47,060 nucleotides of DNA from Pseudofrankia coriaricola. Its GTDB lineage: Bacteria > Actinomycetota > Actinomycetes > Frankiales > Frankiaceae. The DNA lies in assembly GCF_001854805.1 (NCBI RefSeq), contig NZ_MBLO01000046.1, forward strand, positions 1-47,060, read 5' to 3'. Positions 1-47,060 of the stretch are shown here, in pieces; position 1 is the stretch's first letter, and every line of letters begins with the position of its first letter. The notes under the pieces were generated by a model. It saw nothing but the letters and a program-made list of their open reading frames with translations, ran no database searches and was not told the DNA's origin. Position numbers and translations under genes: made by a program.

Positions 1-139
1 GGCTCCTACTGAGCGACCGCACCGACAGCGCCGGCACCACGGATCACGCGGTCGCCATGACCAAAACCTGACTCGCCCGTCGGCCCGACTCGACCTAACT
101 ACTAGTGGTGGGACCGGAATACGCCAGAAACCTGCCGCG

Positions 140-351
140 GTGCCGTTGAGATGCTGGTCAGCCGCCGTCCTTCTGTTCGGTCGGCGCGCCGACGGCCACC
201 CCGTCCGGGACAAGGACGTCGCCCACCTGTCGCCGTTCGTCTCCCGGCACATCCACGTCCAGGGCCGCTACGCCTTCCAGCTCCCGGACCTGGCCGACGG
301 GCTGCGGCCGCTGCGGACCCGGACGAGCCTGACGACGAGGACGAGGAGTGA
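140..351 (+). pseudogene. Tn3-family transposase, C-terminal remnant (frameshifted)
   Basis: The reading frame encodes GHPVRDKDVAHLSPF, then HIHVQGRYAFQLPDL and GLRPLR, the usual C-terminal signature of actinobacterial Tn3 transposases. The expected acidic tail DPDEPDDEDEE with its stop is present but in the next frame, so about one base is missing near 316. Upstream of the remnant the frame stays open to the window edge but no longer resembles the family. No Tn3 terminal repeat was seen. The call rests on motif recognition; the frameshift is read directly. Confidence 0.7.
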
Positions 352-362
352 CCCGGCGGCGG

Positions 363-464
363 TTACAGGTTCTCGACCCAGCCGGCGGCGACGTCGCCGG
401 GCGGGTTGGGGTCGAACACCGGAACGAAAACCAGCGCTAGGCCACGATCTTGGGCTGGGCGCTA
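363..464 (-). pseudogene. C-terminal gene fragment, unidentified
   Basis: A short minus-strand frame ends in LVFVPVFDPNPPGDVAAGWVENL and a TAA stop, convergent with the Tn3 remnant. Composition and length look like the tail of a real protein, but an in-frame stop lies just upstream and no start codon is available, so this is a leftover piece. I do not recognise the parent family. Confidence 0.3.
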
Positions 465-477
465 CGGCCTGAAGAAG

Positions 478-1056
478 CTATTCGGGTTGCGGCGAGTTCA
501 GGCTGCCAGACGATTCTTCGGGAACAATCAGCGTCGTTCCGTCGGGGAACGTGTTGAACTGGTAAAGCAGTCCACGCGACCGGAGGTCCCGCATGATCTC
601 CGCCGCATCCTCGCTAGGAACGATGACAGGTTCGGTGGCCCACCGCGTCCTGTGAATGCAGGCCGAGTCCGGCAAGCCGATCGTCGCCGATGACAGGACA
701 CACAGCCGGTCCAGATCGACGCCATGTCGGCCAAGCCAGGCGTGTGCGGATGACGAGGGGCCGAGAACACAGCTGAGAAGGAAGCAGACTCCGAAGTCTG
801 AAGGCTGTGGCAGTGCCACGCGCAGCCCGTTCACCCAGGCAAGATTAAGGACGAGATCGTGGGCCAGGCGACGCGGGTTTCCGCCTTCGCCTTTCGTGGT
901 GGTGGAGAGTTCCTGCGGGGCACGCCAGCCTGCCTCGTGAAGGATCCGCCCGGCAGGTGTGTCGTCTCGGTCGGCATAGGCCAACAGAACATGGTGCAGG
1001 CGCACAGCGGTCGCAGACTCCCGGCGCGCGTGTTCCTTCGCGTCGCGCATCAACAT
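478..1056 (-). CDS. Clp N-terminal-domain-like hypothetical protein (192 aa)
   Basis: The first 45 residues (ARRESATAVRLHHVLLAYAD, then AGRILHEAG) resemble a Clp-N/ClpR repeat: an alanine-rich helix, a histidine before a leucine-rich helix and a terminal LxxxG. That domain normally recruits substrates in ClpA/ClpC, but no AAA ATPase follows, so this is not a Clp ATPase. Residues 60-190 match nothing I recognise. The ATG is preceded by AAGGGGGG at about 6 nt spacing, which supports this start. Neighbours are mobile-element debris. The domain call is tentative. Confidence 0.6.
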   Translation of the reverse strand: MLMRDAKEHARRESATAVRLHHVLLAYADRDDTPAGRILHEAGWRAPQELSTTTKGEGGNPRRLAHDLVLNLAWVNGLRVALPQPSDFGVCFLLSCVLGPSSSAHAWLGRHGVDLDRLCVLSSATIGLPDSACIHRTRWATEPVIVPSEDAAEIMRDLRSRGLLYQFNTFPDGTTLIVPEESSGSLNSPQPE

Positions 1057-1188
1057 ACTGGCCCCCCTTCTTGGCGGCGAGTGAGGCCATGAGACGCAAT
1101 GCTGATCCTGATCAACTGTACCACCGGGGACCCGGCGGAGAGCCCGACGCTTCTGTCGGAGCCTCCGCCGGGTCCCCTCGCAGATCTG

Positions 1189-1962
1189 TCAGATGTGGAT
1201 GGTGACCGAGCTGCTCGCCGGGATGCGACGCTGCTTGCCCTTCAGGTCATCCGGCGTGCCGCGCGGCACATCGAACTTGGGGGTCGGAGGAGTCGTGGTC
1301 GGAGGCTCGGGTTGCTGCTGGGAGCGGCAGCTCTTGCAGTCAAGGTAGATGAGGCCGGACCACACGGAGCCCCCGTTCCAGGCGCTACCAGTCCATTGGT
1401 ATCCGGCACCCCACGACGAGTACCAACCGTTCTCGCCGCAGGCGCTTCCCCAGTAGACCGTGGGGGTGAAGGCATCAGTGGCACTATTGTTGGAGTACCA
1501 AGGGGAACTGTTGCAGTTTACCCAGGAACTTCCGTTCCATTTTTGGATTATCATTTGGTTCTGCAGCCATCCGGCAGGGACACTCCATCGCGTTCCGTTG
1601 AGCGCGGAGAATACATCCGCACCCGTGTGCAGACCGTCCCAAAGGTCTTCTACCCGCGACAGCGTCCTGTTCAGGTAGATGTTGGAGCCTTGCTGTATCG
1701 AGAAGTCGTCCTCCGTGTCCTCCTCGTCAAAAAGCCATTGGGCCGGCTTCCATATCCACCCGAATGCTGGATCGTATTCGCAGATCCACCATTCACCGGT
1801 CGCTATGTGCTCCTGGGTGTCCCCTTCCTGCTCCTCGCTGCACCAAGGGGTTGGCAACGCGTCCGCCCGCGCGACCACGTGGCCGGAAGTGATGAAGAGG
1901 GCGGCGAAAAGAATGGTGATGACGGTGACCATGATCATACTGCGAGCGCGGCGAGCCGACAC
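1189..1962 (-). CDS. Secreted Trp/Asn-rich hypothetical protein (257 aa)
   Basis: From a GTG at 1962 the protein starts with a basic patch (RRAR), a hydrophobic core (MIMVTVITILFAALFITSG) and ends VARADA, a plausible signal peptide with an AxA-type cleavage site; an ATG at 1938 is an alternative start. The mature part is rich in Trp, Asn, Ser and Gly with pairs of Cys, which suits a small disulfide-containing exported protein. It ends with a Pro/Thr linker and a basic tail. The frame is open further upstream to 2376, but that stretch lacks protein-like composition and I exclude it. Base composition is visibly lower in GC than its neighbours, hinting at separate acquisition. Function unknown. 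Confidence 0.55.
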   Translation of the reverse strand: MSARRARSMIMVTVITILFAALFITSGHVVARADALPTPWCSEEQEGDTQEHIATGEWWICEYDPAFGWIWKPAQWLFDEEDTEDDFSIQQGSNIYLNRTLSRVEDLWDGLHTGADVFSALNGTRWSVPAGWLQNQMIIQKWNGSSWVNCNSSPWYSNNSATDAFTPTVYWGSACGENGWYSSWGAGYQWTGSAWNGGSVWSGLIYLDCKSCRSQQQPEPPTTTPPTPKFDVPRGTPDDLKGKQRRIPASSSVTIHI

Positions 1963-2335
1963 GAACGAGCCGCTAATTTCAATTACCCCCTTTTTTTGGC
2001 GTGCGGCAGGCCTTGGCGGCCGCCGCCCAGTGAGGTGACATTTGACAGCGCTACCCGAGAGATCTGGCGCACCAGAATGTGCAGCACAGATCCGGTAGCG
2101 GACGTGGGCTGGTGCGATGGACTGCAGCCGTAGAGGAAACCGGCCGATTCCCTCGCCTCCTGAGACAGATACTCTCGCTTGGCCGCGCCATAACAGTAGC
2201 GCTCGTCGGTCCTGTGCGCAATAGACGGCAATTCCTAGCTTTCCGTAATCATCGGCCGGTGAAATGACCTGGCGGTATACCTGGCTGTAACGAACCTGCC
2301 ATGCACCGACCCACTCCTTGGTGACGAACCGCCAC
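1963..2335. other. Intergenic stretch without a convincing gene
   Basis: Open frames exist here, but none has a ribosome binding site or recognisable motif. It contains a G-run (AAAAAAAGGGGG on the minus strand) upstream of the secreted-protein gene that may serve as its Shine-Dalgarno region if a rarer start codon is used. Confidence 0.4.
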
Positions 2336-2365
2336 TTACCACGGCCGCCGGTCCGGGGCACTGAG

Positions 2366-2378
2366 CCTGGATGCACCG
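2366..2378 (+). repeat. IS1380 left inverted repeat, preceded by CTGAG duplication
   Basis: Perfect 13-bp match to the complement of the right end, with the CTGAG target duplication immediately outside. Confidence 0.9.
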
Positions 2379-2566
2379 ATCTGATTCTCGGGTCGTTTCG
2401 GTCGACCTGTGACGACCGTTAACTGGTAGTAGCCGGTCGGGGGTGTGGCTGGTTGGCCGCTCACGGTTCGACGGCTCGTCCGGGGTCCTGGCTGGAGGCT
2501 GGGGCGTGGGTGGTGCTGGCCGGGTGCGTGCTGGCCGGGTGTGTGCTGGTGCCGGCGGGTCGCCGG

Positions 2567-3979
2567 TCAGGTGGCCCGGGCGGGTGGTGGGGCGTGGACG
2601 GCGGCGAACAGGCCGGTCAGGGCGTTCTCGGCGTGCCAGCCGGTGGGTAGGTGCAGGGTGATCTGCCCGCGGCCGTGGCGGGCGAGCCGGGCGGGGACGC
2701 CCACGAGGTGGGCGCGCAGGGTCGCGCCGCGGGCGCGGCCGTGGAACGCCGACGCCAGGGCGCCGGCGGCGCGTAGCAGGTTGTGGGTGATCGCGGTGAG
2801 GGTGAGCCAGGCGGCGTTGGCGGTGAACCGGCCGGAGGGCAGGTGCGCGAGCGGGCCGTTGATCAGGTCGGCGTTGACCTGTTCGATGATCGCGTGGTCG
2901 CGGTGCTGTTCCTCGGCCTGGGGCAGGGTGAACGGGCTGTCGGTGAACACGGCGTGGTAGCGCCAGGTGGGGAACAGTTCGCCCTGGCCGGGGTTCGCCT
3001 TCGGGTTGCGGGCCCTGACGCGGCGGACGATGAGGCGGGCGGTGACCGGGGACGTGGTGTGAGCGAAGGCGGTGTAGGTGGTCTCGGCGATCTCGGCATC
3101 CGAGATCCACTCCTTGAGGTCCTCGTCCCAGACCGCGCGCGGGTAGCGGATCGGGGCCCACGCCGTGTCGTCGATGGCCGCGCAGGCGGCGCGGATCGCC
3201 GTGTTCTGCGGGGCGGTGATCGAGAAGTGGACCCGGTGGCGCCGCGCGGTGGCGACGACCTCGGCGGTGTAGAAGCCGCAGTCGCCCCGGGCGATGATGA
3301 TCCCGGTGGCGCCGGCGTCGCGGGCGGCGCCGACGGTCTCGGCGAGGAAGCCCGCCGCTCCCTTCGCCGAGACGGCATTCCCGCCGCGCAGCCGGGTGGC
3401 CGCGACCAGCGGCGCCGCGGTCGGGGTCGACACCGTCCCGACCAGGGCGTTGAGCCCGCGCACGAACACCGACCTGGCCGCGATTTTGGTGTGACCGAAG
3501 GCGGCGCCCTGCTTGCCGGGGCCGAACACCCGACGCTGGCAGGAGTCCAGATCGACGAACGCCAGCGTGCCGGCCCCACCGAGCAGCGCCGCCGCCTCGG
3601 CGAGCGCGGCGAGCAGCCGCCGGTGCACCCTGCCCAGCTGGCGGACGTTGCCCCACCTCAGCGCCCGCAGGAACGTCCCGAGTGTGGACGGCGCCCGGAT
3701 CCCGCCGAACACCTCGGCCAGCGCGTCGTGGCGCAGCAGCGCCAGATCGTCGATGCTGTCCGCCCCGGCGGCCATGCCCGCGACCAGGCAGCCGACCTTC
3801 GCCTCCACGTTCGCCCCCGCCGACCCGGCAGAGGCCGGCAGGCGGACGTGCTCGGCGACCAGGTCCGCCAGCCCGGCCCGCTCAGCCAGCCGCATCACCG
3901 GCACCAGACCGGCCGCAGCGACCAGGTTCGGGTCGTCGAACCGGAGATCGATCTTCGATGAGGTATGCAACAATCGCAC
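2567..3979 (-). CDS. IS1380-family DDE transposase (470 aa)
   Basis: Full-length transposase. The DDE core is visible: first Asp in LAFVDLDSCQRRVFGPGKQG, second in ARGDCGFYTAEV, and a C-terminal part with FPTWRYHAVFTDS and EQHRDHAIIEQVNADL, typical of the IS1380 group in Actinobacteria. It catalyses cut-and-paste movement of the surrounding element. It has no frameshift or internal stop, and the perfect terminal repeats indicate the IS may still be active. The start ATG lies about 110 bp inside the right end, a normal arrangement. Overlapping long frames on both strands are shadows of its GC bias. Confidence 0.93.
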   Translation of the reverse strand: MRLLHTSSKIDLRFDDPNLVAAAGLVPVMRLAERAGLADLVAEHVRLPASAGSAGANVEAKVGCLVAGMAAGADSIDDLALLRHDALAEVFGGIRAPSTLGTFLRALRWGNVRQLGRVHRRLLAALAEAAALLGGAGTLAFVDLDSCQRRVFGPGKQGAAFGHTKIAARSVFVRGLNALVGTVSTPTAAPLVAATRLRGGNAVSAKGAAGFLAETVGAARDAGATGIIIARGDCGFYTAEVVATARRHRVHFSITAPQNTAIRAACAAIDDTAWAPIRYPRAVWDEDLKEWISDAEIAETTYTAFAHTTSPVTARLIVRRVRARNPKANPGQGELFPTWRYHAVFTDSPFTLPQAEEQHRDHAIIEQVNADLINGPLAHLPSGRFTANAAWLTLTAITHNLLRAAGALASAFHGRARGATLRAHLVGVPARLARHGRGQITLHLPTGWHAENALTGLFAAVHAPPPARAT

Positions 3980-4086
3980 TTCGGAAGTGCCCTCGCCTGT
4001 CGGATGGATGGTGGCCTCAGCAACCCCATCGTCCCAGGTCAGAGGGCACTTTCTCGTTCACCACGCCGATCACCGGGCAAATCGGA

Positions 4087-4099
4087 CGGTGCATCCAGG
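4087..4099 (-). repeat. IS1380 right inverted repeat, followed by CTGAG duplication
   Basis: Perfect 13-bp complement of the left end; the second copy of the CTGAG target duplication follows at 4100-4104. Confidence 0.9.
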
Positions 4100-4541
4100 C
4101 TGAGCCGTTCGAGTTCCTGGACGAGGCCGGCGCCCGCCTCGTGCCGCTCTCTGAAGGGCCCGGCATGCTCGGCCACATGTCGCCCGCTGGACGTGCCGAC
4201 CCCCGCGGCATCGGCGCTCGCGTCGGTCTCGAGGGCGGCGAGCGGAAGGTCCTCGCCGAGCGAGGCGTTGTTCTTCGTTCTGATGTTCCCCAGACCCCGT
4301 CACCGACTCGTCGTCATGGAACGGCGCGACTGGGGCGGCGCTGGCCAGCGCTCGGCGGCGGGCCCGCTGCCGGCAGGCAGCCGAGGCGAACCGGCCCGGC
4401 CGGCCCGTCGCGCCGCGGACCACCGTCTGGCCGCACCCGCACGCACACAGGGGTTTCGTGACTTGCCGCGGCGGGTTTCGTGACATCGGTCAGGGTGGTG
4501 CCCAGTTCAATGGGGAGACCTCGCAGATCTGATACCTACCA

Positions 4542-4621
4542 GTATCAGAACCATAGCAGCCGTTTGGTTCTGATACTGCGGGCGAACGGCGCTACGATCG
4601 TCCCCGAGATGGTTCTGATAC
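4542..4621. repeat. Three copies of TGGTTCTGATAC upstream of the integrase
   Basis: The 12-mer TGGTTCTGATAC occurs at 4565-4576 and 4610-4621 and inverted at 4542-4553. All copies are exact and lie within 80 bp, just upstream of a tyrosine integrase gene. Such placement fits recombinase arm-type or core sites, or an operator for autoregulation. The repeats are AT-richer than the surroundings. Confidence 0.7.
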
Positions 4622-4649
4622 CGGGACGCGCGACGAGAGGAAGTGGTCG

Positions 4650-5468
4650 GTGACGACCAGCGCCACCGCCACGACGCCCGGCCGCGGCCGGCGCGGCGGC
4701 GAACGCCCGCCCGACCGGTACGCCGAGCTGTTCGCCACCTACCGCGCCGAGCTCGACCACGTCCGGCTCGCCGACCACTCCCGGCGCGCCTACGCCTCCC
4801 GGGTCGCAGGCTTCCTGCGCTGGCTCGACACCGACGGCGCCGCCGCGGACCCCACCGGCGCCGACCCGCTGTCCGACGCCCACGCCCGGGACTTCGCCGT
4901 CCGCGACTACCGGGCCCACCTGCTCGCCGTCGCGAAGAAGCGGCCCGCGACCGTCAACGCGCACCTGACCGCGCTCGACCACTTCTTCACCTGGCGCCAC
5001 CTCGTCCGCGCCGCCGTCGACCGCGCCGACCTACCCGAGCAGGCCCCCCGCGCCCTGACCGACGACGAGGCCCGCCGCGTGCTGCGCGCCGCCGAACGGC
5101 TGCCCTCGCTGCGCGACCGCACGATCGTCGAGCTGCTCTACAACACCGGCGTCCGTAGCGGCGAGCTCGTCGCCCTCGACGTCGACGACGTCCCCGTCAC
5201 CGCCCGCACCGGCGCCGTCCACGTCCGGACCGGCAAGGGCCGCGACGGCGGCAAGCCACGCACCATCCCGGCCAACCCCCGGGCCCGCCGCGCGCTGACC
5301 GACTGGAAGCCGGCCCGGGCCGCCTGGCCGGGCGCCGACGACGACCCGGCGCTGTTCCTCAACCGCTACGGCCGGCGGCTCTCGACCCGCACCGTCGACC
5401 AGGTCGTCGCCGACCTCGGCCGCTCCGTCGGCATCGACGACCTGACCCCCCACGTACTGCGGCATTAG
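4650..5468 (+). pseudogene. Tyrosine integrase truncated before the catalytic Tyr
   Basis: The N-terminal SAM-like core-binding domain (about residues 20-125) is followed by the catalytic domain with the first Arg in LYNTGVRSGELVALD, a Lys in VRTGKGRDGGK and the HxLR box as PHVLRH. The protein ends right there at a TAG, so the final helix with the second conserved His and the nucleophilic Tyr is missing. The break coincides with the left end of the RIT composite, so insertion of that element explains the truncation. GTG start with GAGAGGAAG upstream. Probably inactive for strand cleavage. Confidence 0.85.
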
Positions 5469-5559
5469 GCGGACGGCCGGGTTATGTGTCCTGCCGTGGT
5501 GTTTCCGCTGGCAGGGGCGGCGGGGCTCGTCTGGTGGTCCGCATAATCCTGGGCTGGGG

Positions 5560-6603
5560 TCATCGCCCCAGCGAGTCGAGCCAGCCGAGCAGGGACGAGT
5601 CCGAGGTCCAGTCCGGCAGGGCGTCCGGGGTGAGTGGCTCGTAGGCATCCTCAATCGCTCTGCGTTTGGCCTCCGCGTCTGCTCGGGCGTAGATCTCGGT
5701 GGTGGACACGTCGGCGTGGCCGAGCAGGTCGCGGATGTAGATCAGGTTGACGCCGGCCTGGACCAGGTGCATGGCCCGGCTCCGCCGGAGCGTATGAGGA
5801 GTGACCGGCAGGCCGGGAGCCCAGCCGGGGTCGTGGGCCCGGACGGCCCGCACGTGTCGGGCCAGCAGCTTGGCCACCCCGGACCGGGTCAGCCTGGAGT
5901 GATGCGGCCCGGCGAACAGCGGGTCTGCGTCTGTGCCGACGCCGGGATGCCGGTCGCGGTGGTCGAGGTAGTCGCCGACGAGCCGGGCGGTCGGCTCCAT
6001 CACGGGCACGTACCGGATCTTGGAGCCCTTCCCGCGGATCACGACGGTCATGGGGCTGCCGCGGCGGATGTCGGCGATGTCGAGGTCGCAGAGCTCCTGG
6101 ACGCGGGCGGCGGTGTCGTAGGCGAGGGCGAGCAGGACGGTGTCCCTGACGGTGCGTGCGCTGGCCGTGCCGGGCTCGGCGAGCAGTGCCTTGACCTCGT
6201 CGCCGGTCAGGTGGTCCAGCTGCGGGGCCGGGGTCTTCTTCTGCCGGATCGCGAGGACCTGGGTGACCTGGCCGAGGAGGTCGGGCTGCTCGACGGCGGT
6301 GTAGCGGCAGAACGACTTGATCACCGCCAGGCGCTGGTTGCGGGTCGCGGCCGAGCAGCCCCGCTCGGCCTCCAGCCAGTCCAGGAACCGCAGGACGCGG
6401 GGCCGGTCGATGTCGGCCAGGCGCAGCTGCTCCGGCGGTATGCGCTCGGCGGCCCTGAACCAGGTGAGCAGTAGCTTCATCGCGTCTCTGTAGGACGCTA
6501 CGGTCCTCGGCGAGGCTGCGCGCTCCCCGGCGAGGTGGCTGGTGAAGAACTTCGACAGCCAGCGCCCGGCAAGGTCCGGCGGCGGCGCTGGCCGCGGGCT
6601 CAC
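5560..6603 (-). CDS. RitC-like tyrosine recombinase (347 aa)
   Basis: Third recombinase of the trio and apparently intact. The N-terminal core-binding domain contains TSHLAGERAASPRTVASYRD. The catalytic set is complete: R167 (TAARVQEL), K192 (GKGSKIR), H270 and R273 (TPHTLRR), H296 (LLGHADV) and Y305 (TTEIYARAD). The GTG start overlaps the stop of the preceding recombinase gene (GTGA), indicating translational coupling. Earlier in-frame codons lie inside the upstream gene and lack protein-like composition. Trio recombinases are thought to act together in integrating the element. Confidence 0.88.
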   Translation of the reverse strand: MSPRPAPPPDLAGRWLSKFFTSHLAGERAASPRTVASYRDAMKLLLTWFRAAERIPPEQLRLADIDRPRVLRFLDWLEAERGCSAATRNQRLAVIKSFCRYTAVEQPDLLGQVTQVLAIRQKKTPAPQLDHLTGDEVKALLAEPGTASARTVRDTVLLALAYDTAARVQELCDLDIADIRRGSPMTVVIRGKGSKIRYVPVMEPTARLVGDYLDHRDRHPGVGTDADPLFAGPHHSRLTRSGVAKLLARHVRAVRAHDPGWAPGLPVTPHTLRRSRAMHLVQAGVNLIYIRDLLGHADVSTTEIYARADAEAKRRAIEDAYEPLTPDALPDWTSDSSLLGWLDSLGR

Positions 6604-7564
6604 GGCTGGTCCCCGGGGGGCTCGGGGATGACGTAGCCGAACCGGACCTGGGCCCTGGCCATCACCTCGGGGTAGGCGTCCGCGGTCAGCCTCAGGTAGT
6701 ACTGGGTGCCGCGGAGGTCGGCGTGGCCCAGGTAGCACGCCAGGTAGGGCAGCACCACGGCCAGGTCAGCGCCTTCCGCGGCCCAGCGCCGCAGGTTGGC
6801 GACAGCGAATCCGTGGCGCAGCGAGTGCGGGTGAGGGCCGCCCGTGAAGTGGGGGATGCCGGCGTCGGCCAGGTAGCCGCGGAACCGCAGGTAGACGGTC
6901 GACTGGTTGATCGGCCGGCCGGGCGCGACGCTGTAGAACACGTGGTCGCTGGTTTCGGGGGCGGGGTGCGCGGCCGCGATGTAGCCCGCCAGGGTCGCGG
7001 TGAGCCGGCCGGTGACCGGGACGGTCCGGCTCTCGCCGTTCTTGGAGTCGCGGATCCGCAGGATCCCGCCGCGGGTGTCCGCATCGGCCAGGGTGAGGCC
7101 GAGTGCCTCGGAGACTCTCAGCCCGGCGCCGTAGAGCACCCTGAACAGGACCGGGTCGACCATGGCCTTGTTCGAGAAGCTGGACATGGGCTGGGAGTCG
7201 ATCGCGGTGAACAGGCGGCGCACCTCGTCGTCGGTGAGCACGTACGGGGGCTGGTGGCGGACACGGCCTGGGCTGCCGCGGCCGGGGTCCAGGCATCCCA
7301 GCCGGCCGCCCGGGCGTGCTCGGCCAGCTGGCGCAGCGCCAGCTCGTTGCGCCGGATGGTGGAGACCCGCAGGTGACGGCCGTAAAGGAACCCGTCGACC
7401 GCTTCCCTGGTGATGGACCCGTCCGGGTAGCCCTCCTGCCGGCAGTGGCCGGCGAACTGGCGCAGCACCCGTTCCTGGACCTTGAACCTGTACCCGCCAG
7501 CATGGCGCGAGGCGACCAGATCGGCGACCAGGCCCTCCAGCGTCGCCTCAGGCACCGCGCTCAC
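6600..7564 (-). pseudogene. RitB-like tyrosine recombinase, frameshifted
   Basis: The N-terminal half (AVPEATLEGLVADLVASRHA to WDAWTP) and the C-terminal half (YVLTDDEVRRLF to the end) lie in different frames; the slip falls near 7260-7290. The catalytic half keeps the Arg in YGAGLRVSEAL, HSLRHGFA, YLGHADL and the Tyr in GTQYYLRL. The GTG start at 7564 overlaps the 3' end of the upstream RitA fragment, and its stop overlaps the RitC start, so the original operon is clear. One indel (or a sequencing error) separates it from an intact gene. Confidence 0.8.
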
Positions 7565-8345
7565 CCGCCCCCGCCCGGCTGAGGACGTCCTCGACGTCCA
7601 GCGCGCAGCAACGCAGCCGTTCGGTGCCAAAGCGCAGGTAGTAGGCCTGGGTCGTGTCGCTTGAGGCGTGTCCGAGCACGGCTGACACCACCGGGATCGG
7701 CGTGCCGCTGCCGATCATGGCCACGGCCAGCGCGCCGCGCAGGGAATGCATCCCGCACGCCTGGCCGGGCGGGAACCCGATCCCCGCGCGGGCCGCGTAG
7801 CGCGACAGCCTGGTGGCGACCGACGAGGAGCCGCCGAACGCGCCGAAGGGATGACGGTGCTTGATGAACACCTTCGCGCAGGCGGTCCCGGGGCGGCCGT
7901 GCCGGACGTAGTCGATGACTGCCCAGCCGACGTCGTCCAGCAGCGGCAGGCTCAGCGGCCGGCCCGTCTTGTGCTGGATGATCGTGAGGGTCTTCGCCCG
8001 CCAGTCCAGGTCGCCGAGCTCGAGGTGGCGCAGGTCGGAGATCCGCAGGCCGAGCCGGGCGGTCATCAAGATCATCGCGTAGTCGCGCTTGCCGGTGGCG
8101 GACTGGCGGTCGATCACGGCCAGCAGCCGCCGGATCTCCTCAGCGGTCCACAGGTGCGGCTCGGACTCGTGGCGCAGGTGCCGGTGCGGCGGCAGCCGGT
8201 CGGCCAGGCCCTGCGGTCCCCGGCCCGCGTCGGCCAGGAAGGCCAGGAAGTCCGCCAGGGACGACCTCATGCTCGCGACGGTCTTGCCCCGCAGCCCGCG
8301 CTGCCGCAGCAGGAAGCCCGACACGTCCCGCACGCCGAGGGCGGT
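7548..8345 (-). pseudogene. RitA-like tyrosine recombinase, C-terminal two-thirds
   Basis: Sequence equivalent to about residue 165 onward of the intact RitA further right is present: end of the core-binding domain (VRDVSGFLLRQRGL), then YAMILMTARLGLRISDL with the first Arg, QHKTGRPLSLPL, MHSLRGALA, LGHASSDTTQAYYLRF with the Tyr. The first 160 or so codons are absent. The 5' break abuts the broken 3' end of the RitB homologue at about 8345-8355, which is the deletion junction between two trios. Confidence 0.78.
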
Positions 8346-8995
8346 TCATGCAGCCTGGTTCCGGCGGTCGATACCAGCAGCGCCGGACTGATCGGGCGGG
8401 GTCGGGTCTGGTCGCGCAGGTGGATGTAGTCGCCCAGGGCGCTGGTCGCCGTCGGGTGCAGCGGCACCAGCCGGGACTTACCGAACTTCGTGTCACGAAT
8501 CGTGAGGAGGTCGCGCTCGCAGTCGAGATCGCTGGTGTCCAGGGCGATCGCTTCACTGACCCGCAGGCCACTGGTCGCGAGCAGGCCGATCAGGGTCTGG
8601 TAGGTGGCCGCCCGCAGCCGTGGCCGCAGGGTGCCCGCCGCGCTGACGAGGTCACCGATCTCCCGGTCGGAATACAGGTAGGGGGTGGCGCGGTCGGGTC
8701 CGTGGCGGATCAGATCCGCCGGAGGCACCGCGACGGTGGGGTCGAGGCCGTGGAGGTAGGTGGCAAAGCCCCGCACGGCGCTCAGGCGGATCGCTCGCCA
8801 AGCCCTCGACGCCCCGTCTGGCAGGTTCGCCCAGGCCACCGCGTGGTCGATGGTCGGGGTCTGCACACCGTGGTCGTCGAGGTAGTCGACGAACTGGCCC
8901 AGCAGCCTGCCGGCGGTGCGCAGTTCGAATCCGAGCGTGCGGCGCAGGGCCAGGTAGTCGGCCAACGCCTGCCGCAACGGCGGATAGGTACTCAT
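8267..8995 (-). pseudogene. RitB-like tyrosine recombinase, 3' end lost
   Basis: Starts with MSTYPPLRQALADYLALRRT, typical of the second recombinase in trios, and overlaps the stop of the upstream RitA by ATGA. It keeps the first catalytic Arg (ATSGLRVSEAIALD) and the Lys region (DTKFGKSRLVPL) but breaks off after LLVSTAGTRLH. The last residues up to 8267 are read out of frame through the neighbouring RitA fragment. The HxxR box and Tyr are missing, so it cannot be a functional recombinase. Confidence 0.8.
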
Positions 8996-10200
8996 GCCGC
9001 CACCCCCGGCCAGGGGCGGGCCAGGCGCCGCAGCCGCTCACTGTCGACCTTCGCATAGATCGCGGTCGTGCACGGACGCCGATGGCGCAGCACCTGGCCG
9101 ATCTCGGTCAGGGACCCACCCGCGCCGAGCATGGCCGTGGCCGCACAGTGCCGCAGCCGATGAGCATGGATGGGCCCAAGCCCGCAGCGGCCCGCGGCGA
9201 TCGCCACCACCGTGGTGACCCCGGTCGAGGTCAGCGCCTGGTGCGGGGCCTGCGCCCGGACGAAGACCGTCCGGTCCTGGGCGGTGTCGGGGCGGGCGCG
9301 ACGCAGATAGTCCACGATCCCCTGCCCGACATCGGCCGGCAGGGGAAGCCGGTCCTGACGGTTGCCCTTGCCCCGCACCGTGATCTCGCCGTGGCGCCAG
9401 TCGATGTCGGCCAACCCGAGGTGCGCGACCTCCCCAGCCCGAAGCCCCAGCCGGGACAACAGCAACAGGATCGCGTAGTCCCGGCATCCCGTCGCGGTGG
9501 ACCGTTCACAGGAGGCCAGCAACGCCGTGACCTGCCCCGGTTCCAACGCCTGGGGCAGCCCGGCCAGCTTCCAGGAAGCCACCGACGGCACCGGCACCGG
9601 ACGATCCAGAACGCCGTCGACATGCAAGAACCGCAGCAAAGACCGCAGCGCGGTCACCATCCGGCCCACCGACCGTGGCCATGCGGCACCCCAGGACACC
9701 ACGAACGCGCTCACCACGGCCGCGTCCAGATGCTCCAGGTCCAGCTGCCCGTCAGCCTGCGAACATTCGGCCAGGAACAGCCGCGCCAGTCGCATGTTCA
9801 ACTCGGCCGTGGAGGCCGCCAGGCCCCGTTGGGTGACCAGATAATCCCGAAACCGGGTCAGCAACCGTTCCGCCGGCGTCGTCGGGGCCGCCGGCTCCGC
9901 GCACGCGACCACCCCCAGCCGCCGCAGATAGTCCAGCAGCGGCCGCACCGATCGGCGCGTCAGCGAGTTGGTATAGCCAGCCGCACGGCGCGCGGCGAAG
10001 TACGCATCCACCGTCTCCGGCGTCAACGCGGACACCGCCAGGCCCTCTCCGACCATCCAGCGACTCAGGTGCGCCGCCAACCGCACCTGCCCCGCCGCCG
10101 ACAGCGGCGTGTACCCCAACCGCTCCAACTCACCCCGGAACCCCGCGGCATACGGCCCCAGCGGGCCACACACCCGGGCCCACGACGGCTTGACCATCAT
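8992..10200 (-). CDS. RitA-like tyrosine recombinase (402 aa)
   Basis: First gene of the outer trio and apparently intact. Core-binding region to about residue 200; catalytic domain with R254 (LGLRAGEV), K279 (VRGKGNRQDR), H347/R350 (HAHRLRH), H373 (VLRHRRP) and Y382 (TAIYAKVD). A strong AGGAG lies close to the ATG. The gene is the closest to the palindrome-bearing right end of the element, as expected for the promoter-proximal gene. It may still bind or cut DNA, but its B and C partners from the same trio are broken or absent. Confidence 0.88.
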   Translation of the reverse strand: MMVKPSWARVCGPLGPYAAGFRGELERLGYTPLSAAGQVRLAAHLSRWMVGEGLAVSALTPETVDAYFAARRAAGYTNSLTRRSVRPLLDYLRRLGVVACAEPAAPTTPAERLLTRFRDYLVTQRGLAASTAELNMRLARLFLAECSQADGQLDLEHLDAAVVSAFVVSWGAAWPRSVGRMVTALRSLLRFLHVDGVLDRPVPVPSVASWKLAGLPQALEPGQVTALLASCERSTATGCRDYAILLLLSRLGLRAGEVAHLGLADIDWRHGEITVRGKGNRQDRLPLPADVGQGIVDYLRRARPDTAQDRTVFVRAQAPHQALTSTGVTTVVAIAAGRCGLGPIHAHRLRHCAATAMLGAGGSLTEIGQVLRHRRPCTTAIYAKVDSERLRRLARPWPGVAA

Positions 10201-10272
10201 CTTCTCCTCTCGTCAGGACCGACCCGACAGAGAAGATGATCATCTTGATGATGGCAGGTGTCACCCCAGCGG

Positions 10273-10839
10273 TTACGCCGACATCCCGCCGCCGGGAGCC
10301 GCCACCACCAGCGGCTTCCGACCCAAGGTCGGCATAACCCCGAGGTTGGCATAAGAGGCCTTATGCCGACGTCGGCATAAGACCTCGCTCATGGTGCCCT
10401 TCAACCCGAGCAGCAGCCGGTCGTTGTACTCATCCGGATCGTAGACCCCGTCGGTGTCGGCCAGCAGGACTCCCGCCAGCGAGCACAGCTCGACCAGCTG
10501 GTGCCAGTCACGTCCAGCGCGGGCCAGCCGCGACATCTCCAGCCCCACCACCAGGCCCACATGCCCCATGCTGATCTCGGTAACCAGGCGGGCGAACCCC
10601 GGCCGCTCGACCACCCCGGCCGCCGAACGCCCCAGATCCTCGTCGATCACCAGCACCCGCGACGACGACCACCCCAGCGCCACCGCCCGCTCGACCAGCC
10701 CGTACTGCAACCGGGTCGACTCGCCGTGATCGAGCACCTGCTGACGGGAGGACTGGCGCACATACACCACCGCCAGGCGATCCCGATGCCGGCCCTGGAC
10801 CTTCCCGATCTCACGCTCACACAGCAGCATCGACGTCAC
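10273..10839 (-). pseudogene. Large serine recombinase, truncated N-terminal domain
   Basis: The resolvase-type catalytic domain is clear: VVYVRQSSRQQVLDHGES with the Ser nucleophile, LVIDEDLGRSAAG, ERPGFARLV and GLEMSRLARAGRDWHQLVELC. Homology stops after LKGTMSE near 10390, where the RIT end begins; the rest to the stop is read through RIT terminal repeats. Full-length relatives are several hundred residues longer with DNA-binding and zinc domains, so this is a remnant. It starts inside a small upstream gene, the usual arrangement for this recombinase type. Confidence 0.82.
10327..10384. repeat. GGCATAA repeats with a 20-bp palindrome at the RIT right end
   Basis: TTATGCCGACGTCGGCATAA at 10361-10380 is a perfect palindrome. 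GGTTGGCATAAG (10344-10355) and GGTCGGCATAACC (10327-10339) are direct copies of the same half-site. Related half-sites occur at the left end of the composite. This looks like the recombinase-binding end of a RIT element. Confidence 0.75.
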
Positions 10840-10951
10840 CGCCGTCCCGCCCGCCGCTGCCGACCGCCCGACCCGCCAGCCGCTCCACCAGCACGATCAG
10901 GACTGCGACTGCCTCCCGCCGGCTCGGCTCCGGCAGCAGCGCCCACGGCAT
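10817..10951 (-). CDS. Small protein preceding a serine recombinase (44 aa)
   Basis: MPWALLPEPSRREAVAVLIV resembles the short conserved proteins that sit just upstream of serine recombinase genes in actinobacterial and rhizobial elements (a Pro-Glu-x-S-R-x-x-A-V-x-x-L motif). It overlaps the recombinase start by 23 nt. Role unknown, presumably an accessory factor. The frame is open further upstream, so the true start could be earlier. Confidence 0.5.
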   Translation of the reverse strand: MPWALLPEPSRREAVAVLIVLVERLAGRAVGSGGRDGGDVDAAV

Positions 10952-11107
10952 GCCCGCCGGGATCTGGGGAGGCCGTCTGATCCGGTGCCGTCCACAACGC
11001 ACCGCCTTCACACCGCTCACGGGCCCGTAGCTGATCGACCACTTCGACCAGCCGCAGCAACCCCTCCCCACCGATAATCGGCGCGTCAGCGCCACCCTGT
11101 CCAACTC

Positions 11108-11222
11108 TCCCTGCACCGCGGCAAGCCGACTGAGGGCGTCTGGTCCCAGCTCAAACGCACCACCCTGCCGAATCTCGCCGCCCGCAACCTCGACCAGGTC
11201 CTGCGGACCGTCAAACACGTGT
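11108..11222 (+). pseudogene. IS630-family transposase fragment
   Basis: The plus strand encodes KPTEGVWSQLKR and NLAARNLDQVLRTVKHV, the C-terminal block of IS630/DDE_3 transposases (N-P-x-E-G-x-W-S-x-L-K). The rest of the gene is not recognisable upstream, and the following rve-type IS begins within about 30 bp. Confidence 0.65.
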
Positions 11223-11249
11223 GGGGTTCCAGAACTCGGCCACCGGCGT

Positions 11250-12376
11250 TGAGCTGGGCTTTTATGCGGCTCGTTCGTACTCGCCGATCAGGCCGCCCAG
11301 GACGGGCCGGCGCTTGATCCGTTCCTTGGTCAGGTCGGCGATGGGGTGGTCGCGTGGTGGTGGCCGGGGATCGCGGCTGCGGTGGGGTCGTCGTCCGTTG
11401 TAGTGCCGCAGGTATTCGGCCAGGACGGCCCGCAGGTGCCGTTCGCTGAAGATCAGGAGGCGGTCGGTGACCTCGGCCCGGACGGTGCGGACGAACCGTT
11501 CCGCGTAGGCGTTTGCTCGGGGAGCTTGAGGCGGGATCTTGACCGCGGTGATGCCCGCGTCGGCGAGGACTGCGTCAAACGAGGCGGTGAACTGCCCGGC
11601 GCGGTCGCGGACCAGGAACCGGAACTCCGCCGCCCGATCTCCGAGATCCATGAGGGCGTTGCGGATCTGCTGGGTGGTCCAGGCTCGGTCTGGGTGGGCG
11701 GTGACGTCGACGAGGTGGACGTAGCGGGTGCCGACCTCCATGACGAAGAAGCAGTATAGACGGCGCAGCGTCACGGCGCAGTCCACGTGGAAGAAGTCAA
11801 CGGCCAGCAGGGTCGAGGCTTGGGTGCGCAGGAACTGCCGCCACGTCGCGTCGGTCTGACGTTGAGGTGCTGGGGGGAGCGCGAGGGACTTCAGGACGCG
11901 GGGGATCGTGGACGCGCTGACCCGGTGGCCGAGCTTGCGCAGCTCGCCCTGGATCCTCTTGTATCCCCACGTCTTGTTGTCGGTGGCGAGCCGTTCGATG
12001 AGGGCCGCGATCTCCGCGTTGACAGGCGGTCGTCCGGTCCGGTGGGGGTAGGTCCACTTCCTGGTGACCAGGCGGCGGTGCCACCGTAGGACGGTGCCGG
12101 GGGTGACTAGTCGGTGCATCCGCAGTCGCCTCGGTAGGCGTCGGATCAGCGCGGCGAGCACGGCGCGGTCGGCCCAGTCCCACCGGGCCTTGGGTTGGGT
12201 GCGGCGTAGCACCGCGATCTCGTGCCGCAGCACGAGTAGCTCGATGTCCTTCGACGCCGACGAGCGACCGAGCAACACCAGCCAGCCACAGACCCGAATG
12301 AAGATCAGGTAGAGCAGGCGTACGGACATAGCTGACTATCATGCCGACGGCCTGGCCGTCGCATCGTCCCAGCTCA
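11250..12376 (-). mobile_element. Insertion sequence with rve-type transposase
   Basis: The single transposase gene fills the element. The only end candidates I find are TGAGCTGGG at 11250-11258 and its complement CCCAGCTCA at 12368-12376; they flank the gene at sensible distances but are short and no target duplication is evident, so the boundaries are approximate. Confidence 0.5.
11262..12329 (-). CDS. Integrase-core (rve, DDE) transposase (355 aa)
   Basis: A single-frame transposase of the integrase-core type. An N-terminal hydrophobic stretch and ELLVLRHEIAVLRRTQPK precede an HTH-like region (GRPPVNAEIAALIERL, WGYKRIQGELRKLGH), then the rve domain with D (LLAVDFFHVDC), D (LVRDRAGQF) and E (ANAYAERFVRTVRAEV), ending with YLRHYNGRRPHRS. 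This architecture is widespread in actinobacterial IS3/IS481-like elements. No frameshift or stop; probably intact. Confidence 0.88.
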   Translation of the reverse strand: MSVRLLYLIFIRVCGWLVLLGRSSASKDIELLVLRHEIAVLRRTQPKARWDWADRAVLAALIRRLPRRLRMHRLVTPGTVLRWHRRLVTRKWTYPHRTGRPPVNAEIAALIERLATDNKTWGYKRIQGELRKLGHRVSASTIPRVLKSLALPPAPQRQTDATWRQFLRTQASTLLAVDFFHVDCAVTLRRLYCFFVMEVGTRYVHLVDVTAHPDRAWTTQQIRNALMDLGDRAAEFRFLVRDRAGQFTASFDAVLADAGITAVKIPPQAPRANAYAERFVRTVRAEVTDRLLIFSERHLRAVLAEYLRHYNGRRPHRSRDPRPPPRDHPIADLTKERIKRRPVLGGLIGEYERAA

Positions 12377-13176
12377 CAGGCCCAGGCCGACTTCTCGCAC
12401 CCCACAGGCTGTTCGCCGCGGGACGCCTGTTCGCCATCCCCCAACATCACCAGCACGACGCGGTCGTGGACCTCGTCGAGTCCGTCGATGAGAAGGCCCA
12501 CAGCCGTCTCGCCGCCGCCGTGCCGGTCGGGCCCCGGCTCGCCCTTGAGATCGTCGAGGATGGCATGGCCCGCTCCCTGCCGCGATGGCGCGACCGGCTG
12601 ATCAAGCACGGCCTCCGAGTGCTGGACGAGCCGCCCGCGGCGGATATTTCAATCATCACTCGTGGACTGGTCCGTTTCGCCGACACCGGCGACGACCAGC
12701 GCCAGCTGGTCGCCGAGGCGCTGCGCGATGCCCTCGGCGGCCACCCGGTCAGCCGCGCCACAGCGGCGAAGGTCCAGGAACTGATCCCAGCAATCGCCCG
12801 CGAAGTGGGAGCCCGCCCCGACGTGCTTGGGCTCAGGCACGTGCGCAGGCGACCCGACGTCCCCTTTCCACCCAACCTGGCAGCAGCCTGGGACGACTTC
12901 GACGAAGAGATCACCACCTTCCCTGCCTCCGCCACGACATCTGCCGTCCTGCTACCCGCGGCCGATGCTCTTCGCCAGATCGCGAAGCAGGGATCTGCCG
13001 ACGAATCCGCCATCGACGCGATCATCATGGCGCTCGATGACTCCAAAACAGCCGAGGAACTGGCCTCGGCACTGACCCACGTAGTTCCGAATGCGGCCTC
13101 GCTCACGCGAATTCTGCGCGACGCAGTCCTCCCAATTCTGCACCGCAGGCCGATCGGCGCAGAACTCCACTCCTGA
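12377..13176 (+). pseudogene. C-terminal part of a hypothetical gene cut by the rve-type IS
   Basis: The frame is continuous with protein-like composition from the IS edge (RLLAPHRLFAAGRLFAIPQ) through to the stop, but no start with a ribosome binding site exists near its 5' edge; the first usable codon, GTG at 12466, lies inside the conserved-looking stretch. It is helical and mildly acidic, with GMARSLPRWRDRLIKHGLRV and a C-terminal set of Ala-rich helices. No family recognised. The 5' portion was presumably lost when the IS arrived. Confidence 0.5.
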
Positions 13177-13474
13177 CCACCAAGAAACCTGTCTCACCTC
13201 TACGCTGCGAGGCCATTCGCCAACAACACCGGACTGGCAGCGGTTCGCCTCCCAAAGGCACTCTCATCCAGCCCCGGTCCCATCGAACGAGGACCGGACG
13301 CAGGCGAGTTCATGATCAATCCTCGTGGCCGCGACTGCCCTGACCAGCGCGGATGGGGTTTTCGGCACGCACAGGGTGCATGCCCGTCCTCTCGATTCGG
13401 GTATGGAACGACCCTCCAGCGGCGGGCACACGGACCGCGGCTGGCGCTCCTGCGGCTATCGGTATGCTCGCTCG
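13177..13474. other. Intergenic stretch, nothing recognised
   Basis: About 300 bp between the truncated gene and the LRR-like gene. I see no promoter, terminator or small gene I can support. Confidence 0.4.
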
Positions 13475-14275
13475 ATGGGGACGGATGAGGTCCTGCCGCC
13501 GGTGTCTCCGGATCGGCTCGCGAATGCGGTCGGGCCTATGTCGGCAGGCCCTAGCCGAGACCGGTGTCTATGCGTCGGCTACTCGGTCCAGACGCGGCCG
13601 GCGGCCGTCTCGTTTCACGACGAGGTGCAGGACACCAGGGCGGTGGGGTGGTTACGCCTGCTCGCGCTGATCGAGGAAGCGGCCGCGGATCGGCGGCCTG
13701 TGTTCACGCCCTTTGTGGAACTGAGCGCCGCCGAGCGGCGCCAGATCATCACACTGCCGACCACGATCGCGACGCTGACCTCGGTCGAGCACCTCGGGCT
13801 CTACGGGACCAACCTGGTACGGATCCCGCCCGAGATCGGGTCCATGGCCAGCCTCAAGAACTTCGACCCCTACACCTCGCACCGGTTGCACTGGTACCCG
13901 TACGAGCTCACGAGGTGCGTGCTGCTTGCCGACAGCAGGGTGAGTACCCGCGCCCTCTACGGCAATTTCAAGTTCCGGCCGCCCTTTCCGGCGCTGAGGC
14001 CGGTGACGGCCGCCAGGGACGTGGACCTCAGCGCGCTCGATCCCGGTGTGTGGGGCGCGGAGGCGGTGCGTAGTTGCAGCGTCTGCTACGGGCCGGTGGA
14101 CCGGGAACTGCGACAGGTGTGGATCTCTATCGCCGTCGGGACCGACGTGTTCCCTTTCCTAGTGAACGCGTGCTCGGCGGTTTGCGTGGCAGACCTACCG
14201 ACACCTGAGCACGGCTACATCCCCACGCCGCACACCGGCGGCCCGGACATCGCCCAGCCAGCCAGCTGGCGGTGA
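13475..14275 (+). CDS. Leucine-rich-repeat-like hypothetical protein (266 aa)
   Basis: The middle contains two LRR-like turns (LTSVEHLGLYGTNLVRIPPEI then GSMASLKNFDPY) spanning about residues 105-140. The C-terminal part has paired cysteines (SCSVCYGP, then NACSAVC about 35 residues later) and reads like a small metal-binding domain; the end is GYIPTPHTGGPDIAQP. This combination occurs in uncharacterised actinobacterial proteins. The ATG at 13475 is chosen because the upstream open frame lacks protein-like composition. No operon partner. Likely a protein-interaction role; function unknown. Confidence 0.6.
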   Translation: MGTDEVLPPVSPDRLANAVGPMSAGPSRDRCLCVGYSVQTRPAAVSFHDEVQDTRAVGWLRLLALIEEAAADRRPVFTPFVELSAAERRQIITLPTTIATLTSVEHLGLYGTNLVRIPPEIGSMASLKNFDPYTSHRLHWYPYELTRCVLLADSRVSTRALYGNFKFRPPFPALRPVTAARDVDLSALDPGVWGAEAVRSCSVCYGPVDRELRQVWISIAVGTDVFPFLVNACSAVCVADLPTPEHGYIPTPHTGGPDIAQPASWR

Positions 14276-14387
14276 GGGCCTGGTCAGAGCATCTGCGCGC
14301 AGGGACTCGCCGCCCAATGACACGCCATCCACACGCGCCTCGTATAGGCCTATATTCGCCACCGGCGACCGCTTGACTGCCATGACG
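14276..14387. other. Convergent intergenic gap
   Basis: Short gap between the convergent LRR-like and DUF262 genes. No clear terminator hairpin was found by eye. Confidence 0.3.
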
Positions 14388-16622
14388 TTAAGGACCGTTC
14401 GCGGTCCCGCTTACCGCCTGCAGATACTGACTTCGTACGGCGGCAAGCGTAGCCTTGGTACGTTCGACGGTCCAGAAGGTCCATCCGCTCCCAACCTCGT
14501 TGCCGGTGGCCCTGTTGGCTGCGGGGGTGGGTGTCGTGAATATCTCGCCCGACTCGATTCGGATCCGTCCGTCTTGCAACCACGTCGCCCGGTGCGCGAG
14601 TCCGTTGCGCCGTCCGATTAGGCGCTCGTCGGGTCGAATCATTCCCTCTCGGGCAATGTCTGCGAGGGTCGTCGTATGACGGGTCCGCGCCTTGTAGACG
14701 CCAATGCTCGCGCCGTTTTTGGTGTGGCCGGAGGGCTCCCTACTGGCAGGCATCGTTAGCCCAAGCTCCTCAGGGGACCACACCAGTTCGGCGATCGCCT
14801 GGTAGAGCCGGCCGCGGCTTTCAATGAAAGGACCGATCGGCTCTCCGGGTTGATAGGGCTGGAATTTGTCCGTCAGGTTGTGCTGAGCGACGAATTGGCG
14901 AAATACACGAGTACCCCTGCCCTTGACAGCATTCGGATGAAGCGAGGCTGCAAGCGAGTTTGACCTCTGATATGGGAGAAGTTTGTCCTCTAGGCGCAGG
15001 CCGCCGAGGCTGGCATTGTCAGCGCCATTTATCAGCACGAGGCCGCCGAGCATTCCCCGCTTCAACTGGATCTCCTCGTCCGGAGTCGCCTGGTCCGGGT
15101 AAACCCCCAGCTTCTTGGTAAAGAGGTGCTCAACCTCGAAGCGCCGTCGGTCTGCCTGAGCGGTGAGTAGCCGCTGCGCCTGTTCACCGCCGCCAACTCC
15201 TCTTTCCAGCCACGCAGTCAGCCGGGCGAGAAAATATAGAACGAATGCCCGGTTAGATCCTTCGCGGTAGCGCGCTTCCCGTACGTGCGAAAAATGCGGA
15301 TACCAGTCGGCCGCCGCCCTGCCGAGTACCCCACTTAGGTCGTCCTCAGTGCGAGACTCGCGCACTGCCGGCAGCAGGGCCGCCACGAGTTCGTGGACTT
15401 CGTCCCGGTTGTAGGGCAGGTCCCTCAGGCCCCGGGTAACTACAAACAGGTCGATGAAGTTGGCAACCAGCCTGGCTTTGCGCCACGTGGTCCCCTCTGA
15501 GTCTTCCGGTTGGAGGGCTGCGAGCGTGAGGTCGAACTGCCGCGGCATGTCGTTGTGACTGTTGAACCACACCGCCTCCAGCCCACCTTGGAGCTGGTCG
15601 ACTGCTCTTAGCAGCGTCGCGTAACGTCCGTGCAGAGGCTCAAGCCACTCGGTGAATAGTGCAGCCTGTTTTCCCCTTCTTTTGCTTGGCCAGATTGCGT
15701 TGGCGTGCGCGTGAAGCCATTCGTGCGGGGAATCCTCCTTAGCATGGTCGGATTCCGCCGAACGGTCGATATCAAAATAGCGAGCGCGAATTACTGTGCG
15801 AATGTAGTTTAGTGGCGCCTCTGAATCCGCCTGCAGCGAATTGACCATGCTCTGCCATCGCTGGTCGAGCTGTTCGGGGTCTTCATGGGCGTCGGTGAGC
15901 AGATAGTTTTTTAGATGGTCAAGCGGACCAAGATGACGCCCGCGATCATTCATCGCATTGAACATCTCCTTGCCCCGAACCGCGTCACCGGCATCGAGCT
16001 CAACAAACGAAACCCGGTCGAGCAGCCACCGCGCGAAATGCAGGAGAGCGTCTTGCCGAAGTTCCTCCGGCCAGCGAGCGAGAAGATGCGTTGATGCGCT
16101 CTGCACTCGCCGCAGGTCGGGAGAAGCGCCGTCCTCGCTGACCGGTCTACCGTCCAGAAGCTGGCCAAAATATGTCTCGTAGGGGCCAACGCGGACCGCA
16201 AACCGCCGGTCGCTCCGGTCGCCGCCGCGCACTAGCATACGTAGTTGCGCGTTTAGGCCTCTAGCCTCTTCCCGATGAACTGTTCTCCTGTTCAATATGA
16301 TCAACATCAGAAGAAGAGTTATGACCCGTTGTTGGCCGTCGGCCAGGTATGTTGCGCCATCCTTTTGGTAGGTGATGATGCAGCCCATGAAGTAGGGATC
16401 GTAATTCTCGACATCGTCCACGGTGTGCGCGAGGTCCCATTGCGGCTGGAACTTGGCCGTCAGGTCGTCAATGATTTTCTCCAGCTGCGGACGCTCCCAG
16501 ACGTAGCCACGCTGAAAGAAATCGAGATGATAGGATTTCCCGTTAAAAAGGTCGCGAACCGAAAGTTCCCGAGCTGAAACGAGAGGCTTCGCGGACCGTG
16601 GGGCTTGCACGATGCTCCTCAC
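14388..16622 (-). CDS. GmrSD-type DUF262/DUF1524 protein with C-terminal RAMA-like domain (744 aa)
   Basis: Residues about 18-260 are a DUF262 (GmrS/ParB-like nuclease) domain: FQRGYVWERPQLEKIIDDL (36-54), YFMGCIITY, the hallmark DGQQR (95-99) and FNAMNDRGRHLGPLDHLK (221-238). Residues 490-565 fit DUF1524 (GmrD, HNH-like): FEVEHLFTKKL with H499, then GMLGGLVLINGADNASLGG. The C-terminus (about 645-735) matches the RAMA pattern: TLADIAREGMIRPDERLIG, AHRATWLQDGRIRIESGEIF and GSGWTFWTVER. GmrSD enzymes cut modified DNA with NTP hydrolysis, and RAMA is predicted to sense modified bases, so a single-chain type IV restriction protein is likely. It follows an unknown gene by about 107 bp on the same strand. 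Start is GTG; GTG 12 nt downstream is an alternative. Confidence 0.85.
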   Translation of the reverse strand: MRSIVQAPRSAKPLVSARELSVRDLFNGKSYHLDFFQRGYVWERPQLEKIIDDLTAKFQPQWDLAHTVDDVENYDPYFMGCIITYQKDGATYLADGQQRVITLLLMLIILNRRTVHREEARGLNAQLRMLVRGGDRSDRRFAVRVGPYETYFGQLLDGRPVSEDGASPDLRRVQSASTHLLARWPEELRQDALLHFARWLLDRVSFVELDAGDAVRGKEMFNAMNDRGRHLGPLDHLKNYLLTDAHEDPEQLDQRWQSMVNSLQADSEAPLNYIRTVIRARYFDIDRSAESDHAKEDSPHEWLHAHANAIWPSKRRGKQAALFTEWLEPLHGRYATLLRAVDQLQGGLEAVWFNSHNDMPRQFDLTLAALQPEDSEGTTWRKARLVANFIDLFVVTRGLRDLPYNRDEVHELVAALLPAVRESRTEDDLSGVLGRAAADWYPHFSHVREARYREGSNRAFVLYFLARLTAWLERGVGGGEQAQRLLTAQADRRRFEVEHLFTKKLGVYPDQATPDEEIQLKRGMLGGLVLINGADNASLGGLRLEDKLLPYQRSNSLAASLHPNAVKGRGTRVFRQFVAQHNLTDKFQPYQPGEPIGPFIESRGRLYQAIAELVWSPEELGLTMPASREPSGHTKNGASIGVYKARTRHTTTLADIAREGMIRPDERLIGRRNGLAHRATWLQDGRIRIESGEIFTTPTPAANRATGNEVGSGWTFWTVERTKATLAAVRSQYLQAVSGTANGP

Positions 16623-16729
16623 CGCATCTTGGCACCGCGCCGAAGAATCGGCGCTATCGCCATACTCTTTTCTCCTGGACGCTTACTTGTCCAAGACGAA
16701 CCCGGACAGAAGCCGGAATCAAAAAAGGC

Positions 16730-17560
16730 TTAACCTGCGACCAGAGCTTTCGCAACTACGACCGATCGAGCGCCGCCCGTCCAGGAGTAACCTGGCCGCA
16801 CGACCCGGACCTCCTGCCCAGCGCGAGGACTGGTCGAGCCGTTGGGATCGTGTAGATCGCCATTGAACAGGACAATTTCACCGATATGACCGATTGGAGC
16901 GAGCCGTCGGCGGCTCGTCTCCTCCGCGAGCAAAGTCGCAATTTCCGGCGTCGAGCGCCCGTCGGCAGCGAGCATTGCGGCAGAGCCTGCGATATCCGCC
17001 ACGAGCGCTGCTTTCTCTTGCTCCCGTTGTTCTGTCCAGCCGATCTGGGCCTGCGGTCCTGCCGTCTCGGCCCGGGCGAGGCTATCCGCGATGTTGTCCA
17101 CGTGCGCCTGGATTAGCCAGGTCAGGCCCCGACGGCTCGCGTGCGCCGACAGCGCTTCTAGAGATAGTTTGGATGGCCCTGGTACGAGCGACCATTCATA
17201 CAGAGCCGGCTTTGGCTTGGAGATGTGAGGGTGCGTTCTGAAGAACGGCCTTAGACGGTTCCACTGTCGGTTCACGTCTTCGGGAGATATACCCACACCG
17301 ACTAGCGTCTCTCTAATCTCCTGAAGTCGTATGGGGCCACCAGAACATTTGATCAGCTCAACGAACGCACCGCCGGCGTCCTCTGCGAACTGCTTCGCAA
17401 GAGTCGAGTCATTCATCGAGACCTCGTCAGGGTAGGGATCATCGCGGTCGTCAGAGGAGGCTTGAAGACAGATGTCGCCGCTTGCATGGCCGGACCTCGT
17501 CCGATCGGCGATATGTACAACGACAGCAACATCTTTAACTGATTCTAGGCGGTCACTCAT
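16730..17560 (-). CDS. Hypothetical protein upstream of the DUF262 nuclease (276 aa)
   Basis: I do not recognise the whole protein. Residues about 50-130 are predicted helical with a winged-helix feel (FVELIKCSGGPIRLQEIRET). The C-terminal 60 residues (IGHIGEIVLFNGDLHDPNG, then VRVVRPGYSW and AKALV) resemble the beta-rich tail of actinobacterial GrpE-like exchange factors, where a phrase of the type HDP...VxVVRPGY recurs. It precedes the DUF262/RAMA gene on the same strand and may be its regulator or partner. An internal ATG at 17416 (Met49) has GAGG 5 nt upstream and may be the real start, giving a 228-aa protein. Confidence 0.6.
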   Translation of the reverse strand: MSDRLESVKDVAVVVHIADRTRSGHASGDICLQASSDDRDDPYPDEVSMNDSTLAKQFAEDAGGAFVELIKCSGGPIRLQEIRETLVGVGISPEDVNRQWNRLRPFFRTHPHISKPKPALYEWSLVPGPSKLSLEALSAHASRRGLTWLIQAHVDNIADSLARAETAGPQAQIGWTEQREQEKAALVADIAGSAAMLAADGRSTPEIATLLAEETSRRRLAPIGHIGEIVLFNGDLHDPNGSTSPRAGQEVRVVRPGYSWTGGARSVVVAKALVAG

Positions 17561-17910
17561 GCTGCGGCGGCATCTTCTCTCTCAGACTCGGCCGCGTTAG
17601 CGAATGACAGTAATATCCAGTATATCGACATTGCCCTACATAATGACTTTTGCGCCTTGCCCTGTTCGCGCAGGATGTTGCTGGATGCTCGCCGATGGTG
17701 AGGACGTGATGATGCCGGCGAGGCAGGCGGCCCGGGAGAGCGGACACCTCTCCCTTGGTTCCCGACGCCGTCTCTGGTGTCCCAGCCCCGCTCTACCGCT
17801 GCTGGACTACAGTAGAGATCATTCGCACGGCGGCGGCCCGGTTGTGGCTGCTGTCAAGGCCGACTGTCGTTTGGGGCGCGAGCGGGGTGGGTCCTGGTCA
17901 CGGCCCGCAG

Positions 17911-18330
17911 CTAGCGGATGTCGACGACCGCAAGAACGGGGAGAGCAGCCACATCAGGAGGAGGCTGATCGGCAGGGCGAGCTCGCCCAGCACGGTGCTG
18001 CGGTTGCCACGGCGATGATCCTGAAGACGACGCCGATGAGCGGCGTGCAAGCGATCGCCCAGGGGACCGCTGGGACTCACCTCGCGGGAGTCGCCGACGC
18101 GGCTGGCTCGGCCTCGTCCTGATAGCTTCGGTCCTGAAATCGACGTTGTCGACCTGGATGGGCCAGTCGGCCTTGGTGAGAGCCGCGAGAACCTCGTCGG
18201 TTCGGATCGGTGCGAACGACAGACCGAGTCGGTCCCATGCCGGCCGACCCGCCCTGCCGATCGCGCCATGGGCGTTCGGCAGACGGACGACGGTTACCTT
18301 CCGTGGCAGCCACCGTTTCTCTCCTCGCAT
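17911..18330 (-). pseudogene. Possible decayed gene, unidentified
   Basis: The first 80 residues (VTVVRLPNAHGAIGRAGR, then APIRTDEVLAALTKADWP) read like a real protein, after which the frame turns Arg/Ser-rich. In the other two minus frames hydrophobic segments appear over the 3' half (VPWAIACTPLIGVVFRIIAV and ELALPISLLLMWLLSPF), suggesting a membrane-protein end reached through frameshifts. This is tentative; no family is recognised. Confidence 0.25.
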
Positions 18331-18610
18331 GCCGGCGGCAAAGTATCGCCGCGAACCGAGCCCGAGCCGACCGACAGCGCCGAACCGCGGGCCTGGACGG
18401 AATCTGGTAACCCGCGTGCCGCATCAGGGGCAGGGGACGGATGGGGGCGATGCCCGTGGTCCGCGAGCCGGCGCCAACGCGGTCCCGGACGGGGCCGCGC
18501 GTTCGCACGGCGGCACGCTACGAGCCATCCGACACGCCACGGCACATAACGACATTCACGGGCTACGCGGCAGGACGATGCACTCGCGATGTCGACCACG
18601 ATGACTCCTG

Positions 18611-18637
18611 GGAAATTGCGGCGTAGCCGCAATTTCC
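18611..18637 (-). terminator. 12-bp perfect hairpin downstream of the lanthipeptide operon
   Basis: GGAAATTGCGGC and GCCGCAATTTCC form a perfect 12-bp stem with a 3-nt loop about 150 bp past the last gene of the operon. There is no U-tract, as is common in high-GC actinobacteria. It is symmetric, so it could also work for plus-strand transcription. Confidence 0.5.
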
Positions 18638-18789
18638 ATGTGTGCCGGACGTAGAGCGGTGACCCCCGCAAGATTCGGGGTTGCGGTAGCCGTGAAGTCT
18701 GGCTTCTCCGCCCACCGGACGACGCTGGGCGTCGGCCCGCAGGTGGGCTGGCGACTGAGGCCCCCCGGTGGAACCAGGCGCGGTCTGTG

Positions 18790-19947
18790 TCAATGCGACG
18801 TGTTCGTAGGAACACCGCTGGCGTGGTGGTGGCCCGTGATGAGTCGGGCGATGGCGTATCTGAGGTTGTTCTCGGCGATGTCCGCGGAGGTCTTCAGGTC
18901 GGCGAGGAGTCCGAGCGGGAGGGTATCGCGGGCCTGGCCGGCTTCGGCGGCGATGTGAGTCAGGCAGTCCAGCTCGTCGACGGTCAGGTGAGGCCGCAGG
19001 TAGGGATCGTTGAGAGCCATCGCAACGGCGCGGCCGTCGGAGTGACAACGCGCGTCCTGGACAAGCCGGGTGGCGACGGCCCTGACGGCGGGGCCTCTGG
19101 GAGCGAGGGCAAGGAGGCTGAGGCCGAGGCGAGTGCGGAAGACGACGTGGGCGCGGTCGGTGCCGAGCGTGAGGTAGGCGCTTGTGGCCGCGGCGGACGC
19201 GGCCTCGGATGGCAGGTTGCCCGTCCGCAGGCATAGGAGGCGCAGGACGGCGGCGACGGCTTTCTCCCACGGATCCTGAGTGAGGCTGGCGTCGAGGTGG
19301 CCAAGGGCTTCGCGGTAGTTGCGGGTGGCGCAGTGAGCGAGGATGAGGACCTGGCGGCCGTCGAGGAGGCGCTGGCCGATGCCGTTGTGCCGGCGGACGT
19401 GGTCGAGGGCATCTGCCCAGCGGCCTGCCTGGGTCAGGGCGCGGGTGCCGTCGGCGAGTAGCACGGTCCAGAGGAACCGTTCGGCGGTGCGCAACGCGTC
19501 GTGGCCGTCGGAGAGTTCGGCAAAGTCGACGTCGGTCTGCTCGATGCTGACGGTGCCGCGGGTCCGGGCTGCGTCGTAGAGCCCGGTAAAGATTGCATAG
19601 GCCCGGGCGGTGTCTCCGGCGCGGGTGGCGAGGCGACCGAGGTTGACCAGCGGTTGTAGCGCTGCTTTCAGGAGGACTGGCGGCAGCGGTGCGGCATCGA
19701 CGAACACCTGGAGTTGGCGTCGGCACAGGTCTGCGGCGAGGCTCGCCATGCTGTGGTCGCTGGCGAGGAGCGCTGCCTTGTTCAATGCCTCGGCGGTGGG
19801 CAACCCCGCGCCCTCAATGGGCTGGGGCGCTCGGGCGAGCCGGTGGATCTCTGCGAGGCGGGCTGTGAGGCTTCCGGCCGGCGGGCGTGAGCGGGGTACG
19901 AGCGGGAACCAGTCGACAATCGGCCGCGGAAGGTCCCGGCTGGTCAT
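18790..19947 (-). CDS. Hypothetical helical-repeat protein, last gene of the FxLD operon (385 aa)
   Basis: The ATG overlaps the stop of the preceding SpaB_C-type gene (ATGA), so it is translationally coupled to the lanthipeptide biosynthesis genes. The protein is almost wholly helical with repeating 30-40-residue units: LNKAALLASDHSMASLAADL, LVNLGRLATRAGDTARAYAIF, FLWTVLLADGTRALTQAGRW and ATRNYREALGHLDASL are TPR-like helix pairs. No catalytic motif and no signal peptide. TPR scaffolds often hold enzyme complexes or sense peptides, so a scaffold or regulatory role in peptide maturation is a reasonable guess. I cannot assign a named family. Confidence 0.75.
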   Translation of the reverse strand: MTSRDLPRPIVDWFPLVPRSRPPAGSLTARLAEIHRLARAPQPIEGAGLPTAEALNKAALLASDHSMASLAADLCRRQLQVFVDAAPLPPVLLKAALQPLVNLGRLATRAGDTARAYAIFTGLYDAARTRGTVSIEQTDVDFAELSDGHDALRTAERFLWTVLLADGTRALTQAGRWADALDHVRRHNGIGQRLLDGRQVLILAHCATRNYREALGHLDASLTQDPWEKAVAAVLRLLCLRTGNLPSEAASAAATSAYLTLGTDRAHVVFRTRLGLSLLALAPRGPAVRAVATRLVQDARCHSDGRAVAMALNDPYLRPHLTVDELDCLTHIAAEAGQARDTLPLGLLADLKTSADIAENNLRYAIARLITGHHHASGVPTNTSH

Positions 19948-20810
19948 GTGAGGATCACGTTCGCGGCGGTGTGGGCGAGCAGGGCCTGGGTCGGGTAGGG
20001 CAGGCCGAGGCGATTCCAGTGGAAGAGGACGTGGTGGGCGAGGACGGCGCGTAGGCCGCGTTGCAGGTTGCCGTCGTGGGCGAGGCGGTAGAGGTTCCGG
20101 CCGGTGTCGGTGAACGCTCCGGCCCAGCCGGTGAACGAGGCCAGCGGCCCAGCTGCGCTGGTCAGGGGTGTTCCGGGGCTGGTGTCGGTCGTGAGGAGTC
20201 GGTGTAGCCGGGATTCGAGCCTGCGGGCGGCGCCTGTGGCGGCGGGTGGGTTGGGCCTGGTCGCGGCGACGCGTGCCCAGATGTCGCCTTGTTCGTACCA
20301 GTCCTGGCCGGCGGCGCGCATCAGTGCGCAGCAGAGCAGGACTGACAGTTCGCGGCGCAGGTCGGTATGGCTGGTGAGCGTGGCGAGGTGCGCGAGGACG
20401 TGGCGGCTGTCGTGGTGGAAGAGCCGGTGGGCGAGGTTCATGGCGGCCGGACCGCCGAACGCGTGGGTTTCGGGTTCGTAGATCGTCTCGGTCCAGGCGG
20501 CGAGATGGCCGTCGTCGCGCAGCGCGTCGAGCCGAGCGAATACGGCGGCCGCCGCGCCGGGGCCTGCGGGGCTGGCAACATCTGTGGCCGGTTGGATCCG
20601 CAGTCGCCAGCAGGGCGCCTTGCGGATGAACCACCAGGACGTGAGGAGGCCGTCGTCCTCGGCTTCGGTCATGGCCTGTATCAGCTGGGTGGCGATGGTG
20701 TCGGCTGCGTCGTAGTGGGCGAACCGGAGGGTCGCCTGGTGCCACGTTGGACGGGTTGGTTGCGGGGTGGTGGGTTCGGCGGTGGCGAGCCGAGTTGGGC
20801 TGGTGGTCAT
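19944..20810 (-). CDS. Thiopeptide-type bacteriocin biosynthesis protein (stand-alone SpaB_C-like, 288 aa)
   Basis: The N-terminal part reads WHQATLRFAHYDAADTIATQL followed by TSWWFIRKAPCWRLRI, the typical start of SpaB_C/TIGR03891 proteins. It continues with AWTETIYEPETHAFGGPAAM and FHHDSRH, also conserved in the family. In class I lanthipeptide and thiopeptide systems this fold is the elimination domain that turns glutamylated Ser/Thr into dehydro residues, or in thiopeptides forms the pyridine ring. The neighbouring LanB already has its own C-terminal copy, so this is a second one. It starts 15 bp after the LanC stop and overlaps the next gene. Confidence 0.85.
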   Translation of the reverse strand: MTTSPTRLATAEPTTPQPTRPTWHQATLRFAHYDAADTIATQLIQAMTEAEDDGLLTSWWFIRKAPCWRLRIQPATDVASPAGPGAAAAVFARLDALRDDGHLAAWTETIYEPETHAFGGPAAMNLAHRLFHHDSRHVLAHLATLTSHTDLRRELSVLLCCALMRAAGQDWYEQGDIWARVAATRPNPPAATGAARRLESRLHRLLTTDTSPGTPLTSAAGPLASFTGWAGAFTDTGRNLYRLAHDGNLQRGLRAVLAHHVLFHWNRLGLPYPTQALLAHTAANVILT

Positions 20811-20825
20811 CGGGGCTCTTCCAGG

Positions 20826-22043
20826 TCAGGTCAGCAGGAGTGCGGCGTCCCAGCCGGTGGCGGGGGAGGTGTTGGTGGCGGCGGTGTGCAGGGCGAGGGC
20901 GGCGCCGGCGAGGCCGTCGAGCAGTTCCGGGTCGGCGGCCAGTTGGGTCGGTAGCCGGGCGAGGAGGCGCTCGACGAGACCCGGAAGTTCGGCGGCGAGC
21001 TCCGGAGTCGTGGCGTCGGCGGCGGCGCGGTGGGCGGTCTGGATCAGGCCGGCGAGGCCGTGGCAGAGGCCTGGCTCGGTGAGCAGGTCGAGCTGGTTAG
21101 AGTCGCGTAGGCAGGTGAGCAGCGCGGTCTCGGCGGTGTGCCTGCGGGCGGTGTCGCCGGTCGCGAGTGCGGCGAGCTGGTAGGCACGGGCGATCCCGGG
21201 CAGGCCGTAGCACCAGGACGGGGGCCGCCGGCTGGCGGTCTGGGTCTCGCCTGGCCGGGCCTGCGGCTCGGTGACGATGCCGGGCCACCAGGCGTCTGAA
21301 GGGCTGGCCTGCTGGCATTGGTCAAGCCAGGCGCAGATGCGCTCGATGGCAGCGAGTTGGCCGTCGACTTCGATGTTGTGCAGGACGGCGGTGGCGAGCA
21401 GGGCCAGGGGCGCGGCGATGCCGTGGGACATGCCCGCGTTGCCGTGCCCGGTCGGGTAGTCGGTGGATGGGGCGCCGCTGGGGTCAACGTCGGTCCACCA
21501 ACCGGGCAGCCCGTCCGGCTGCGGTTCGGTGAGCTGGGTGAGGTAGGCGAGGATGTCGACTGTGATCGGGTGGCCGCGGCGTAGGTGGTAGCTGCCGAGT
21601 CCGGCGAGCCCGCGGATCAGGTCGAACTCCGCGAGCGGCGGCCGGCCGGCGGCGCGGAGGCGGGCGTGTGCGGCTGTGAGGCGGCGGCGGGTGATGGCGA
21701 CCGTCGCCGCGTCGAGTGTGGCGAGTGCGTCGCGGAGTTGGCCGGGCCGGTTGACGGCGGTGTGGGTAACGAACGCCAGTGCGGGGGCGCCGAAGTAGAG
21801 GGTGGCGTTGGGGCCGGCGCTGATGGGTTCGGCGGTGGCTTCGCGCAGCCAGGCTTGGGCGGTGGACCAGTCGCCGTGGCCGGTGCGGGCGCGTTCGATG
21901 TGCAGCAGCGCGATGCCCGCCGCGCCGCCGGCGAGCGACTGGCCGCGGCGACGGCCCGGGCCCGGCGGGACGGCGGCGGGGTCCGCGAGCCGGTCAGCAA
22001 TGGCCGCGACCATCGCGAGTGCCCGGGCGCGCACGGCAGTCAC
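20826..22043 (-). CDS. LanC-type lanthionine cyclase (405 aa)
   Basis: Lanthionine synthetase C family. Visible landmarks are SLAGGAAGIALLHIERAR, GNAGMSHGIAAPLALL, WCYGLPGIARAY and GLCHGLAGLIQTAHRA. The Zn ligands of LanC enzymes correspond to the Cys of WCYG (about residue 277) and the Cys and His of LCHG (about 326-327), all present. The enzyme adds Cys thiols across dehydroalanine or dehydrobutyrine to make thioether rings. The GTG start overlaps the LanB stop (GTGA); an in-frame ATG 60 nt upstream lies inside LanB and is less likely. Confidence 0.92.
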   Translation of the reverse strand: MTAVRARALAMVAAIADRLADPAAVPPGPGRRRGQSLAGGAAGIALLHIERARTGHGDWSTAQAWLREATAEPISAGPNATLYFGAPALAFVTHTAVNRPGQLRDALATLDAATVAITRRRLTAAHARLRAAGRPPLAEFDLIRGLAGLGSYHLRRGHPITVDILAYLTQLTEPQPDGLPGWWTDVDPSGAPSTDYPTGHGNAGMSHGIAAPLALLATAVLHNIEVDGQLAAIERICAWLDQCQQASPSDAWWPGIVTEPQARPGETQTASRRPPSWCYGLPGIARAYQLAALATGDTARRHTAETALLTCLRDSNQLDLLTEPGLCHGLAGLIQTAHRAAADATTPELAAELPGLVERLLARLPTQLAADPELLDGLAGAALALHTAATNTSPATGWDAALLLT

Positions 22044-25000
22044 AAGGTCTCCGAACTGCGGCGCGTGAGAGTGAGGGCGACGGCGCGAGCCAGCCGGGCG
22101 CAATCGGTCTCGGCGTCGGGGTCGGGCCCGGTCACGCGGGTCTGGTGCAGGTGAAGAAGGCTGGGCAGTACGTCAAGCGGTGTGGTCCCGTCGGTGGCGG
22201 CGAGCGTGTCCCGGTAGGCGTCGATCGCGGCGCGGCGGCGCGCCCAGGCGTCGGCGACCTGGTCGCCGCGGGGCAGGGACCGCACATTCGGCGGGTCGTC
22301 GGTGCTGGCAAGGCGGATCGCTTCGCCGAGCAGGTCGCGGTTGAGGGTGGGGCCTGGTGTGCGTGGGAGGCGCCTGACGAGCCAGTGCGCCGCGTCGTCG
22401 CGGCTAGGCAGGCAGGCGGCGGTGAGGTCGAGGTAGCTGGAGGCTAGGAGAGCGTGTGGGTGCGCTCCGCCGCGGCCGGTCGCGGCGAGTTGGGCGACGG
22501 CGGCGGCTGAGTCCGCGGCGAACACCGCCTCGGCGGCGGCCATCGCCGCTCCGGCACCGAACCGGCCGGTCTCCGGCAGGTAGGTGTCGAACTGCAGCGT
22601 GGCGAGCAGTCCGAGCCGGCGCAGCCGACGCGCCCACCGGCCGACCGTCGCTGCGGCGTCGCTGAAGGCGTCCGGGTCGGGGAGGCGGAGCCGGAGGCGT
22701 AGGTGGGTTTCGGGGTCGTGGTAGCGCAGGAACCACCACTGGGGCGGTTCCGGCCAGCAGGCGAGCAGTTCGGGCAGGTAACGGGTGAGGATCGCGGTCT
22801 GCCGGTCCGGGTGGGTGTAGAGCTTCGCGTACAGCCAGTCGCCGGCGCCTGGCAGATGGCCGTCCTGCACCCGCGCTGCCCGGCTGGGCGAGACGCGGGG
22901 ACGCCGGATCGCGGGCTGGGTGGTGGCGAGTGGCACGACGATCTCGACGACGCGTCCGTCGCACCAGCCGGCCGTATCCGGCGGCGGCGCCTCCCGCAGC
23001 GTGACCTGTCCGGCCCGGTCCAGGTCGCTCTGCAGCAGGTGAAGGTGGGCGGGTTCGGTCAGGTCGAGGAGTAGCCGCCGGTCGTCCTTGCCGGCGAAGA
23101 CGACGTCCGGGACGCCGAAGCGGTCCCGCCAGGCGGTCAGGCTCGCCGCCCATTCGTCGAAGTCGGCGGCCGGTGGAAGGGCGTCGGTGGGGAGGAGCCA
23201 GCGGGCCGGGGTGAGGATTGTGCGGCCGGGGCGGAGGCTGGGCAGGAACGGCAGCCGGCTGGCCGCGCCCCAGGAGAACGGGGTGCACGCGGCGACCCGT
23301 GCCGTGGCGATCTCACAAAGGAAACGCAGTAGCGGATGCGCCGAGCGGGTGAGCTCGACGGCGTGGAACGCGACCGGCTCGACCGCCACGCCGCGCGCCA
23401 GGGACACCAGCCACAGCCGGTCGGCGTCCCCGGTCACCGCCAGTTCCGCCAGATCGATCAGCCCGTCGCCGGGTGGGTGGTGCTCGCCGAGCGCGATCAG
23501 GTGCGGCAGGACGCGCGGCGCGCGGGCGACGTTCTCGGCCAGCGTCGAGAGCGTCCCGCCGGATACCTGCGCGACGAGCGCGCCGTCGGTCAGCGTCGGC
23601 AGCCGTCGATACGCGATGAGCATCCGTTCGCGGTCGGCGCCGTCGAACATGTCGAGGAACCGGCCGGTTGTGGTCCCGGCCGATCGGGAGACTCCGGCGA
23701 CCGCCAGTCGGAACTCGCCGCGTTCAACCGCGGCCCGGGTCGGGGCGTGCAGCCGGAAGCGCATCTCGGTGTGTGGCTGTACCGCCCCGACGTCGGTGAC
23801 CAGTTGGGCGAGCAGCCGTTCGTCGAGGACGACTTCGCGGCGGCCGGTCGCGGCGGCGGTCTGGGCCAGGCCGAGCAGCAGCTCGTCGCGTGTGGTCAGG
23901 CCCGGCGACCGCGGCGGCGCCAGCCGTGTATCGCGGTATCCGGCGGGGAACCCGAGGCCGGTCTCGGCGTACAGCAGGTCCGTGAGCGGGACGAGGCCGC
24001 CGACGCCGAACCGTTCGACGAAGCGGGCGTGGTAGTCGCGCCATACCGGGCTGCCGGCGGGGTGCGGCGCGAGCCGGGTCAGCAGCGCGGCCGCCCGCTC
24101 CACTTCGCGTGCAACCGCCGCTGGCAGTGCCAGCGCGCACGACGAGCGCAGGTCGACGGCCAACGGCCGCTGTGCGGCGCATACGTCCGCCATGGCTGAG
24201 GCCGTCGCCGCGCGGCGAGCACGCCGGTCGACGGCTGCGAGTGTGGTGCTGGTGGAGGCCAGGCCGCGGTGAAGCCGGCGCAGCTCGTCGTACATCCCGG
24301 CGGCCTCGGCCGCCGTGCCAGCGCCCGCGGTGTCCAGGGCGGCGACGACGTGTCCGAGCGGATCGGTCGCGGTCGCAGCGGGGCGCAGCGCGGAGAGCAG
24401 GAAGCCCTGGTCCAGCAGGTCGCTGACCAGCCTGCTGGCAGCGCCCGCCGGCGCGGCGGGGAACTCAGCCGCCAGCCTGGCGAGCAGATCACCAGCGGGC
24501 ACGGGCATCACCGCCGCCTTGCGGACTGTCTCGACCGCAGGGGTGAGCCGCACAGACACCTCCAGGGCCGAGCCGCGCGGTGCCTCGGCAGCTGGCCGCC
24601 GGCAACCGAGCACGAGCCGCCCGTCGCGTACGAACGCGAGGTTGTTCACGGCGACGAGCAGGCGCGGCAGCAGCTCGCCGCACCGCTCGAGTCGGCGGAT
24701 GACGCCGTCGAGCCAGGCCGCGTCAACCCGGCCGACCTCGTGGGGGTGACCGCTGTCGTCGAAGGTCAGCGCCGGGGCGAAGGTGACGGGTGCGACGCCG
24801 GCGAACAGGCCGAACGGGGTCGCCCGGCTCGCCGCGCGCAGCCGGTAGCGCAGGACCGACACCACCGCACGCCGTACCTGGCGTGCCGGCAGTTCTTCGC
24901 CCGCGTATACCCGCTTGATCTGTCCGGCGAGCGCCGGGCTGGCCAGCTCGACCGCCGCGGCGAACGGCTTGCAGGCCCACATCTGGCACAGCCAGCCACG

Positions 25001-25246
25001 CCAGTGCTCGGCCTGCTCGGCGCCGCCGGCCAGATCCGGCCAGGGGAGGGCGGCCAGCTCAGGCACCAACTCGGCCACCCGGACCATCGCCGCGTCGACG
25101 ACCTCGTACAGGGGGCCGCCCGCGCCAGCCGTCGCGTCGGCGAACCGGCCGCGAGCCGGATTCTCGGCAGCGGCAGCGCTCGGCCGAGGCCCCGCACCGG
25201 TCGCCGGCGGATCGGCTCCAGGCCGTGCGCCGAGGGCGATCTGCAT
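22040..25246 (-). CDS. Class I lantibiotic dehydratase LanB, full length (1068 aa)
   Basis: The N-terminal glutamylation domain carries the family hallmark RYRLRAASRATPFGLFAG (about 133-150). The middle shows VNNLAFVRDGRLVLGC and DELLLGLAQTAAAT; the C-terminal elimination domain (about 785-1060) begins near DWLYAKLYTHPDRQTAIL, with QWWFLRYHDPETHLRLRLR. LanB enzymes use glutamyl-tRNA to activate Ser/Thr of the precursor and then eliminate glutamate. Length is normal for a fused LanB. It lies 97 bp downstream of the precursor gene, behind a hairpin, and is coupled to LanC. The first 45 residues are low-complexity, so a later start is possible. Confidence 0.95.
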   Translation of the reverse strand: MQIALGARPGADPPATGAGPRPSAAAAENPARGRFADATAGAGGPLYEVVDAAMVRVAELVPELAALPWPDLAGGAEQAEHWRGWLCQMWACKPFAAAVELASPALAGQIKRVYAGEELPARQVRRAVVSVLRYRLRAASRATPFGLFAGVAPVTFAPALTFDDSGHPHEVGRVDAAWLDGVIRRLERCGELLPRLLVAVNNLAFVRDGRLVLGCRRPAAEAPRGSALEVSVRLTPAVETVRKAAVMPVPAGDLLARLAAEFPAAPAGAASRLVSDLLDQGFLLSALRPAATATDPLGHVVAALDTAGAGTAAEAAGMYDELRRLHRGLASTSTTLAAVDRRARRAATASAMADVCAAQRPLAVDLRSSCALALPAAVAREVERAAALLTRLAPHPAGSPVWRDYHARFVERFGVGGLVPLTDLLYAETGLGFPAGYRDTRLAPPRSPGLTTRDELLLGLAQTAAATGRREVVLDERLLAQLVTDVGAVQPHTEMRFRLHAPTRAAVERGEFRLAVAGVSRSAGTTTGRFLDMFDGADRERMLIAYRRLPTLTDGALVAQVSGGTLSTLAENVARAPRVLPHLIALGEHHPPGDGLIDLAELAVTGDADRLWLVSLARGVAVEPVAFHAVELTRSAHPLLRFLCEIATARVAACTPFSWGAASRLPFLPSLRPGRTILTPARWLLPTDALPPAADFDEWAASLTAWRDRFGVPDVVFAGKDDRRLLLDLTEPAHLHLLQSDLDRAGQVTLREAPPPDTAGWCDGRVVEIVVPLATTQPAIRRPRVSPSRAARVQDGHLPGAGDWLYAKLYTHPDRQTAILTRYLPELLACWPEPPQWWFLRYHDPETHLRLRLRLPDPDAFSDAAATVGRWARRLRRLGLLATLQFDTYLPETGRFGAGAAMAAAEAVFAADSAAAVAQLAATGRGGAHPHALLASSYLDLTAACLPSRDDAAHWLVRRLPRTPGPTLNRDLLGEAIRLASTDDPPNVRSLPRGDQVADAWARRRAAIDAYRDTLAATDGTTPLDVLPSLLHLHQTRVTGPDPDAETDCARLARAVALTLTRRSSETL

Positions 25247-25270
25247 GAGTCAGGCCTTTCAAACCGCACG

Positions 25271-25300
25271 GCCCGGCCGGTGGAGAGGATCCGGCCGGGC
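25271..25300 (-). terminator. GC-rich hairpin between precursor and dehydratase genes
   Basis: GCCCGGCCGG and CCGGCCGGGC form a perfect 10-bp stem around a 10-nt loop, extendable by three more pairs after one mismatch. It lies 43 bp after the precursor stop and 25 bp before the LanB start. A partial terminator here would give more precursor transcript than enzyme transcript, a common arrangement in RiPP operons. Confidence 0.65.
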
Positions 25301-25342
25301 TGTGCCGGTATGGACGGGGTCAGCGTCCGGCGTCGAGGCCGG

Positions 25343-25504
25343 TTACGCGCAGGTGGTGCTGCAGGCGCTCTGGCAGGTGGTGCCGCAGTTGTCGTCGGTC
25401 AGGCGCATCAGCTCGTCGAGGATCGGGCCGGACTCGACGATGCTTACGTCGAGATCGAAATCGGCCTCGACGGTCGGCGCGGCGGCGTTCGCGTGCAGGG
25501 TCAC
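25343..25504 (-). CDS. FxLD-family lanthipeptide precursor (53 aa)
   Basis: The leader holds the FxLD motif as FDLD (residues 16-19) in VEADFDLDVSIVESGP; this family is named for that motif. The core region ends with Cys at 40, 44, 48 and 52, exactly four residues apart, with Thr/Ser at 42, 43, 46, 49, 50 and 51, ready for lanthionine or methyllanthionine rings. The GTG start is fixed by a perfect AAGGAGG at 8 nt spacing; the ATG 30 nt upstream lacks such a site. It sits between the FxLD methyltransferase and LanB genes. The mature product and its ring pattern are not predictable from sequence alone. Confidence 0.93.
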   Translation of the reverse strand: MTLHANAAAPTVEADFDLDVSIVESGPILDELMRLTDDNCGTTCQSACSTTCA

Positions 25505-25550
25505 GGGATTTCCTCCTTGGTGAACGAGAGACATGCGGGGTTTCCGAGGG

Positions 25551-26801
25551 TCAGATCAGAAGATCAGTGGCGGACGGCCAGGACAGGGCCAGCCGCCGGT
25601 GGCGCCGGTCGAGAACGACGGCTCCCGCGGGAAGTACGAAGTCAGGGGTGCCAGCGGGGAAGGCCTCGATGCGTGCGGTGCGGCTCCCGCCGTCCCAGGT
25701 CCGGATCCGGGCGGCCATTCGCTCGGCGAGCGCATCGGCGTCCGGACCGTGCGCGTACACGCCGAACTCGCGCGACTCCTGACCCGGGGACTTCGGACTG
25801 AGCGCGAGGTACGCGAAGCTGCCCTTCCCGACGATCGTGGGAACCCCCAGCGGCCAGGCGTGGCCGACGACGCCACGCTCGACGGCCGCCGGTCGGGCCA
25901 TGAGCAGCCCGAAGTTGTCCAGCCCGGTCGCCAGCCACAGCAGCAGGCCCTCGAACTGCCCGCCTTCCCCGATGCGTGTTCCCGACCAGACCTCGACGCG
26001 CGGCCAGGACACCGCCTGGCGGACCAAGGCCGGGTCGGCGTCCGGCGGGTCCTCAAACCGGATCGCCGCGTCGTCACCGTCGAGGCGGATCACCTGGTCG
26101 AGGTGGGCGCCCGCGCCGCGCACCGGCACGAAGCTGCACAGCTCGTAACCCCGGCTCACCAGCCGGCCGCCATCGGCCTCGAACACCACCGACCGCGTGA
26201 GACCCCGCAGCCGCAGCGGCACGACCAGCCGCCCACGCGGCGCGAGCTGGTCGGTGAACGCGGGCGGGATGTCCCACATCCCCGTGGTCACCAGCACCAG
26301 ATCGAACGGCGCCCGCTCCGGGACACCCGCGTCGGCGTCCGCGAGCACGACACTCACCCGGTCGTAGCCGGCGGCGGCCAGACAGGCGCGCGCCCGGTCG
26401 ACGACCTCCGGATCGATGTCGACCGTCGTCACCGCACCCGACGGCCCGACCAACTCCGCGAGCAACGCCGCGTCGTAGCCCCCACTGCCGACCTCAAGAA
26501 CCCGCATCCCGGGCCGGACCTGGGCCTGCCCCAGCATCATCGCCTGGATGTGCGGCGCGGAGACCGTGCTCACCAGCGACCCGGCCGCGTCCCGCCGCAC
26601 GAGCACCGTGTTCTCCGGTGCGTACGCCGCCTCGAGGCTCGCGCCCGGCGCGAACAGGTGCCGCGGCACCGTCGCGAACGCCCGCGCCACCTCCTCGCCG
26701 CGCACCGCGCCCAGCTCACGCAGCCGCTCGACCATCGCCGCCCGCAGCACGCCGGCTCGGTCGTCCGCGGCGGGGCCGGGTTCCACTCGCGCGTTGCTCA
26801 T
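25551..26801 (-). CDS. FxLD-system methyltransferase, PCMT-like (416 aa)
   Basis: The SAM-binding domain resembles protein-L-isoaspartate O-methyltransferase: ATVPRHLFAPG, the glycine loop VLEVGSGGYDAALLAELVG, acidic VDIDPEVV, and FDLVLVTTGMWDIPP. A C-terminal extension of roughly 180 residues (VGKGSFAYLALSPK, EFGVYAHGPDADALAERMA) is typical of the FxLD-system methyltransferases that accompany FxLD precursors. Related enzymes in class I lanthipeptide pathways methylate an Asp side chain, leading to succinimide and isoaspartate; that activity is inferred here. ATG with GGAAGGGG upstream; first gene of the operon, 46 bp before the precursor. Confidence 0.9.
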   Translation of the reverse strand: MSNARVEPGPAADDRAGVLRAAMVERLRELGAVRGEEVARAFATVPRHLFAPGASLEAAYAPENTVLVRRDAAGSLVSTVSAPHIQAMMLGQAQVRPGMRVLEVGSGGYDAALLAELVGPSGAVTTVDIDPEVVDRARACLAAAGYDRVSVVLADADAGVPERAPFDLVLVTTGMWDIPPAFTDQLAPRGRLVVPLRLRGLTRSVVFEADGGRLVSRGYELCSFVPVRGAGAHLDQVIRLDGDDAAIRFEDPPDADPALVRQAVSWPRVEVWSGTRIGEGGQFEGLLLWLATGLDNFGLLMARPAAVERGVVGHAWPLGVPTIVGKGSFAYLALSPKSPGQESREFGVYAHGPDADALAERMAARIRTWDGGSRTARIEAFPAGTPDFVLPAGAVVLDRRHRRLALSWPSATDLLI

Positions 26802-27015
26802 GCTCCCCTTCCTGAGTGCCAGATCTGGCTCTCCTGGAGGGCCGCGCCCCCGGAGAACCTGGTTGTGACGTTCAGAGCGTCGGCCGTGGCAAACGACGCC
26901 GCCATGCGACGAACGGATACAGGCCCATACGCATCACGCATAGACACCGCTACAGCCGGTGCTAGCGTCCACCTGTTGACCGCCCCAACCAGCGACCCCG
27001 GGGAGACGGCCTGGC
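26802..27015. promoter_or_regulatory. Divergent promoter region of the FxLD cluster
   Basis: This 214-bp gap separates the methyltransferase operon from the divergent HTH/TPR regulator. Both genes have good Shine-Dalgarno sequences at its edges (GGAAGGGG and GGGGAG). It must hold both promoters and probably the operator. A possible plus-strand -10 is TAGCGT near 26967; no clear operator repeat was found. Confidence 0.55.
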
Positions 27016-28509
27016 ATGACCGGCGACCGCCCGCGCCGCCACTGTTCCCGCTGTGGCCACCGCCTCGCGGCCGACAACCGAGCGGCGACCTGCAGCGCCT
27101 GCCAGAGCACGGCGACCGGCGGCCGTGGCCACCCGCCCGCCGTCGCGGGCGAGTTCTGGCGGTCCACCGAGATGCGCGAGGCTCTCGCGACCTGGCACAT
27201 GGGCCGCGTGATCTACGCCTACCGCTGCCATCAATGGCACGGCCAGGCCCTGCCGCAGGAGGTCGTCGCGGGCTGGCTCGGGCTCACCCAGGCGCAGCTG
27301 AGCCGCATCGAGAACGGCCGCGCACCGGAAGAGCTCAGCAAGCTGGTCCGTTACAGCCAGATCCTCGGCATCCCCGCCGACCTCCTGTGGTTCGACCGCC
27401 CCGGCGAACCACGCCGCTGGCAATCCGCCGATCCGCCGCCGGTCAGCGGGTCCGATGCGGATATCAGCTGCCGTGTGACCGCAGGCGGGCGGGTAGGCCC
27501 CTATCGGGTTCTTGCCGAGGTGGGAGAGGTGGTCATCGTGGCGGTCGACCGGCGGACGTTCCTGGCGGGCAGCGGTGCGGGGCTCCTCGCCGGCGGGAAA
27601 GCAGTTCCGGTGGAGTCACCAGGCCAGATCTCGCGGCAGGTCGTCGAGCACCTGACCGACCAGATCGACAGCTTCTACGCCGCCGAAGCCGTCCACGGCC
27701 CGCGCGCTGTCATCCCATCTGTCCTCGTCCAACAGGAGCTGACCCGTCAGCTGGCCGGCGCCTCCCGGGGCACGATCCGCCACGACCTGCTGCGCACCAG
27801 CGCCGCCTACACCGGCCTGCTGACCTGGCTGCACCAGGACGCCGGCGACCTCGTCACCGCGGCGCAGTGGGCCAACGAGACCCTGGAGCTGTCCCACCGG
27901 GTCGGCGACGCCCAGCTCATTCGCCACGCCCTGGTGAACAAGGCGATGATCTGCACCGACCAGCGCGACGGAGCGGGAACGCTCGACCTGACCGGCGCGG
28001 CGCTCGCCGACGAGCCCATGCTCTGCGCGAAGGTCCGGATCCAGGCCCTCCAGCAGTCCGCCCACGGCCACGCGCTCAGCGGCGACCGATCCGCGACCGA
28101 AGCCGCCCTCGACCGGGCCGCGTCCCTGCTGCCCCAGGTCGACGACGACTACCCCTGGTACAACGCCTGCCGCCGGACCCCGAACTACCTCGAAGCCCAG
28201 CGCGCCACCTGCTACAACCGCCTCGGCCTCGGAACCGAAGCACGCACACTCTGGCAACAGGTCATTGACGCCCTCCCACCCACCGCCCGCCGCGACACGG
28301 GCGTCTACCAGGCCCGGCTCGCCCTCTCCAGCGCCCAGGCCGGCCAGCCAGACGAGGCCGTACGCGCACTCGACGACGCCGTCACGATCGCCCACGAGAC
28401 CGGCTCAGCCCGGCTGCGCCAAGAACTGGCCGACGTATGGCACCAGCTCACGCCCTGGCACGACACCCAGTCAGGACGCGACGCCAACGCACTGCTCGCG
28501 ACACTGTAG
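27016..28509 (+). CDS. Zn-ribbon, XRE-type HTH, TPR regulator of the FxLD cluster (497 aa)
   Basis: The N-terminus has a four-Cys ribbon (CSRC at 10-13 and CSAC at 26-29). An XRE-type HTH follows (about 60-120): QEVVAGWLGLTQAQLSRIENGR, then LVRYSQILGIPADLLWF. RRTFLAGSGAGLL marks the linker used by many actinobacterial XRE/TPR regulators. The rest (about 210-495) is TPR-like helices, including VQQELTRQLAGASRGT, AAQWANETLELSHRVGDAQL and QARLALSSAQAGQPDEAVRAL. Divergence from the methyltransferase and the domain set argue for control of the cluster, perhaps in response to a peptide or small ligand bound by the TPR part. It shares a transcript with the dehydratase gene 13 bp downstream. Confidence 0.85.
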   Translation: MTGDRPRRHCSRCGHRLAADNRAATCSACQSTATGGRGHPPAVAGEFWRSTEMREALATWHMGRVIYAYRCHQWHGQALPQEVVAGWLGLTQAQLSRIENGRAPEELSKLVRYSQILGIPADLLWFDRPGEPRRWQSADPPPVSGSDADISCRVTAGGRVGPYRVLAEVGEVVIVAVDRRTFLAGSGAGLLAGGKAVPVESPGQISRQVVEHLTDQIDSFYAAEAVHGPRAVIPSVLVQQELTRQLAGASRGTIRHDLLRTSAAYTGLLTWLHQDAGDLVTAAQWANETLELSHRVGDAQLIRHALVNKAMICTDQRDGAGTLDLTGAALADEPMLCAKVRIQALQQSAHGHALSGDRSATEAALDRAASLLPQVDDDYPWYNACRRTPNYLEAQRATCYNRLGLGTEARTLWQQVIDALPPTARRDTGVYQARLALSSAQAGQPDEAVRALDDAVTIAHETGSARLRQELADVWHQLTPWHDTQSGRDANALLATL

Positions 28510-28522
28510 GAGGAGCAAAGAA

Positions 28523-28840
28523 ATGGGACTACGCGCCCCACTGCCGGCCGACGAGGTCACCCACCGACTGGAACAGCTCGACGGCTGGGAGAAAGCTCCC
28601 GACCGCGACGAGATCCACAAGACGTTCCACCTCGACTACTACACCTCCGTCAAAGCCATCAACGACGTCATGACCCCCGCCCAGGAACTCCAGCACCACC
28701 CCGACATCGACCTGCGCTGGGAAACCCTCCACTTCAGCCTCACCACCTACTCCGCCGGCCAGAAGATCACCGAACTCGACTTCCGCCTCGTCGACCGCAT
28801 CGAACAGGTCCTGGCGAAATACACCCCGGCTTCGGAATGA
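28523..28840 (+). CDS. 4a-hydroxytetrahydrobiopterin dehydratase-like protein (105 aa)
   Basis: A compact pterin-4a-carbinolamine dehydratase (PCD/DCoH) fold: start MGLRAPLPADEVTHRLEQLD, HKTFHLDYYTSVKAINDV, the active-site type motif ELQHHPDIDLRWETLHFSL, and ITELDFRLVDRIEQ. The usual enzyme dehydrates 4a-hydroxytetrahydrobiopterin during pterin recycling. No aromatic amino acid hydroxylase is nearby. The ATG has AGGAGG upstream and lies only 13 bp after the regulator stop, so the two are co-transcribed. In other systems PCD proteins moonlight as transcriptional cofactors; a regulatory role here is speculation. Confidence 0.88.
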   Translation: MGLRAPLPADEVTHRLEQLDGWEKAPDRDEIHKTFHLDYYTSVKAINDVMTPAQELQHHPDIDLRWETLHFSLTTYSAGQKITELDFRLVDRIEQVLAKYTPASE

Positions 28841-28971
28841 GACCGTCCCGCCGATCTTGATCTAGGGAAGATGAGGCTCCGTGCGCTGATGTGAAGACGC
28901 GGTCGGGAGGTCCAGCGGGCAGGATCTCCTTGTGCGGATGAGGACATTCGTTGCCGTCCTGTCTGCGCGAA

Positions 28972-29937
28972 TCAGCTCCCAGCCGGCCACGACTCTGGGC
29001 GTGTCAGCCATTCCGGTAACTGGGTCTCGCTGTCCCCCCATGCGGCGTTGACCTGCTCCTGCGAGAGCCCCACCGCGCGGACGAGGTTCGTGCGGCTCAA
29101 CCGGGTGCCGGTGAGGATGGCTCCGTTCAGCAGGGTGTTAGTGAGGTTCGCGCCGCTCAACCTTGCATTAGTGAGGTTCGCGCCGTCCAGCCAGGCTCCG
29201 GTCAGGTCGGCTCCGCGTAGCCGCGCGTTGGTCAAGTTCGTTCCGCTCAACACGGCGCCGTTCAGATCCGCTCCGCTCAGCCACGCATCGGCCAGGTTCG
29301 CGTCGGTCAGGGTGAGGTGGGCAAGGCTGGCAGGTCCGGCGAGGTCGGTGCCGGTGAGGTCGCAACGCGGAACTTTCTCGCGGACGGGAAGGCGCGCGAG
29401 GACCTGCATCGCGGCACGGATGTCTGCCGCTGGATACGTCGGTGTCGGCGATTCCCCGTCGGTTCCGGCACGCGCGGCAAGCCGCTGGGAGAGCGCGGTG
29501 CTACGTACCCGGATGAAGGCAGAAAGGACCTCGACCACGGTGCGCTGGTCTGGCGGAGAATCTTCGGCGATGCGTTCCAGGGCGTAGATCCCTCCGAGGC
29601 GTACCGTGATGATCTCTGAACCGATCTGGTCCACGGCACGCGTATACAGCTCGCGCACATGGGTGTTCTCGTTCGCCCGCCGAATCTCCGCGTTGGCCTG
29701 CCTGGTCTCGTCCAAGGCAATGAGGCCACCGACGACGGCGATCAGGGCGGCGGACGCGGTGAGCAAACCGGACTGCAGCGCCGCCCGCGCGTCCGCGTCT
29801 CCTGCGTCTGGATACATCTGAGCTGGCAAAAGCCAGATCGCCACGCCCGCGGCGCCGGCTCCGGCACCAGCGATCCCGGCCGCTACCCGAAGGCCCAGCC
29901 GCCCAGCGCGCCGCCGCGCGGCACCGTTCTCCGTCAC
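28972..29937 (-). CDS. Membrane-anchored pentapeptide-repeat protein (321 aa)
   Basis: Two N-terminal membrane segments are visible (LGLRVAAGIAGAGAGAAGVA and LLTASAALIAVVGGLIAL), joined by a short loop. A cytoplasmic helical region follows (NENTHVRELYTRAVDQIGS, VRLGGIYALERIAEDSP). From about residue 190 to 290 there are some 18 to 20 pentapeptide repeats of the A(D/N)Lxx type (LTDANLADAWLSGADLNGAV and onward), which form a right-handed beta helix. This architecture is frequent in actinobacteria; the role is unknown. It is a single-gene unit, convergent with the dehydratase gene. Confidence 0.88.
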   Translation of the reverse strand: MTENGAARRRAGRLGLRVAAGIAGAGAGAAGVAIWLLPAQMYPDAGDADARAALQSGLLTASAALIAVVGGLIALDETRQANAEIRRANENTHVRELYTRAVDQIGSEIITVRLGGIYALERIAEDSPPDQRTVVEVLSAFIRVRSTALSQRLAARAGTDGESPTPTYPAADIRAAMQVLARLPVREKVPRCDLTGTDLAGPASLAHLTLTDANLADAWLSGADLNGAVLSGTNLTNARLRGADLTGAWLDGANLTNARLSGANLTNTLLNGAILTGTRLSRTNLVRAVGLSQEQVNAAWGDSETQLPEWLTRPESWPAGS

Positions 29938-30059
29938 ATAGGTGTTTGTACGCCGGGCCCCACGATCGGACCGCCCGTTCCATCAGGCGGAAAACGCCGC
30001 GGCAACCGGATCGGGATGGGTGATCAGGAGGTGGGCGCGGTCAACGGCTCGCCGACTGC

Positions 30060-31142
30060 CTATTGGCCTATCGGCAGGGTGATTGTCGCGAGCTGATGGA
30101 GGGCGTCGTCCCGGGCCTGCTCGGCGGCCTGCCGGGCGGCGTCGGTGCGGGCGGCGCGTCCGATGGCATCGCGGGCTTCGGCTCGGGCAGCGTCCAGGTG
30201 AGTGACGGCCTGCTCGGCGCGGGCCTGCTGTGCGGCGGCGGTCTCACGGGCGGCGACAAGAAGCTCCTCGGTGGTGGCGGCGCGCAGCCGAGCGAGTTCG
30301 GCGGCCTGGCGGGCGGAAGCCTCGTCCCCGCGTGCCACCGCGAGCTGCTGGCTGGCGTCCATTCGCGCCCGGTGCGCCTCGTCCCGGCCGGTCTCGGCAG
30401 CCGCGGCGCGTTCCATCGCCCGGTCGAGGTCGGTCCGCTGGTGCGCACCCTCGGTCTCGGCGATCTCGGCGCGGTGGACGGCGGCCTCGGCTGCGCGCTG
30501 TGCCTGGTCGCGACCGGCCTCGGTGGCGGCGCGTGCGGCGTCGGCGACCTGCGCACGGCGGATGGCTTCCGTGGCCCGGTCGTCGGCGGCCTGCGCCCGC
30601 TGTGCTTGCTGTGCCGCCTGCGCGGCTGCCGTGGCGGCCTCCTGGCGGGCCTGGGCGGCGTCGGCGCGGGCACGCTCCAACTCGGCCTGCATCTCGGACG
30701 CGGCGTCCTCGGCGGTCAGCCGGGCCTGCTGCTCGGCGGCCAGGTTGACCTCCGCGTCCGCGACCGTCTTCATCGCCTCGGCGCGCACGGCCGCGAGTTC
30801 GGCGGCGACAGCTTCCGGATCGGTCGCGGTTCCCAGTAGTTCCCGGGCCGTCCCGGCGGTGGCCTCGAACTCGGCGAGCAGCTCGCCGAGCCGATCGACG
30901 GTTGCCCGCAGCGACGCGCCCGCGAGGCTCGCCGGCCGATCGCCGCCACCCGCCGATTCGGGCTGCGTGGCTGTGGACTTGCCGGCTCGGCGCGCACGGA
31001 ACGCCGTCTGCGCCGTGTGGTCCGGCCGGACGCAGTATCGGGGGGGTGGTCCGCCGGTCGCCGGCGGCGCCGCGGCCGGCTCGCCGCAGCCGGGGTAGGC
31101 ACAGACTGTCCGCCGATCCACCACGTCCGTTCGTTCGTTCAT
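30060..31142 (-). CDS. Zn-motif coiled-coil protein of the mobilization region (360 aa)
   Basis: The N-terminus has CAYPGCGEP and YCVRPDH, a C-C-C-H zinc pattern within the first 45 residues. Residues about 90-355 form one long Ala/Arg/Glu-rich coiled coil (LAAVRAEAMKTVADAEV through AARTDAARQAAEQARDDALH). That resembles KfrA/plasmid-partition-type or mobilization accessory proteins. It is divergent from the MobF relaxase and shares its upstream region, where the 12-bp-spaced repeats lie. It may bind those repeats, in line with KfrA-like autoregulators; this is inference. ATG at 31142 chosen because the upstream extension is not protein-like. Confidence 0.7.
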   Translation of the reverse strand: MNERTDVVDRRTVCAYPGCGEPAAAPPATGGPPPRYCVRPDHTAQTAFRARRAGKSTATQPESAGGGDRPASLAGASLRATVDRLGELLAEFEATAGTARELLGTATDPEAVAAELAAVRAEAMKTVADAEVNLAAEQQARLTAEDAASEMQAELERARADAAQARQEAATAAAQAAQQAQRAQAADDRATEAIRRAQVADAARAATEAGRDQAQRAAEAAVHRAEIAETEGAHQRTDLDRAMERAAAAETGRDEAHRARMDASQQLAVARGDEASARQAAELARLRAATTEELLVAARETAAAQQARAEQAVTHLDAARAEARDAIGRAARTDAARQAAEQARDDALHQLATITLPIGQ

Positions 31143-31574
31143 AGCATCATGATATGTACGAATGGTTCGGGCCGGTCTGGCTATCCACAGCCCAGCACCG
31201 CCTGATGGGCCTGATGCGGCAGCGGTCCCAACGCGATGTCCCGCGCGATGACCGAGTTGAACGCGATGACAGCCGCGATGTCGTCCACGAAGGCCGGCGT
31301 GATGCTCAGGCCGTACTCGGTCGCGTGATCGGCAGGCCGGGCCTGGTGATCGCGTCGCGGATGGTGCCTGTGGTGTCGTGCGCGAGGACCTTCGCGATGT
31401 CCCTTGCGATGACAGTCCCGGGCAGCGTGCAGGGCCGGTCCGGTGTTTCAGCCGGCCGGCCCTGGCCGGGGCGACCGGCCCTCGGCGCTCGGAGAGCCCG
31501 ATGCCGCACCAGGTCCAACCCTTGGCTCGCTGTCCACGGACCGGCTGGCCTCGCGCTGAGCTGCGAGCGACGCG
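31143..31574. promoter_or_regulatory. Intergenic region between coiled-coil protein and relaxase, candidate oriT
   Basis: Both flanking genes are transcribed away from this 432-bp gap. It contains the three pairs of 8-bp repeats listed separately and no convincing gene. MobF relaxases usually nick an oriT next to their own gene, so this is the most likely site; the nick position cannot be read by eye. Confidence 0.5.
31233..31413 (+). repeat. Three pairs of GCGATG(A/T)C repeats at 12-bp spacing
   Basis: Exact copies start at 31233, 31245, 31263, 31275, 31394 and 31406. Within each pair the copies are 12 bp apart (8-bp motif plus 4-bp spacer). The T and A versions alternate as TC/AC, AC/TC, TC/AC. 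Degenerate GTGATG and GTGATC forms lie between. The regular helical-phase spacing suggests a DNA-binding array. Confidence 0.75.
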
Positions 31575-34500
31575 GTGATCGCGACGGCGAAGGTGCTGCG
31601 GGTCCGGGCTCGTAATCCCGGCGCGATCGCCGATGCCGCGGTGGCGGTGGTCGCCTATGTGCAGGGCGGGCAACCGGAGAGTCGTGCCGGATTGGCCGGC
31701 TACTACGGCCGGGGCCACGCTCGGGGCCGGGCCCGCGGGTTGGCTGCCGACCTGGTGGGTCTGCGCGGCGACGTGCCGGGCGAGGCGCTGGCCCGGCTGC
31801 TGCGTGGTGAGCATGCCGTGACCGGCCGGCTGTTGCTGGCCCCGGTCGGGAAGGGCTCCGCCGGCCGGGTCTCGCGCGTTGCCGCCGCTGCCGATGACGC
31901 CAGCGGCGGGGCCACAGCTGAACGCACTGCCCACGCGGCTGGTGGTGCCGGCGGGCTCCAGAACGGTGCGGGTCCAGATGAGCCGCGCGACGCGGAGCTG
32001 CTGACGTTGGCGGAGGCGTCGACGATCGTCGGGGTCAGCGCGACCTACCTACGTCGGCTCGCCCGCCGCACGGCCGAAGCTGCTGCCGCACGGGCTCAGG
32101 GCCTCAGCGCCGATCCGAGCAACGAGGCGAACGACGACAAGCAGCACCGGGCGGGAACCGACACGACGGCCACGGCCGGCGCCCGCCGTGCGTCGGCATC
32201 CGGCCGCCGACCGGGAGGGCCACTGAAGGTCGACGAACTCGTCGGGGAACGTGGGGCGGACGGACGTTGGCGGGTACGCCGCGATGAGCTGGACCGTTGG
32301 TCGGCGCAGCGGACGCCGCCGGCGACGGTTCTCGGCTATGACGTGGTGTGCGCGGCGCCGAAGTCGGTGAGCCTGCTGTGGGCGTTCGGGGATGAGGCGC
32401 TGCGCGCGGACGTCGCGGCCGCGCTGAACGCCGCGGTCGACGCGGTCATCGGCTACCTGGAGCGTCACGCGACGTTCGGGATGGTCGGTGGGGTGAACCG
32501 GCAGGCACTCGGCCTGGGGGTCGCCTCCTACCTGCATGACGTCTCCCGCAGTACCGAGGCCCACCTGCACATCCACAACATCATCATCAACGCGGTCGCC
32601 GTACCCACCGAGACCGGCGACCCTGACCGCGCAGGAGCTGCCGGCGGGGAGACGGCCTCGTCCGCCGGCCGGCCGGCGCGGGCGGCCGGATGGGAATGGC
32701 GGGCGATCGACGGGGAGGTGCTGCTCGGCCATGTCAAGACGGCTGGCTATCTCGGTGCCGCGGTCCTGCGCCACGAGCTGTCTGTGCGGCGCGGCGTGCA
32801 GTGGGGACCGGTCCGCAACGGGGTCGCGGAGTTGGCGGCGTTCCCGACCGAACTGTTGGGGGCGTTCTCGACCCGGCACGGCGAGGTGATGGACGAGTTC
32901 GCGCAGCTCGTCGCCGCTGGCTTCGAACCCTCGGGGGCGACGGCGGCCGCGGCCCAACGGGGCTCGCGGGCACCCAAACGGGTCCTCGCCGACGCCGCCG
33001 TGCAGGCACTTCAGGTCGAGCGTCTGACGGCCGCCGGGTGGACCGTCGACCAGGTTCGCGCACTCGCCACGACGACCGAGCATCGCCCGCAACCGCCTGA
33101 CGAGCGGGATCTGGCTGACCTGTTTGATCTGCTCGCAGGCCCGGCCGGGTTGACCGGGCAGGCCACGACGTTCCTGCGCCGCGACGTCGTCCAATGCGTC
33201 GCGGCCTGGGCCGGTGACCGGCTGGACGACGAGGCGGTCGAGCGGCTGGCTGACCGGTTCCTCACTGACCCCAGGGTCGTGGTCCTGCACGCCACGGTCA
33301 CTGGTCCCGGCCACCGGCGCCGCAACAAGCCCGAACCGCTCTACACCGTCGAAGGGCTGCTTCGAGCGGAGGACACCCTGTTCGCCCTGTACCGCCAGGG
33401 CGAGGTCGCCGCCGGCGCGGTTCCCCGCCTGCTCGTCGACCCGGCGATTCTCGGGCGGCACCTGGAAGCCATCACCGCCACAGCCACCGCCACCGCGTCA
33501 CGCGGGCACGGCGTGGACGGCAGCGAGGCCGGTGCGGGCGAGGGCGCGGGTCGGCGCGACGCGCCTGAACTGTCGGCCGAGCAGGTCGAGCTGGTGCGTC
33601 GGCTGCTGGCCAGCCAGGACCTGGTCCGCCCCGCCGTCGGCCCGGCGGGCACAGGCAAGACGGAGGCGATGCGTGCCCTCACCGCGATCCTGCACACCGT
33701 CGGCCGGCGGGTGTTCGCGACCGCGCACGGCGGCCGGCAGGCCGAGGAGCTCGCCGACCGGATCGGAATCCCCGCCCGAGTCGTGGCCAGCTGGCTGACG
33801 CTGCTCGACCACACCGACGACCCGGCCGACGTCTGGCCGCCCGGATCGGTGCTGATCGTCGACGAGGCCACTCAGATCGGCACCCGCGACGCCGAACGGC
33901 TCCTGCGCTACGCCACCCGCACCGGCACAGTCGTCATCCTGCTCGGCGACCCCGCCCAGCTCGGCTCGGTCGCCGCCGGCGGCTGGTTCACCCACCTGGC
34001 CGCCCACACGCCCGACATCCCGGCGCTGGCCACGGTTCACCGCCAGGCCGGGCCGGACCTCGCGCCGGTCCGCGCCGCCCTCGGCGCGCTTCGCGCCGTT
34101 CCTGACCCGGCGACGCGCGCAGCCCTCGGCGTCGTCGGCGCGGACAGCGGCGCGGCGACCCGTGCCGCGCTGCAACGCCTCGCCGTCGACGGCCGGCTGC
34201 ACCTGGCCGACAGCGCCGACGCGCTCCTCGAACGCGCCGTCGACGACTGGTACGCCGAACGCCAACAGCACGCCCGCGCCAACCAGTCCGCCGACAGCGC
34301 GCACACCGGCGCCACCGCCGGCACGGCCACCCTCGGCAGCGTCGCTAGCCGGGCGCGCACCGTCCCGGACACCGTCGACGACATCCGCGCCGACATCGCC
34401 AAAGATCGGGGCACCGACACGGACATCGTCACCAACACCGCCATCGGGCAGCCCGAACTCGACCGGGATCGGCGCGCAGCCGTGAAAGCCACGGGACCGA

Positions 34501-36533
34501 CGAAGGTCCGGATGATGGCTGAGCGGCACAGGGACGTCGAGAAGCTGAACCGGGCCGCCCGCGCACGCCTCTCCGCCGACGGCACGCTGACCGGCCCGGT
34601 GCTGCACGCAGCGAGTCAGGAGTTCCAGGCGGGCGACGAGGTCATCACCTTGACCCAGGCCGGCCACACCCTGGTCCCCGATGGTCGGCGGGCATCGGCA
34701 TACATCCGCACCGGCACGGTCGGGGTCATCACCGCCGTGCACGTCGATCCCGATAACCCGGCGGCACAGTTCGTCACGGTGTACTTCCCGAGCAAGGGCA
34801 CAGTCCGCGTGCCGTGGGAGTACCTGACCCACCGGTTCGACGACGGTCGCGACGGCGGCCTCGGCCACGCCTACGCGATCACCGCGGCCAAGGCGCAGGG
34901 CGCGACGATGGACACCGCCCGCGCTGTCGTCTCCGATGACACGAGCCGTTCCGGGCTGTACGTGATGCTCTCCCGCGCTCGTACCGACGTCGCGGCCTAC
35001 GTGGTGCGCCGTGTCGATCTCGACGACCGTGACGACGACGAGTCCTGGCTGCCGCCCGTCGCCGACCCCGGCGATCCGCTGGACCGGCTCGCTGACCGGC
35101 TCGAGCGCTCCTGCACCGAACGGCTCGCCACCGATCACGACCCACTCGCCGCGGCTGCGCACGAGCTGCGCCGCGGGTACACCCTCGCCGAGTTGGCCGC
35201 GCTGCGCGGCGCCAGCTCGCGCCGCGGCGCGTCCGAGCCGACCAAGCCAAGCCAGGTTCCGGCGCGCCGCGTCGAGGCGACGCCTACCCGCACCGACGAC
35301 GCGCCGACGGCCATCGCGCCTTCGGCCCTTCCCGAAACCGCGCCGCCGCCGCCGGCGGCGCGCGTCGCGGCTCGTTCGGCGCGGCCTGACGACGCGCCGA
35401 ACGAGCCGTTCCCGCCGAATCCGGCGCCCGACAGCTCGGCTCGGCGCGTCAACGAGCCGAGCCAGGTGTTGCTGCGCCGCGCCGAACTCGCGGCTGAAGC
35501 CGCCGTGCGCATCGACGCGGTTCACTCCCCACCGCCGGCCCTGGTGGCGCGGATCGGCGCGCGTCCGGCGGCCGGCCCGGACCGCGCCGCCTGGGAAGCG
35601 GCCGTCGGCGCGCTCGCCGTCTACCACGCTCGCCACCAGCCGGCCGCCCACACCGACGACCCCGGACCGCCACCCGGGGCACATCCTCACGACCTACAGG
35701 CCGATCCCTGGATTCGCCACCGCGACGAGGCGGCACGTCTCGTCGATGCCTGGGCCCGCGCCCTCCCGCCACCGGCCCGCGACCGGTTCTACGCGGCAGC
35801 CGCCACCGTCCCGCGAGAACGCGCGCTCGCTGGCCTGCATGCCCTGCTTGACCACGGCCATCACCCCGGCCAGCTCCACCAGGCGCTCTCGGCAGAACCG
35901 CTGGCCGACGTCCATGTCGGAGCCGCCGTGCTCGACCAACGGATCACTGACCTCTGTCGCCTGGCCGGCGTGGACGCAACGCTCTACGACCTGCCCGCCC
36001 CAACGACCGCGCAGCAGGAGTGGAACACCGTCACGAGCATCCTCAGCACGGTCGAGATCAACTATCTGGCGACACAGCCCACATCGACCCTCGCGGCCAC
36101 CTGGCGTGACCTCCACAGTGGCCTACTCGAAGCAAGTCCGGAGCCGGTCGGCGACCATCAGACGCGACCTGGTCAGCCCCAGACCCCCAGGACGTCGAGC
36201 ACCATCCGGCTGGCCCGCGTCGAGGCCGCCCTCGACCGCCAGATCACCCACGCCGTCTCCCGCGCCACCGCAGAACCCGCCGAGTACCTCACCGGCCTGC
36301 TCGGCCCCCAGCCCGACACCGAACCCGCCGCCACCGCCTGGCAGCAATCCGCGCACCGCGTCGAGGACTACCGCCACCGCCACCTCGGCCTGCCCTACGG
36401 CACTTCGGCCGACAGGGAGGCCATCGACCCAACACGGCGAGCCCTCGGAATTCGCCCCGATGGGCCGGCAGCAGCCAGCTACGACAACGCCTGCCAGTTC
36501 GACGGACCGTTCAGCGCGACGTTGCCTTTGTAA
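31575..36533 (+). CDS. MobF (TrwC/TraA-type) relaxase-helicase (1652 aa)
   Basis: The N-terminal relaxase has a Tyr pair (Y43, Y44 in AGYYGRGHARG) and the metal-binding HxHxH motif (H330, H332, H334 in HLHIHNIIINAV). An unusual insert (about 140-245) looks like a split excisionase/MerR-type HTH: LTLAEASTIVGVSATYLRRL, then RWRVRRDELDRW. The helicase part carries Walker A GPAGTGKTEA (about 690), Walker B VLIVDEATQI (about 758), GDPAQLGSV, and the C-terminal AYAITAAKAQGATMD and VMLSRAR motifs of RecD-like helicases. MobF proteins nick oriT, stay on the 5' end and unwind the transferred strand. The C-terminal 450 residues are low-complexity and unassigned. GTG start with a weak Shine-Dalgarno. 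Confidence 0.94.
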   Translation: MIATAKVLRVRARNPGAIADAAVAVVAYVQGGQPESRAGLAGYYGRGHARGRARGLAADLVGLRGDVPGEALARLLRGEHAVTGRLLLAPVGKGSAGRVSRVAAAADDASGGATAERTAHAAGGAGGLQNGAGPDEPRDAELLTLAEASTIVGVSATYLRRLARRTAEAAAARAQGLSADPSNEANDDKQHRAGTDTTATAGARRASASGRRPGGPLKVDELVGERGADGRWRVRRDELDRWSAQRTPPATVLGYDVVCAAPKSVSLLWAFGDEALRADVAAALNAAVDAVIGYLERHATFGMVGGVNRQALGLGVASYLHDVSRSTEAHLHIHNIIINAVAVPTETGDPDRAGAAGGETASSAGRPARAAGWEWRAIDGEVLLGHVKTAGYLGAAVLRHELSVRRGVQWGPVRNGVAELAAFPTELLGAFSTRHGEVMDEFAQLVAAGFEPSGATAAAAQRGSRAPKRVLADAAVQALQVERLTAAGWTVDQVRALATTTEHRPQPPDERDLADLFDLLAGPAGLTGQATTFLRRDVVQCVAAWAGDRLDDEAVERLADRFLTDPRVVVLHATVTGPGHRRRNKPEPLYTVEGLLRAEDTLFALYRQGEVAAGAVPRLLVDPAILGRHLEAITATATATASRGHGVDGSEAGAGEGAGRRDAPELSAEQVELVRRLLASQDLVRPAVGPAGTGKTEAMRALTAILHTVGRRVFATAHGGRQAEELADRIGIPARVVASWLTLLDHTDDPADVWPPGSVLIVDEATQIGTRDAERLLRYATRTGTVVILLGDPAQLGSVAAGGWFTHLAAHTPDIPALATVHRQAGPDLAPVRAALGALRAVPDPATRAALGVVGADSGAATRAALQRLAVDGRLHLADSADALLERAVDDWYAERQQHARANQSADSAHTGATAGTATLGSVASRARTVPDTVDDIRADIAKDRGTDTDIVTNTAIGQPELDRDRRAAVKATGPTKVRMMAERHRDVEKLNRAARARLSADGTLTGPVLHAASQEFQAGDEVITLTQAGHTLVPDGRRASAYIRTGTVGVITAVHVDPDNPAAQFVTVYFPSKGTVRVPWEYLTHRFDDGRDGGLGHAYAITAAKAQGATMDTARAVVSDDTSRSGLYVMLSRARTDVAAYVVRRVDLDDRDDDESWLPPVADPGDPLDRLADRLERSCTERLATDHDPLAAAAHELRRGYTLAELAALRGASSRRGASEPTKPSQVPARRVEATPTRTDDAPTAIAPSALPETAPPPPAARVAARSARPDDAPNEPFPPNPAPDSSARRVNEPSQVLLRRAELAAEAAVRIDAVHSPPPALVARIGARPAAGPDRAAWEAAVGALAVYHARHQPAAHTDDPGPPPGAHPHDLQADPWIRHRDEAARLVDAWARALPPPARDRFYAAAATVPRERALAGLHALLDHGHHPGQLHQALSAEPLADVHVGAAVLDQRITDLCRLAGVDATLYDLPAPTTAQQEWNTVTSILSTVEINYLATQPTSTLAATWRDLHSGLLEASPEPVGDHQTRPGQPQTPRTSSTIRLARVEAALDRQITHAVSRATAEPAEYLTGLLGPQPDTEPAATAWQQSAHRVEDYRHRHLGLPYGTSADREAIDPTRRALGIRPDGPAAASYDNACQFDGPFSATLPL

Positions 36534-36733
36534 GCCAGCCGCGGCGGTGGGGGCGATCGACCGGATGGCCGTGGAGCAATGACCACAGGCTGGGAGCGAG
36601 GGCGACAGACTCCGCCGTCGGAGGCCTCTGAACGAAGCGAGGTCATGAAAGACGCCGGACTCCAACATCTGCCATGTGCCAGTATCTGAGCACGGCGAGT
36701 TACTATCACATCGAGCGGAGGAGATTCCTGCGG
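36534..36733. other. Intergenic gap after the relaxase
   Basis: No gene seen. It ends with GGAGGAG, the ribosome binding site of the next gene. Confidence 0.4.
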
Positions 36734-37468
36734 ATGAGAGTCGGCGATTCTCCCGACGGCGGTGCGGACGGGGCACGGTACCTGTCCCCAGATACTCTCC
36801 GCGAGCTGCTCGCCGAGGCCGGGCTCGATCCGGATAACCTTGGGCAGATGCTGGGCGTGGCTGCGGCCGGCATCACGGTTGAATGGTGGAGGAACACCAA
36901 AGTCGAGGACTGGCATGCTGGTTCCGACGGCGCGTTGTCGGACGTGGACATGTACCGGATCAACACGCACACGACCGCGAAGGTACGAGACCGGCTCCGG
37001 GCGTGGTGCCGCCAGCAGAGCATCCGCACCATGGTCGACGTCGCTGCCGCAGACCCCGGCCCGCTGGAACACCTCCTCTTCCGGCTCTACCGCTGGATGA
37101 TTAACCCGAAGCGGGTTCTCGTGACTGGCGCGACGCTCTACTCGGTGGTCGCCACGACACTCGCCAACGCGCGTGCCGATCCTGACTGCGACGTCCCGGA
37201 CGACGTCACGCCGGCAAGCGAACTGGCCGCGTACGAAGAACAAGTCCGCCAGGCGGCCGGATCCGTGCTGCTGAGCATGGACGAACACGACCCGCGGTTG
37301 GTGTTCTACGTCCCGGCGTTGTTCAGCACCCTGTCCGCCACCGGCTGGTGGGGAACCGCTGGATATCCGGCACATGTCGCCGCTGTCTTTGCTGCGCTCG
37401 ACAATCCGAACCACCCAATCTGGCTGGGGGGGGGCCGATACCGCCACCCCCAGCCGGAACGGACCTGA
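36734..37468 (+). CDS. Hypothetical protein whose 3' frame depends on a G9 tract (244 aa as read)
   Basis: No family recognised. ATG at 36734 is preceded by GGAGGAG; an upstream ATG at 36674 has none. The protein is soluble with LSPDTLRELLAEAGLDPDNL at the start, FRLYRWMINPKRVLVTGATL in the middle and FYVPALFSTLSATGWWG near the end. At the G9 tract the current frame gives a short tail (RYRHPQPERT). With one more G the frame would continue as GTDLTAVRRMMLTRPWDLSD to a stop at 37567-37569, just before a strong terminator, which looks like the authentic end. This could be a phase-variable gene, a mutation or a sequencing error. Confidence 0.6.
   Translation: MRVGDSPDGGADGARYLSPDTLRELLAEAGLDPDNLGQMLGVAAAGITVEWWRNTKVEDWHAGSDGALSDVDMYRINTHTTAKVRDRLRAWCRQQSIRTMVDVAAADPGPLEHLLFRLYRWMINPKRVLVTGATLYSVVATTLANARADPDCDVPDDVTPASELAAYEEQVRQAAGSVLLSMDEHDPRLVFYVPALFSTLSATGWWGTAGYPAHVAAVFAALDNPNHPIWLGGGRYRHPQPERT
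37426..37434 (+). repeat. G9 homopolymer inside a coding region
   Basis: Nine consecutive G near the 3' end of the hypothetical gene. G9 gives the short tail; G10 or G7 restores the longer frame ending at 37569. Poly-G tracts of this length are classic slippage sites. Confidence 0.9.
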
Positions 37469-37579
37469 CCGCGGTCCGCAGGATGATGTTGACCAGGCCC
37501 TGGGACCTGTCCGATGCGGTAGGGACCTGGCTTATCCACGACGTCGGCGAGCACCACATCAGTAGTTGAGTAGTGCTGC

Positions 37580-37623
37580 CTCGCCTGTGGCCCGGCTCAG
37601 TCCTGAGCCGGGCCACAGGCGAG
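37580..37623 (+). terminator. 21-bp perfect hairpin terminator
   Basis: CTCGCCTGTGGCCCGGCTCAG and its complement form a perfect 21-bp stem around 2 nt (in practice a 4-nt loop), beginning 10 bp after the stop of the long (G10) version of the preceding gene. No U-tract follows on either side. Being symmetric it may also end transcription of the minus-strand small gene at 37688. Confidence 0.85.
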
Positions 37624-37687
37624 ACTGTCGGCGACCATTGCAGTGAACGGAGCCGGCCGCATGGGCAAGTTGTCAGCCCTGCCCTGG

Positions 37688-38017
37688 TCAGAAAGGTGCG
37701 GGCGTCGAAACCTGGCACGTCCCAACCAGCAGCAACTGTGGCGTCCCCCAATCGCGAACGCTGATTGGCCATATGATGAGCGTACCTGCGGAGATCCGAC
37801 CACTGCGGTAGATGAGCAACCAGCCATAAGACGGGCCGCCCGTCCCGGCAGAGTCCCGGTGCCCGGCTGCGTGCGTGGATGGTGTCCGGAGCCTGAACAA
37901 GGAGAACGGACTGGACCGCATCGCCCTGGCCGCAGCCAGGACCGGCGGAAAAATCTTGATCACCGTCACGATCGCCGATGCGATCTGGATAAAGTCCAAC
38001 AGGTTGGCCATTGTCAC
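37688..38017 (-). CDS. Possible small hydrophobic protein (109 aa)
   Basis: GTG start with GAGGAG at 7 nt spacing. The first 35 residues (ANLLDFIQIASAIVTVIKIF, then PPVLAAARA) form a plausible single membrane helix; the remainder is not clearly protein-like and the true gene may be shorter or frameshifted. It follows the hairpin at 38056-38086 on the same strand. No family recognised; a small membrane peptide or toxin-like protein is conceivable. Confidence 0.35.
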   Translation of the reverse strand: MTMANLLDFIQIASAIVTVIKIFPPVLAAARAMRSSPFSLFRLRTPSTHAAGHRDSAGTGGPSYGWLLIYRSGRISAGTLIIWPISVRDWGTPQLLLVGTCQVSTPAPF

Positions 38018-38050
38018 GGCAGTTCTCCTCGCTCATTCTCGATCAGATAG

Positions 38051-38086
38051 AAAAAGGCAGAACCACCAATATCTGGTGGCTCTGCC
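38051..38086 (-). terminator. Rho-independent-type hairpin with T-tract (minus strand)
   Basis: On the minus strand GGCAGAGCCACC pairs with GGTGGTTCTGCC through 12 pairs including one G-U, with a 7-nt loop, followed directly by TTTTTC. This is a textbook intrinsic terminator, rare in such GC-rich DNA. It sits about 35 bp before the small hydrophobic gene, so it may act as a leader attenuator for it or end an upstream transcript. Confidence 0.75.
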
Positions 38087-38140
38087 TTGGTTTTGGCGCA
38101 TCTATGAGCAACATCAACTTGTGGTCATGTAGCAGTTAAA

Positions 38141-38158
38141 TCCTCGACGAATCGAGGA
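38141..38158 (-). terminator. Short hairpin with UUCG loop
   Basis: On the minus strand TCCTCGA-TTCG-TCGAGGA forms a 7-bp stem with a stable UUCG tetraloop followed by TTTAA. It may assist termination of the DUF397 transcript. Confidence 0.4.
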
Positions 38159-38207
38159 GTTGACCGCCTGCTGGCGCTGCTCACCGCGCCGATGATCAAA
38201 GGGCTCG

Positions 38208-38491
38208 GGTCCGAAATTTGCCCTTCACCTTAATACGGGCCCCAGAAGACTCCGACCGTCCGGTCTGAGTGGATCGCGCGAATGGCGATCGCCCTCCACC
38301 TTCAGCACCCCGGGAGGCGCCCCGACCGCCCGTCGCAGGCGATCTTTGCGGTCCGGAACCAGGCCTCCACCTTGATACGTCCCTCGGAAGACTCCGACCA
38401 TCCGGCCCTGGTGGATCGGGCGAGCGGCCCTCGACCCTTAGCGCGCCGAGGAGGCGCCCCGATCGTCTGCCGTCGAGCGGTTCATGCGGTT
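38208..38491. repeat. Imperfect tandem duplication, two 142-bp units
   Basis: Unit one (38208-38349) and unit two (38350-38491) both start GGTCCG and share CACCTT(A/G)ATACG, GAAGACTCCGACC, GTGGATCG and GGAGGCGCCCCGA in the same order and spacing. Divergence between units shows the duplication is old. It lies downstream of the DUF397 gene. No coding frame is convincing across both units. Confidence 0.75.
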
Positions 38492-38522
38492 CGACGCCGG
38501 GCTTCGTTCACGGCCGCCCCTG

Positions 38523-38732
38523 TCATCGATCAAACTCGCCGTCTCGGGCGCCGGCGAGGAACGCTCGCCACTCGGCAGCAGTGAAGCGGAGGACCGGGCC
38601 CTCAGGGTCTTTGCTGTCGCGGACGGCGCGACCACCGTCCGGGAGGGCGGCGACCTCGACGCACTCGCCGCCGTTGCCAGCGCTGTGGCTGGACTTGCGC
38701 CAGGCGAGGGGACTGGTCGGGGTGGTGCTCAT
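38523..38732 (-). CDS. DUF397 domain protein (69 aa)
   Basis: A typical single-domain DUF397 protein: WRKSSHSAGNGGECVEVA, then AVRDSKDPEGPVLRFTAAEWRAFLAG. These small proteins pair with XRE/DUF5753 regulators throughout actinobacteria and in Scr1/Scr2-type pairs the two partners act antagonistically. The start overlaps the stop of the upstream regulator gene (ATGA), so they are translationally coupled. Confidence 0.95.
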   Translation of the reverse strand: MSTTPTSPLAWRKSSHSAGNGGECVEVAALPDGGRAVRDSKDPEGPVLRFTAAEWRAFLAGARDGEFDR

Positions 38733-39586
38733 TGAAGGTCCTCCGCCGCTTTGGTGATCAGGTCGAGGGACCGCTCGGGGTCGAGCGCGAAGGCTCGGAG
38801 GCGGTTCATCGCGAGCTTATAGCGGCGAAGATCGGCTTCCCGTTCCAGGTAGAGGCCGCTGTTGAGCTGTTCTACGTGAACGACCTCGCCGCCACCGTTC
38901 CCGCCAAAGCCGAGGATCTTGAACGAGAAGCCGAGGGCGGGGTGGGCGCCGAGGGTGAACGGCAGGATCTGGATGGTGATGTTCGGCTGGCGGGCGGCGG
39001 CAGCCAGGTGGTCGAGTTGGGCTCGCATGGCGGCGGATCCACCGACGTGGCGGCGTAGGACGGCTTCGTCGAGGACGGCCCGCAGGGCGAGCGGATCTTC
39101 GCCCGATAGCCGCTTCTGGCGTTCCATGCGCAGGTCGACGCGGCGGTCGATCTCGGTGTCGTCGAGGGCGGTGTTGGCGGCGCGCATGACGGCGAAGGCG
39201 TAGTCGCGTGTCTGGAGCAGACCGGGGACGAGCTGGGCGTCGAAGCAGTCCCAGGTGGTGGCGCTGGTCTCGGCGGCCATGAAGCGTTCGAACCAGCGGG
39301 GGACGGCATCGGTGTAGCGGTGCCACCAGTCGGGTTGGCGAACATCGCGGGTGATGTCGAGCAGTCGCGTCCGGTGGTCGTCAGGCGCTTGGTAGAGGTC
39401 GAGCAGGGCCGCGACGTCGCGTGGGCGCTGGGAACTGGTGCCGGTCTCCAGCCGGCTGATCTTTGAGGCGGAGCAGTCGAGGTGCGCCGCGGCGTCGTCG
39501 ATGGTCAGGCCGCGGTCCTCCCGTAGCCGGCGTAGCTCGGCGCCGAGCTGGCGGCGCCGCAGCGTAGGGGTCGTGTCCGCTGCCAT
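38729..39586 (-). CDS. XRE-family regulator with DUF5753 domain (285 aa)
   Basis: The N-terminal HTH (about 10-70) reads LGAELRRLREDRGLTIDDAA, then LDCSASKISRLETG. The DUF5753 region (about 100-280) has AQLVPGLLQTRDYAFAVMRA, RMERQKRLSG, ALDEAVLRRHVGG-like sequence and ILPFTLGAHPALGFSF. It is the regulator half of the XRE-DUF397 pair; such pairs control differentiation or antibiotic genes, or act as toxin-antitoxin-like modules. ATG at 39586 is preceded by AAGGAA; the longer open frame upstream is unlikely. It is divergent from the resolvase-like gene. Confidence 0.93.
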   Translation of the reverse strand: MAADTTPTLRRRQLGAELRRLREDRGLTIDDAAAHLDCSASKISRLETGTSSQRPRDVAALLDLYQAPDDHRTRLLDITRDVRQPDWWHRYTDAVPRWFERFMAAETSATTWDCFDAQLVPGLLQTRDYAFAVMRAANTALDDTEIDRRVDLRMERQKRLSGEDPLALRAVLDEAVLRRHVGGSAAMRAQLDHLAAAARQPNITIQILPFTLGAHPALGFSFKILGFGGNGGGEVVHVEQLNSGLYLEREADLRRYKLAMNRLRAFALDPERSLDLITKAAEDLQ

Positions 39587-39782
39587 CGGTTCCTTGCTCC
39601 TCGCCTGATCCGGGACGGTCACCGTCGGGTGATCGACCGTAGTCCGACATGGTTGCACCGCAGCAGCATCTCATCCTGCGAGACGTGAGATGCACTTGCA
39701 TTTCATTGCAATCTGACTGACGATCGGGGCGTCCACGGCTCCGCGGAGCCGAATGACTCCAGGAACCGGTCAGGAGGACGCG
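39587..39782. promoter_or_regulatory. Divergent intergenic region
   Basis: Separates the XRE regulator from the plus-strand resolvase-like gene and must carry both promoters. It is AT-richer in the middle (ATGCACTTGCATTTCATTGC around 39690), where a TGCA-rich imperfect repeat may be an operator. This is a weak visual impression. Confidence 0.4.
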
Positions 39783-40694
39783 ATGGCCCAGCCCGCGCCA
39801 CGCCCCTACCCCGCCCTCGATGCCCACACGAGCAAGCCGGATCCGGAGGCGCCGCCCACGCCGGCCCGGTCGGCGTTCGGTTACCTCGCCACCGTCGACG
39901 CCGACGAGGATCGGATCAACGGCCTGCACCACCGGCTCGTCACCCACGCGCAACGAGCCGGCCTGACCTTGGTCGAGGTCTACGTGGACCGGAACACCGG
40001 TCCTGACGAGGACGACCGCCCAGGGTTGGCACTTCTGCTGGACGAGATCGCCTCTCACCCGGACGGAGTGCTGATCATCCCTGACCTGGCCCATCTGCCG
40101 GCCACGCCGGCTGCATGGGAGGTCTTCGACCAGCGCTTCACCGAGGCTGTGATCGAGATCCTCGTCCTGGACGAGCGCGCCACCGGCGCACTACGGCTGG
40201 TTCCCGTGCCCGGGATCGCCACCGGTCAGACCCTCGAACAGCTGGCCGGTGCGGGCCGCGCGCGGCTCACCGCCGACGGCACGTTCGAGGTCACCGTCCG
40301 CCCCGAGGACACCGTCGCCTGCCTGACCGCGGCCCTCGCCCGGTTGCCCGCCGGAGCGCGTTTCGCTGAGAGTTTCGGCGAAACCACCTTGGTGTTCTGC
40401 CCCCAGGCAGCGCCCTCTCCGGCCGGGGTTCCCGCGGCCCGCGCGGACGCCGGCGATCTCATCCCGCTCGCCGTCGTGACCCCGACCGGCCCGCTCGGCC
40501 AAGAACTCGCCGGTTTCACCCCCGGCGACCTCAACGACGAGCTGCACGTCGCACTGGCGGGCCTCGGCCTCGGCACGGACGACGAACACGTCCTTTCGTG
40601 GCTGTCCGCCCAGCCCGCCGAGAAGGCCCTCACTCTGACCAGCCTCATCCGACGTGCCCGCGCCGACGGACCACCCGGACTCAGGACACCCTGA
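39783..40694 (+). CDS. Resolvase-like protein lacking the catalytic Ser (303 aa)
   Basis: Residues about 30-120 follow the serine-resolvase fold: SAFGYLATVDADEDRINGLH where active enzymes have YxRxS, then QRAGLTLVEVYVDRNTG, DRPGLALLLDEIASHPDGVL and IPDLAHLP. The nucleophilic Ser and the nearby Arg are replaced, so strand cleavage is unlikely. The rest (about 150-300) is unassigned. A DNA-binding or architectural role in the element is possible. ATG with AGGAGG 5 nt upstream. Its 3' side opens into a 500-bp gap with 12-bp-spaced repeats. Confidence 0.7.
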   Translation: MAQPAPRPYPALDAHTSKPDPEAPPTPARSAFGYLATVDADEDRINGLHHRLVTHAQRAGLTLVEVYVDRNTGPDEDDRPGLALLLDEIASHPDGVLIIPDLAHLPATPAAWEVFDQRFTEAVIEILVLDERATGALRLVPVPGIATGQTLEQLAGAGRARLTADGTFEVTVRPEDTVACLTAALARLPAGARFAESFGETTLVFCPQAAPSPAGVPAARADAGDLIPLAVVTPTGPLGQELAGFTPGDLNDELHVALAGLGLGTDDEHVLSWLSAQPAEKALTLTSLIRRARADGPPGLRTP

Positions 40695-41194
40695 CCCGCT
40701 GCGCGCGGGCGCCATCCAGCGGTCGTGAGCAGCGTCGCGTCGCGCGAGACCGGATGTACCGACCGAGCCTTGGTCTCGACGGCGGTGCGATCCGCCCGAG
40801 GGCTACCCGCTCGCGGTGTCCTCGCAGATGCACAGACTTGCCGCAGTGGCCGGCACGATGTCGGTCCCGATGGCCGTCGCGGTGCTACCGTGCTGCCGGT
40901 TCATCCCGCACGCGCGGTAGCCCACGCCGCTCTGGTGCCACGCCGTAGCTCAGGTGTCCGTCACGACATTCGGGCCGTCCAACGGTCGGCGGTGGTGGGT
41001 ATCGGCGATGCGTTCGCGGATGGCTCTTCCACGCGGAGGGCGTCCGCGATGTCCCTGCGGATGACGGTCGCGATGACATCGCCGCCTACACCGGAGGCGA
41101 TGGTTCGTGCGGGTGCCCCGCCTGTCCCATCGCCGGCGCCACGTTGTGGCAGCACACGGCGCCCGGACCTCGGCATCTATCTGAGGAGGATCAC
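40695..41194. other. 500-bp intergenic region with repeat array
   Basis: No convincing gene. It contains the second GCGATG(A/T)C array (listed separately) about 110 bp before the next gene, whose ribosome binding site GAGGAGG lies at the right edge. Confidence 0.5.
41046..41082 (+). repeat. Second GCGATG(A/T)C array, three units at 12-bp spacing
   Basis: GCGATGTC at 41046, CGGATGAC at 41058 and GCGATGAC at 41070 are exactly 12 bp apart. The last unit continues into GCGATGACATCGC, an odd palindrome. The first 24 bp closely match the third pair upstream of the relaxase (31394-31413). Confidence 0.72.
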
Positions 41195-42379
41195 GTGAGC
41201 CGTTATGCGGTTGATCCGGAGGCACGGTCGCTGCTGGTGTCCTGGGCGACGGGCGCCGGCGACACAGCCCTCGTGGTCGTGTCGCTCCCGGACGGGGTGG
41301 CCGACCGTGACGTGTTGCGCCTGGCGAACGCCTTGACGTTCCTGTCCAAGGCGGCCTGGCGGACCTACACCCATCCGGCGAGCGGCAGCGCGGATCTTGA
41401 GGTGAATGGTGAAGGGTGGCGCCGCGACATGGCGCGGCAGGCTTTCGCCAAGGTGCTGGCCGCCATCGAGAACCCGTACCTTCACGGCTCCGCGCAGACG
41501 CTGCACTTCTACCGGGTCGTCGAGGAGGCGGCGCACCGTGCGGGCCGGGCGTTGCACGCCGTCGGCAGCGGCGAGCTGACCCGGCGGGTCGTCGACGACG
41601 TCCGCGCCGAGCTTGACGCGGTGGAGCAGGCCGAACGGGGGGATCTGCGAGGTCGGGGCCGCCAGGCGGTCGTGCTCACCCGGGCCGATGCCTCACCGCT
41701 ACAGGTCGCGGCGGCGGACGCTGCGCTGCGAGACAACGTGTTCGGTGACGGCCGGCTGTTTACCGAGGTCGAGCCGACCGCTGCGGCGATCGCCGCGGCC
41801 CGGTGGCTGTACGCGGCCGCGACGGTCACCGCCGAGGTCTGGGGTGGGGACCCGGACCAGGTCCTCGTGGAGTCCGACAACATCGAAGCCCTACCGCACG
41901 AGACACCGACCTTCGTCCTGGAACGGCTCGTGGACGGTGAGTCGCCGCAGGATGTCGTCCTCGGCCTGGTCGCTGAGGCACGGGACATCGCGGACGGAGT
42001 GATCCCGAACCTGACGCGGCTCCTCGAGCAGATCGACGAGGCGAACAGCCGGACCGACATCTTGTTCGAGGTCGACGGCGAAAACGTCCACGCGCACGTC
42101 ATACCCCATCGCCTGACCCCGCTCGACCCGCTGCGCCCGGCCCGCGACCTCCTGGAGGATCTACTGCGCGGCGTGCGCGGCTGCTACCTGCTCTTCGACG
42201 AATACGCCTACAGCGCGGTCGTCGCCGAGCGAGCCGGTACAGACAGAGACGACGACCGTCCGATCGACGACGACGACGTCGATGACGAGCAACATCATGA
42301 GATTCACCAGAAGGTCTTCGCCGAGTTCGTGCGGCGGGTACGCGAAGCCGCAGGCGAGTACCCGGGGATCTCTTTCTAG
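41195..42379 (+). CDS. Hypothetical protein of the mobilizable element (394 aa)
   Basis: GTG start with GAGGAGG at about 5 nt; the frame is open upstream but that part is not protein-like. The protein is soluble, with an Ala-rich helical middle (ALRDNVFGDGRLFTEVEPT, AAARWLYAAATVTAEVWGG) and an acidic low-complexity segment near the C-terminus (DRDDDRPIDDDDVDDEQHH). No family or catalytic motif recognised. It sits between the resolvase-like gene and the integrase, with repeat arrays both upstream and downstream, so it may take part in replication or excision of the element. Confidence 0.65.
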   Translation: MSRYAVDPEARSLLVSWATGAGDTALVVVSLPDGVADRDVLRLANALTFLSKAAWRTYTHPASGSADLEVNGEGWRRDMARQAFAKVLAAIENPYLHGSAQTLHFYRVVEEAAHRAGRALHAVGSGELTRRVVDDVRAELDAVEQAERGDLRGRGRQAVVLTRADASPLQVAAADAALRDNVFGDGRLFTEVEPTAAAIAAARWLYAAATVTAEVWGGDPDQVLVESDNIEALPHETPTFVLERLVDGESPQDVVLGLVAEARDIADGVIPNLTRLLEQIDEANSRTDILFEVDGENVHAHVIPHRLTPLDPLRPARDLLEDLLRGVRGCYLLFDEYAYSAVVAERAGTDRDDDRPIDDDDVDDEQHHEIHQKVFAEFVRRVREAAGEYPGISF

Positions 42380-42479
42380 ACAGCCACGTCGCGGGGCGTT
42401 GGCGCGGGTGACCGCGGTGCCAGCGCCCCGCGTGCTGTGCGGTGTCCTGCGCGATGCCCGAACCTCGGCGACGTCGGCG

Positions 42480-42511
42480 AGGGTGTCGTCGCGGATGGCC
42501 GCCGTGGTGAC
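42480..42511 (+). repeat. Third, degenerate 12-bp-spaced array
   Basis: AGGGTGTC at 42480, CGGATGGC at 42492 and GTGGTGAC at 42504 keep the 12-bp spacing of the other arrays with several mismatches to GCGATG(A/T)C. It lies 125 bp upstream of the integrase start. Confidence 0.45.
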
Positions 42512-42635
42512 AGCGGCCGGAACGCTGCGCGGTCATGGACCGGTTCATCTTTCCGCCACGGCCATTTGCCGAGGATTTTCACGCCCTCCCCAGTACCTGG
42601 TGCGCCCGCGGGCGGCTTTCTGCGAGCGCCGGCCG

Positions 42636-44339
42636 ATGAGGGGCTCGGTGTACAAACGGTGCGCGTGCAAGAACCCCGCGACCGGGAAGCAGTACGGCCG
42701 CAGCTGCCCGCTGGTGGCCCGCTCAGACCACGGCGGCTGGTGGTTCACGCACGACGTGCCGACAGGTCAGGCCGGCAAGCGCCACCGGCCCGCGGTCGGC
42801 CCGTTCCCGACGAAGGAGGCCGCCGACACCGCGTTGACGGCGTCCCTGGCCGAGCTGAACGCGGGCCTGCGCACGGAAACCCCCGCAGGGCTGACCGTCG
42901 GCCAGTACTTGGATGACTGGCTCGCGGGCAAGGTCAGCCTCGACCCGAGCACCGTCAAAGGCTACGCGGCACACATCCGCCTGTACCTGAGACCAGGCCT
43001 CGGCTATCTGCGCCTGACCGAACTCCGGGACCACCACGTCGAACAGCTCTACGCGGCGATGCGCCAGATCGGCCGCGACCTCAAAGGCAAGCGCCCTTCC
43101 CCGCTGCTGACCCGGCTGCTGGAGGCTCGCAAGGACGACCCGGCGCGGCGCAGGCGGCTCAGCCCTGCCCGGATCCACAGTGTGGCCACCACCCTGAACA
43201 ATGCCCTGAACAGCGCTGTCAAACGCCGCAAGATCCCGTACAACCCGGCCGAGCACGTCGAGCTCGAACCCGCCCGCGTACCCAAGCCACTCGCCTGGAC
43301 AGCCCCACGCGTCGCCGCCTGGGTCCGCACCGGGCGGCGCCCATCGAAGGTGATGGTCTGGACCCCGGCCCAAGCCGGCGCGTTCCTCGACTTCGTGATC
43401 GACGACCGCTTCTACCCGGTCTGGCACCTCGTCGCGCACCGCGCCCTGCGCCGCGGCGAAGTCGTCGCACTCGGCTGGGCGGAAACCGACCTGACCACGG
43501 CGACCGTCTACATCCGCGACAACCTACCCGACCCCGACGAGCTCGATGACCTCGACGACGACGAATGGCCCGACCCGAAAAGTGTCAGAGGAACACGGCC
43601 GATCAGCCTCGACCAGCAGAGCCTGCGCGTCCTGAACACCTGGCAGACCCGGCAGATCGAGGAACAAGAGCAGGCAGGCCCAGCCTGGATCGACAACGGC
43701 CGCGTCTTCACCCACCCCGATGGGCACCACCTACGCCCGGACGGCCTCAGCCAACGCTTCGGACGCCTCATCGACCGATTCAACAAGGTTCGTCATGAGC
43801 ACGCCACGAAAGGCTGGTCAGCGGACCACCTCGCCACCCGCCACCGGATGCCCGTCACTGTCATCGAGGTCGCCTTGGCCTTCGGCCCGCTGCCACCGAT
43901 CCGCTTCCATGATCTCAGACATACTGCCGCCAGTCTGACCTACCTGGCCACCCGCGACCTCAAGCTCGTCTCCGAACTCCTCGGCCATGCTTCCGTCCAT
44001 TTCACCGGCGACACCTACACCACCCTTTTCGAAGAAGTCGACCGCGACGCCGCCGAAGCGGTAGCCCGCCTCGTCCCCCGCCAGCTCCTCCCCAGCCCCA
44101 TCGAAAGAACGCCCGAAACAGAACGACCAACCTCACCCGAAGCCGAGCAGCCGGGCGCCTCCGAGACCGAGCGGCCGGGCGACCATGCGGTAGAACCATC
44201 GTCGCGGCCCAGGGTAGAGCTACCAAGCCTGCCCGACAGACAGCTGCCGAGGCCGGCCGGGACCGAGCCAGCGGACCCGCAGGAGGGCCAGCCATCCGGC
44301 CCGCACGAAACGCCATTGGGCGATGACTTCGGCCTCTGA
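42636..44339 (+). CDS. Tyrosine integrase of the mobilizable element (567 aa)
   Basis: The N-terminus has a Cys-containing arm-binding-like domain (MRGSVYKRCACKNPATGKQY, then HDVPTGQAGKRHRPAVGPF). A core-binding domain follows at about 90-230 (LTVGQYLDDWLAGKVSLDPS). The catalytic domain has the first Arg near 271 (HRALRRGEVVALGW), HDLRHTAASL near 425, ELLGHASVHFTGDTYTTLF near 450-462 with His and Tyr. The C-terminal 80 residues are a Pro/Glu-rich tail with ETERP repeats. The length and layout are typical of actinobacterial ICE/prophage integrases. ATG at 42636 chosen; the open frame upstream to 42282 overlaps another gene. Confidence 0.93.
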   Translation: MRGSVYKRCACKNPATGKQYGRSCPLVARSDHGGWWFTHDVPTGQAGKRHRPAVGPFPTKEAADTALTASLAELNAGLRTETPAGLTVGQYLDDWLAGKVSLDPSTVKGYAAHIRLYLRPGLGYLRLTELRDHHVEQLYAAMRQIGRDLKGKRPSPLLTRLLEARKDDPARRRRLSPARIHSVATTLNNALNSAVKRRKIPYNPAEHVELEPARVPKPLAWTAPRVAAWVRTGRRPSKVMVWTPAQAGAFLDFVIDDRFYPVWHLVAHRALRRGEVVALGWAETDLTTATVYIRDNLPDPDELDDLDDDEWPDPKSVRGTRPISLDQQSLRVLNTWQTRQIEEQEQAGPAWIDNGRVFTHPDGHHLRPDGLSQRFGRLIDRFNKVRHEHATKGWSADHLATRHRMPVTVIEVALAFGPLPPIRFHDLRHTAASLTYLATRDLKLVSELLGHASVHFTGDTYTTLFEEVDRDAAEAVARLVPRQLLPSPIERTPETERPTSPEAEQPGASETERPGDHAVEPSSRPRVELPSLPDRQLPRPAGTEPADPQEGQPSGPHETPLGDDFGL

Positions 44340-44568
44340 AACCAAGATCGAATGAATTTTGATCGATAGCGCCACCTGATCACGGCGCACACAGCAGGCA
44401 GGGTGGCGATGCCCCACCGACGATGATGTCCACGGTCGTCCACTGACCTTCACCCCCGTTGCAGGACGACTGGCGTGCGGCATCCCGCCAACGGCGGCTA
44501 CGGAGCGTTGAGACGAGTCGACCCACGGATTAAGAGATCTTGGTAATTTGTCCGTCTATGTCCGTGGA
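44340..44568. other. Region downstream of the integrase
   Basis: No gene or tRNA recognised. The attachment site of the element might be expected near here, but no duplicate of a core sequence was found within the window. Confidence 0.35.
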
Positions 44569-44866
44569 CCTGACTTCCCTCAAATTAGTGCGCACGTGCG
44601 CGGCCCGATGCAGCGGTCAAGATCGTAATGCTACGGACAGTGAGGCGCGGGTCCGGCGTGAGGGCTTGGCGCGAGAGTTGGTTGCCGATCTGTTGGTACA
44701 ACTGCCGCCCGTGTCGTGCGAGTGGATCTCCTTGTGGGCCCGGCGGCAGTCTCCGGCAACGACTCGGCGCCTCCGATTAGTGCACAATTTTCGTCGCTGG
44801 CGCCGGCGAAGCCGCAGGTCACAGCCTTACGATCTTGCGAGAAGAATCAACGTGAGGGAAGTCAGG
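44569..44866. mobile_element. 298-bp MITE-like element with 14-bp terminal inverted repeats
   Basis: CCTGACTTCCCTCA at 44569-44582 and its perfect complement at 44853-44866 bound the element. A second inverted pair, CAAGATCGTAA (44618-44628) and TTACGATCTTG (44827-44837), is nested inside. No transposase-size frame is present, so this would be non-autonomous. No target duplication is obvious. Confidence 0.65.
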
Positions 44867-44963
44867 CCCGACGCCGGCGCTGTACCTGCTCGACGCGGCG
44901 TACGAGGAGGGACCGGTCCTGGACGCCTGGCTCGACCGGGCCCGGTCGCTCGGCGGCTGGTGA
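44856..44963 (+). pseudogene. C-terminal remnant of an unidentified gene
   Basis: After the MITE-like edge the frame reads PALYLLDAAYEEGPVLDAWL, then DRARSLGGW and TGA, ending 4 bp before the flavin reductase start. It has the look of the C-terminus of a larger enzyme, possibly the oxygenase partner of the reductase, whose body is gone. The identity of the parent is not determined. Confidence 0.4.
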
Positions 44964-44967
44964 GTTC

Positions 44968-45486
44968 ATGACCGGCGCTTGGACCGAGGCTTCAGAGGGT
45001 GGTGGCCCGCTCGACGGGACCCTGCTCCGGCTGGCGTTCGGCTGCTTCCCGAGCGGCGTCACGGCGGTGTGCGCCATGGCCGATGGCCGGCCCACGGGCA
45101 TGGCGATGAGCTCCTTCACGTCGGTGTCGCTGGACCCACCACTCGTCTCCGTGTGCGTGGCGCACACCTCGACGACCTGGCCGGTGCTCGCCGTTCTCCC
45201 GCGGCTCGGGGTGAGCGTGCTCGCGCAGGACCACGGCCCGGTGGCCACGGCGCTGTCGGCCAAGAGAGGCGATCGGTTCGCCGAGGTCGCCTGGGCGGCG
45301 TCGACCACGGGCGCGGTGTTCGTGCACGGCTCGACCCTGTGGCTCGAGTGCGAGGTCGACCGCCAGGTGGCGGCCGGCGACCACGACATCGTCGTGCTGC
45401 GCATCCATGCGCTGCAGAGCCACCCGGAGGTCGCGCCGATGGTCTTCCACGCCAGTCGTTACCGTCAGCTCGGGCCGGCTCGGTGA
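44968..45486 (+). CDS. Flavin reductase-domain protein (172 aa)
   Basis: Flavin_Reduct family: LRLAFGCFPSGVTAVCAMAD, the flavin-binding MAMSSFTSVSLDPPLVSVCV, LPRLGVSVLAQDHG, FAEVAWAASTTGAVFVHGS, and DHDIVVLRIHALQSHPEVAP close to the end. Such proteins reduce FMN/FAD with NAD(P)H and hand it to a partner monooxygenase. Length is normal for the family. No oxygenase is left next to it except a possible 35-residue remnant, so its partner is missing here. The longer upstream open frame runs through the MITE-like element and is not real. Confidence 0.88.
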   Translation: MTGAWTEASEGGGPLDGTLLRLAFGCFPSGVTAVCAMADGRPTGMAMSSFTSVSLDPPLVSVCVAHTSTTWPVLAVLPRLGVSVLAQDHGPVATALSAKRGDRFAEVAWAASTTGAVFVHGSTLWLECEVDRQVAAGDHDIVVLRIHALQSHPEVAPMVFHASRYRQLGPAR

Positions 45487-45655
45487 GTCCCGGGCCGCTG
45501 CGAGCGGGCACAGGCCGCGAGGCTGGCCTTCGCCGTAGGGCACTCGTCGGGGCTGATCTGCGCCGCCACTGCCGGACGAGCTCGCCGACCGACCGGTTGC
45601 AGGTGCCCGAGCTGCCGCCATCCTGGTCCGCTGGCTGCCGTTTGGAGCGTTCCCG

Positions 45656-45908
45656 ATTTAGTAGACAATTCTATTATGCGGCCCGCATCACCATCCAGCT
45701 CCACCCCGCCACCGCCACCGGCCGTTCCCAGGCCGAGCGGATCGCCGCCGTCGACCGCCTCGCCGAAGCCCTCGGTACGACCGGCCACCACGCCGAACCG
45801 ACCCGCGCCGACCGGCGCGGCTTCGCCGGCTGCCACGAGGCCGACGGACAGCTGGCCGGCCACCCCCTGCACGTGTTCGCCCACCTCACTCGGGAGCCCA
45901 CCCCATGA
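45656..45908 (+). pseudogene. Small protein upstream of an IS21-type IstB, 5' lost
   Basis: AARITIQLHPATATGRSQAE, then AVDRLAEALGTTGHHAEP and LHVFAHLTREPTP read as a compact alpha/beta protein. Its stop overlaps the start of an IstB-like frame (ATGA). Small genes of this sort precede IstB in some actinobacterial elements. No start codon is available on its left side, so it is truncated. Confidence 0.45.
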
Positions 45909-45991
45909 CCCCCAGCCCACCCGTCGCGCTGATCGACCGCGCCGCCCTCGCCCAGACCCTGCGCGCCCTCAAGCTCTCCGGCATGCTCGAC
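45905..45991 (+). pseudogene. IstB-like (IS21 helper) N-terminal fragment
   Basis: The first 29 residues (MTPSPPVALIDRAALAQTLR, then ALKLSGMLD) match the beginning of IstB/DnaC-like ATPases of IS21 elements, in which L-K-L-x-G-M-L-D is well conserved. After GMLD the sequence changes abruptly, and no Walker motifs follow. A deletion or insertion boundary therefore lies at about 45992. Confidence 0.65.
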
Positions 45992-46006
45992 GGAAGCGCA
46001 CTCTAC

Positions 46007-46642
46007 CTAATCTTGATCACCCATCCGGAGAATAAGATTCGTAAAGTAGTCCACAACCGCCTTCGCGGTGCGCCGGTCATTGACGTCCACTAGTTGGGTG
46101 GCTGCGGCCAGAAGGAGAGCCGTAAGCGCATGTGCAGTTGAATCCGGCAATGGCGGCTTGCCGATAGTGAGCCCGCGAGAACCGCGCAAGTACCTTGCGT
46201 GACGCTCACGAAGAAACGTTGCAAACCCGGGTGGACCGTCTTCGGCGAAGCTGATGCGATCTAGGTCACGCTGCTTCCAGGTCTCCATCAGGTATGCCTT
46301 GGCGCCGGCTATGTAGATACGGAGTGGGTCCGTTTCACCGGCATTGATCGCCCTACGGGTCTCCCGCGCAGACACCTCCGAGTGTCTTGCCAAAGCTGAC
46401 TCGACCAGTGTCATAAACACTTCGCTCTTGCCACCGAACTGGTGGTAAATGCTGCCGACGCTGACACCAGATTCACGCACGATGTCGTCGATACTGGTGC
46501 CCTCATACCCGTTGCTGCCGAACAAGCGGCGAGCCGCGTCGAGCACAGCCCGTCGCGTCTCGGCGGACCGGCGCCATTCTCCCTTCCGGTCGCCATCCCG
46601 TCGACTTGAAGCGGAGGCGACGTCTTGCACCGGCTGACTCAC
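46007..46642 (-). CDS. TetR/AcrR-family regulator (211 aa)
   Basis: The DNA-binding domain (about 28-75) reads RRAVLDAARRLFGSNGYEGT, then SIDDIVRESGVSVGSIYHQF with GKSEVFMTLVE, the canonical TetR HTH. The ligand domain (about 85-205) is helical: LRIYIAGAKAYLMETWKQRD and ALTALLLAAATQLVDVNDRR. The target is unknown; no divergent partner gene is visible within 140 bp on its 5' side. GTG start with AGGTGA upstream. It ends about 15 bp from the IstB fragment, so the junction just missed its stop. Confidence 0.9.
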   Translation of the reverse strand: MSQPVQDVASASSRRDGDRKGEWRRSAETRRAVLDAARRLFGSNGYEGTSIDDIVRESGVSVGSIYHQFGGKSEVFMTLVESALARHSEVSARETRRAINAGETDPLRIYIAGAKAYLMETWKQRDLDRISFAEDGPPGFATFLRERHARYLRGSRGLTIGKPPLPDSTAHALTALLLAAATQLVDVNDRRTAKAVVDYFTNLILRMGDQD

Positions 46643-46784
46643 TGCTCACCTGTCCTTTCGGGATGCGACTGCCGATGTGCGCTCCAACACTTGTCTGACG
46701 AACCCGGCGCATCGCGGTGCTTGGTCCAGTCGTGCTGCTGCGATCCAGCAAGGTGAGTATCGGTACCCACATCCGCAGGCCTGC
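46643..46784. promoter_or_regulatory. Upstream region of the TetR gene
   Basis: Probably carries the TetR promoter and autoregulatory operator. No clear palindrome was identified by eye. Confidence 0.35.
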
Positions 46785-47060
46785 TTAGGCATGTGCTCCC
46801 TGGAGTCGTCCGCCTGAACCGGAAGGGGTTCGCGGTGCGATGTGCGCGGAACCCCTCCTGGTCAGTGTAGGGCAGGGGGAGCGGGACCGGTCGCGGGTCG
46901 AGAAGCTTGAGCGGCGCTGTTGCGTTGAGCCGGCCCGAGACATGGCGGGGGCGGGTGGTTGCCTGGTCAGACCTACATCCGCCAGTTGGGCGTTGATGTT
47001 GGGGTCTTGTAGATCGTCGTAAGAGAACAGGTGCCTGCCGCGCAGGGAGAATCGGGGTTC
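46785..47060 (-). CDS. Partial gene, C-terminal part of an unidentified protein
   Basis: The minus frame is open from the window edge to TAA. It begins GRHLFSYDDLQDPNINAQLA, which reads like genuine protein, then becomes Arg/Ser/Thr-rich. The start lies outside the window. No family recognised; the latter half may be a low-complexity tail or read past a frameshift. Confidence 0.35.
   Translation of the reverse strand, partial: EPRFSLRGRHLFSYDDLQDPNINAQLADVGLTRQPPAPAMSRAGSTQQRRSSFSTRDRSRSPCPTLTRRGSAHIAPRTPSGSGGRLQGAHA

Follow-up and report, generated by a model that had tools for sequence, protein, structure and literature searches.

A probable coi/olv-type lanthipeptide operon of Pseudofrankia coriaricola whose FxLD precursor carries a fourth, C-terminal cysteine

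The window analysed here, a stretch of 47,060 nucleotides from Pseudofrankia coriaricola that is one whole contig, contains a six-gene minus-strand operon for, in order, a PIMT-like O-methyltransferase (LanS(A)), a precursor peptide (LanA), a dehydratase (LanB), a cyclase (LanC), a stand-alone glutamyl lyase and a TPR-like protein (Table 1). By homology to the coi and olv clusters, a product of their type with an isoAsp is very likely, and we consider it probable that the operon makes a class I lanthipeptide of this (lanthimiditide) kind by the full scheme proposed below. The family, its enzymes and its chemistry are already on record, and in class I lanthipeptide clusters PIMT homologues are the commonest auxiliary enzyme (PMC13001092); the cluster described here is a further member, and the discovery is modest. 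A possible novelty, within a widespread and recognised family, is a fourth ring at the C-terminus in place of the extra N-terminal ring of OlvA.

Table 1 Position and strand of the operon genes, the predicted core and neighbouring features of the window
Feature	Position	Strand	Remarks
Integrase	4650..5468		
Adjacent tyrosine recombinase ORFs	5560..10200	-	4 of 5 scanned, all match PF00589
Resolvase	10273..10839		
GmrSD-type restriction protein with RAMA domain	14388..16622	-	near the operon
TPR-like protein	18790..19947	-	385 aa; TPR matches under curated cut-offs
Stand-alone glutamyl lyase	19944..20810	-	288 aa; TIGR03891 210 bits, PF14028 106 bits
LanC cyclase	20826..22043	-	PF05147 130 bits; WCYG and CHG motifs in translation
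LanB, full-length dehydratase	22040..25246	-	1068 aa; PF04738 675 bits, PF14028 152 bits
LanA precursor	25343..25504	-	53 aa; FDLD leader; core TDDNCGTTCQSACSTTCA
Core segment Thr36-Ala53	25346..25399	-	predicted rings T36-C40, T43-C48, C44-T51 and, least certain among them, S46-C52
LanS(A), PIMT-like O-methyltransferase of FxLD system	25551..26801	-	416 aa; first gene of the operon
HTH-containing regulator-like protein	27016..28509	+	divergent from the operon; matches to HTH and TPR families under the curated cut-offs
Pterin-4a-carbinolamine dehydratase-like ORF	28265..28840	+	
Pentapeptide-repeat protein	28972..29937	-	beside the operon
TrwC relaxase with helicase domain	31575..36533	+	1652 aa
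Integrase	42282..44339		

The operon and its relation to known clusters

Translation of the minus strand over the LanA interval gives VTLHANAAAPTVEADFDLDVSIVESGPILDELMRLTDDNCGTTCQSACSTTCA*, in which, counting the GTG start as residue 1, the cysteines stand at 40, 44, 48 and 52 and the gaps between them read GTT, QSA and STT, each with Ser or Thr, as the sequence-only reading of this DNA had reported; the plus strand of the interval holds an unrelated reading frame. That reading had left out the strand, and also Thr36 and Asp38-Asn39, which belong to the known, conserved first ring of the TxDGC type, here written TDDNC. TxDGC is the core motif of most such peptides (PMC10787088), and a form with Asn following the Asp has been recorded (PMC13001092). 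A Shine-Dalgarno sequence, AAGGAGG, lies upstream of the GTG. Against TIGR04363, 'FxLD family lanthipeptide' (curated cut-off 30), the peptide scores 66 bits (E 2.1e-18), and because relatives occur in Streptosporangiaceae, Thermomonosporaceae, Streptomycetaceae, Pseudonocardiaceae and Frankiaceae the match is not a chance one; with PF04738, PF14028 and PF05147 proteins as neighbours, its earlier naming as an FxLD lanthipeptide precursor is upheld, and the class is I. SCIFF membership was considered and rejected (21.5 bits against a cut-off of 50; 22.7 against 27). Ahead of Cys40 LanA has no extra cysteine of the olv type, and its core lacks a further core motif written in the text of PMC7268733.

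Separate LanB and LanC genes beside a precursor with Cys, Ser and Thr define a class I lanthipeptide cluster, and the PIMT homologue together with the conserved Asp of TDDNC places it among the LanS(A)-modified lanthipeptides (lanthimiditides). LanS(A) matches TIGR04364 at 557 bits (cut-off 320) and PCMT PF01135 at 137 bits. LanC probably starts at a GTG at 22043, overlapping the LanB stop; the meaning of its two motifs is taken from PMC3091789. The ATG of the TPR-like gene overlaps the lyase stop, and many related clusters likewise have a gene of this kind after the lyase. Another ORF in this region (18563-19726) was dropped, as it has no family match and overlaps the TPR-like gene in other frame with an Arg/Pro-rich translation. 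No protease or transporter is encoded among the six operon genes, and the coi and olv clusters are also described without a protease (PMC9486935). The earlier description of the cluster as complete and intact holds for the six genes as to length, family match and the residues checked.

The window proteins were searched against 23 named relative loci, in 16 of which (L045-L054, L056-L060 and L064) the full order methyltransferase-A-B-C-lyase-TPR recurs. Among the other seven, L055 and L062 gave no TPR match, L061, a 20-kb locus, gave no methyltransferase match, and L063 has LanB matches scattered over several frames; L065 and L066 carry methyltransferase-lyase fusions after LanC, and L067 has both genes, unfused, after LanC. 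When the outer window genes at 27016, 28972, 30060 and 31575 were compared with the 23 loci, only 27016 was matched among the matches listed (28 bits, L063), and we therefore take the conserved unit to run from 26801 to 18790.

According to PMC9486935, the Tyr of anti lyases is replaced by Lys in syn lyases, which also carry a hydrophobic residue at the position of NisB Arg826, and the catalytic His and Arg are present in CoiB only and absent from CoiSA. We read these residues off a MAFFT alignment with a three-column gap set beside the lyase Lys, matching the Lys column to Tyr because the same Arg precedes both and because of the CoiSA K46/R51/R53 spacing. The stand-alone lyase of the window is syn-type, with Lys64, Arg69 and Arg71 at the CoiSA spacing, Ala in the NisB Arg826 column and no His in the LanB His column, which we would equate with the catalytic His. 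Across this lyase and those of 22 relatives, Lys is present in 23/23 and Ala or Val stands at the Arg column in 23/23, again with no His in the LanB-His column. The C-terminal lyase domain of the window LanB is anti-type and keeps Tyr, Arg and His; including 20 relatives, Arg and His are found in 21/21 and Tyr in 20/21 (Phe in L065).

A full LanB with an extra syn-type lyase is the two-lyase arrangement of the coi cluster of Streptomyces coelicolor A3(2) (CoiA1, CoiB, CoiC, CoiSA and CoiH), which also shares with the window LanC, a PIMT-like methyltransferase, an FxLD-type precursor and Thr/Cys positions fitting its three published rings. CoiSA, however, is a methyltransferase-lyase fusion, whereas the window has two genes set apart, methyltransferase first, and CoiA1 has three MeLan rings where the window peptide carries a fourth, C-terminal Cys. 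The olv cluster of Streptomyces olivaceus NRRL B-3009 (OlvA) shares LanA, LanB, LanC, an OlvSA-type methyltransferase and the first-ring Asp; as described in PMC9486935 its extra ring is N-terminal and it has no second lyase, whereas the extra Cys of the window peptide is C-terminal. For SapT, the active-site Lys of the SptBb lyase has been linked to (E)-Dhb and D-allo-L-MeLan (PMC9890492, PMC9011353), but the spt LanB is split and the genes named there, SptA, SptBa, SptBb and SptC, include no methyltransferase. Families I 1-I 4 of Walker et al. 2020 (PMC7268733) are, like the window cluster, actinobacterial and class I with a conserved Asp and a PF01135 methyltransferase. Walker et al. also noted extra elimination-domain proteins beside a full LanB (PMC7268733), and stand-alone syn lyases beside full-length dehydratases are already on record in PMC9486935. 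Dmxorosin, compared by its description in PMC11855644, is a four-Cys class I peptide but has a split LanB, and its dehydrated residues at core positions 2, 6, 10 and 16 are spaced unlike those of the window peptide.

A 2010 survey already described clusters of Frankia and Streptomyces that combine O-methyltransferases with a DGCG motif (PMC3091789). That FxLD products are largely uncharacterised, as had been supposed, is partly outdated: both OlvA and CoiA1 have been obtained by heterologous expression and mapped, and the supposition stands in so far as PMC9486935 reports no native product as detected for the coi and olv types and leaves the function open. A search of solved structures returned two irrelevant BurrH protein chains (E 0.65 and 0.68), OlvA (6PQF) not being among the matches listed.

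Cysteine spacing and ring residues across the family

The survey covered 240 loci with 251 precursor matches; after omission of L240, which has no anchor motif, 250 matches gave 184 distinct cores, anchored on [TS]x[DEGNK]xC, a motif that in part imposes the first-ring pattern. The sample, which for the families of G145 and G064 took in, from the matches listed, the loci given and 40 and 20 further stretches, favours high scores, so that class fractions are not population frequencies. It left out some matches of the class sample, including weak ones and ones with internal stops (G269:C24 and one of G251), and some records are double, a named contig and a second genome record giving identical tree rows.

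Gap patterns among distinct cores were 4-4 (44), 4-5 (31), 4-4-4 (24), 4-7 (23), 4-4-3 (21), 10 (14), 4-4-5 (9), 8 (8) and 4-3 (6), with one core each for 4-4-6, 4-5-5, 11 and 7-4-5. Of the 184 cores, 160 have a first gap of 4 and 99 begin 4-4, so the spacing is not random; the family backbone is CxxxC, often extended to CxxxCxxxC. The randomly spaced homologues that would speak against the sequence-only reading were thus not what we found. The four-residue period that it proposed is conserved for the three-Cys register and not for the exact fourth step, where the 55 cores with 4-4 and a further C-terminal Cys have a last gap of 4 (24), 3 (21), 5 (9) or 6 (1). In a methyltransferase tree of 90 rows (a quick tree, with SH-aLRT support only), 54 fourth-Cys rows fall in one group (SH-aLRT 90), which also holds L063, and within these rows the last gap needs at least seven changes. 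A strict four-residue period as a conserved trait is therefore rejected, and the repeated change supplies a natural series in which to test how far LanC tolerates different ring sizes. The 4-4-4 precursors L090, L092, L105 and L108, divergent and on short loci, are absent from this tree.

Of the 54 cores with the 4-5 and 4-7 patterns, 41 have an extra Cys at most four residues ahead of the first-ring Thr, as have 23 of the 44 with 4-4 but only 1 of the 55 with a C-terminal fourth Cys, so that N-terminal and C-terminal extra cysteines hardly co-occur. On loci of at least 3 kb, a methyltransferase lies directly upstream of 55/57 precursors of the C-terminal fourth-Cys class, 1/24 of the 4-4 class and 27/27 of the 4-5/4-7 class, the last count meaning that this arrangement is not peculiar to a C-terminal fourth Cys. 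The exceptions are L061 and L025, with a fourth Cys and none upstream, and L063, with three Cys and one upstream; L025 also has neither S46 nor T51. In L260, which has a fourth Cys, the methyltransferase is downstream and no lyase was found. Six precursors (L085, L104, L066, L067, L121 and L123) have two core cysteines only, the second at the very C-terminus (TDDGCDTVRGSNC type).

Thr stands at C1-4 in 181/184 cores and Asp at C1-2 in 176/184, counts that express a preference within the letters T/S and D/E/G/N/K already demanded by the anchor. Ser or Thr immediately precedes C2 in all 99 cores starting 4-4. Three-Cys relatives have Ser or Thr at C3+2 in 38/44, fitting the CoiA1 numbering T43/C47/T50/C51/C55/T57; in 4-4-4 cores it is found at C3+3 (position 51) in 23/24 against 13/24 at C3+2 (position 50), which points to T51 rather than T50 as acceptor. 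At C3-2, the S46 column, Ser or Thr occurs in 54/55 fourth-Cys against 34/44 three-Cys cores (Fisher p 0.002, kinship ignored); the residues seen in this column of three-Cys cores are S, K, N, G and E. Directly before the fourth Cys, Ser or Thr is present in 50 of 55 cores against 38.9 expected at a random gap place (p 5e-05) and in 22 of the 27 distinct gap strings (p 0.006), both p values ignoring kinship.

The idea that the fourth Cys needs the lyase was rejected: L252-L254, stretches of 15.0 to 15.5 kb carrying the 4-4-4 precursors L090, L105 and L092, contain no stand-alone lyase that we could find, so the two are not obligately linked. Nor is the lyase peculiar to a C-terminal fourth Cys, since it is present in 7/7 long-stretch 4-5 or 4-7 clusters of other genomes (L245-L251) and in L241 of the window's own genome. 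It is also present in 8/8 of the 4-4-3 loci viewed in long stretches; in 4-4-3 cores the C-terminal acceptor is Ser in 20/21, and syn elimination on Ser would leave no E/Z trace. In each of L252, L253 and L254, Ser rather than Thr precedes the fourth Cys. In OlvA, whose cluster likewise has no second lyase, the comparable ring is a Lan and not a MeLan (PMC9486935). A Thr acceptor is possibly linked to the syn lyase, on small numbers and with 4-4-3 clusters that have the lyase mostly using Ser.

The predicted product and the partner of the fourth cysteine

CoiA1 has rings T43-C47 and T50-C55, with C51 added backwards onto Dhb57 (PMC9486935). Transferred by the published residue numbers, this pattern likely corresponds in LanA to T36-C40, T43-C48 and C44 with T50 or T51. 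Combining it with column conservation in the 184 cores, we rather favour the rings T36-C40, T43-C48 and C44-T51 for the core segment. Once these are placed, Cys52 is left over and Ser46 is the other well kept hydroxyl residue; their pairing is a tentative assignment, somewhat short of an even case, and S46 may instead be structural, being common (34/44) in three-Cys relatives without a fourth Cys.

In the proposed scheme, LanB, guided by the FDLD leader, would glutamylate Thr36, Thr43, Thr51 and Ser46, and the glutamate would be removed by the LanB lyase domain and by the stand-alone syn-type lyase, which would probably act at the C-terminal Thr51 to give (E)-Dhb. LanC would close T36-C40, T43-C48 and C44-T51, the last with the Cys before its acceptor, and S46-C52 would be the likeliest further closure. 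LanS(A) would then methylate Asp38 within the first ring, which would enclose Asp38-Asn39, and the ester would pass through an aspartimide to mostly isoAsp. With OlvSA, methylation of the equivalent Asp follows cyclisation and never precedes it, and the end product is 70-80% isoAsp (PMC13001092), and LanS(A) and the TDDNC motif fit Asp methylation of this type. The leader would be cut by an unlinked protease, and the peptide would leave by an unlinked route.

For the clade holding this peptide, a fourth thioether ring placed C-terminally, in contrast to the N-terminal one of OlvA, with T43-C48, C44-T51 and S46-C52 crossing beside the isoAsp ring, is a conjecture to which we give appreciable but minor weight; such a product would be compact and interlaced, one bridge probably being D-allo-L-MeLan. 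In the parts of the openly licensed literature covered we found no account of such a C-terminal four-Cys product, a weak negative, and the exact core strings did not turn up in openly licensed papers. The clade poses a clean question: whether the C-terminal Cys closes onto Ser46, and whether the stereochemistry of the last ring is set by the stand-alone syn lyase. As to function, a signalling or surface (morphogen-like) role appears somewhat likelier than that of a potent antibiotic, because none of the operon genes resembles one for immunity or transport. Against the remark on transport counts the 2010 survey, which names an ABC-transporter gene next to one Frankia cluster (PMC3091789).

The alternative that survives best, though we regard it as rather unlikely, is a three-ring, CoiA1-like product with Ser46 left as serine and Cys52 either free, oxidised or removed. 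The Ser at column 46 is kept in those 34 of 44 three-Cys relatives with no partner Cys following, and the N-terminal Ser of CoiA1, ringed in OlvA, escapes dehydration (PMC9486935). Yet the near-constant Ser or Thr in this column of fourth-Cys cores includes Thr in 14 of 55, a residue found there in none of the 44 three-Cys cores, and retention of the fourth Cys through the at least seven changes of the last gap would be odd for an idle residue. Unlikely, too, and more so, is that the cluster is silent or is a mobile-element passenger without a working product in this strain. The contig has a TrwC relaxase, several tyrosine recombinases and a transposase, and a Streptomyces class I lanthipeptide cluster was silent in its native strain (PMC11855644), but the six genes are open, of expected length and with the checked key residues kept. 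The close relative L006 differs at 4 of 38 aligned codons, two of them synonymously, which is too few to prove selection. The sequence-only reading had set a row of small rings against the nested rings of nisin, a contrast that is off, given that nisin rings D and E overlap. Such a row, with each Cys joined to a Ser or Thr of its own four-residue gap, is improbable: every gap has Ser or Thr and T36-C40 would itself be such a small ring, but the best-kept hydroxyl of 4-4-4 cores adjoins the following Cys (gap 1, 24/24; gap 3, 23/24), where it would be badly placed to ring with that Cys, and the homologous CoiA1 rings overlap (PMC9486935), pointing to one small and two overlapping larger rings.

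Distribution and genomic setting

FxLD precursor matches were found in 58/393 genomes of the class sample, in 127/341 genomes of the family of G145, in 135/394 of the family of G064 and in 8/8 genomes of the window's genus, its own genome included. That genome has five matches, four of them above the cut-off. Its FxLD loci L241-L244 have core patterns 4-5, 4-4, 4-3 and 11 and differ in gene order, so one strain may make several distinct products. The methyltransferase of L035 (G332, in the window's family) is identical to that of Parafrankia sp. EUN1f (L051).

The relaxase, recombinases and transposase on the contig suggest a conjugative or integrative element as the carrier of the lanthipeptide operon; the search of plasmid records gave no match. 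The row of adjacent recombinase ORFs (Table 1) resembles an array of the recombinase-in-trio type.
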